Assembly (NCBI GenBank): GCA_025201705.1
Contig: MU616705.1
Span: forward strand, 1 to 52,175
DNA length: 52,175 nucleotides
Reading direction: 5' to 3'
Source of the DNA: Dissophora ornata
Lineage: Eukaryota; Mortierellomycota; Mortierellomycetes; Mortierellales; Mortierellaceae
The translations under genes and the position numbers were made by a program. The stretch's first letter is position 1. Every line of letters starts with the position of its first letter. Positions 1 to 52,175 of this stretch are shown here, in pieces. The notes under the pieces were generated by a model, which was not told the origin of the DNA, searched no databases, and saw only the letters and a list, made by a program, of their open reading frames with translations.

Positions 1-411
1 TTTTTTGTTGGCTGCTCAGTCTTTTTTATGTGTGTGGTATTTTTGAAGATCTGAATGAGCAACCGTTCAGGGTAAATGCAGTTGAGTGGAGAGGAAGCGG
101 GGTCAATGACAAAAAGAGTTGAGAGGCAAGGAGGACAGAGGACTGGGGAACGAGCGGTCTTGTCAGAATAAGGGTAAAATGGCAGAGGGTCGGTCCAATT
201 GTAGGCCATGCTCAGGGCGCTGTTTGCGCTTTTCCCCGGACACTCTGGCTGGCACCAGTCGCAACATTTGCGATTTAACGGTCTTCTGGGTGGATTAGCA
301 AGACTCTCGGGACAGACAAAAACGAAAAAGTGCTTTGCCCATTGCTTGCACACAGCCATTTATAATAATCGCCATTTCTCTCCCCTATTCCCAAACCACG
401 TTCTAGCATCT
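1..411. other. Left edge, no gene assigned
   Basis: I see no convincing gene here. The segment contains the 3' flank of the minus-strand allantoicase/ureidoglycolate lyase fusion gene, which ends at 412. An open frame reading into it from the right on the plus strand is antisense to that gene and shows no family signature. Confidence 0.6.
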
Positions 412-2535
412 CTAGATACGGACAAGAGCTGCAATGCCATTCTCAGATCCAGCGTCCTCGGCCTCATCCTTGAACCAGTACTCCTCGCAGTCATCCTTGC
501 CCACTCCAGACTCGTGCGTGATCGTCAAGAAGGTGACCGGTCTACCTGTCACAACCATTGGGTGATGCCACACATTGGGCTTGTAGTTGATGCCCTGGCT
601 GTTCTTGACCATGAATGCCTTCAGAGTCGTCATATCTGGCATGCCATCCGATAGCCGATCTTTCGCCACGACAACAACGAATCCCCCATTACCGTCCCCA
701 CCCATCGGCACAAACATTTGTGATGAATACGGATGGCGCTCCAAAAGCTTGACTCCAATTTCTCGGGTCTCGATCGGCTTGCAACACTGGAGGATGGCAA
801 TGTTTGAAGTGGCTGGCACTATATCGACTGGATGCGCCCTGTCCTGGGACTTGTTGCCGTCTCTAGCAATAGCTTTGTCGTCCACTGCATACGATCGCCA
901 GTTGGCAAATTGACCAATATGGGAAAACTTTTGAGCAGTGCCGTGGTTGATCTTGATCGCATTCGGGTCATAGAAGGGCACTTCTATAACTTGGCCCCAA
1001 GGCGCAAAGGCTTCCTTGGTAATGGATTCAGCCTGCAGTGTGAGTAGGTTCCAAGTATTTTCATCTGGCAATGGCTGGCGCTTTCCAATGAGCGAGGTTG
1101 CTGGGATATGGTTAGCAGGCCAAGACTGTGACCCGAAGACGCGGATGCGCTTGATACCGCCATCGGGGATCATGAACACCTTGACGGCAGAGATTGCCGT
1201 GCCCGAACTGGCAGAGGCGAGAACTTCAAAGAAGTTTTGCTTGTGTGCTTTCACTGGGGTTTCTTCGAGTAGCACAATCGGGTACTCATGTTGAGTGTCG
1301 GAAGCAGTAAATCCGTGGAGAGTCACCGATTTTGGGGGATTGCCCATATAATGGGCGGTGTCGATCTCGATCAATGTAGGATGACCAGCCGTAGCCAATC
1401 TAAAAAGTTTAAATTGATGTATCAAGCAAGTATCAGGAAATGAGAGACCATGCAATCTCCGTCTGTAATCGTACATGCGAAGCTGAAGGTACCTGACGAG
1501 ACACCAGTCAACGTGTCCAGGGGCGCGCGATCGCTTGGTCTCCCAGCCGTCGGACATATCATGACCGCGGCCTGGGAGCAGAAGGTTTGATGGATTTCCG
1601 AAATGAGCATCGGAGAATGCTTCGACCCTGCCACCGGTGCCCACGGCCGCCAAGTCAAACACCTCGCCCTTGTCCTCTGGAAGAACTTGATGGACCTCTC
1701 CATATACTCTCAGACGAGCAACACCTCCATCGGGATACATTCTGAACCGGATATGGGTAAAAAACGAACTGGTAGGTTGACTCAGTTTGAACCCATGACG
1801 CGCGTCCGGGTTCAAGGCAACCTTGGGTAAAATAGGGACCCAGTTGATGTGTTCCCATCCTTTGGTCGAATCGGGGACAGCAGAAGCATCAATTGAATCA
1901 TGATGACGAGAACCTATGCCTTCCATTCCATCAGAATCAGCAACGGTCGCGAATGGGATACCAGCCACGAACCCCTCTACAGAGACAAAAGGGGAGTGGT
2001 TTCCCGTAAAGAAAGCCGTGTCAACCTCGAACCCAGCGATCATGCCAGGATAGCCCAACTGGATCACGCACCTACGTCATGTTAGAGGACGTTTGACAAT
2101 GAGTTTGTAGGCATGCATTACGGTACGCAGAGGATGAGAGCTGCCTTACCAGTCAAAGTCGGGACCGTGGCGACGAGTCTCCCAGCCATCAAACCAGGCT
2201 CCCCTGGGCGTGAAATGACCCTTACGCGAGACGGGAGCAGCAGCTGTGAGCAGGTTATGCGATTCTGCAAACCACTCGTCCGAAGTGGTCAGCACTTTGC
2301 CTCCACGAGTCTTGACCGCAAGATCTAGTCATTTGATATCAGCGATTGCATGTTAGTACACGTAGCCTCAATTGATCAACAGAATGTATGAACTATATCA
2401 CATACCGATATAGTCAACGAACGTAGCATCAAGTTTGTCCTCTGAGATTGTCTCATAGGCAATAGCGGTAGCTTTCGTCGAAGCGACGGCGCCAGGTGTG
2501 GCAGTGGAAGTGGTATCTGTAGATGCTGGGGACAT
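412..2535 (-). CDS. Bifunctional allantoicase / ureidoglycolate lyase (DAL2-DAL3 fusion)
   Basis: Allantoicase turns allantoate into ureidoglycolate plus urea; ureidoglycolate lyase splits that to glyoxylate plus a second urea. The proposed exons on the minus strand are 2535-2406, 2324-2150, 2071-1493 and 1399-412, all GT-AG and in phase, giving 623 aa. Two allantoicase repeats (about residues 35-200 and 235-385) show the duplicated signatures WFDGWETRRHG and DGWETKRSRAPGHVDW, plus FEVDTAFFTGN and IEIDTAHYMGN. The lyase domain (about 405-623) carries RHPYSSQMFVPMGG and NYKPNVWHHP. The start chosen is the ATG before SPASTD; an in-frame ATG or near-cognate start up to 2625 would add about 30 residues. 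The third intron (1400-1492) is 93 nt without an in-frame stop. A TATA-like box and GATAA sites lie upstream. Fused allantoicase/lyase genes are known in some other fungi (Cryptococcus DAL2,3,3), so the fusion is plausible and not an annotation artefact. Confidence 0.93.
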
Positions 2536-2711
2536 TGGGGACAGTGTTTGAATTTCTTTTCGAGAGGGTGGGTGCAGACCGTGCAAGATTCTGTGTTGAA
2601 GGTATTGCTGAGCAGTTCTGATCAAAAGAGTTCAAAGCGAGCTTGGCGCTGTTTTTCGACTGGGGGTTGGGATGAGTGAAGAACAAGAAGAGAGAACCCG
2701 CGAATGGGTGG

Positions 2712-2721
2712 AGCTTATATA
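2712..2721 (-). promoter_or_regulatory. TATA box of the allantoicase fusion gene
   Basis: On the minus strand this reads CTATATAAGC, a canonical TATA box about 180 nt upstream of the chosen ATG (2535). Further upstream, GATAA motifs occur near 2791 and 2886. In fungi, GATA factors control allantoin-pathway genes under nitrogen limitation, so nitrogen control is a reasonable inference, though GATAA is short enough to occur by chance. Confidence 0.5.
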
Positions 2722-2729
2722 GAAAATAT

Positions 2730-5700
2730 TGTTGTAGAAACTGGAGTCGCAATGGTGGTGAACATACAAATCCACAGACGAAAAGATCATGATAAATTGC
2801 TTGCCTATCGACGCCAGTGCGTTCCATTGCTGGAGGAACAAGAGAACCAAAGCAAACGGTGGAGTCAATATAAGAAGGACTGGAGATAAATAGAGTGGAG
2901 CAGCGTTTTATGACTAGTCCTGGAGACATTGTGGAGTGAGCACGAGTGTGGCTATTGTAAGTCTAGGGTGCATTACACATTCAGCAGAGATAGACAATAT
3001 CAAGGCTATCTGACACGGTACAATGGAAGCAGTGAGCACAAGTGCTTGTTGCAGCGCGCAGCATTCCTCTGGGTCAAGTCGCAACTGATCTGCTATGGAG
3101 AAAGTAGGAGCAGGGCAGAATAGGGACCGAGTTAAAATGGGTTCATGCAACACGCGACTCTAGCCCTTCGTGTATCCTATCGCTCAGGAATCAGCCCATA
3201 TCATCGAACGAAACGCGAAGCGCTCTTTTCAGGCTACCCCATAATTTTCCAGATGGCCTGATCCACAGCAGGAGCAATTTGATACCATGTAACGATTTTT
3301 TTTAAACCTCTAAGCTTTTCCCGCCTTTGCCCGCTCCGCTCCTTCCCTCCAGAACCCACAACCCACAACCCAACAATGAACTGTAAATTGTATTTGCCCG
3401 TGGACATTCGGAACATATTCTGACTTAATTGTGCGCAAGTGACATAACGGATGCGTACAGCGTCTAAATCAAGTCGACAAGATTATCGCAATTCGCATCT
3501 CGTAATCGCTGAATTCGGATTGCCCGGTACGATATCATACCTACTGGGATACGTCAACGTCCAAAAAAAAAGAGCGTGTCTCAGCAACACGATTTTTTTT
3601 TCCGCCGCATTGCATAATGTGCAACGTTTGAAACTGTGATCGCCCCTCGTTTCATAAATCAGAGGCTTATGTTATCTATTGCGCATGCCATGCATGTTTT
3701 GTGCTGATGGGATAAATATGAGCAAGCGTGGAAGCAAAAGAAGAAGGCGAATTGTCATTGGGCCGTGTGCTGGACGAAATCAATGCCCAAAGGGCCTTCC
3801 GGCGGAGAGAGAGAGAGAGGGAATTTTTTTTTTTTTGCAAAGGAGTAGTTTCAACGGCTCTTTGGCCGTAATCAAATTAATTTTGGGCGCAAGCAGCGGG
3901 ACTACAAAAAGAATAGGATGAAAGCAACACCATGGAGATTAAAGCGCCGCTGTATGAGAAAACAGACAAAAGACTTGCTTACATTGTCATGCAGGCTGGC
4001 CGTGATAAGACCCTCCCTGCAGACGGCGCAGCGTATGGCTTTTCTTTGGGTCAAAAATAGATGGGACTCTGGAGAAGCCTCTGCCTCAAGGCGTGAGTCC
4101 CCAATCGATGCTATTCGACGACGATGGTCTCAGTAGCTACACGGGCTATCGCCGCGCACGCCGATTTAGGTTAGCTTTGTTGAACAGAAAGGCACCATCG
4201 GTTCTGGGGTGATAGCTAGAAAGTCAAGACCCTCTCCAGCTGACAACGATAACCGACAGGTGGTGTACCCAAGCAGGTCTCGTGTACCGTACCTCTAATT
4301 AAGGATATTTTCCTCGGTAAATTTGACAGTAGAAGCGCTGGAAACTTCGTGTATCCATGTAGACAACCACGCGTGGCCTTGACATATCCCTGTTGTCAAA
4401 ATCTGTTTTTTTTCCCCCTTTGATTCACCTCCGTGTGTTATCTACTCCTATTTTACTTGGACATTCTAGACCACGCAGTGTGTACACACATTGAAGAAAA
4501 CGATGCATATTAGCACTAGTACTTGTTTAGATTTGTATGCGTTGGGCCAGTTCGCTTGTTTCGAAAGAGGACCCTGACCCGCTTTTTTTTTTCTTCGATC
4601 TAGTCCAAAGCTAGTCCTGCAGACCAAGCGTATAAAGAAGTCTTGGAGCAAGCTTTCAGTCAGTGCGGGACGCCCAAATGTAACAGGCATGATTTTGATC
4701 GCATCAAAGCACTCCAAAGAGGAGAACAAATAATTTTTGCATTCACCAGCGGCGGAGGTGCAATAAGGAGGCCAATGGGATATTTCGATCTTGGACCGTT
4801 GCTTGGTCTTTGGATCATTGTCCCGCACGCCTCGAAACCTGGCTCGCTGTAGAATTGATATCATCCGCTCTCACATTCTGTGCCATGAACACAAAGACTG
4901 TCAGCACGCCCTGCTGGCCTTACGAGAACCGCAATCTACACGAAAAGAATTACAGCCCAACTGAATGTATATCTAAATCATGGCGCCATCCCTTTGGTGC
5001 TATTTTTTTGTTATTGTTGTAGTAGTGCCCATACTAGCCCGGTTATGCCCCTCCTTCCATGAGGTTATGCATGGGTATGAGGATCAATGGCAAATGAAGT
5101 TCAGCAATCGACGACAAAACATGGTTCGGACATGGATGCGTGGTTATTCGGCGTGCAGTCAACCAAATGAAGAGTAAAAATAACATGGGCCTTGGAAGGC
5201 GAACAGCCCATACGGGTGCTAATTTTTTTTATTTTTTCTGCGGTTGAGCGGCTCCTCTAGACTGCCGATGCCGATGAATTGCTCAAGAAAAAGAAAGGAA
5301 AAGAAAATAAGAACAGAAGGGTACATGTACGTTAGTCAACCCTTCGGTACCGCGATTGTCATTATGGAGACCCGTTGGTTGGCTGACAAAGAAAAAGAGA
5401 AACGGCGGTCCATGAGCATAGATAGACAGACACACAGAGGATAGACAGGTGGATAGACCACTGTAGACGAGCAATTGGGATACAAGCTTGCTGCGACTGC
5501 ATTCGCGTATTTATGGGATCAAGTGCATGCAGGGCTATCGCGATGTCGTTACCGAGCTGGCGCAAAGTCGAGAGCCGCGATGAGGGTGCACAACCACAAA
5601 ATTGCGTAACAAAAAAAAAAAAAAGCCCTCGTTCACTGTATTGGACTCGAACAGCGAAATGCATGTACAAAATATCCGTGTGGAAAATATTTTTGACGAA

Positions 5701-5757
5701 TGAATTGCTACTGAGTGCAATTTGCGGTATCACTTTAGATATTAGGTTCCACCTCGT
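2730..5757. other. Gene-poor intergenic region, about 3 kb
   Basis: No open frame here has recognisable domains, an intact start with good context, or believable splice sites. The stretch is full of A/T homopolymers (for example near 3299, 3567, 3591, 3824, 4410 and 5223) and a short GA microsatellite near 3806. It separates the divergently transcribed allantoicase fusion and the secreted protein gene, so it holds both promoters. I see no transposon termini or tRNA. Confidence 0.55.
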
Positions 5758-5759
5758 AG

Positions 5760-5890
5760 TCTATATAAACCTTGACGCCCTCCCTCTCGCTTCCTTCTTG
5801 CATCTGACTTTTTTCTCACTACTTCTTTCCTCATTCCCATCCCTCATCTCTCGTTCCCTTTAACTCGTTCGTTCTTGACTCGCACCCTTT
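5760..5890 (+). promoter_or_regulatory. TATA box and pyrimidine-rich leader of the secreted coiled-coil gene
   Basis: TATATAA at 5762-5768 is followed by about 100 nt that are almost all C and T, running to the 5' leader of the next gene. This TATA plus CT-rich leader layout recurs in front of other genes in the window, so transcription probably starts a few tens of bases after the TATA box. The stretch TTTGACTCGCACCC is repeated in tandem just after it (about 5874-5901). Confidence 0.6.
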
Positions 5891-5978
5891 GACTCGCACC
5901 CTTTGCTCGCCTGCCATCGCCTCTTCTTCTGCCGCTCCACGTCTCTCTCACACACACATCACGCACATATACATCACC

Positions 5979-6845
5979 ATGACACGAACTGCACCCCCAC
6001 CCCCGACCCTGAAAATCAAGACTCTCTTCACACCTTCGACCTTTGTCTGCTTGCTGGCCCTCTCGCTCTGCAGCACCCCAACCTCCACCAACGCTCTCCC
6101 CATCTCCTCTTCATCATCCTCAATACCAGATCAGACCAAGGACACCACCCTCGCAATAGACACCACATCCACAGATTCGCCGCTCGCCCCTGCTCCACCA
6201 CAAAGCTCGCCCTTTCGCACCGTCTCACGCCCAATCACCATCCAACTCGATCTCAACACCCCTTCAGGAGATTCCTTCACACGATTGATCGATCGCACAG
6301 AGAAACAGGAGCAGTTTCTTCGTGAGCGTGAACAGCAAGATCAAGAAGAGCTCTTTCGCCTACAACAAGAGCAAGACGAGCTTGAAAAGTTCGAGCAGGA
6401 ACGAGACCAGCTTCTCGACAATCAAGAAGAGGAGCAACAGGACCAGGATCCCGAAACCGTCAGGAGGCGCCAAGAAGAATCCTTGGGTCTCTGGATGACT
6501 GACGCAGAGTTCAAGGCCTTGAGCCGAGAAGTCAACAGCAATAACGCTGGCAGCGAAGATTGCGAGGGCGATCAGCTCTACCAAAGTGACGACGAGAGCA
6601 TCCTTCTCAACAGAGGCAGCCGCTTCGACCTCTATGCAGAGGATTTCAAGGAGGTTGGAACTCCTGAGAATGGTGACGATAAGATCAAGAACTTTGAGCA
6701 GCGCCAGAGGGGTGACAGGAAGCTTCGTCTCCAGCGCCAGTTGCCGCCATCGGAGGAGGAGATGCTCCGGTGGCCCATCGTCAACCTGAGCCAGTTCGAG
6801 GACCGTCAGGACGAGGTCCAAGACGAGTATGACGAGCAGGCCTAA
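5979..6845 (+). CDS. Predicted secreted acidic coiled-coil protein, unknown function
   Basis: A single-exon gene of 288 aa starts at ATG 5979, which sits in a good CACCATG context; the open frame runs further upstream only from a TTG. Residues about 15-40 are a basic start plus a hydrophobic stretch (FVCLLALSL) ending near NALP, which looks like a signal peptide. A Ser/Thr/Pro-rich linker follows (about 41-90). Residues 105-170 are dominated by Glu, Gln, Asp and Arg in heptad-like order and are predicted here by eye to be a long coiled coil. The C-terminal part is acidic and ends DEYDEQA. No catalytic motif or known domain is visible. It could be a secreted or cell-wall protein; function is not known. 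Confidence 0.75.
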   Translation: MTRTAPPPPTLKIKTLFTPSTFVCLLALSLCSTPTSTNALPISSSSSSIPDQTKDTTLAIDTTSTDSPLAPAPPQSSPFRTVSRPITIQLDLNTPSGDSFTRLIDRTEKQEQFLREREQQDQEELFRLQQEQDELEKFEQERDQLLDNQEEEQQDQDPETVRRRQEESLGLWMTDAEFKALSREVNSNNAGSEDCEGDQLYQSDDESILLNRGSRFDLYAEDFKEVGTPENGDDKIKNFEQRQRGDRKLRLQRQLPPSEEEMLRWPIVNLSQFEDRQDEVQDEYDEQA

Positions 6846-8159
6846 AATGGCTCTTTGCATCCACCTGGACGGACCGGGTTCCTTTCTTGAAACAGAGGCA
6901 GCGCCCCTTTTCCCAGCCGTTCCCCACATTTGCCTCTCCGTTGTTTCCTTGTTCTGCCCCTTGTGCCACAAAAAATCCCTTCTTCAGCTCTTTGAGAGTT
7001 GAGGCTGGAATAAGGGATTTGTTAGCAAAGAACAAAAGCATTCGCTACATTCCTTTTCAATGCATTGCCGGATTATGTATGCCCCTTCCCTTGTACATCA
7101 TATCTTTGTCACAACATCTAAACTCCTATCACCGCATTTTCCTGCACTTTCCTGCCTGCTGTGCCTTTTTCTTTTTTCTTTTGTGTAGCAATCGGTCAAG
7201 GCAACTTGCCTTGACATGTGCGTAATGGCGAAAGATTTTCCCGTCACTACTCACGAACCCCCCCCCCCCAAACCAAAGAATGTTATTGCAGTTTCTCCCT
7301 CCCTGTTATGTCCTTTCACTTTTTGCCGTCAATGGCGCTGTAGTTCTCACACATTGTAAATATACTTCATTTGTTTCCAAATCAAAATCTTTTGCCAAGA
7401 ACCAATGACGGTGGGATAGAAGAGGGCGACCCTGCTCACAAATAATAAAATATCGCAAACGATATTCTAGACACCCAAGCAAAGCATGAACGTAATCAAA
7501 TTGGCGCTAACCAAGCTTGAAAGAAAAAAAAAGGGCCCACAGTCGAATGAAATTAACTTTGCGCGTGCACGCGACCCCTCTCGACATTACGAAAGGAAGA
7601 ATCAAGAGGTGAGGCTTGAGAAGGGAGAGTGAGACAAGGGAAAATATTGGGCACGGGTGAACAAGATGCACATCAATTTAATAAGCAAATCGGCACAGGA
7701 CCAAGGAGCAAGGTTATGCCGGAACCATGAAATAAGCAGGGCACAGGGGGAAATGCGTGATTTCTGTTTTTGCCAAAATGACGCCCTGTGATGTCGTATG
7801 CCTTGGATCTTGCTCCGTCAGTACTTTGTTGACACTGCGCACTTTGCTAGGTTTGCAGTACTAACAGGGTCTACGCGTGGCTCTCGAGATACTCATGTTG
7901 TTTGGAATGTACTGTGCACATGCCTATTTTCTGCCCAACACGGTACTATACTAAGGGGTACAATTCTACACCAAACGCACCATAAAAAACAACGGGAGAA
8001 ACGGGAGAACCTAGTTTTTTTGCGAAAAGATCTGATAAATCGATAGGGATGACCCCACCTTGGGCCCTTAAAATGGGAAAAGGTCGCAAACGTGTACAAG
8101 ATGCCATTTTCATTCGTTGCACAAGGTTATTTACAATTATCTCTGAACAAGCTGTTACG
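6846..8159. other. Intergenic region with 12-nt C tract
   Basis: The first few hundred bases are probably the 3' UTR of the secreted protein gene. A run of 12 C lies at 7258-7269. The rest has no open frame that I can support. The block is bounded on the right by the 3' end of the minus-strand LRR-like gene. Confidence 0.55.
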
Positions 8160-9068
8160 TTATGGCTGGAAATCAAAAGGTTCCTCGATCTTGAAAGCGC
8201 GTAAATTGAGCTTGTTGTACATTTCAGGAGGATATATTTCTCGAAGTTGTGCCAACAGTCCATCTTGCTCGTGGTCTGGATGAAGTCGCAGTTCCTCGAG
8301 ATGAGAGCCGTTCTCTGGAAGTAAGGCTTCTATCATAGCTTGAGCTTGCTCAACTCTGTAACTCATATCAGTTTTGGAGAACACAAGTCCAAGTCCACGG
8401 ATGCGCGACAGCCCCAGCTCTTTGATAAGCTCCTTGAACGTAATATTGACAGTGTCATAAAAGAGTCGGACGTAGGCCATACGAAAGACTTCGAGTCGAG
8501 GAAAGGAAGAAATCATTCCGGGCATGAATGCCATGCACGCAAGGCTCAACTCGCTCACGTTTTCGAATCGAGTATTTATATAGCCCGTCAATGGGAGAGC
8601 GAGTTCGACACCTGAGAGACGAAGGATTCGGAGCTGACGACAGTGAAATGGGAGTACGTTGAAATCGTTAACCGTTATTACCATGGGACCGAGAATCAGC
8701 GATTGCAGCGCTTGATGGTGTTCCATGAAAATAAGCGAGGTTATGGTATGGGGATCGCGCAGGTTGAGATTTATAAACAGGCGAAGAAGACCTTTGTTCC
8801 TTCGAGTAATCTCAGCGGCTGCGTTCGAGAATCCGATATCCATTTGGATATGCAAGTCCTGGACCTGACTAACTGCGTTTATATTAAACAGATTAAGGAG
8901 GACATCATCGTCGTATTTCCAGGCGAATCTTTTGATGGCGTGGCCATGGTTGCGAAGGCGGAGCGGTGCATCAAGTTTTGCAGCCAGTTCCAGCGAACTG
9001 AGAGCATCCAGGGTGTGGAAGGCAGCTTCTTGGAAGACGCTTTGTAACGTCACAGTCCGCGTCAACAT
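8160..9068 (-). CDS. Leucine-rich-repeat-like hypothetical (F-box/LRR style family)
   Basis: An uninterrupted 302-aa frame begins at ATG 9068. It has periodic leucines spaced as in irregular LRRs, for example LRLFINLNLRDP, LQSLILGPM, LRILRLSGVEL, VSELSLACMAF and LEELRLHPD. Mortierella genomes carry very large families of F-box/LRR-like proteins of this kind, in which an N-terminal F-box recruits SCF ubiquitin ligase. No F-box is visible here. The frame stays open upstream of the ATG for about 24 codons until a TGA, so an upstream exon may exist or the gene may have lost its N-terminus. It is a truncated or headless member of such a family; substrate and role are unknown. Confidence 0.6.
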   Translation of the reverse strand: MLTRTVTLQSVFQEAAFHTLDALSSLELAAKLDAPLRLRNHGHAIKRFAWKYDDDVLLNLFNINAVSQVQDLHIQMDIGFSNAAAEITRRNKGLLRLFINLNLRDPHTITSLIFMEHHQALQSLILGPMVITVNDFNVLPFHCRQLRILRLSGVELALPLTGYINTRFENVSELSLACMAFMPGMISSFPRLEVFRMAYVRLFYDTVNITFKELIKELGLSRIRGLGLVFSKTDMSYRVEQAQAMIEALLPENGSHLEELRLHPDHEQDGLLAQLREIYPPEMYNKLNLRAFKIEEPFDFQP

Positions 9069-10695
9069 GAAGCGATTGTTTTGCGCAATATCGTCGAGAA
9101 GAGCTGTGATTAGAGCGGTTGAGTGTTGTCAATTTGTCGCTTAGCGGTAAGAGTCTTTACAAGAGTTGAAGTTTCTGTGTAAGGGATGTTGAGATATGGT
9201 CCTAAAATCAATCAAGGACAGAGACACTCTTGACAGTTTTTATACGCGCTCTGCTTTGAGAAATATCCCAGAAAGCCTTTTTCAAGACCTGGGACCTGAC
9301 TGCCCGCTTTTGAACATTCAAGCGCATTAACAGGGATGTGTGGTTTTCCATCTGAACCTATTTGGGGGCCAAACGCCTGGAATACTTGTGGAAAGCAAGA
9401 TTATGGGCCCCAAGCCTTTGAATTCAAGCCTGAATGCCTTTTTTTTTTTTTTTTTAAAAACATTAGGAACATGGCGAGGATAGGTGCTATTCTGGAAGGA
9501 TACTAAGATAGACCATTTCGTGTCTGACATCCTTGACATTGTTCATGTCCATGGCTGGCTGTTGGAGGACAAAAGGCTAGCAAGGCAACGGTTTAGGACA
9601 ACGAAGTTGTTTCATTCTCAGAGAGACAGAAGGCTGCCTTTCAGGTGGACGATAAACCGCATCTATTTCCAAAAAAATCTACGACACGTATTAGGCCCAA
9701 GGATGTGAATCTACGGATTCGACAAAAGTGTGGATGAATGCACCAGGTCTATTTCAAAGAGTGAGGCATACTCCTTGACAAACTCCAATGTCTTTTAATA
9801 GTGATGGATTTGTAGTAAGCTGCTATAAGCAACAGTGAGAATGCGATATTTCGAAATCGAATGGCTCTACGAGGGGGAACTAACGGTGATTGAGCTTGTA
9901 ACATCTTTTCAAAGGATACGCGGTTCGTAATTCCGACGCCGGCACAGCATGTCCACCATATTCTTGCAACGGCGACGTGGTTAGAATTATGTCAGAGAAT
10001 ACACGACGCTCCAAGCCCTGCTACTGGGGCCGCTAGACATTATTCTTTCCCTAGTTCGAAGATCCTTAGACACTGATGCTACCACCACCAAAGTCGAGAA
10101 CGAACGTTTTGCCATCTGGTGAATATACGTAGGGCAGCGCCACGTCTTCTCTGTTGTACCCTTGGATACAGGCCGAGGGCAGCAGCGGAAGATTTGATTG
10201 CTCATTCCAGCCTGCGTTCTCGCATTTCAATCACAAATCCGAAAGTCAGTGTTGGTATTCGCTTTTAATCGTCCCAGGGTCGCGTAAGAGCACCCTCTGC
10301 CCGCCTTTTCCTCCAGCGCGACCCAAATGGGGGATTGCAGTGGGCTTGTCTATAAACCCCCACAAGTTTGCAACATTGCTATCGAGGTATTGGTTAAATT
10401 CTTCATTTTCCCGTGTGATCCAGACTGATGTGCTCCTTCATCCTTGTGACCCGCCAGCTACCCTACACAGCGAAAGTGTGTACTTGGATGGTGTGGCATT
10501 GTTTGTACCTATTGCGCCGCAGTACGCAAGCTGCCGTGTCAACGGTGCTCCATTTAGTCTGGAGCGTGACAAACTTCTGCCTTCTCCTCACCCCGCTCCA
10601 CGCCATTAAGGTTTTAGAGAGCTATTGAGTTGTGGGTTTAATTCGCCACGTCCCCGGGCGGTTCAAAAAAAGACGCGTCCATGCTTCCTCGTCAT
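9069..10695. other. Intergenic region left of the inverted repeat island
   Basis: A T tract of about 17 bases lies near 9440. A 151-codon frame at 10154-10609 starts only at a TTG and shows no domain, so I do not annotate it. No tRNA, transposase or terminal repeat was recognised. Arm A of the inverted repeat starts at its right end. Confidence 0.5.
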
Positions 10696-11751
10696 GTGCC
10701 AGCTGTCCTGCACTCGTTTGCTTTGTGAGAGTGCACATTGGGTGGTTGTGGCAACTGGTCAATAATGTGCATATCTTTACCACACAATCATTGTGGAAGA
10801 GAGGATATTACTTTGAACTGGCCCAAAATCACTCTCGCTTCTCAATCGTAATTCCACACTCATCTCAATAGAAATGCTTGCGTCGCAAACAAAAATTTCT
10901 TCGCTTAAGGATATTCATTCAACGTCTTCAGCGCCATGCCTCCCATGAGAGGTTCAGTGCGCATATGTAAATCCTATGATGCGCAGACTATCTCAATAAT
11001 GACTCGTTCATCTTAGGCTCATCTTTGGGGAGGATACTAACTAGTATCTGGTGAATTTGGAACTGCGTAGAAACGATAGCTGCAGCGCACAAGGGGATGA
11101 CTGAAAGTCATGCCTAAAAAAAGTACACCCCATCCAAACGAAGTGCGCAACACACTGAAGAGAGGATAAGACTCAAAGAATATATCAAGAGCGCACTGGA
11201 AGAGAAAAGGACGAAATGGATACTTTGTCTTGAGAATACTGCCATGCGCACAATGTATTCACTACATGGATGTATTTCTCAATCTTCAACAGCTCCAAGA
11301 GTGACTCACATGAAATGAAAGAGACTCTTTCCTTTGCGAAATGGCGCATACGAAAAAGGAAACGGTGGCAACAGTGATGCGCTGTAGCGAGTGATGAATT
11401 TAGTCCGCTCGTTTGGCAAGCCGTGATGTCATTATGTCATTATGTCATGTGGTGGCAAAAGAGGGGATTTGAAGCTTTCGCCACTGTCTGTGGGAAATTG
11501 GAGCAGCAGTACAAAGTGCAGGGTTCATGTCCTCGTCTGTTCTACACCTTTCTTTCCCTTCCGCTTTCCTCGCCACAAGCTGCTCTCTTTCCATCGCACC
11601 CCTCTTCTCATTCCTGGTTAGTGTGGAATCGCCGCGCTCGCAAAGCATGATTCTGCTTTGACACCCTTGCGCCCAATGACAGTTGTGTCACGAAGCTTGG
11701 GCTCCATCACCATGCACTAACGCATCCCTTTACCTTTGTTGTCTGCTTCTT

Positions 11752-11761
11752 TGATATAAAA
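11752..11761 (+). promoter_or_regulatory. TATA box of the arm A gene
   Basis: GATATAAAAC lies about 70 nt upstream of ATG 11825. The corresponding place in arm B (about 21763-21772, minus strand) reads GATATCAAAA, so the TATAAA core is broken there although nearly all surrounding bases are the same. Confidence 0.6.
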
Positions 11762-11824
11762 CAACTCTCATACCTCGGCCACGGCGTGTCTCTGGTACAG
11801 TTCCGAACAATCACATTTTCGATC

Positions 11825-12304
11825 ATGGGCGCCGACTGGTACAGATTCGTTTCAACTACCATTGTCGCCATCCCTATTCCGAAGGAGGCCTTGAAGTCCG
11901 AATTCGAAAAGGAAGGCTTTAGAATCATGACCATCAAGAGCGAAGCCTTCGACGAATATGATTCCGAATTTACCGAATATCACGGGGCCTTCCTCTGTCT
12001 CGAAGATACTGTTAAAATAAGAACTTTGTTGGAGGTGATCGGACCATACGAAATCGAGGGACATGTCGCCCAGAGCAAAAGAATAGAGCGCTTCGACAAG
12101 TATCTTCCAGACGATGTCAAGGATACCTTGATCAAAGAGTACGAGTCTTTCGTGGGGGAGAAACCAGAGTTCGCCCCTGGTTTCTGGATGGTGTCCTGTA
12201 CGTCGGGCTACCATATTGATTTACACTCAAAATGGGCCATGGGATCAGAGGACAAGTTGGCATCAAAGAATTCTGAGCGATTCGATTATGAGCTGAAGAT
12301 GTAG
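11825..12304 (+). CDS. Unknown small protein, arm A paralogue (159 aa)
   Basis: The ATG at 11825 has a strong context (ATCATGG); the open frame extends upstream only from a GTG. The protein starts MGADWYRFVSTTIVAIPIPK and contains FWMVSCTS and YHIDLHSKW. It has no signal peptide, no membrane segment and no domain I recognise. It is acidic overall with many Lys/Glu positions. A paralogue of 158 aa sits in the opposite orientation in arm B. The first 39 codons (about 120 nt) are identical at DNA level between the two, while the rest differs by 27 replacements, one codon indel and only 3 synonymous changes. The position inside a repeat, a nearly fixed promoter and N-terminus, and a changing remainder are all compatible with a recognition or conflict protein, but that is inference. 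Confidence 0.75.
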   Translation: MGADWYRFVSTTIVAIPIPKEALKSEFEKEGFRIMTIKSEAFDEYDSEFTEYHGAFLCLEDTVKIRTLLEVIGPYEIEGHVAQSKRIERFDKYLPDDVKDTLIKEYESFVGEKPEFAPGFWMVSCTSGYHIDLHSKWAMGSEDKLASKNSERFDYELKM

Positions 12305-12657
12305 AAAATGGTTTTTTAAACCAATGACTGTGGGACAATTCTGTCCCGAGTCTGTGAGATGAGGTGCAAACAAACAGCTGCAACAACTGCTACACCACCA
12401 ATGCGCAGCCAACCTCTTGTTAAATAGCAACAACAACCACAATAAAATGGTCCTGAATTTTAACAGGCGATAAAAAAAAAAAGACGCAGTATAATCATTC
12501 CCTTTGTGCGCGAATTGGATTAAAGCAGACCGATTACAACAGACAATAACTGGCCTTCCATAGAACCGCCAAGATTTGCACTAAGACCCAATGAAGATGA
12601 CAAGTCAAGAGGATCTGTTTCCACAATGCATAATAAATGCTCTGTCTACAACGTACT

Positions 12658-13166
12658 GTATTGTTGTGGGTGGGTTCAGTAAAGATTTTGTGGATGTTTT
12701 TGTCATCGATGGTGAGCGCACTCTCCGTGATGCCTTCAGCGTGTCCCACAGTATGTCAATGCACGAGAAACACTGCGTTTAAAGTGTGCACTCCTTCAGC
12801 CACGAGAGCCATTTGTCAGCGCGAGATGTTTTAGCTCTGGAGGCTGGAATAGCCACCAACGACAAGAAATCGATCACAAAGCGATCATTTGCATGCGTTT
12901 TCACTCACTCTTTCGCCTCTTGCACAGCTTTTTGGGCTTTTTTTTAGGCTTTCATCTTTGGCATGGCATCTTCTACATGTCACCCTTGCTCCCGCACGCT
13001 CTCTCGCTCTCTCCTCTCTCCCTCACACACACCACACATTTACACACCCAGTTCATCCGGCTTGTCTTCCATCACCTTACACCAGTATACAGCAAACAAG
13101 AATCCCCTTCTCCACCTTGTGCCCATACTCTTCCTTCCATCCAAGCATAGTCCTCTCACGCTTGCC
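12658..13166 (+). promoter_or_regulatory. CT/CA-rich leader of the XPG-like pseudogene
   Basis: Right of arm A, bases 12890-13160 form a long pyrimidine-rich stretch with CA repeats, of the same type as the leaders of other genes here. It leads directly into the XPG-like relic at 13167 and is probably its former promoter and 5' UTR. The part before 12890 has no gene I can support. Confidence 0.45.
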
Positions 13167-13760
13167 GTGGGCGTGGAAGGCTTCTGGGCCTTCCTGTCGA
13201 ATAATGGGTTAGAATCCCTCCTTCGATACTGGTCGTCCATTTAAACCCACCTCGGCTCTCTCATGTAACCCTCGGCCATCCGCGTCGACGTCCTTGGGAC
13301 GTGTTTTCTCACAATTCGCTATGCCTATTCCTCATTCCCGATGGAGGTTGCCCACGGTATTCTGGCGAATGAAATATCCAAGTCTGGGTCCCAGGCTTTG
13401 CTGGTGCTGTATCCTGATGGCGACCCCGCTGTCGAGAAGGCCCTCACGACAGTTGCCCGAAAAGAGCGCTGCAAGACGTCTTTGGAATCCGCGAAAACCC
13501 AACTGAGGGAGTTCGAGCAACGCATCAACCTTCGCGTTCGCAAATGGTATTTCTTAGACGTCATCAAGAACTTGAAAGGTGCGTTTTATTGGACCGCGGA
13601 GGCGAGGCGCTCATTTGCACAGTACATGAGGGAGAGGCAGTGGAACGTCGTGGAAAGTCCTACCGAGGCCGACATCGGTACTGCCCTTGATAGCCGGCCT
13701 GCCGACGTTGCCGTAACCCGCGACAGCGATCTTTTGATTTATACGTTGTATGTCCTTTCG
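13167..13760 (+). pseudogene. XPG/FEN1-like nuclease relic
   Basis: XPG/FEN1 enzymes are metal-dependent structure-specific nucleases starting with a conserved Met-Gly N-terminus. Here the N-terminal motif GVEGFWAFL is present, but the expected ATG is GTG (13167). Two in-frame TAA codons follow at 13242 and about 13266 before the same frame continues through AIRVDVLG and on to an I-region-like block. That block has SPTEAD (about 13656) and the acidic cluster TRDSDLLIY (about 13716-13740). A GTATGT donor near 13747 and coding-like fragments to about 14310 suggest the ancestral gene was longer. Loss of the start and the stops make it a pseudogene; a non-AUG start alone could not explain the stops. 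Family assignment is moderately sure. Confidence 0.65.
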
Positions 13761-14576
13761 TAACGTCTACATCAACCAGTGTGTTTCTAAACTTTTAGAT
13801 TGCATCTCTCACGTTTTAGAACAACCACAAAAAAACACTCCTGTCTGACGTGCGTGAAAGCCACAGCGATTCGTCCAAGTTGGTGGTAGCTTTTGTCAAG
13901 AAAGGGGCTGCCGAAGACATTGAAGGTAATTTAATAAGTAAAGGTAAGTGTTGAGAGGAACTGATTCACCTCTGCAACAATAGAGTCAGTCTCAGTCGGA
14001 CCAGAGTCGCTGCTGGAGTCCAATCGCACAAGGAACTTGGGGCTAAACGAGAACTCTGTGGTGCTTGCCAACTCAACCACTTTGACCTCTGAGCAACACA
14101 CAGCGTTGGTGAATTATGGCGAACAACTTGAGTTCAATCATCCGAATTGGTCTTTGTTACTAAAAAGCTTTTTCATTATGTGAGTATAGACAAGGCGAAC
14201 AATGGCGCACTACTATCAGCCACACCATTTTCTGAAGCGACCTCGTCAACCAGCTCTCAGTGCAAGCGCTATCGTCCTCACCAAAGCGCAAAAAAGCAGA
14301 CAAGACCGTAAGCTCAGCAATAAAGTTCACGAATGCGTTATCGATGGCTTCCTCTGACATGTCTGTTATTTGACTATAGTTCACTAAAAAGAACAGTCGA
14401 TCATTGGAAGGACGATCCACATTGTAATTTTACAAGTATTTTTGGGTTTGCGAAAGATGTCTATTACAGAGAGAAGGAGGGATGAAGAAATCAAACAAAA
14501 AAAAATCCAGGCACGGTGGAGAGGTAAATCTTTATTTTGTCTGTTCAAGGAGTACAAGGGTGGCTTTAACTAGAGC
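13761..14576. other. Region between two pseudogenes
   Basis: This stretch may hold eroded 3' parts of the XPG-like relic: a plus-strand piece rich in Ser, Thr, Lys and Arg is seen near 14200-14310. An 86-codon minus-strand frame at 14160-14420 starts from GTG only and has no family signature. A poly-A run lies near 14497. Confidence 0.4.
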
Positions 14577-17500
14577 CTAGGGCCGACATTGTTTCGCTGC
14601 ATGCTCGTCTACCAGGTCATCGCAGCCTGTTCCAGCTTTCGCTCGACGCGCTTGAGACGATCTAGCACGTTCACGTGCGCTTCTGGGAAGAGGTCGTGTA
14701 TATTGTTCTCGTCGATCTTGAGCGAAATGCACTGCGGGCTCGTCTTGCGATCCGAGAAATCGCTCGCTTCTTCTCACGTCCGCAAATGAGCCCTCCAGAC
14801 TCGGTAGCTCAGTTGGATAAGCAATGACAACGCCAAGGTACTTCTTAGGAGAAACGGTACAAAACGTCTCGAGCTTGCTATCGCCGAGATGGTGTTGAAC
14901 TGCATCGGCCTTGACCGTTGCGAACGCCTTCAAGACTTCCCCTGAATCCATGAAAACCGGCAGTTTCAGTTTGATGAAAACAGGACACAAACCACGTTTG
15001 TCGAAACGGAGGATAAACACAACGTCAGGTCCAGAAGGCGTCTCGGTAGGATAGTAAAACGCTGGAACTTGACTGTCATCGTTACGTGAGCGTGAGCCAT
15101 TCTCAACGTGCGCCTCCAAAAACTCGCTCAGCAACATACCACTATGGTCAATCCCAAGCATATGCTCCCCCAAACCGACAATCGTTGCTCTGCTATTCAA
15201 AAGGCTGTCGCAGCGCACCGCATCCAAGGGGACCGGAGACGTCTCAGACAGGATCTTGTTGTGGAAAACGTGAACCAGGCTAGGCAGGACCGCCATCTCC
15301 CATGTGGACCCAAGGGCTGAATCATTTCTTGATTCCAAACTGAATAGGTTGCAGATCGCGCCATGAAAGTCTGGATCACCCTTGCGAAAGTAGTTCACCG
15401 TAGCACGCAATGCAAACGGCTCATCCAGGACTGTCCTGTTTGTTTGGCCAGCAACATTCATGATTCGCCCAACAGAGGCCTCCACTAGAGGTGCCTCCTG
15501 AGCATTAAGAATCACGGGGTTCCCATGCAGGTAATGTTCCAGCACAAAGAGTTCAAGGACGGTCTGGATTCGTTGATACTTTGCGTACTGTGATGGATGT
15601 GTCGCGACATGGTGGAGCATTCGATCGATGTCGTAGGGGATGTTGCCTTTGCCTTGAAATTGGCGATCGATCGATATCAGCGTCTCTTCCGTGTCCTGGA
15701 TCGCCTTCTTCCAATCACTTTGACCGTTCCTGGCACATATCATGCGCTCTATCAGTATAAGTTGAAAAATGAATTAATCCGTTGCTTTCTTCTCGTTCGT
15801 TGCCTCCTAGATCGGGGCATTGGTGACCCGTCGAACGTTCTTACCAATGGCGGAAACAATGGGCCTAAAACGCCCACGCAAGCGTGCAAAGAGCTCTGAC
15901 ACCGCTTCGCCAGGCACACGAGTGTCGAAAATTCGTCTGGCCTGCTCATCAGGCAACGAGCGACGCACAAGATCTCGGTAGATCTGGACTTGTTCGAGCG
16001 ATTCCCAGCCTTGGAAATCGGTGAATGGTCCTAGATTTTCTGTGTAACCTTTGGTGACAGGAGCCGAGTCTTCGAGCCAATTCATATCGAGAATGCAGAG
16101 GCCAGTCCCACAAGTTACTACGCAAAAGTGGCTGTGGTCGCCAGAGATCTGGTAGAACCCGTGAACCAAGGGGGAGAGGACTGGTCGCTGGTAGTCGTCA
16201 AAAGAAGAAGCGGCGACTTGTCCCTCAGAAGGAAAAGCTCCAAAATCCATCTTGCCAAAGTTTTGCGCCTCGTCAACGACCAGAAGGATCTTGTAGCCAA
16301 CGTGCTGGGAGGGCGTGCTGAGGGTCAACTTTAGCAGGCGTTGGCGGAATTCGGAGAATCGTGTTCGAACGAAGCTGCCCATGAGGCTGATGTCGATAGA
16401 GTGACGGTGGATCACATCCGCAATTGACATGAACAGCAAGGCAAACAGGTCTTCGAAACCCAACGCGATGAAGCCAACTTGCATTAGCATTCAGTGTTTG
16501 CAAGTGAATGTCGTTCCTTTACGTTCCGCGATGTTGAGACACTGCTCTAAAATGATAACACGACTAAGAACAAGACCCAGCGCCAGGATGTGGATGTTGC
16601 TCTCGAAGTCACGATTCCCGTATCGCTTCGTTCGGTGAACCAATTCAAGAAAGCGGGCAAGATCCTGGGAACCTCGATCCGTGGTGCTTCCATTGAAATA
16701 GAAGCCCCAGTTCTTGGAAAGCATCTCGATCGCCGTCCTCGTTTTCCCACACCCAGAAACGCCAAAGAGTTGTAACAGGGGAACAGCTCGTCCACGAATC
16801 TTCCCAAGCGCCTTGTCGGCAGTGCTGGGAGGGTCCTGCCTCTCGGTCGATTCTGGCAAGTCAAGGAACAGTAAGGTTAGTCGATCCGATTGTTCGGTCG
16901 ACAGTGCGCGAGCGGCAACAAAGGGCAATCCCCCAAGTGGTCCGCCAGTTGTCGGAATTAGCTGATCGGCAGTCAGGAATCGAACGAGCCTCGTGTAGTT
17001 GGCCGAAGCAGGCGCAAAGAACCCATCCTCAATCTTTGAAACAAGTTCCTGCCATTTCTCATCTATTTGAATGTTAATAAGAGCACAGTTAGTATCACTC
17101 CACTTCATCGGGCATCAGCATTTTGATTATAAGGCTTGGCTTCACGTAGGATTGCAAACCAAAGGCGATGCGATAGACTTACCCGACAGCGGTTTACCAG
17201 GACGAGAATAATCCGGGGAAGGAGTAGAGGCTCGAGCAGGAATAGGTGCATGGACTATGTTGGTGCAAATGGATGAGTGATTCAGGTTAGTCTATGGGCA
17301 AGAGTAGACGATGCAAACAGCAAGTCAAACGCGTGTGTGCAGCACCTTGAGGAGGGCGCTGGACAATGATGTACGTGTTGTCATCGGGGCTTTTGGGGAA
17401 CAGGTTAGAAAGTAAGGTCCTTGGTTTGTTCAGCTCTGTCTTATCGACGAGGGCACCAACGGTTGTCGCAGAACAGTCGGGGATGGAGACGCGCCAGAGG

Positions 17501-17661
17501 GTGAGCTGTGATGTATCCACATCGCTAAACGCGACAGTCATTTTGGCCTTAATAAGGTCCTTGAGATCGCCGACATCCGAGGCTTCATCAGCCTTGACTT
17601 TGAGGGTGTTCGACAACGGTTCGCCGTTAATGAGGCAGAGCAGGGTGAGTGTCTTTGCCAT
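14577..17661 (-). pseudogene. Crinkler-type NTPase-nuclease gene, decayed (CRN1)
   Basis: CRN proteins combine a ubiquitin-like header with a P-loop NTPase and a nuclease or kinase tail, and are viewed as host-acting effectors or intergenomic-conflict proteins. The proposed exons are 17661-17346 (header, LTLLCLINGE), 17254-17183 (mini-exon VHAPIPARAS), 17062-15845 and 15748-14577. The NTPase shows Walker A GVSGCGKTRT (about 16755), Walker B ILLVVDEAQ (about 16280) and CVVTCGTG. The tail has the PD-(D/E)XK-like block FYYPTETPSGPDVVF, but the place of the Q/E in the D...QxK motif reads FIKLK. Three lesions are seen: an in-frame TGA at 16493-16491 where the paralogue has Trp; this catalytic-site change; and a frameshift near 14770, after which a conserved-looking tail continues in another frame to about 14625. 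The first donor is an unusual GTGCTG. It is probably not functional full-length. Confidence 0.8.
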
Positions 17662-17813
17662 GGGTGAGTGTGTGGATGGATGAATGAAGAGTGAAAGAGT
17701 GAAAGAGTGTTTGTCGAACAAATACCGGCTGTGGTGGCATTCGGTGAGAGAAGGAAATTTGGGCCAATCGGATTTGAGCTGTTTTCACCACTGTTGCCAC
17801 CGCTTCCACTGGG

Positions 17814-17826
17814 TGCTATTTATTCT
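17814..17826 (-). promoter_or_regulatory. TATA-like AGAATAAAT of CRN1
   Basis: On the minus strand AGAATAAATAG lies about 160 nt before the CRN1 start codon. The second CRN gene has AGAATAAATGG about 225 nt before its start (near 36940). The shared AT-rich word is a likely TATA equivalent. Confidence 0.4.
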
Positions 17827-18437
17827 CTGAGCAAGAGCCATCCAAAAAGTTGGAGCAGCTGAGCAAGGATAAGATGAAACCCTTGATTGCGACACCGAGA
17901 ACTTCAGCCTCGTCGTCGGTGCCGAATGGATGAAATTCGACTTTATCAACTCGCAGACCTGTAAAGACGACGTCGCAACTTTGACGCAAAGACGAAAAGT
18001 CGAAGCGTTATCACTGCCCGCAGTGCGGGATGCCTTATGTCCGAGGCCAACCTGAGGGTGAGCAGATGTGAGATCGGCGCCATCGTGCAGTCCTCGGTAC
18101 AAGAACGAAGTTGGTTGTGTTCGGCGGCAAAATCTGACGGACGCCACTAACCTCTTAAATGGGCTTTCCCACCGTTTCGTTACTATTCATGCGTTTGCTT
18201 CCACCAGAACCATCTCCATCGACTGAAGTTGATCGCATCCCTCCCCCCCCCTTCATTCCCAGGACTCGCCTCCATAACCGCCCTTGCTTCCCAAGATGAC
18301 AAAAGTAAAGGAGGAACACGGAACCACAGAAGGAAGCTGTCACGCGAAAAAGGGGTCACCGAGTTTACCCAGGAAAAACCCCCCTCAGAGGAAAAAGAAA
18401 ACTGCTACACGGATAGGATAGAACAGACAAGCAGCAT
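17827..18437. other. Intergenic region
   Basis: No gene recognised. The stretch lies between the CRN1 promoter and the ERGIC2-like relic, with a C tract near 18241. Confidence 0.45.
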
Positions 18438-18443
18438 AAAAAA

Positions 18444-18481
<38 letters not shown>
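18438..18481 (+). repeat. Long poly-A tract
   Basis: Seven A, one T and then 36 uninterrupted A end 17 nt before the ATG of the ERGIC2-like relic. A tract this long directly upstream of a start codon is unusual. It does not mark a processed copy, because the relic behind it still contains introns. Confidence 0.9.
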
Positions 18482-18482
<1 letters not shown>

Positions 18483-18498
18483 GAATCCCCCGCAGAAA

Positions 18499-20018
18499 AT
18501 GCAGTTTAAGGAGTTTGATGCGTTCCCAAAGGTCGAGTCAGGATTTGAGAAGCGGACAGGATCCAGTGGTATCCTGACATTGGTCATCTCGGCGATTCTC
18601 TGTGTCCTCGTTGTGCGAGAGATCAGAGACTACATGGCCATTCGCAACGACTACAAGTTCTTGGTCGACCCCTTGGTCAACCACGAGCTCCAGATCAACC
18701 TCGATATCACGGTGGCCATGCCCCTTGCGATGGTACGGATAGGATAAATGACCTAGTTTTTTATTTTAGTGTCTGGAAAAATGTACACTCGTCCATGAAT
18801 CTAACACGGACTGTATGGTTTTTTTTTGTGCATGCGTTTGATAGCGTTGACGCTTGATCTTCGGGATATCGCAGAGGTGCAGCTGAGACTTTCGGACAAG
18901 GTCCACAAGATCCCTACAGTATGTGGTTACATATTTTTTTAATAGGCATTGTGCTTTGGACCGTAACAGGGCTCAGAAACTCAAGCGGCAACAAAAAAAA
19001 AAAGGCAGGATCCTCTTTTAAGAAACCGTATATGCAGCTCTGACGCTTTTATGGTTTAACATTGCGCATCTGTTACTCTTTGTAGCACTTCAGTTTGGGA
19101 TCTGCGTCTCATTCGGACAGCATCCGCCAGAAGCCACTCAACGTCCAGAAGCTGATCAGGGCAGCCAGCAGGACTGCTGCCCTGGAGCAGGCATCAAAGC
19201 AAAGTAAGAATATACGAGCATTTTTACCAGAGATTGTTGTCGTTGCTGTTTGTTAAATATTCTTATGGCCGCCGTTCAAATGACTGATCAACTTGAACGA
19301 CTTCTTTTTATTTTATTTTTTTTTTTTGAAAAAAAAAGCAGACACGGACTTCAAGGCTTGCAGGATTGCAGAAAGTTTCGAAGTAAGCAAACTGAGCAGA
19401 AATATGCATATCACTGCTGTTGGACATGGATATGATGTAGCTCATCTCGACCGCCACGGTGCCGTATCATACTGCCGCAATATTTTTTTAACAAAATCGA
19501 TGGATCAGCAATCAAAAAACGTCATCAGTTCTGTTAACCGTTGATCATGTTATTTTCTTTTTATTTTTTATTTTTTAGTGATGAACATGGCCCACAAGAT
19601 CGATGGGAGAACTGTACCCCACTATTGTCAACCCCCTCGACGACAGTTTTGAGATCTCTGAGTCTGCGTTCGAGGCGTTCTAGTACTTCTTGATCGTCGT
19701 TCCTACCATCTGCGTCGACCGATCCAAGGGCTCCCTCTTGGCGAACCAGTACTCCATGAGCGAAAACCGTCGCACGTTTGGCGATGACCAGGTGTACCGG
19801 GCTTGCTCTTCAAGTGCGACTTTGGGTCAATGACTTTGATGATCTCGGAAGAATCCTCAATGTCGTTTGGACATTTATTGGTCCGACTCGCAGGTCTTGT
19901 AGGAGGATACTATGTCACGGCCAGTGTGGCCTACAAGGTCCTTAGTGCCATATATTACGCGTTCAGACCAGAGCAGGCACCTTTGAGGAGGCACAAACGT
20001 TTAAAAAAAAAAAAAAAA
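18499..20018 (+). pseudogene. ERGIC2/Erv41-like ER-Golgi cargo receptor relic
   Basis: Erv41/ERGIC2 is a membrane protein that cycles between ER and Golgi with Erv46. The first segment (18499-about 18735) encodes FKEFDAFPKVESG, a hydrophobic helix (ILTLVISAILCVLVV) and INLDITVAMPLAM. Later coding islands match the family order: LRDIAEVQLRLSDKV (about 18860-18910), HFSLGSASHSDSIR (about 19086), MHITAVGHGYDVAHLD (about 19402), NPLDDSFEISE (about 19625-19665), VVPTICVDRSKGSLLANQ (about 19695) and the second membrane region LLVRLAGLVGGYYVTASVAYK (about 19875). Introns separate the islands. The order is kept, but the frame is broken: a TGA-generating shift near 18852, a shift near 19605-19615, TAG in place of a codon at about 19681, and a further shift before 19800. 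A housekeeping role implies an intact copy elsewhere. Confidence 0.8.
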
Positions 20019-20655
20019 CAGGGCGGATGGACAAGGAAGATGCGGCAAAAGAGTTGTATCTTAACTTTCTTTCACACAACACACTCACAATTCGATACCC
20101 ATTTTCCAACGCATGGCCACTACGACAGAATAACCCCCCCAAATAGCTACAGCGCTGATTTTTTTTTTGAGTGCTACTATGACCCTCCAGCATTGCTTGA
20201 TTGCTGGAAAGTGCTTGCAGGGAAATAAATAACTGGCGAAAACTGCTGATATTAATAGGTGCTGGAAATCTGCAGTAGAAGGCTGTAGACTGCTTACAAG
20301 TTCTGGCACACCAACAAAAGGCTGCGTTGGGAGTCATTCAGCATTATTGAATGAGTACCCGCAATCACAAGCCCAGCAATACTTAGTAGAAAGGCTGATA
20401 ATCTCGGCCTGAGCATCGCAGGAAACGTCGGCATCCCCAACCTGGCAGAGCTTGGCTGCCTCTCCCCCATTCTCTGTCCGCATCATGCCTTGGTCGTGTG
20501 TTCATGTTAGGGTTTTCGTTACCGCGCTAGCACCAGTATGTGAATATCTTCCTACTAAAGGTCTAGACAATGAGTGGGATGAACGATATAGTTTTGTTTA
20601 AAACGACTGCAATGATCAGCGGATACATTACCTGCTGGTGGTGCTTGTTGATATG
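20019..20655. other. Intergenic region right of the ERGIC2-like relic
   Basis: No gene recognised. Short A and T tracts occur near 20003 and 20160. Confidence 0.45.
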
Positions 20656-20844
20656 ACCTATTGAGATGTATATGAAAAGGTTTGCATGAATCTTGACATT
20701 TGCGCCTTTTGAAGTGGTGATTTCTTTTTGCTCTTTCATTCTCTCACTAACCTTCTCACACCATTCACACCATCAATTCTCTATCGCTGCCTCTCTGTTC
20801 GTTTTAGCTTGTTTGGTAAGTAGCGTGAGAATAGCGTTTGACGT
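20656..20844 (+). promoter_or_regulatory. Orphan promoter and leader cut by arm B
   Basis: A TATA-like word (GTATATGAAAAGG, about 20666) is followed by a CT-rich leader with CACACCATTCACACCATC, like the leaders of other genes in the window. No coding sequence follows. The stretch stops where homology to arm A begins (20845), which suggests that arm B was inserted into, or recombined with, a gene just behind its promoter. Confidence 0.4.
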
Positions 20845-22823
20845 AGTACGTTGTAGACAGAACATTTATTTTGCATTGTGGAAACAGATCCTCTTGACTT
20901 GTAATCTTCATTGGGTCCTTAAATCTTGGTAGTTCTGTGGAAGGTCGCTTCTTGTCTGTGGTTCTATTTGACCCCAACTCAATTTTGTTTTAATGGGTCT
21001 GTTTAATCCAATTCATGCACTTGGGGAATGATTACACAGCGCTTTTTTATTTTTTTATTTTTATTGTACTATTTAACAAGAGGCTGGCTGCGCATTGGTG
21101 GGGTGGCAGTTATTGCAGCCGTCTTTTTGTACCTTGTCTCACAGACTCAGGAGAGAATTGTCCCACAGACATAGTTTTAAAAAAAACCAACTGGAGGGTG
21201 CAAGCCATGTGGTTCAAATTTTTCTACATCCGCACTCCATAAGCAAATCGCTTAGACTTCTCTGATGCCAACTTGTCCTCTGCTCCCATGACCCATTTTG
21301 AGTGTAAATCAATATGATAGTCCGACGTACAGGACACCATCCAGAAACCAGGGGTGAACTCTGGTTTCTCCCCCACGAAAGACTCGTACTCCTTGATCAA
21401 GGTATCCTTGACATCGTCTGGAAGATACTTGTCCATGTTGTCTATTCTTTTGCTCTCGGCGGCATATCTTTTGATTTCGCATGGTCCGATCGCCTCCAAC
21501 GAAGTTTCTATTTCAATAGTATCTTCGAGACAGAGGAAGGCCCCGTGATATTCGGTAAATTCGGAATCATAATCGTCGGCGTCGCTCTTGATGGTCATGA
21601 TTCTAAAGCCTTCCTTTTCGAATTCGGACTTCAAGGCCTCCTTCGGAATAGGGATGGCGACAATGGTAGTTGAAACGAATCTGTACCAGTCGGCGCCCAT
21701 GATCGAAAATGTGATTGTTCGGAACTGTACCAGAGACACGCCGTAGCCGAGGTATGAGAGTTTTTTGATATCAAAGAAGCAGACAACAAAGGTAAAGGGA
21801 TGCGTTAGTGCATGGTGATGGAGCCCAAGCTTCGTGACACAACTGTCATTGGGCGCAAGGGTGTCAAAGCAGAATCATGCTTTGCGAGCGCGGCGATTCC
21901 ACACTAACCAGGAATGAGAAGAAGGATGCGATGGAAAAAGAGAAGCTTGTGGCGAGGAAAGCGGAAGGGAAAGAAAGGTGTAGAACAGACGAGGACATGA
22001 ACCCTGCACTTTGTACTGCTGCTCCAATTTCCCACAGACAGTGGCGAAAGCTTCAAATCCCCTCTTTTGCCACCACACATAATGACATCACGGCTTGCCA
22101 AACGAGCGGACTAAATTCATCACTCGCTACAGTGCATCATTGTTGCCACCGTTTCCTTTTTCGCAGGTCACGTATGCGCCATTTTGCAAAGGAAAGAGTC
22201 TCTTTCATTTCATGTGAGTCACTCTTGGAGATTGAGAAATACATCCATGTAGTGAACACATTGTGCGCGTGGCAATATTCTCAAGACAAAGTATCCCTTT
22301 CGTCCTTTTCTCATCCAGTGCGCTCTCGATATATTCTTTGAGTCTTATCCTCTCTTCAGTGTGTTGCGCACTTTGTTTGGATGGCGGTGTACTTTTTTTA
22401 AGCATGGCTTTCAACCATCCCCTTGTGCGCTGCAGCTGTCGTCGCTACGCACAAAGTTCCAAATGCACCAGGTAATAGTTAGTATCCTCCCCAAAGATGA
22501 GCCTAAGATGAACGAGTCATTATTGAGATAGTGTGCGCATCATCGGATTTACATACGCGCACTAGACCTTTCCTGGGAGGCATGGCGCTGAAGACATTGG
22601 ATGGATATCCTTAAGCGAAGAAAGTTCCGTTTGCAACGCAAGCATTTCTATTGAGATGAGTGTGGAATTACGATTGAGAAGCGAGAGTGATTTTGGGCCA
22701 GTTCAAAGTAATATCCTCTCTTTCACAATACTTGTGTGGTAAAGATATGCACATTATTGACCAGTTGCCACAACCACCCAATACGAGCTCCCACAAAGCA
22801 AACGAGTGCAGGACAGCTAGCAC
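20845..22823 (-). repeat. Inverted repeat arm B
   Basis: This 1.98-kb block is the reverse-oriented counterpart of arm A (10696-12657). It carries the 158-aa paralogue at 21224-21700. The portion around the promoter and first 39 codons is nearly identical to arm A, while the segment behind the gene (20845-21223) differs by many substitutions and indels. The arm ends within a few bases of copy C, which reads in the other direction. Confidence 0.85.
21224..21700 (-). CDS. Unknown small protein, arm B paralogue (158 aa)
   Basis: The ATG at 21700 has the same ATCATGG context as its arm A sister; the frame continues upstream only from a GTG. It shares MGADWYRFVSTTIVAIPIPK, EYHGAFLCLED, KYLPDDVKDTLIKEYESFVG and DLHSKW with the arm A protein. 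Replacements include charge reversals such as Lys to Glu, Arg to Glu and Glu to Lys, and one Phe codon is missing near residue 42. The TATA core is altered to TATCAAA, so expression may be weaker or start elsewhere. No domain, signal peptide or membrane helix is visible. It might be a functional divergent copy or one on its way to silence; the intact frame favours the former. Confidence 0.7.
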   Translation of the reverse strand: MGADWYRFVSTTIVAIPIPKEALKSEFEKEGFRIMTIKSDADDYDSEFTEYHGAFLCLEDTIEIETSLEAIGPCEIKRYAAESKRIDNMDKYLPDDVKDTLIKEYESFVGEKPEFTPGFWMVSCTSDYHIDLHSKWVMGAEDKLASEKSKRFAYGVRM

Positions 22824-22826
22824 TAT

Positions 22827-23475
22827 CATTCCACACTCATCTCAATAGAAATGCTCGTGTTGCAAACGAAACTTTCTTCGTTAAAGGATACCCATCCAAT
22901 GTCTTCAGCGCTATGCCTCTCAAAGGAGGTTCAATGCGCGTATGTAAATTCGCATACCATCTTAATAACGACTCTTATACCTTTGGCTTAGTTTCAAGTT
23001 TTAGCCGCTCGGATAACGGGGGAGTGATATAAAAGAAGGCTTCAGACACATCACTTTGGGAAGGAGGCTAATTAGTATCTGGTGCATTTGGGACTTTGTG
23101 CGTAGCGCGGATGACTACAATGCACAAAGGGTGGATCGAAAGTCATGCACAAAGGAACACTGCCATCCAAACAAAGTGCGCAACACTGAAGAGAGGACAT
23201 GCCTCATAGGATATATCGACAGCCCACTGGAAGGACGAGCAAAAGACGAAGGGCTACTTTGTCTTGAGAGTATTGCTGCGCGCACAGTGCGTTCACCTCA
23301 CGAATGGCAGAGGCTTCTGCAGGAATCTCTCTCAATCCTCTACTAGCTCCAAGAGTGACTCACAGAAATGAAAGGGACTCATGTCATTTTGTTATTACGT
23401 CGTGTGGTGGCAATGAGGGGATTCGACGCGTTGGCCACTGTCCGTGGGAAATTGGAACTGCATTATAAAATGTTA
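22827..23475 (+). repeat. Truncated third repeat copy C
   Basis: This copy matches arm A from about 10852 to about 11510 in the same orientation, with lower identity than B to A. It starts at CCACACTCATCTCAATAGAAATGC and ends around GGGAAATTGGAACTGCATTATAAAATG, before the promoter and small gene would begin. It therefore lacks the coding part. With arm B it forms a head-to-head inverted pair with a spacer of about 165 nt between the matching sections. Confidence 0.75.
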
Positions 23476-23858
23476 TCTTGCGCATTCATACGAAGTTTGT
23501 TTATTTCGTGTAATGTCCTCTGGTTCACAATAGACGTGAAGATTCACAGGAAAACGGGACCCGTATGTTTGAAACAGCAAGGATGTTTGAGAGGACAAGA
23601 AAGATTGAAAGAATGAGAAAGAATGAGAAAGGACGAGGAGACCAAGGGAAAAAAAGCTTGGATCGTCAACGCTTGAAAATATCCTTTCGAGAACGCGCAA
23701 GTCCTGTCAAGAGAGCACAAGCCGATCGATTTCAAAAGAGACTTCCAGTAGTAACCGCAAGATATTGGTCAAGACGTTTCTTTGTTTCTAGCCGTCGGAT
23801 TTATTACAATAAACGAGCTAAAAGTTCTCTATTCACAAAAACAAAAAAAAAGCGTTCT
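23476..23858. other. Intergenic region left of ARP8
   Basis: No gene recognised. It includes a purine-rich stretch with repeated AGAAAGAATGAGAAAG-like words (about 23600-23660) and the probable 3' UTR of ARP8. Confidence 0.5.
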
Positions 23859-26800
23859 TTAATCCTTGCTCCAGACAAAAAGCGACTTGTCACGAAGAGC
23901 TTTGCGTCCCATGAGATCCCACTCTAGGGGTTTGATCCACAACTCTTTGGCCATTTCGAGCTTGCCCATCACGGACGCTCCCTTCCACACTAACAGGCGT
24001 GGATCCATATCACGCGGTGATGGAAGCACCTCGACCTTTTCGACTGTTGTGAGTGTCGCGGGCAGCGCTTGGAACAGTCTAGTGAAAATCAACGTCAAGT
24101 AAATAAGCTTGAAAAACTTCTCGATCGTACACAAAATAAAAAAATGGAGCAAATCACATACCGATCCTCAAGAACGCGGTCAAAGCCCTTGACCAAACCA
24201 CCTCCGCCAACTAGAATGATACTACCGTAAAGCTTCTTGGACCGCTCCTCACTACCACAATTTGAAATCGACTGCGCGACCACAACGTCCAACGCCACTA
24301 AACTTGAAAAGTTATCCTTGCCGATCGTGCCTGCGATCTCCCAGGGTTTGTCTGTCGTCGTTACAGAGGGCTCCATATCAAACGGCGTAACTACTGGAGC
24401 TGCTGGCACTGGAGCAGGAGTTACCATCGATGCAAATGGGCCGGGTGTGGCTGCAGGTGTCGCGTTTGGTGTTCCGACAGCTGACGCTGCATTGCCGCCG
24501 TTGCCGATGTTATTTTCCTCGCCAGCTACAGTCGAAGATGGCGTTCCAGCTCTAGCTGCAGCGACTGCCGCTGCCGCGGCCGTATTTTTCTTGGCAGACT
24601 GGTTCATTAATGAAATCTACGAGTTGGTGTAAGTGGCGATCCAAAAACGTATGAGAATCATATAGAGAGCGACACATTACACGTCCATTATGATCGCGAT
24701 GACGTTGACTTACTGGAGGAGCATCCTCATTAATATCCTCGTGGTTGACAATCTTTTCAAAGCTTGGATTGGTTTCACGCTGCTCAATCCACCTCCGAAT
24801 CACTCCCGGGAAGAACAGGCACTGTATAACCAGGCGCGTGGATTTGTTAGTCTCACTTCCTTCCCCGCACTGAAAAATTGTTACGAAGGCACACAAAAAC
24901 TCTTACCATTGGAGAAATGGCGACCTCGTCGTACACTTTCAGCTGATACTTTTCTGTCTGTTTCTCAGGTTTCCGAACAAAAAAGCTGTAGACCTGCACT
25001 GTCAGATCAGCTTCGTTCATCGTACACCACTTTTCCTTCAGCTCCTCCATCAATCTCCAGTCGTATGTCTGTGTCAGGTCCAAATCACGATATGGGAATC
25101 CTGTCCGATTAATCAAGGATGTGAAGCATCGAGTGATATCGTCTCCGCCATATTTCAACATCGCTCTGGAATTAGGGAGACAGATACCATCCTCCACGCA
25201 CGAAACTTTGGTCACCTCGGCTCCAATATCTACCACACACGCGGTCGACACTCCTGCACCGTAGCATGCACACACGGATTCCTGTTGTATCATTACACCT
25301 TTGAACTGCATCGACTTGAGCAACATATTGACGAGCTCGATGACATACAGCTTGTTGTACAAGTCCGGAATAACCAAAATAGCATAGTGTTTCTATTCCC
25401 AGTTTCAAAAAAGGCACTCAGCGTCAATCAAAACGTCTCCGTTAAGCTATAGCCGGCTCCATATGCACTGAGCATGGGATATCACACTTACCATGAACTT
25501 TTTGGGCTCAATTCCAAGGTCTTCCTGAATGACCTTTGTCCATATTGCCTCTAAATCTGCAATCGCTACCCTTGGTGTTGGGTAGTCCTGCTCATTCAAC
25601 TTGCCACCAACGATCGGCCAGGACAGCTTGAAAGTGTGGTTTTTACTCGGTGGTAGATTCAACGCCTAAAGATATCCACCAAGACAGGGGAAGGCAGTAA
25701 GCACTCCTAGTTCCTGGGGCTGAGAGCAGTACAGAATTGTTCCTCAGAGTCTGAACTAGACACCCCTACCTTTTGTCCAATGATAAATTCGCCTTCTGCG
25801 ACTGGATCTGTCCACTCAACCTTGTAAGGGTCGTTATGGTCCAGAATCCTCTCAGGTTCTGTGGATGTGTTAAAAGACCTCTGCTGTGACTTTGCGTTCG
25901 CGACAGGTCGTCGCTTTGCTGCCCTCATTCTGAGCTTGAGATCAGCCTCAATCTCCTCCAGGTATTTATCATTCACAAACTATGTCGCCAGGAAAATCAA
26001 CCCGATCAATCAGAACTTGAACCTTGACAGAGCCATTCATCTTTTTACACAAGTAGTTCGCGACTTACATCTGGAGTATCAGATTCGTGTCCTTCCTCAT
26101 CGCCGTCTACATCCATGTCGACTTCATCCGCCACATTTGCACCCTCTTCTTGATCATCTGTTTTTGCAGCATCTGTCGTAGAGGACCCTGTGGATGCGTC
26201 TGTTTCTGGCGCGCCTTCTGCACTAATTCCAGTCGGCACAGCAATTGTAGCAGACTGTTGTCCGTTAGCGATCTTGCTAGTTGTAGGTTTTACTCGCATC
26301 CGCCGAGCTATGCAGTGTGGGGTTGCGATCGGGTAGGCGTCTGAAGCCCTTCCGATCCTGAGTATCCGAGATCCAGGATGAATAACAATAATCTTTTTGC
26401 CAGCCTCCAACGACTATAGGCAGGACCATGGCGGAAGAGATATGTTAAAAAGGAGCGCTCCGTGACCACCGAAGGTAAACACGCAAAACGGCGATAGCGC
26501 AAATGCTACAACTTACCGATTTTGCTTCGCCATTTTCGTCCGTCTCATTAATAACACTTGTCTCGGAATCACTATCGCTACTGCGTTCGTTTTCGTCTTC
26601 GTCGTCATTCTTACGGTCGTCAGCCTCTTCTTCATCATCCTCGTCCTTATCATTATCGTCTTCATCATAGTCGGCAAAGATTCCCTTCCGTATAGCCGAA
26701 AATTCATCACTCTTCTTTTTCTTCAGATTGGATTTCGTGCTCTCCGTCTCTTCCTCCTTTTCCTTGCTCTCTCCATCAGCAGCCTCTTCTCCCTCCTGCG

Positions 26801-27803
26801 TTGCATCGACTCCGGCTTTACGCTTGCGACGTCTGTGCTTGGTAGCCATTTCCTTAAGAACGAAATTCTTTTCAGTCTTCAAGAAATTACTGGTGACATT
26901 TCGGGTGGGCACTGCAGTCATTGCTGCGAAGGTTGTGAATTTGAATTGAGGGGCGTATGACCGCGCAGGTGCTGGGGGTGGCAGACGTGGTGCCGCTTCC
27001 ATTGTTGATGATGCCGATCTTGCTTCTGCAGCCTCCGGTGAGGGGCGTTCATTTGCAGAAGAATCTGCAGCTGTGGCGGGCTGACCGTCCTTCTCAGTAT
27101 TAATGTTGTTAGATGGATTTGAGTCGGAAGGTGCGTTTTGGGAATCAGTGGGGGATGGCTGCTCAGTCTTCCTGACGGCTGCAGTTGTATCAGAGGATGG
27201 CGCTCCCGTCGATGTTGATTGGTTGATCTCCTCGCCTTCCTCCTTCTGCGTCGGTTCCTTCGATGCTGAGTCACTTGCGTCTGACCTGTGGGCCTGAGCT
27301 GGATCATGTCCAATGCCATTAGTCTGTTGGCTATCCTTTACTTCACTCTTGACCTCCTCCGCTGGTATCGTGGTATCCACATCCATCATCATCAAGCCAT
27401 CCTCCTTGACTCCCTGACTCTGTTCGCTGGTGTTTGAGGTCGAGACGTCAGCACTTTGTTCCGAGGCTATGGAGTTATGACTCTGCTCCTTACTGACATT
27501 ATAGGCGCTACTGATCGCGTCCATGGAATTCTTCTGCTGAACAGATGCTGTGCTTGTTGAGATTGATCCAGATGCGTCCTGTGGGCCGACAGATGGTTCT
27601 GATGAGGCAGTATTGTGATTTTCTGCTGTACCAGTGGCGTGTCCTGCCTCCTCCATATGGACGTCTTCCATGGCTGGCAAATAACGATGAGGGGTAAGTG
27701 ATGAGGTGCGAATGATCCCCTCTCCATTGCTTCCATCACCCCTGCTCTTTATGACTGTCCTTTGTGTCCAGGCGGTGGCTTTGGCTTTCGATCCAGGGAG
27801 CAT
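23859..27803 (-). CDS. ARP8: Actin-related protein 8, INO80 complex subunit
   Basis: Arp8 is a nuclear actin-related subunit of the INO80 chromatin remodeller that helps bind nucleosomes, with Arp4 and actin. Eight exons are proposed: 27803-26517, 26413-26069, 25979-25770, 25665-25492, 25392-24907, 24821-24714, 24616-24162 and 24078-23859, all GT-AG and in phase, giving 1094 aa. Residues 1-430 are a long Ser/Glu/Asp-rich disordered tail with a KHRRRKRK basic cluster. The actin fold follows with IIVIHPGSRILRIGRASD, HYAILVIPDLYNK, ESVCACYGAGVS, VVDIGAEVTKVSCVEDG and GGDDITRCF. The GGGGLVKGFDRVLEDR block comes next, and the end is RDMDPRLLVWKGASVMG with WDLMGRKALRDKSLFVW. Acidic and Ala/Pro-rich insertions are seen, as in other Arp8 proteins. 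A later in-frame ATG at 27671 (MEDVHMEE) has a better context and could be the true start, giving 1050 aa. Confidence 0.93.
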
Positions 27804-27998
27804 TCAGTTTGATTGCATTTGCAGACAGAACCGACAGAACCTTTAAAAATTGGCAGATTTTTAATAAAACGGATGAATGAAAACTGTACAAGTGCGAGTT
27901 ATAAAAAACTGAGGCAGAAACAATGGTCTAAGCTCTAGTCGTGTTCAGTGTGATGTTGGGATATGAAGGTCGTTTGCTGTCGACTATGGATAGTTCTT

Positions 27999-30451
27999 TT
28001 ACAGCTTGACGGAGGCCTCAAGGGCAGCCAACACATCAGCGACCAAGTCCTCAGTATCCTCAATACCGACCGACAAGCGGATCAGGTTCTCAGTGATTCC
28101 CAAAGCGGCTCTGTCCTCGGCCGAGACCGATCCGTGCGTCATGGTTGCGGGCAGCTCGCAGAGCGACTCGACACCTCCCAAACTCTCGGCCAAGGTGAAG
28201 AACTTGACATGGCGCAAGAAAGCGTTGGCGGTTGCGAGGTCACCCTTGATCCTGAAAGAGATCATGCCTCCGAATCCCTTCTGCTGACGCTTGGCCAAGT
28301 CGTGCTGAGGGTGCGAGGGCAAGCCTGGGTAGATCACGTTCTCGACGCGAGGGGAAGCCTCCAGGACCTCGGCGATAGCCTGAGCGGAGGCAGCATGCTG
28401 GCGCATACGCAAATGGAGGGTCTTAAGACCACGGTTGGCGAGGAAGCAGTCAAAGGCCGAGGGAACGGCACCGATCGAGTTCTGCAAGAAGGCGAGCTTG
28501 GTGTAGATCTCATCGTTCGATGTGACAGCAACACCCATAACGACGTCAGAGTGTCCATTGATGTACTTGGTAACAGAGTGGACGACAATATCGGCACCCA
28601 AAGAGAGGGGGTTCTGGAAGAAGGGGCTCATGAAGGTGTTGTCGACAACCAACTTCACATCGCTCTTGTGGGCAATATCAGCAACAGCCTTGATGTCGAC
28701 CAAGCGCAGGGTAGGGTTGGTGGGGGTCTCGATCCAGATAAGCTTGGTGTTGGGGCGGATGACAGAGGCAACATTGGCGGCATCCTTGAGGTCGACGAAC
28801 GTAACCTCAACACCCAGGACCGAAGCGACCTTGGTGAAGTAGCGGTAGGTGCCTCCGTAGACGTCGTTAACAGAGACAATGTGCGATCCAGCGGGAAGAG
28901 ACGAGACAATGGTGGCAGTCGTAGCGGAGCCGGAGGAGAAGGCCAATCCGTACTTGGCACCCTCCAAGGAAGCTACGGCAGTCTCAAAGGCACAGCGAGA
29001 GGGGTTTCCGCTGCGAGAGTAATCGAAGCCCTGTGGACAGAAGTTGACAAAATTGCAGGATGTTAGATCACCCCTTATTGAATTTTGTTCCTGCTCTTCG
29101 CTTCGGCGTCAGCAGCAAAAGAGTACGAATAAAAGACGCCGCTCTAGAAGCCTAGAAGCCCGTGTATCCTTCTGGAAGTAAGGCATGGGAAAGAGAACCC
29201 AGTGCGAATAGTTCGCCACTTGGCCTCTATTTCCCGATGCCCCATGGGCTCTCCTGTTTGCTACACGCGTGTTTGGGTGATTTCTCTTGTTTGTTTGTCA
29301 GTTGGAAGCAAAGCTCTTCTTTCCCACGGACTCGCTTTCAATCATTCCAAACCCCATAAAAATGAACAGAATAGCCCTCTTCCCGAATGGGTTCCCAATG
29401 GCGGATTAAGATGTTTGCCATTGACGTCTCCTTCGATCTCCACTGATGTCCTTCTTACTAGTCAACTCAGGCACTGTGTCCAACATGTGTTCCCACGATT
29501 GGTCAATTCAAAACTGTAAACAAGTCGACTTGCTTTCTGAAGCGAGACATCCTGCAGGAGCTACTGACTGGCTATGTGCCTTCATTTTTGTCGGGGGTCC
29601 CATTGGTAGGCAGCAGTGTGTCCAAATAGATGACGACGATGATGAGACGGTTCCCTGCACACTTTGTTGCCAGTTACTCACTCCGTCCCAGCTGGTTTGA
29701 AATTCGAACCCCCGACGCAAGAGCACACAATTCCCAAAGTAAAATATATGAATGAATTGCAAAAATTGCAAAAAGGCTTTGAGACCCTAGTCCTCATAAT
29801 CCATTTTTAGCGCACTTCCGCAACCAGAGGTCCCCAAACGGGAAGACAAAACGGATGGCTAATGACAACAATTTGTCGCGGAATGGGGTGATTGCTGCGC
29901 TCCTGCTTCTGCCCCTATCCCCCAGTCTCTTGACTTTTGTCCTCTCCTTATTCCTGTATTTCAAACAAATTGGTGCGCTGCATGTTGCACCAAATACACT
30001 GAAAAGGATACTCAAAATAAAACGCCGATTTGTAAATAATAAAAAAAAAAAAATGGAAATCGAGAACCGCCACTCCCAGAAAAGTGTTCCGCAACTCTGG
30101 CAAGAGCAAGGATTCATTGAAAAACAACGAGACGATGATACTGAGACTTACGTTGTGTTCGCCAGCGCTGTGCTGCTTGAAGGTGGTCGAGAGCGACAGT
30201 GGGGGGATAACGGCACCTGATTGATGTAGAGACCAAGTAATAGCGAGATCAGAGAATGTTAGTTGTCCACTTCAATGATCCAATGATCCATACTACTTTC
30301 TTTGAACAAGGAAGGTAGGTCTCTCTTTCACAACAGCAATATATGTACCGGTGACAGGGTCAGGGTGCTGTCCAGCATGGATAGCACGGGTTCCGAACTT
30401 GGCCTGGAGGATGTGCTCGGTGTGATCGTCGTTGAAGTACTTGGCAGACAT
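27999..30451 (-). CDS. CYS3: Cystathionine gamma-lyase
   Basis: This PLP enzyme splits cystathionine to cysteine, 2-oxobutyrate and ammonia in reverse transsulfuration in the cytosol. Exons are 30451-30349, 30216-30152 and 29030-27999, all in phase, giving 399 aa, the usual family length. The N-terminus contains FGTRAIHAGQHPDP, then GFDYSRSGNPSR, the PLP-phosphate region SSGSAT, VVDNTF, and the Schiff-base lysine in SVTKYINGHSD (about Lys211). LGGVESLCELPATMTH near the end fits gamma-lyase better than gamma-synthase, though the two are hard to separate by eye. Intron 2 is 1121 nt, about ten times longer than the other introns here. A large antisense open frame over the last exon is a composition effect. 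Confidence 0.93.
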
Positions 30452-31233
30452 GGTGGGTAAAATGTGGTGGTTGTTGGCGGCTGGTATTAAGAGAGAGAAG
30501 GGAAGACTGGTAGGTTGTATGAGAGGAATAGGGAAGAAAGAAACAAAAAAAAAAGTGGCAAGACTTCAAGCATTTAAAGGTGCACACAAAAAAAAAAGAG
30601 CTGAATAATACGATCTGACCACGCGTGGCAAGAAGTAAATTTTTTTTGGCTTCCTGAAGATTCTCACGACCCAAATGCGGACATTTCTCATAGTTTGTCC
30701 CTGTGTGTTGGCAACGTACAGTGACCGTACGGTTCACTGCTTACCAAGCTGGGGGCTCTATCCATCGGCTGCATCTCTTCTCAGGAAGCAACCTGGACAG
30801 GTCGCGGCAGGCGCATTGCACGCATTGATACGCATAGTTACCCGACTCTATGCCGAATGCCAGAAATAAGGTGTCATTTTCATGGGAAATTGCTCTGGGC
30901 TAACTATAACCTAATGGGACCATGCACCGATGCAGGCTGTTGATCATGAAGCCAGCGTATTGGGGTCTGTCTCCCCCCTTGTATCCGTCCAACACAAATC
31001 TTAGACACGGCAACATTGACCGCAGCAGTTAATTGACCAACTCGAACAATCATGTGTACACAGTTGTACGAATTACATTCCGTGGTTGCTGGAAAGTTGT
31101 AGACGATGATGCCATGCGATTTGTAATACACATGCTCGGTGTTGTTGTTTTCAACTTGCGCAATTTATTCTTCTTCCCATTGACTGGAAGGGAATTAAAA
31201 AACACTTCAGTCGGTAAGATCTACGATCCTATC
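30452..31233. other. CYS3 promoter region and flank
   Basis: This region is upstream of CYS3 on the minus strand. Apart from A tracts near 30545 and 30590 I see no gene and no clear regulatory element that I could name. Confidence 0.45.
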
Positions 31234-32859
31234 TTAAATCGCCTGCACTTGACTCGATCGATAAAACGCTGAGGTTCGTGCGCTTCTGTTCGAAAGGCTG
31301 TTTATCGTAAACAGACGAAAGATTCCCGAAAGACTGCCGATCCTGCAGTCGATGTGAAGCTCTGTATGGAGCAAGTCGAACGAGATGGCGGTGAAAGCAT
31401 GTTCGAGGAACAGATCGGCGATGACCCGCAAACTTTCGCCTTTCCACTCATCCTTGTTGTGGATGTCCTTGAAGATCATGAAGGATAATGAAAAACAGTG
31501 TGCATGGATTCCACACACAAGACTGTCAAATCCCTGAAACCAAGTTTGGACAATGAGAAGGTTTTTACTTCCGCCTTCTTGTTCACCATCCTTGTCAAGG
31601 ATCAATGTAAGTGTTTACAGCAGTCAGCCCATGTACACTGCACACATATTCAACGTTGACATCTTTTCATTCTCTTTTCCGCCAACTCATATTTTTATTA
31701 AGTTTCTGAATTTCCAAACGGCATGGCAAACTTGATAAATTAAAAAATATGAGTCGGTGGAAATGAGAAAGATTACATGACGACATTCGCATTAGATGAA
31801 AGCGCGATCATCATTGATGATGAACGAAGTTGATTTTTTAACGATAGCGAGACCCAAAGGGGGTGGTTGACCTGGCTCAAGACTGACTGCGGATTGAAGT
31901 CTTCAAATTTCATGCTGGACTGCAGTTGCGCAATATCCATCACATTATCACTTTACACTTCGCACTTTTTTTTTCTTGAAAAAAAAGACAAGTTTAATCA
32001 AAGTGTAGTTCGTACAAACAACAAATCCACTAAAATGTAAGAATAAATTGGCTGCCAGCACTTGAGGAGACACAATCCGTCAACTCCTTCGGACGTCCCA
32101 GCGCCTGGTGTAACGAGATTTCAAGTCCTAGCGATAGACGGGAACAGAGATTAGATCCTCGGCAAGAGGACTAACAGAACAATGTCGAGAATAATAATGC
32201 TTACCAGCCATAAGGGTCCCGAAAGCACACGGCTCCTTGGACCTGGACTGTGCCCACTTGAGTAGCATCCAATACATGTGCACAAGTGCACATGCGATCT
32301 CAGTCTGAATTTTCGAGCGATCCTCCACTCGCTTCGCAAAATCTCCTGAGCTTGCAGCTTCTACCAGCAACACATCTACCCCACCCCGAGATGAGCGAGC
32401 GTCCCAACAGCATCATGACGGAAGGTGGAAGTCTTTTTTCCTGATCGACCTCCATTGTACACCGCTCTCATGGAATGAGACTCGGCGTCGGATACCCTAA
32501 TAATTAAACTCTTACTCTCTTTTTCAGTCTCCTCGGGAGGGGCCACGCTCAATGGGATGAAGCAGCAAGCTGTTTCAAATAGCGCATTGAAGAGTGAAGT
32601 CACATCGGTTTTTTGTAACTTCAAGAAGCTCTGGCACTTGTATCCCGCTAATGTGTTTCGACCGGACCCTGCTTCTGGCCAACTTCCTCTGATCTGAGGA
32701 CAACTTCTTGAACGCGTGAATACACGCATAGTCTAGGACCGCCAGTTCCAGCCCCGCGACCTTGTTGAGGCTCTCGAGGGCCCACTTAGAGAAGTTGTGA
32801 GAGCCCATCATCCAAGGTTCCAGGGAGGGTAGCTCCACGGGGTCTGAGATTATGTGCAA
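31234..32859 (-). pseudogene. Relic of an unrecognised gene, possibly nuclease-like
   Basis: Four minus-strand frames follow one another in different phases: 32859-32575 (SLEPWMMGSHNFSKWALESL), 32729-32376, 32373-32128 (LLVEAASSGDFAKRVEDRSK) and 31605-31234 (FMIFKDIHNKDEWKGESLRV). Codon pattern and protein-like composition suggest one eroded gene. The block DVLLVEAASSG, after an Asp-containing stretch, weakly resembles the D...ExK core of PD-(D/E)XK nucleases. No intact start or consistent splicing was found. The pieces lie directly downstream of the second CRN gene on the same strand, in DNA poor in conserved genes. The assignment as a single pseudogene is inference. Confidence 0.4.
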
Positions 32860-33489
32860 CAGTATTGTCTACTGTTTCATAGTCAGCTCGCCCCACTGCA
32901 TAATCGCGCCTCCCTCCTTTTAGACTACACATCTAAACACCCCTCCTCTCCTGTACAATAAACGGCATTCGTTCCCGTCTATTTCCCAGATCTCTGCCTC
33001 CACCACTGACTTCCTCTATTACTATTACAAATGTCCTCGTCCAGGCTGTCCTCTCTGGCGGTCCTTGTCTTTCGTCCGTCCTCCCCCTGTTACTGTGTCC
33101 AAGTTTTTTGAGCATTTCCAAGACTTTCTATGCAATGTTGAAACAATAATTTGGTGTTGTATTGTCAATGCATTGCACATTTGCTCATTGCTGTAAGAAA
33201 ATGAATACTTTCCAAACTACATACCTGCGAGTCTGCCAGGGCCTGTCGCGCCTTGTGGGTTACTCTCTCCGCTTCTTTATTGAGCTTATCGACTGGGGAG
33301 TGCGCCTTTCCATGGTGTGTTTATGTTGTTCGTTACTCCTGAGCATATCAAGTCAGAGACGACAATCTGTTGCCCTGAAGTATCAACAATCGACAGCTTG
33401 GTACCTAATGCATTCTACGACAATGATTCCGACACAGAGCAGGATGGGTTTCTTCCAAGGATGACTCCTTCCAACCCCATGGCCGCACC
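32860..33489. other. Intergenic region downstream of CRN2
   Basis: No gene recognised. Only short frames without ATG context or family signature. Confidence 0.45.
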
Positions 33490-36400
33490 TTACAGTTGCT
33501 GCCACGCAGTTGCCCAAACCTCACGGCCCCTGAACTCGAGCGCTACAAGATGGAATAGATCCAAGATGTGCTTTTTCTCCGCCCTACCAGACGAGCCAAG
33601 CTGGTCACCAACTCGCTTGGGTGCCTTCACACTATCGAGCAAATTGACCACTCCTTCAGGCAGAAAATCCCGCATATTGCTTCCATCAATGATCATGAGA
33701 AGCTGCATCAATGGCATGTCGTCATCCGTGAAAGTATGGTTGTAATCGGCTCCTGTCTCAGGCTCTGTGTCCCAAAGCTCATCGTCATCCCAGTCCTCCC
33801 GCGGCGTCTTTGTAATCGTAGGGTAGACGTACAGCAAGCTCAAGTACTTTCCGCTTGAGCAATACGTATTCAAATTCGGCAGATGAACACATATGTTGGT
33901 CTCATGTACAGTCAGTCGAGTTTTTTCAACGCCTCCTGGAAAGATGTCTTTGAGGAGCTTTGTCTGGACAAACACAGGGTAGAGCTGGTCGCCGATTTGC
34001 AGCACAAAGACAATATCGGGTCCTGAGTCAGACGGCACTGGGTAGTAAAAGGGTGGCACCACGCGATTGCTCTTCCTCGAGCCATTCTTGTAGTGCGCCT
34101 CCATGAAATCGCTCATAGTCAGCGTGTCCTTGTATTGAGCTTCCCATTCATAACCTTCCCATTCATAACCTTCCCATTCATAACCTTCCAATTCATAACC
34201 TTCCCATCCGACGATCGTTGCTGGGTGCTCGAAAAAACGCCTGGGAAAAGTGACAGGCTCGAACTGTGGGATAGGGGCCTTGTGTTTCGTCGTAGGCCGG
34301 TGTACGGTAGCCTTGGGGATCGAGAACAGCTCTTGCTTGAGTGTTTTCTTGTGAAAAGCGTAGATTAAGTGCAACGGTGCGTGCCGTTCAAAGATCTCCC
34401 CTTCAGATTGTGGATCATGTAGGCCTCGGTACTGCTCTCTGAAGTGCTCGTAGAACCCTTTATCCGCATTCTGGGTATAGTTGTATGCAGCCTGGAATAC
34501 GAATGGCTCATCGATAACTGTGCTGACCGTCTCCACTACAACAGCCCGGTCAGAAGCTATGCGGAGACGGGAGAAGGCGCTCTCGACCAAGATCGGCTCC
34601 TCTCCTGGCAGGATCCATGGTAGTCCCAGCGACGCCCGACAAACAACAGTCTGCTTGAGAACGTTCATGAGGTCGGCGGCATCCTTATACTTGACCGGAT
34701 CCTTGGCGACTTTGTCGAGCATTCTCTTGATATCAGAGCAAAGGTTCCCACGCACTGGGAAACTCTTCGGATAGCACACCATAGACTGAACCCTTTCTTC
34801 GATGGCATCCCTCCAGTATGACGTGGATCCATTGGCGATGATTTCTTCGATTGTACTAATGATTGGACGGAACCGACCTCGAAGCCTGAAAAACAACTCT
34901 TGAACGGCTGCCACCGGTATCAACGCGTGAAGCCTGGCTTTGTCGTTCTCACACATCAAATTTCTGAGATTGTTGATGTAGGTTGCCACTTGGTCCACCG
35001 TTTCCCAGCCTGGGAAGTCGATAATCCGGCGATTGACCTGCTCCCAGCTGTTTCCAATGCCACCAGTGCTCAGCAGGACCTCGAGCTCATCTGCGCCAAT
35101 GCCTGTGCCACATGTCACCACGCAGTAGTTCTGAGTGTTGTTCGAAATGCTCCTCAATCCGTGGATGATAGGAGAGAGTATCGACCTCAAGTCGCCGGAA
35201 TCCGCGTGAGACACGAAGGAGTCCTTCCCTTGATTGCTCAGGGTCTGAGCTTCGTCGAGAACAACGAGAAACTTGCTAGGTAGGGGGTCGGAGGTGTACG
35301 ACGGGAGCTGGCCTTGAACCAGGCGAAACTGATCGTGCAATAGGTCCTCCAAGCTTGGGAGAGAGATAGCCAACGCCTGGTAGGCGCGTAGTACAGACCT
35401 GAAAATGGTGTCAAAGAGATCCAGTACAGCGGCATCAAAGGCTCCCGGACATACCTGGAGCACCATCCAGCGATCACAAGTAAATGTGTCCTTGCGGCCA
35501 GACTCAGGCAGTACTGTAGGACCAGAAGACGTGAAATCAGGAGGCAGCATGTCATTGCCTGAATATTGAGGCCATTCTGCACTCTATCAGATGAGAAATA
35601 TCGAGCCGGCTGTTTCTGTGCTGATTCGAACAATGTGGTGATATCCACTGAACCTCGATCTGCCTGGCTGCCGTTCAGATAGAACCCCCAGGTCTGCGCA
35701 AGCATTTCGACGACAGCCCGAGTCTTCCCACAACCACTCACGCCAAAGAAAGTCAACATGTCGTTGTTATGGAAATTTCTGATCGTGTTCAGTGCAGCCA
35801 CCGAAGGAGGTGTCGTTGTAGTTGTCGTTTTAGTTGTCGTTTGGTGTGGTTGCTTTGGGTGCAAGAGGTATAGAGCAGGCCGAGGTTCATTTCGGGCAAA
35901 GGAACTCGATCGTAACCATGCCTTTGGCAAGCCTTTAATACAGCAATCCGCCTCAGGAAGGGAGAGCTCGCCCTCCACGAACGAGCGAAGGAAGACTGAA
36001 ATTGCACTTTCTGGCTGAAAGAAATCCTCCTCGAGCTTTTCTAAACGCTTTTTGACTAGAAGGAAACATGCGTATTAGAAGTCGCTGTTCATCAACACTG
36101 AGTAGAGACAAGACTCGAATGATCATGTAATCTTCTTACATGCTTCTGTCTCTTGTTCAGACAAAGGCGGAACAGGGATAGGTGCATGGACTATGTCGAG
36201 GCAAATAGATGGATATTTAGGCTATGCGTTACAATAGACAGGCTCATATGCAAGGTGTGAATAGCATGTGTATTGCGCTCTTGACGAGGAGCTGTCATCC
36301 GTCACGAAGTGTCAAAAATGAAGTGTCACCTTGCCTCGTTATTTTCTTTGCAAGTTGGCTCCTAGTAAATCCGGGTTTAGCCGGGACATACCTTTGGGTC

Positions 36401-36713
36401 GCTTGATGATGATGTGAATTGCTTTCTTCGGCGGTGCCTCTTCAAAGACGTCAGAGAGGTAATCTGTTGGCAGAAGCTCTTCCTTCTGGTCGATCGCATC
36501 CAGTCGGACCGCAATGTTGCCAGCAACGACAGGCACCGTGACGCGCCAGAGCGCGAGGTTCTTGGCATCCATATTTCCAAATGCGTTGGGGTTCTCTGCG
36601 ATGATGGCTTTCTTGAGCTGGCCGACGGTCTCGTCTGAGGATATCTTCACGGGAAACGCATTCGACGCCAGCTCGCCGCTGATGAGACAGAAGAGCGTGA
36701 GTGTGGTTGCCAT
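33490..36713 (-). pseudogene. Crinkler-type NTPase-nuclease gene with one frameshift (CRN2)
   Basis: Exons proposed: 36713-36392 (header, TLTLFCLISGEL), 36190-36140 (mini-exon VHAPIPVPP) and 36055-33490. Walker A GVSGCGKTRA (about 35730), Walker B FLVVLDEAQ (about 35260) and CVVTCGTG are intact. The nuclease block has FYYPVPSDSGPDIVF and FVQTKL, so the D...QxK core is complete, unlike CRN1. A four-unit repeat of five residues (GYEWE) sits just before it. A Thr-rich run precedes Walker A. The frame breaks near 35490-35510: up to VLQYCLSLA one frame is conserved, from DTFTC another is. Compared with CRN1, about 7 nt are missing, and no splice pair explains the change. It may be a recent pseudogene or a sequencing/assembly error. 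The product would be a nuclear or host-directed nuclease by family analogy. Confidence 0.8.
34141..34200 (-). repeat. Four 15-nt tandem repeats inside CRN2
   Basis: Four exact-length units (TTCCCATTCATAACC on the plus strand, with one base changed in the last unit) encode GYEWE-type pentapeptides. Unit length is a multiple of three, so copy number can vary without breaking the frame. CRN1 lacks the repeat at the matching place. Confidence 0.95.
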
Positions 36714-37213
36714 GGATACGTGCTTCTTTGTGTTTGACAGGTGTTCGTTGGAAAGAGAGAAACGTGGCATGTGTGAATGGAGAAGTAGTGCGCCTGTGAA
36801 TGTGGTGTGTGTGCGAATGGAGAATGTGCTGCATGTGCGAATGGAGTAAAGAGTAGGAGCCAATTGTTGACGGTGACGCGTCCAGACATGCCCTCTTTCA
36901 CCCAACCCTCCAAGATCGCCTCAGTGGCCGAGGTCCATTTATTCTAGGATATGAAAAAAAAAAAAATTGTAATCTCGGAAGCTGAAGAAGTCTACAGAGA
37001 GCCTTGAACGCAATAGTCTATTTCACCCGGATTGGGTGTTTTCCTTTGGTCTTGTGCCCGGAAACCCTCTCATGTTGTTTGTTTGTTTGTTCAGCTCTGA
37101 ATTAGTGTTTGTCATAGCGCGTCTTTCGCTTTTGTTTTTATTACGATTTTGCCGGTAGTAAGTTTCTTTACTCGTTAATTATCGTCGTCAAGGGGGGGGG
37201 GGAAGGGTCTCCT
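36714..37213. other. CRN2 promoter region and gap to next gene
   Basis: The minus-strand leader of CRN2 is rich in CA and CT (36720-36850). AGAATAAATGG near 36940 is a likely TATA equivalent. An A tract (36957-36966) and a G tract (37191-37202) are present. No gene. Confidence 0.5.
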
Positions 37214-37972
37214 TTAAAGAGCTGCAGTAGTGGCCAGCACGACCATAGCCAACGACACCATCATCGCCATCAACATGTTATCGGAACCTGCGGATAACAT
37301 GCCGGTAGCGCTATTAGGTTGTCCGCTTGCACTGGAAGTGGCAGAGGCACCTGCACTTGTGGTCTGAGTAGCCAGCGATTGAGAGATAGAAGTAGCAGAG
37401 GTCAGAGCTCCTGTCAATGCAGAGTTGGGCTTTTGGCTGTTGGCAGCGACATAGCCCGTTTGACCCTGGCACAGCCCATCTATGGATGTGGCAGTGATCT
37501 GCCCAGACTTTCCGGTGCCTTCCAATGCGCACTGTTCATTCGCGACAGCCAAGGGGAAGAAGCCTAGGGTTGAAATAAAGGATGTTATATGGGAAGGAGG
37601 TCAGTATTGAATTCAAGCAATTTAAAGTATTGTGTGGCAGTGATTTGCAAAAAAAGTGAAAAATTCCAGGGGTCGGATTTCGCTCAGTTGTGTTGTATCC
37701 TCGGAACGCTTATTCTTTTCTCGTTTCGCTCAGCAAGTTATCAGTTATTTGTTACCTGATTTGCAGATGCATGGTATCCAGGCAGGGTCAGAGTCAGCGT
37801 TGGGAACCGCAGTTCCGTTCTTGGTGCAGGGTGCTACCCAATCCTTGTAGAGCTGGTGCAGAGGTACGCATTCTGGTTTGCCGCTCGTTGTCTGCGCCTG
37901 CGCCTGCGAGGCAAAAAACACCGCGAGGGCTGCGATGACGAACAGAGGGAGGAGTGTTGTTGCGCGGGTCAT
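37214..37972 (-). CDS. Small Cys-containing secreted protein, probably GPI-anchored
   Basis: Two exons, 37972-37756 and 37563-37214, joined GT-AG in phase, give 188 aa. The N-terminus is a clear signal peptide (TLLPLFVIAALAVFFASQAQA). Six Cys follow in the mature part, in PECVPLHQ, APCTKNG, IPCICKSG, EQCALEG and GLCQGQTG. Next comes a Ser/Thr/Ala-rich stalk (about 120-165), and the chain ends in a hydrophobic tail (MLMAMMVSLAMVVLATTAAL) with no basic residues after it. This is the build of a GPI-anchored fungal cell-surface protein. It has too few Cys for a classic CFEM domain. The CT-rich leader upstream (38040-38245) contains near-repeats of GGGCGAGGAGG on the plus strand. Role at the cell wall is inferred. 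Confidence 0.85.
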
Positions 37973-38543
37973 AATTGCAGGAGAGGGAGGGGGTGTTGGT
38001 GAAAAGAAGAGGATAGGGCAGACAGAACTACAGTGGCCGGGAGAAACGTGAAAACTTGTCTCGAAAGAAAAGGATTAAGACAAGGAAAGAGATGCGAAAA
38101 AACAGGGCAGAGAGAGAGAAAGAGGAAGGTGAGGAAGGTGATGCGGATGCAAGAGAGGCTGTGTCAGGATTGACTATGGGAGGGCGAGGGAGGGGGCGAG
38201 GAGGGGGCGAGGAGGAGGGCGAGGAAGAGAGAGAGAGAAGTGGCAAGAGAAACAAAGTGAGGCCCGCGCAGAAGACACCTTTATTTCTCCGGGGCTAACA
38301 ACAAGAGCACCTCCATGACGAGTGTGAGAGAGTGAGGTGTGTGTGTGATAGTCTCAGTCGGTTTTTATGCGACCTTGTCCAACCTTGTCTGTCCGTCCTC
38401 CTTGCTTCTCAATATTCCATAAGCCAACGTTCGCTAAATTACGAGAGCAGAACGATTTTTTTTTTGATTTTTTTTTTTGGGCCAGGTGTTTATTCAAACC
38501 GAGGCGAGAGGAAGAGCAGACTTTTATTATCAATCGCTCACCA
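37973..38543 (-). promoter_or_regulatory. Leader and promoter of the GPI-type protein, with purine-rich minisatellite
   Basis: The plus strand at 38080-38245 is almost all A and G, with GAGGAGGGGGC-type near-repeats (38176-38225) and a GA run. Seen from the gene this is a long CT-rich leader. GCATAAAAAC on the minus strand (about 38362-38371) could be the TATA box. No gene in this stretch. Confidence 0.45.
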
Positions 38544-41500
38544 CTAGCTCCATCGAGATCCTCCATACATCATCGCACCACCACCTCCTCTTCCTCCTCC
38601 GCCAGCAACAGGTGGTGCCGCCGCTAATATCGCCATCTCAACCCGGTCCATGCCCTCCTCGCCAACAATACCTTCGATCCACGCCTTGCGTGCCCCAACC
38701 ATCAACTGCCTCCGCTCCCGGAAACACTCTGGCGGGGTCAAAATGTTATCACAGTTTAGATAGTCACTGCTGCCAATTGCCGGGAACGACGCTGACGTCG
38801 ATAGCAACGACAAAGGACGACTCGGAGATTTCACAATTGGCGAACTCGGGGATGCGACTGAACCCACCGTAGTATCCACAAACATTGGCACTGATGCCGA
38901 TGATGACACCGTCGCTGTCGGCGCTACATCTGTCCCACTCGACGACCCCAGTGTCGTTTTCAATGCTAACACAGTCAAAGACAGCTCATAATTGCGTCCG
39001 TCGTACTGGATCCAGTCTCGCACAAGCTCTTCGCTTTTGGTGCCAGACACAATGGCCCGCGCAATCGCGCGTCGCTCTTCCAACGCTGCCTCGTCCTCCT
39101 TTGACAGCTCTGCATCCCCTGACTCTCTCTGGCTTACAGCTTCAGCTGGAAGCGCGTCTCGTGAGCGCACGCCGCCACGAGACGGGGGTGGAGGCATTTT
39201 GACAGGCCCAAAGGAAACTCGCGCTAGGTGATGCACAGCAATCCAGTAGAGCGCAGGGTTGCGCTGCTTGATGACCCTTCCGCTGACGACCGCTTTAAGG
39301 TAGTGCTTCAAGACCTCGGATGTCACATACCCCTGGTCATCCTTAATCAGGCTCCGCAATGTACCAGCGTCGAGTTCCTCCCACTTCGTAGTGACGCTTC
39401 CCAAAAAATTAAATGACTCTTGCCAGATCAACAACTGCAGCTCAGAAGAGAGCGCCATAGCCGGGAACAATAACCGCGCTGCTGTTGACTGGAACTGCAA
39501 GAGAGTGCCTGTCGTGAACGAGTTCTCCAGAAAGTTCTTCAAGAACTGTGAAAACGGCAATGGGGCTGTCAGGAGCGAAAGTGTCTTTTCCGAGAGCGTC
39601 GCGAACCCCTGTGAGTCGTCGGAAATGAGAGAGCAATCGCCGCGAGTACTAAAGTGGTCAAGAAGCTTGCTGATAGTAGAGTCGACTTCTTGATCCATGA
39701 ATCCATCCTCCTCTTCGTCTTCTTCCTCATCTTGATCACCTGCTCCCCGGTCTAGGTCATCTTCGTCCTCATCCCGGCCTCCTCGTGGCTCCTTCTCGCC
39801 TTCCAACGACAGGATTTTAAGCACCGCCATATAGATAAGCTCAAACGAAATTCCATCAAGTGTCTGCAATAGCGAGTAAACAAAATCCAGTGTGCAATGA
39901 GCCACTGAGGTCGCCGCGATCAATGCTCCAGACTCCTCAACATAAGTGAGCTTGCTCTTGAACAATAGTTCGATCGGGTAGAACAACCAGTTGAACAATG
40001 GCTGACCAGTGATTCCTCCATAGTTCACAACCAGACTCTTGATACCGCGGCCGTCGTGATTCCAGAGACTCTGCGATTGCTTCAAATCCTGCTCACTCTT
40101 GACAAAGCATTGGAAGTAAAGCGGCTCAAGAACCCTCTTTACAGCTGTGATTTGCTTCGAGTTTTGGCTGAGTAGCTTGCCCAGAACACGAGGGTTAAAA
40201 AGAATCTTGATCAGGACATCATGGCTCAAAGACTCATCTCCTGGCAGGACAATCTGCAATAAAGACAGCGCAGTGACTTGGAAGAGAGGGAAGAACGTGA
40301 GCTTGATGTGCGAGCTGTTGTCGGGATCCTGCTGGTAGATGAGAACATCCATGGCAGTGAGCCAGTGCGCGACAAAATAGACGCCGTGGCGAGAAATGAA
40401 TGCCATCCACGGTGGCAGAGTCAGAGGGATCTGGTCCTGGATCGCCAGCTCATACTTTGTCACTTGCTCCACCAACCCGAAGACGCACTCAGAGACCAGA
40501 GTCTGGATAGTCTCTTGCAGAATATAGGCCGGCGCGGAAGTGAGGCGAGCCAGATAGTACATGGCAGTCAGGTGGCTACTCAGATACTCGCAGCACAAAG
40601 ACACCTCAAACAGATTGGTGGCAATGGATGATAGCGCTGTAGGGTTGTTCAATGTGACGCCGACATGAGGCAGTGGAAATCCAGTAAACTGGGGCACATC
40701 TTCCATAATAGACAACAATCGCTTGTGCACAGTCTTATACGCCTCGGATTTGGTCCACTTTGTGAACTGCGCCGCGTTCCACACACGTTCCAGAACCTGT
40801 TCGTTTTCTGGGGGGTTGGTCGAGAGATAGCGTGCCCAGGTGCTGATATATCGCACAGTCGAGGCAACAAGCATCGTGTGGTCAGTGTCGAATCCTGGCA
40901 GCTGACCTGATTCCTTCCAGTGAACGATTCCGTCCAGGGCCGGGTCCAGAAACGCCGCGGCTTGTGCCCAGCAAAGAGAATGCTCTGGGATGGTCCTATG
41001 CACGTCTGCAGCGGCGTGCGTCCAGGCTGTGGCCAACTGGAAGAACATGGACAGTTTTCTGGACAAGAATGACTGGACAACAGGATCAAGATTGGCTTTG
41101 GATCTCTCCGCAGTTGTTTGAGCAAGGTCCTGGAGCAAGAATGACTGCAAGCTATCGCCCAGCACATTGCAGTAGAGTCCATACGCCGCCAGAGATCGGA
41201 AGAGCTTCAACACTTGAGTCTGGATTGCAAATCCTAGCTTGTTTTCCACTGCGGGCTCGGGCGTAACTACCAAGAAGCGGAGCAAAGGCTCGAGATGACC
41301 CTCCTCAATGATCGCCGATGCAATCTTTTTGGAGGATCGGATGATGACATCGAGAATGGCAATCACTTTGACAGTACAGCTCAGCTCCAGGTCACTCTTT
41401 TCCGAGGGCCATGAGATTGCTCCGTATTGTCGGATTAGGACCGCGATCAATCCTTCGCATTCAAACACTTTCTTGGCCGCTCCTGGATTGCTCCGCACAA

Positions 41501-43754
41501 CTGTTAGGAGAATATCCAAAACTTGTGCGTTCGTGAAGGCTGGGAGGTGGCAAACGTCTAGAATATAGCGCAGTCGGGGAATGATATTCATTGCAAGCAG
41601 ACCGTCCACAGGATCCTTTGACGCCAAAATCGCATGCGACGCAATGGTTTCCTCCGACTCTGTCCCTTGTTCCTGGCTCGCCTGTAGCGTATCCGGCTTA
41701 AGTTCCATGTTGGCAAATCGAGTGATAGTTTGGTATTTAAACCCGAGGTTGATCCGTTCGTAGCCGCGGTCCAAATGGTTGAGTGACTCCCAGACATCCT
41801 CTGGCTGAGCAAGATTTGCTTGCGGCATCGTCCATGCGTACAGCGCGTTGACTGCCGCGACCATTCCGGAGTCCGTCTTGTCATCCATGGCGGCGCGAAT
41901 ATACACCGGCGCACGAAGTGAGTCGATCAGCCAGCGCAAAATTCCGGCGCGAATCTCGAATGACGCGAAGTCGCTGTTCCTGCAGTTAAGAAGAACTTTG
42001 GCAACGACGTTGAGAGGGAGAATTCTTTGGCTAGGTACCGTAGATCGAATAAGATGCAGCAACTCTGAGAGCGTGTATCCAGCTTTGGTGGGATCCATGC
42101 CATGGTGGTGCAGTCCTAGATGAATAGGTGTATTTTCATCAACGATGATACTTCCTGTGAAATCAAAGCGATAGTGCGCCGCAGGAGGATCGGCCTCAGT
42201 CGCTGTGTAGGGTTGTGGTCCAGGAGCAATAGATTTGCCAGGGGTAAACTTGCTGCCGCCACTCGTTTCTTCCATGCCCTTGATGCCCATCCACTCTAGT
42301 TTCTCGGGCTCTGCTGGAACATCGGCGAAATATTTTTTCTTCATTGTCAATGGATGATCTGGCGCCTCTTCCTCGTGTCGCTTTGCCTGGAAAGCGGAGT
42401 CCGTGTGTCCGCTCTTTACATCGTGAATATTGACAACCTTGTCCTCAACCCTGATGCCTTCAGAAAAGCTGACTCGCCTCTGACCTGTATTGCGCTTCAT
42501 AAGCTTTTTCACAAGCTCCGGGTTCAGGTTTCGTAGGAGTTCCGCTCGTTCTTCCTCAATTTCCTTCTGCGACATGCTGCCAAGTTTCCTTTTGTTCTCC
42601 TCATCGATTTGTTCCAACAAGGTGCTGTGCGGCGAATCTGGAGTCTTTTTCAGAACAGAGTGGAGTGCAGGGGCTTGCTTTTGGGGAGGTGCCTTATCTA
42701 TATGACCAAGAGCTCGGACAGTTAACATCGCCACTTTCTCACCCTCTAGGCAGTTCTGCACCACATAGAATTACCCTTACCACCACCTCGCACATGATAG
42801 CTAGTTGGCCTCGTTGCTGGTCTAGTGGCTTGCACTACGTCATCTATTCGTTTCACAGCAAAGTCGAGTGTCAGAGATGACCGGCTGCTCCATCAAAATG
42901 TCCATACCCAGCTAAAATACATATTCCATACCTGAGTTGGGATCTCTCCCACTACTGCTGATCGCATCAACTTTGGACATGAAGGATGCATACGCTTCTG
43001 AGGTGGGCTTATCCTGGCTGTGAGAACCGATCGAGCCCGTGGCGGATCCTGTGGCTTCTGATACAGACGATCCTTTTCCTTGCGCCTCCGCCAGGCGCCT
43101 TGCAAATAAACTCTTGCCTTTGAATCCACCCTTTGTTGGCGGCGTATTAGGTGCCAATGATCCCGGTATGGTCGTAGCTGCAATAGGGGCTACAGCCTCC
43201 CCAACAGGCTTCTCCAGGACTTCCTGTAAGATCTGGCCCATCGATGGACCAGCATTGTTCAACCTCCTACGCGTCTCTTCCTCGGTCTCACCCTGCATGT
43301 CACCATCAGCTGGGACTCCCGTGTCGTCATTATCATTATCAAGGTCGATCTGGAATCGTTCGCCGATAGGTGTCTGAAAATGTGTCCTAGGACCCTTGTT
43401 AGCTCTGTCCTGCAAGAACCTCGATCCTCCTCGAAGACTGGAGGATGATGGCTGGATGGAGGGAGGATGCAGAGGCAAATCGTCACTATCGAGCGAGACG
43501 ACATCCTTTTCGAGGGGCGGCGGCATATCGTCGTCATCGTCGTCATCCTGGACCGTAGTGCGTTTCACTGCGCTATCGATCACGGCGGGAGGCCTGACAC
43601 GAACAACGGATGCCGCGGGCCTGTCGTTGGCCTTAAAAAACTCCTCCTGCATAGCGAGGAGGTCGTCCTCGGTCTCTGGAGCTTGTCGTCGTTGACGAAT
43701 GACCCTCTCGTGCTCAATTCGCCGCCGTTCCTCATCGACTGGATTTGAATTCAT
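38544..43754 (-). CDS. RPAP1: RNA polymerase II-associated protein 1
   Basis: RPAP1 helps assemble RNA polymerase II and link it to Mediator-dependent transcription. Two exons, 43754-42932 and 42745-38544, joined GT-AG in phase, give 1674 aa, somewhat longer than the human protein. An acidic, Ser-rich N-terminus begins with NPVDEERRRIEHERVIRQRR. The RPAP1_N motif IDEENKRKLGSMSQKEIEEE with LLRNLNPELVKKL lies around residues 320-365. The RPAP1_C motif YRFDFTGSIIVDE with HLGLHHHGMDPTKAGYTLSE is near 465-510. The remainder is a long helical, HEAT-like region with an acidic insert (DEDEDDLDRGAGDQDEEEDE) and a Gly-rich end. The start ATG gives MNSNPVDEE. Identification is firm from the two signature motifs. 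Confidence 0.93.
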
Positions 43755-44445
43755 TGCTGGTTGTGGAAGGCTTGCTTGCGATCTATTGCAGAGTAACTAT
43801 GTAGCGAGAGAGAAAGTGGAATCGACTCGGTCACAGGAATGAAAGAAGGGAGGGAGCGAGCAAGAAAAGGAGAGGGCAAGGGAAGGAGAGGGCAAGGAAA
43901 GGAGGGTAGGGCGGAGAGATAACAGAGGGCGATTATGGGCACCGACCACAATGGTGCTGTTTGTTCGTTTGATTGCTGCTTCGCTTACAAACATGGGTGA
44001 CTGCACTTTGAATGACACCGCGAAACACGTCCGTCTCGTTGATACGTAATAATGAAAACACGAACTACGCTGTTCTACTTGTGTTGGCGCGCTTGACGGT
44101 TGAAGCCTCGTGGCTTGTTGGCTTATTGGCTTATTTATCCAGCGAAACTTGTCGATGAGCTGCATGCCCCACTTGCCTGCAGCACCGAGCAAGACATCTT
44201 AACGAACGCGCGAACAACCTACTCAGACATGGTTAGTGGGTAGGATTGTATCCCATTGCGGCAGCTGGGCGAAGCACGCGCTGAATAGTCGCAGGTGAAT
44301 AACAGAGGGTGCGGTCACTTCCAACTTCATATCGTTCGCTTTGTCTTTCCATTCCTAACATGGCAGACAGATTTGTCTTCTAGCGCATTCTACTACGAAT
44401 ATCAGAGCTACTCTGACAGGCCACATCAGGAGGCTAAGCCTGCAC
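43755..44445. other. RPAP1 promoter region
   Basis: A purine-rich stretch with GGGCAAGGGAAGGAGA near-repeats (43860-43915) is the CT-rich leader of RPAP1 when read on the minus strand. No gene recognised. Confidence 0.5.
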
Positions 44446-44620
44446 AATGACTGGAGATCAAGGGGTCCCAGGTCTACGAGCCTCAGCCCAGGTTGGTGAA
44501 ACCCAGGACGATGTTGCATCAGACACGAGCGACTCTAGTTTTCTCGTCTATGTTACGATAACATCTAGCACAGTGGCAGTCATGAAGCCAAAGGTGCTGA
44601 CAGCATTCGCAGACGGGTTA

Positions 44621-44932
44621 TTACTGGCAATCCTGATACCACTGTTGTGGTGTGTTATGCAACTGCCATCTTAACAAAATTCCCGCGCAGGTGATGGTAA
44701 TGATGTCTCCCACCTCCGGTTCCTGACAGGCAACAAAGGCTCTAGCTGTGTAGTTGCACGCCTCTGAACTAATCTTGTTCCTGCTGAGGAGTCGTCCCAA
44801 GTATACAAAGACAGTGTCTTCGACAGCAGTAACACATCCATCGACGCCAGGCTCCCAACCATGATCAATTTCTTGAATGACATCCTCGTCCCATTTAGTG
44901 CCGATCCACGAAATCCTAACGAAGTAAACCAT
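44621..44932 (-). CDS. Hypothetical small ORF (103 aa)
   Basis: An ATG-started frame encodes MVYFVRISWIGTKWDEDVIQ and an acidic middle with two Cys-containing parts (GCVTAVEDTVFVYLG, FVACQEPEVGD). The composition looks protein-like, but no family is recognised. It overlaps a 75-codon plus-strand frame (44447-44674), so at most one of the two is real. It may be an eroded exon of a larger gene, because the surrounding 44.2-45.7 kb shows further coding-like scraps. Confidence 0.25.
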   Translation of the reverse strand: MVYFVRISWIGTKWDEDVIQEIDHGWEPGVDGCVTAVEDTVFVYLGRLLSRNKISSEACNYTARAFVACQEPEVGDIITITCAGILLRWQLHNTPQQWYQDCQ

Positions 44933-45096
44933 TATTTTTTTTTGCTATAGAAGCTAGGAGTACATTTTGGTTGGGGGAAGACTGAAGGAAGGAAGTAGCA
45001 AAGATTTTCCAAATGTCGCCAGCTCCTTCGACTTCACCAACAGGCATTGTAATAGACGGTATACTTGATAGACGAGAAGGTCAGAGTCGCTCATGA

Positions 45097-45420
45097 CAAC
45101 AACGACATCGTCCTGGAGCTCCGCAACATGAGGCCCCTGAATTTAGAACTCTTCGATATCCAACCATTTTGCGAATGAATCTTCCAAATCAGGTCTACGT
45201 GCTAAATAACCGTGTTTCCGCAAATAATGAGGAAGATTTGTCAACCATCAACGAAATAGAAGGTACGCACTTCGTCTATGAAAGAGGTCCCCACCAGGAT
45301 CTCCGCAGATGGTCGCTTTCTCTCTTTCTCCGTACATCCTCAGTTATCTCTAACAGCGACTCTCTGGCGAAAAATGAGATAATAGTAATAGCAGCGGCGC
45401 TCTGTTGCATGGAATGCTAA
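45097..45420 (+). pseudogene. Coding fragment, weakly PIF1-helicase-like
   Basis: This plus-strand frame, without a suitable ATG at its head, encodes LPNQVYVLNNRVSANNEEDL and GTHFVYER. The pattern of a hydrophobic strand, Asn, a spacer, Asn and Leu, followed by a Gly and an aromatic strand resembles the region after motif IV of PIF1/RecD-type helicases. No Walker motifs were found nearby. It is best seen as a small relic, and the family call is tentative. Confidence 0.22.
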
Positions 45421-46317
45421 CATGCATGGTGGAGCAACGGAAAACGCGTGTCGATCATGCGCGGAAACCTTGTTAAATGTTTGTTGTGTTTCTTCCCAAT
45501 TTGTGCCTCTCCACGACAGTTCTTGTGGCACATGCCTCAGTGTCAAGCTCTCATTGAACAATTCGAAATGCACTGGATCGGTCTTGAGCTGAAAGAGTTC
45601 AGCATAGCCCACGAGTCGGTGACATCAAAGCGCTTCAGGTGATTCTTTATTTTGTTCGTTGAAAGCTGTGGGTGCATTTCCACAGAACAATAAAGTTTTC
45701 GACCCAGCACCTCTTTCCCATGGCCTGGCCATTATTCTAATGGACCTGTGTCGTTGTGAGCTGTTTTCATTTCAATTGTTGTTGTGGTTTTACCATGTAT
45801 TTTTGTAGAGTCGACGAAATGAGGTTGTTCGGTCATGCGGGAGAGGCAGGGTGAAGATACGCGGCGGGAGACGAGCGAGAGTAGTGACACGAACAAGAGC
45901 AAGGAGAGAGCGTTGAGAGTTAGAATCGACGATAAAGATATTCGCGGTGCTTGCTCGCCACGGATATTAATTCGTGCGCCCAATGCGATTACCAAGTGAT
46001 GGGGGACAGGTGAGAGCGAAGAGAGAGTGATAAAATCAAATGCAGGATTGTGTGGGAGGAGGAGGAGGAGGAGAGGGGGGACCGCGCCGCAACGGCAAGA
46101 GCGACACAAACATGCAAAAACACTAGCCTTGCTTTCTCCCAACGAATCTCTTTTGTCAAACATCATTCCGTTTCGAGTCCTCAATCCTCCATCCCCACCA
46201 TCACCTCATCGCACCATCACCATTAGCCCTTCTCTTCTCTCGTTATTCCCTTTGTACCATAATATTAATAACGCCTCCTTTAATTTCATATCACAGCCCA
46301 AGCAAAACACAGCAGCC
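45421..46317 (+). promoter_or_regulatory. Promoter and CT-rich leader of the 1449-aa gene
   Basis: From about 46130 the DNA turns C/T-rich (TCCATCCCCACCATCACC and similar) and leads to the ATG at 46318 in a CAGCCATGG context. A GGA run lies at about 46058-46077. No gene in the first half. Confidence 0.45.
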
Positions 46318-49300
46318 ATGGATGGAATGCGTGAATACGATGAATATCAAATGATGCAGCAGCGCGGTGTCCAGGAGCGGGTCGAAGTCTCCCTCGACGA
46401 GGATGGCTTGCCCTGCATCTACCTCAGCAGCGTTGAGCGCGCCTTCCCTAACACCGCCGCCATCTCCTCGTGCGGCGTGCGCATCCCCTTCGCAAAAAGC
46501 TCCTCGAATATCGCGTAAGTAAACGCATAGAGCGACAGATAGAAACGAGTCCGAATGCGACTAAGCAAAGCCCATGCTACCAGCCGGAGATACTAACCCA
46601 CAATCGCTTTTCCCACGATCTTTGCTCATAGGAAACAACCCCTTCGTATCCCATACTTTGAGAACCGAGTGCTGGACGTGCAGTCCGACAACAGCGCTTT
46701 CGAATGGTCACGAGAAGCAACAGCCGCGCGCATAGCTGCTGCTGCTGCATCTATCACCACCGTCAACACTGTGCACACAGCTCCTATCCCTGGCATTTTG
46801 GACCTTGACGTTGATCTCGACAGTTATATGGACGGCTATCGCAAAGAAGATGACGACGTGAGCACAGGGAGCGAGGACTATTTTGACATGGCCGAGTCCG
46901 AATTGTCGTCTGATGACGGAGAACAGAGGGAAGAAGAAGCAGAAGCAGAAGAAGAGGAAGAAGAGTCTTTGCCCAGGCATGCGCGCTCGCCTCTAGCCAG
47001 CACTGCAATTACATTCACGACAACAGCAACATCTCCAGTATTGACAACACAGACTTTAAGGACTGTCCATAGCCTGACCAACATGACGTTCGAACTTCCT
47101 CCGACTGCAACTGTACATACCCTCCTCGCCCAGGACGTACCGCCAGCATTTGAAGCGGCCGTACCAACCCTGCAGACGCCTGCTCCTGCTCCTACTCCTA
47201 CTCCTGCTCCTGCTCTTGTGATGACCTCGACACACTACCATGCTATTCCCGAGGAACCGGAGGAAGATGAGGAGGTCCTCCCGCCTCCCTCCTATGAGCC
47301 CATCGACACTGGTATCCATCAGAATGCTGATCCGCTTGAACATCCGCGTGCACTCGCGCCAGCCATTGACGACCCTGCCGAGCACCACCTTGTCCATGAT
47401 TGTGTGGAAATTATTAAGCGCATCAGCCAGACCATTCTCACTCAAAAATACGAGGCAGAGTCGTGTCCACACCCACCTTTGTTCATTCTCTTGCCCGAAA
47501 CCCCACTTCAGTGGTCCTTCGACAATATCTTGCACAACAAGATGCGACTCTACTTTTTGTGCAACTGCTGCAAACATGAGATCTGCACCTACGACTCGCG
47601 CAATGAGCAGCGGAGTTTTGCCGATAAGCGAAATGTTCATGTGGACGAGGGCAAAGGGTTCGAGATCCGGATGGACCAGTTCCAGGACCAGATGCTCCTC
47701 ATGAAATTCGGGCACTATATCCTCAACCTTCTTCGGATGTTGCAGTATGGAGTCTCGCTTGAAGATACGTTTGTGGCTGCAGCGTTTGATCGCCCGGTGC
47801 CGTCATTGATGAGCGCGAGCGGGACGATCGTCGCGGGCAGGAATGGGCTGGACCCACAGCTGTTCTTCAAGCTGAAGCAGAATGTTGAGAGGTCAATCGC
47901 GTTCATGGAGACTCTCCTTGGGGACAAGTACGAGGAGGAGGCTACTGAGGCCATCAGTCGCTTGGACATGAATGATTTCAGGATCTTGGACTATATTGTA
48001 AAGCGTTCCCCCTATGCTCAATCTGCAAAGGCAGAGCCATCTTCAAAATCAACCTCTTCATCCTCACCCACAACTACCACGACCACAGATGCTGACCGAG
48101 AACTCGCCATGGATGATGTTCACCAAGGTGGCAGTGGGCTTTGTAGGGTCCTGGATACGGACGGTAGAGTCCGGTGGGCGTGCTGGAAGTTCTACAAGCT
48201 GAACCATCAGAATTTGGATAAGATCTTTGCTAACAAGCTCGAGCATCTGCAAACGACACTGAATTTCCACACGCGATCGTCGACATTCTCAAGTTCGGGT
48301 GAGGACCAACTCAACAAACGAATCATTGCTGTCTCCAGTGTTAAAGCTCTCTTCCGAATGGACATTATGCTTGACTGGGACTTTGAGAAGGACCAGCTAG
48401 GTGTCCTGGCGGAATCTTTGAGGCGCGAGGCTACAACGGTCTCAACAGTTGCTATTCGGTTCAGCAAGCGAGTGGCTCCTCTTGCGTGGAAGAAAAATGT
48501 GCAGCTTGGAGATGGCCAGCTACCCATCAGTGCCGTCATCAACATGATCAAGAACCGGAATATCAAGCATCTTATTTTGGAGGGTGATATCGACCTCATC
48601 TCTGTCCCTAATATTGGCACCACGGACTTTTCCAACCTCGATATCCTTAGCATCATGAAAACCAACAACCGCGACTACTACTACAGCAATAACAGCAGCA
48701 ATAACGTCAGCAGCAGTGGTAGCAGCGTCTACAGCAACGACAATATCGAGTCTGGCATCTTATCGGCATCCAACAGAACCCTCGCTCAGGAGACATATGT
48801 CCCAGAATTGATGTCGTTCGTGCGATCTTTCAGCTTCCTGACGGAGCTGTCGCTTGGATTCCCTGACGCTATTCCAGGACATATAAGGATCTTGCGGGCC
48901 TGCGCCACCGGACAGTCAAGACTGAAGCGGCTTGACTTGTTTAGAGTACTGGGCACTAAAGCACTTGGCGACAGTGGCCAAGGTGGCTCAGTCATCAACC
49001 GGAAATTGGAGCTATCTGCCAGTCTCTCGGACTCTAAAATCACGAGACTTTATCTTGCAGAGTGCAAAGCAACAGGAGACGGCAAGATAAAGCTGTTGGA
49101 GTCGTTGGAGGAGCTTTTGACAGATCATGGGAATAGTCTTGAAGATTTGGAGCTTCGATTCATTGGGTTCAACGACAAACATGCTCATGCGCTGGAATTT
49201 GGCACTCGACCGCTCTCGGGGGATAATTACTGCCGACTGCGACGCCTGGTTATTCATGGAAAGGGACTCGAGCACAGGGGTGTCTCGGCCTTGAGGCGGG

Positions 49301-50784
49301 TGCTCAAAAGGGCGACTCGGTCGCACAGGCTCAGCGGGGCGTTTTCATTGGACGGCGCAACCTCGCGGGGAAATATGAACGGCAGTGTTGACAGCAGCTC
49401 CTCAGGCGTTGTGGCGCTTGCTGCACCTTTGCCGGCTGAAGACTCAGAGTCACTTTCATTCGGCACAATGTGGGAGCAGCCAACCTTGACCCATCTCGAG
49501 CTATGTTCCATCGACTCTTTGACAGATTCCGACTGGGCTAGTCTCCTAAGCGATCTGAATCCTCAGAGACTGATCACCCTTGACCTGCAAGGCGTCTTTC
49601 TCGGCGACCGCGCCGTTGCTATGCTTGCCAGAACTGGTAATATCAGTGATTTGCTGGATTCATCCTCGCCACCGCATTCACCTACCAGCGAATCATCCGC
49701 CTTTGGATCCTCGCCACCATCAGCACCACCCTCCTTCTTTTCGTCGTCGTCTCCGTTGCATTTGCAGAGCCTTCGACTCAGTTGTTCAGCTCTATCGCAT
49801 AAGGGAGTTGGGCATCTGCAAGAGTTCTTCTCCCGACTGATCCACCTTTCCGTCATTAGTCTCCATGGCTTCCGTAAGGTCACATCGGAGAACTGGATTG
49901 ATATCATGGCCAGGATTGAGTTCCGATGGATTGAGGTCATTGATATTATGAGCTCAGGCTATGATGACGCTTGTGCACGGTATCTTGGGGAAAGACTTCG
50001 AGCGAGAGAACAAACACTGGAGACGGCAGTAATAACTGTTAGGTCTTCAGAAGAGGTCAATGAACCAAAATTGCCCACGTACAGCGCTCAAATCGTCGCT
50101 GCCGAGCCTAGCTCATCATCGACAACGACAGCTATCCCCAATTCATCATCTAGTATAACGCTGCGGATGTCAAGAAGAATGTCTCTGTCTTCGAGGCTCT
50201 TCAGCACCGTCACGCCTTCATCTACTGCCAGCTCGACAGCCATTGATCTTAACACGAAGCAAAAGACCAAGGATACGGATAAAATGAGTCCCACGCTTTC
50301 TACGACTGCGACTTCTGCTATACGACCCAACCCGTCCCAAAAGTATCTCGAGATCGATCTTCGATACACAGACATCACGACGAATGGCCTGATGCTCCTG
50401 CGGAGAAGCACAATCGGTCAAGCCAAGAAGGTCGTCGTCCGGTCGAGGGATGGTGAGGATGAAGACGAAGTTGATGAAGAAGGCATGGATGAAATCGCAA
50501 GACTGACGGCCAAGCTTATGGATGACGGGGAGCATGAAGATAACCTGAAGAGTAACGGCAAGGGGCGAGCTGTACCTCTTTCGCCGACTTTTGGATCGAA
50601 TGGTGGATTGCATCCTGGAACCGGAAGTGCAAACTCACATACATTGTCGTCATCATCGCCATATGGTCCTGGAAATGGGAGCGCAATTGGAGGTGGCAGC
50701 AACAATACCAGAGCAAGCCAGTCTCAGCAGCCATCGAGATCTTCGACCTTCACAAAGCTTAAAGGTGCCTTCAAAAAACGCTAG
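46318..50784 (+). CDS. Large LRR-like hypothetical protein (1449 aa)
   Basis: Exon 1 (46318-46514) and exon 2 (46632-50784) join GT-AG in phase (GTAAGT donor, CATAG acceptor). The N-terminus (PCIYLSSVERAFPNTAAI, LRIPYFENRVLDV) looks like a conserved header. Then come an acidic stretch (EEEAEAEEEEEES, about residue 155), a Pro/Ala/Thr run (APAPTPTPAPA) and a Cys/His patch (FLCNCCKHEICTYDS). Around residues 620-1200, LRR-like strands recur (IKHLILEGDIDLISV, LKRLDLFRVLG, LEDLELRFIGFND, LTHLELCSIDSL, LITLDLQGVFLGD, LQSLRLSCSALS). The end is Ser-rich and finishes with basic TFTKLKGAFKKR. No catalytic motif was identified. LRRs suggest a protein-binding scaffold. Similar header-plus-LRR proteins form a family in Mortierella-type fungi by my recollection, not by search. 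Confidence 0.8.
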
Positions 50785-51990
50785 GCAGACATATGACAGC
50801 GTCGCCACTGATAATGATAATAAACGTAATAGTTTTTTTTCCTCTTTTGTTATGCACGCCGATCTTGTTTCCTATTCCCCTTGGCCATTGGCAGTAATGC
50901 ATTGTAGCTAGCAGAAGTGCCGCGCCCCTCTCTTGTTGAGAGAAAGCAAACGAGGTGGGCCGGCGGTCCCACACACAATGCAGAACGACATATGTATGAC
51001 GATAGAGTGTATTGCCAGTGAGATTTAGCATGAAGCGCCGTCTTTTGACGTTTCTACGCATCCTTACAAACCAGCATACGCGTCTTCTATTTTATTTTAC
51101 TTGATTCATTGCCTCTTTATCCAATACATCATATTTCATATGGACAGCTTAAGAAGGATGATTTGATGTTGATCGCCTTTGCAGTGGAATGAAAATACTA
51201 TAGTCGTTTTTTTTTGTCCTATCTTATTGCTGTTCAGGGTTCAGAAACGGAGTTTGCACCAAGACACCCATGGGCTTGACAGTTGGGGTTTATAAGCTAC
51301 GGCGCTATGGTAAGGCTGAGGGGGCGGGATTTTATTGTTCGCATGATGGGGAATGTTATATCTCTGGATAAATAGAACATGCATCAAGAACGGCGACCTT
51401 TGTTCGTGTCCGTCCTGGTGTGATCGTTTGAATTGATCCTGTCCTTAGCCGACCTTTTTTTTTTTTTTTTGCCAGAAAACATTATACCAGTCAATATGCA
51501 GTAGTCGGGATGAAAGGGGATGAAGGATCGAACAGAGAAAGAACACAGAGAAGGGCGATGCAATGAACAAGAGGGAGCGAAGGGGAACTGCAGTCCAGTT
51601 CCTGATTCTCCAGCAACCGATTTTCTACAACGACCGTAGCTCGCTGTTGCCCTTCTACCAGTCCTGACAAGACTTGCTTTCAAGTTGAATCTCCAAGTAT
51701 AAGAGTGATAGGAACAACCTGTGTTCCTGTTTTTGATCCTTTTCCCTCCTTCTTCCATCGTTGTGTCTGGCAGCTTTATTCCATCGTTCACAGCAGGTAA
51801 GAAGAAAAGGATGGGTACTGTAGACACGCTCCATCCACCCCTTGTACACACTCTTGATTTTTTTGTTTGTTTGGAGCAATAACCACACCCTGCAGAAGCA
51901 CCCGAAGCCCTGCAAACTACATCATTCCAAGGCAAGGTCAGCAGACGGATCTTACCAACTCCTCTACGTCTTTTGACTGCGAATCGGCTA
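50785..51990. other. Intergenic region, 3' flank
   Basis: It contains the 3' UTR of the 1449-aa gene and T tracts near 50828, 51207 and 51457. A 230-codon frame on the minus strand (51384-52076) is Arg/Lys/Ser-rich without family signature or ATG-supported structure, and I do not accept it as a gene. Confidence 0.45.
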
Positions 51991-52175
51991 TTACTGTTTG
52001 CCATCGGATTTTCTCCTTCTCTTGGAACCCTCCCTTTGCTGCTCTTGCCTCTTCTGCTTCGCAAGCTCAGGGGCAAAGTAAAAGAATACTCACCTGGGTT
52101 TCACAAAACAGGGGGAAAGACGCGCTCCGTGTATTTTGCCGACAAGCGACGCGATCACATACGTAGAATACAAAA
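51991..52175 (-). CDS. Possible last exon of a minus-strand gene running off the right edge
   Basis: After an acceptor-like stretch (CTTTGCCCCTGAG, minus strand) a frame at 52065-51991 encodes AKQKRQEQQREGSKRRRK and ends with TAA. A GTATGT donor near 52160 would give an intron of about 95 nt, a normal length here. The strongly basic end would fit a nuclear or RNA-binding protein, but the product cannot be named from so little. It may also be chance. Confidence 0.28.

Follow-up and report, generated by a model that had tools for sequence, protein, structure and literature searches.

The window, that is, the whole stretch of 52,175 nucleotides analyzed here, corresponds to contig C144 in a 31.37-Mb assembly of Dissophora ornata comprising 968 contigs. 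It contains two open reading frames, copy A and copy B, at the coordinates and on the strands reported in the initial annotation; they are oriented face to face, with 9 kb between them. Each copy lies in one arm of an inverted duplication, and the arms, about 2 kb each, show 132 mismatches in 1904 aligned columns. An allantoicase/ureidoglycolate-lyase protein and an RPAP1 protein are also encoded in this sequence; together with the Crinkler headers described below and a negative search for the light-harvesting family, they point to a fungal source. The features discussed in the text are as follows.

10696 to 12657, + strand: arm A, spanning the upstream repeat, promoter, gene, and 3' flank, from the alignment of the inverted duplication
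10831 to 11595, + strand: dispersed upstream repeat, with diverged copies on contigs C113, C20, and C761 and at 22828 to 23472
11115 to 12010, + strand: low-divergence tract with promoter, 5' leader, and codons 1 to 62; 19 of 873 aligned bases differ (permutation P of 0.0002)
11825 to 12304, + strand: copy A, a single open frame for a 159-amino-acid protein; codon usage fits the sense frame
12011 to 12094, + strand: island 1, codons 63 to 90; 18 of 84 bases differ (21%), and all 14 changed codons are replacements
12095 to 12205, + strand: low-divergence stretch, codons 91 to 127; 2 of 111 bases differ (2%)
12206 to 12301, + strand: island 2, codons 128 to 159; 14 of 96 bases differ (15%)
12305 to 12657, + strand: 3' flank belonging to the arm; 46 differences in 318 aligned bases (14.5%), with six indels
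14577 to 17721, - strand: Crinkler-type gene between the arms, in pieces; header at 17359 to 17649 (E value of 8.9e-18)
20845 to 22823, - strand: arm B of the inverted duplication, from the same alignment
21224 to 21700, - strand: copy B, an open frame for a 158-amino-acid protein 83% identical to copy A; codon usage fits the sense frame

The coding status of both copies is supported by codon usage, with a mean codon log-odds of 0.199 and 0.188 in the sense frame and no more than 0.093 in any of the five remaining frames, as scored on a training set of five ORFs, two of which have no Pfam match. Furthermore, in the diverged part of the gene, the codon usage stands above a composition null, with z of 2.2 and 1.8. 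An antisense gene (ORF at 11852 to 12214, z of 1.4) was considered and rejected on the codon log-odds, which favor the sense frame and are to be taken as support rather than proof. Two AlphaFold2 runs returned mean pLDDT values of 37.7 and 35.8.

A codon-by-codon alignment of the two copies reproduced exactly the counts on which the initial annotation was based. Codons 1 to 39 are identical. Of codons 40 to 159, 27 carry a replacement and 3 a silent change, and one codon is inserted or deleted, which corresponds to 36 base differences besides the 3-base indel. The charge-reversing replacements mentioned there are also present and number five (K64E, R66E, E78K, K148E, and E151K), against a mean of 0.9 to 1.8 in neutral simulations (P of 0.001 to 0.025). 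When all charge changes are considered, the 12 observed match the neutral expectation (simulated P of 0.17 to 0.29). Sequencing error could be rejected as the source of the differences, since the 36 differences are clustered and leave a single in-frame indel and both frames open. RIP was rejected as well, as the transitions from A to B are nearly balanced in both directions (25 G-A and 23 A-G; 24 C-T and 18 T-C).

The differences between the arms are distributed unevenly. In the upstream part, 40 of 596 aligned bases differ in the far region and 3 of 136 in the middle region, while the near promoter (11448 to 11824) is almost identical, as had been claimed, with 7 differences in 377 bases (1.9%). 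Two of these, at 11758 and 11762, fall in a stretch that on its motif we take to be TATA-like. Inside the gene, there are 0 differences in the 117 bases of codons 1 to 39 and 2 in the 66 bases of codons 40 to 62, followed by island 1, a second low-divergence stretch (1 difference in the 78 bases of codons 91 to 116 and 1 in the 33 bases of codons 117 to 127), and island 2, beyond which the divergence continues into the 3' flank. Tracts were delimited by a maximal-segment test with 4000 permutations. Over the whole arm, this test recognized, in addition to the low-divergence tract listed above, a high-divergence tract at 12011 to 12584 (77 of 539 bases differing, P of 0.0002). Within codons 63 to 159, it recognized a low tract at 12095 to 12265 (6 of 171 bases differing, P of 0.0002), and the high segment at 12011 to 12094 has a P of 0.091 within codons 63 to 159 and of 0.032 within codons 40 to 159.

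Tracts of low and high divergence therefore lie next to each other in one duplication, forming a conversion-like mosaic. In particular, silent differences number 0 in the 25 silent sites of codons 1 to 39 and 1 in the 23.5 silent sites of codons 92 to 127. As silent and noncoding sites are also alike in the low tracts, recent homogenization fits better than purifying selection. Homogenization of the 5' end by gene conversion or a like process is well supported (19 of 873 against 77 of 539 bases, P of 0.0002 for each); the initial annotation had named gene conversion or recent duplication. Conversion between the arms would be the simplest cause of the homogenized tracts, and patchy conversion leaving two islands is the likely cause of the mosaic as read from one genome without an outgroup. 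When the sequences flanking the duplication were compared by eye, no direct repeat was seen that would mark the target-site duplication of a transposon with long terminal inverted repeats, although the exact limits of the arms are uncertain.

The initial annotation had described a large excess of replacements and took it to suggest that most of the protein is under positive selection. The Nei-Gojobori method (NG86), which splits codons hit more than once, assigns to the whole pair 30.5 differences at 372.6 replacement sites and 5.5 at 101.4 silent sites, corresponding to a dN of 0.087, a dS of 0.056, and a ratio of 1.54 (Fisher p of 0.21). Codon likelihood, applied to two sequences only, gives for the whole pair an omega of 2.28 (p of 0.078 in a likelihood ratio test against an omega of 1) and for codons 40 to 159 an omega of 2.44 (p of 0.059). 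Thus, the dN/dS estimates for the pair are above 1, with omega values of 1.5 to 2.3, but neutrality is not rejected (p of 0.06 to 0.21). When the gene is divided, omega is 8.94 for codons 40 to 91 (p of 0.008, uncorrected and on a segment picked after the data were seen, as were the limits of the islands), 0.51 for codons 92 to 127, and 1.27 for codons 128 to 159. With equal codon frequencies, the corresponding values are 2.24 for the whole pair, 2.27 for codons 40 to 159, and 7.83, 0.48, and 1.17 for the three segments. By NG86, codons 40 to 91 hold 19 replacement differences versus 1 silent difference, and codons 127 to 159 have a ratio of 0.8. Selection acting on most of the protein is not demonstrated by this distribution, where codons 92 to 127 hardly differ, codons 128 to 159 have an omega near 1, and only codons 40 to 91 reach a p of 0.008.

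The number of silent changes expected under neutrality varies with the transition bias and with the placement of the changes. With 36 random changes in codons 40 to 159 that introduce no stop, the mean is 6.2 to 8.0 silent codons, and the probability of 3 or fewer is 0.12 to 0.028; with 32 changes confined to the two islands, the mean is 5.5 to 7.3 and the probability 0.18 to 0.047. Sliding the observed pattern along the gene gives probabilities of 0.068 and 0.017. It follows that, although the count of 27 to 3 stands, its strength as a large excess does not, the neutral expectation being 5.5 to 8.0 silent codons against the 3 observed. Likewise, the argument that neutral drift would have left many more silent changes is not borne out, because the silent deficit is only 2- to 3-fold and 3 or fewer silent codons arise with a probability of 0.18 to 0.017, depending on the simulation settings. 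The bias in favor of replacements is thus moderate and uncertain.

Further comparisons concern the constraint on the diverged part. Codons 40 to 159 carry one 3-base indel, while the 3' flank has six indels (p of 0.056), and among 30000 neutral simulations only 12 to 26% (3674 to 7809) were free of stops, so that the kept reading frame speaks weakly against free drift. The two coding islands together (32 of 180 bases) are not distinguishable in divergence from the noncoding 3' flank (46 of 318; Fisher p of 0.37), and for island 1 alone the p value against the flank is 0.13. On the whole, positive selection on the pair is no more than plausible. All tests that assume independence would be void if the 36 differences arose in a few block events.

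The duplication is surrounded by repeats. The longer pieces of the copies of the upstream repeat are 73 to 83% identical, and the copy at 22828 to 23472 adjoins arm B. At its inner end, arm B meets the terminus of a different dispersed repeat: 17 other contigs match part of 17750 to 20840, 12 of them in its last 165 bases, and three of the latter copies, when aligned, end at 20846 to 20850. Between the arms, a multicopy gene family is represented at 13341 to 13763 (28 matches in the assembly); its XPG_I_2 label is based on a Pfam E value of only 0.13.

In the Crinkler-type gene, the header is accompanied by further pieces at 16491 to 17108 (weak P-loop match, E value of 0.065), 15807 to 16490, and 14577 to 15743, with an in-frame stop or an intron between two of the pieces, and we infer that they make up one gene. 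Crinkler C termini with NTPase and restriction endonuclease-like domains are described as common in the cited part of a review (PMC5289972). Among the profiles searched, none confirmed a nuclease part in this gene. The DNA just upstream of it has an 86% identical relative on contig C787 and shorter ones on C735, and both contigs also carry Crinkler headers. A second header of the window is found at 36402 to 36701. The assembly gave 47 header matches, all above the Pfam cutoff, in a listing that missed the fragment on C113 and is hence incomplete; the same search in 14 control genomes gave zero matches.

Relatives of the pair were sought widely. In the 31.4-Mb assembly, neither a protein search (E values up to 10) nor a DNA search, both limited to scoring the top candidates of a first pass, revealed a third copy. 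No match was found in Pfam at E values up to 10, the Crinkler header PF20147 included, and none in NCBIfam or in PDB sequences. A peptide pattern retrieved 248 stretches from IMG/VR and 361 from bacterial and archaeal genomes, and tblastn confirmed 0 in either set. Phage records gave a single match with an E value of 0.4 covering 32% of the query. The start motif was present at 110 viral loci, of which 44 begin an ORF of at least 60 amino acids; these 44 were compared, and none aligned with an E value better than 0.13. In the fungus's own genome, a third start-motif match, on contig C479, was dismissed as chance, as it lies out of frame within an 853-amino-acid ORF, which presumably resembles a P-type ATPase. 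Rfam gave no match in the region 10500 to 23500, and no literature on the pair was found by title, the gene having no name to search by.

Our preferred reading, to which we assign a probability of roughly 0.45, is that an inverted duplication of 2 kb would have produced two copies of one gene and that conversion between the arms would keep the promoter, the 5' leader, codons 1 to 62, and codons 91 to 127 nearly alike, with codons 63 to 90 and 128 to 159 as two islands escaping conversion. The amino acid differences, most clearly those of island 1, would have been retained by selection because the two proteins are better off with different surfaces, for instance, as alternative versions of a face used for recognition or binding. 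As a component of this reading, selection for difference between the copies is weakly supported. It is quite possible that the same conversion mosaic arose with islands evolving near neutrality because constraint on them is relaxed, in which case chance would account for the small number of silent changes. The probability of 0.18 to 0.047 when the changes are placed in the islands, the likelihood ratio p values of 0.06 to 0.08 for the whole pair and for codons 40 to 159, and a divergence like that of the 3' flank are all consistent with this. However, both frames are kept with fewer indels than in the flank, codon usage in the diverged part exceeds the composition null, island 1 has replacements only (p of 0.008 for codons 40 to 91), and charge reversals are in excess, which favors selection.

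The islands may also stem from a diverged third copy, or an allele, that is absent from this assembly and was the donor in one or two conversions, making the 36 differences nonindependent. Such an origin would suit the sharp edges of the blocks (18 of 84, 2 of 111, and 14 of 96 bases) and the existence of other diverged copies of the upstream repeat, which points to a rearrangement-prone region; we consider it unlikely, given that the searches described above found no third copy and that divergence also extends beyond the gene into the 3' flank. The sole ground for a toxin-immunity reading is the linkage of the pair to the Crinkler-type gene. That the two proteins are self-protection or recognition partners of this gene, diversifying with it, appears very improbable: the header does sit between the arms, and about 1 kb from the upstream repeat on C113 there is a weak header fragment (E value of 2.1e-4; 22.4 bits with a cutoff of 24.6), but linkage alone is weak, only one gene pair was found for 47 headers, so that most Crinkler genes do without a pair, the repeat loci on C20 and C761 do not appear in the header listing, itself incomplete, and four ORFs on C20 have no Crinkler match. 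We give equally little credence to the extended proposal that the arms act as a conversion cassette equalizing expression while two surface patches diverge, with the proteins as Crinkler-tied partners in self-recognition or protection.

If the selection of the preferred reading were confirmed, the locus would offer a small natural example of conversion that keeps regulation and a good part of a protein uniform as selection pulls two short patches apart; the gene concerned has no relatives found here and is a neighbor of one of the Crinkler type. Otherwise, the locus would illustrate how striking a count of 27 to 3 can look when silent changes are only 2- to 3-fold below the neutral expectation.

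The pair belongs to a known kind, namely, inverted paralogues showing a conversion-like mosaic, in this case with two islands of divergence. As presented in the cited part of PMC3924837, a divergence peak persists under gene conversion in the red and green opsin genes, duplicates that are homogenized except near amino acid differences, as would be the case here; selection there is backed by other primates and a known function. Since in our pair divergence drops upstream but the 3' flank, at 14.5%, is as diverged as the islands, again in a comparison without an outgroup, we do not class it as an opsin-type peak. Islands of divergence against conversion are also discussed for the copepod GOT1 genes, in the portion of PMC3728101 referred to here. 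The Crinkler proteins (PF20147) resemble our case through the gene between the arms, although neither protein of the pair carries a Crinkler header. In the het-d/het-e NWD family of Podospora, the section cited of PMC1805685 reports concerted evolution joined to diversifying selection, and these too are fungal paralogues; different from our pair, which matched no Pfam family, they are NACHT/WD-repeat proteins, in whose repeats four codon positions are reported to be under selection. A parallel in layout is AvrPm17 of wheat powdery mildew, an effector pair in inverted segments for which conversion between the copies is inferred (PMC9335242, in the part cited). In the isolates described there, the two proteins of an isolate are identical and their function is established, whereas here 27 codons differ, mostly in two islands, the pair has no relative found, and conversion is read from one genome. 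In both cases, a fungal paralogue pair lies in inverted duplicated segments a few kilobases apart, of 2,300 bp in AvrPm17 and about 2 kb here, with one gene in each.

The upstream part of both arms of the inverted duplication (arm A, 10696..12657, plus strand; arm B, 20845..22823, minus strand) consists of a dispersed repeat, for which inverted pairs are a frequent arrangement and whose longer pieces share 73-83% identity.

Features of the window and repeat copies elsewhere in the assembly
412-2067, minus strand: allantoicase and ureidoglycolate lyase domains in a single open frame
10831-11595; about 21930-22690; 22828-23472: dispersed repeat
C113:45107-47005; C20:4347-6125; C761:9795-10413 (other contigs): the same repeat
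13341-13763, plus strand: gene from a multi-copy family that has 28 matches assembly-wide
17359-17649 and 36402-36701, both minus strand: Crinkler N-terminal headers (sequence matches)
20532-20846: second dispersed repeat, its end coinciding with the inner boundary of arm B

The final 165 bases of the second repeat have matches on 12 other contigs, and the sole domain similarity of the 13341-13763 family is a weak XPG-like match. Across the entire assembly there are 47 Crinkler header matches, the two in the window included, and several of the 47 are interrupted by stops. A weak header fragment also lies about 1 kb from one C113 copy of the upstream repeat. The DNA at 17750-19333, 5' of the Crinkler-type gene located between the arms, shows 86% identity to C787:1-1636, on a contig that likewise carries a Crinkler header.

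Among the few differences between the promoters of the paired small-protein genes, a TATAAAA-like stretch of copy A (11755-11765) reads TATCAAA at the equivalent site of arm B; expression of copies A and B may differ.
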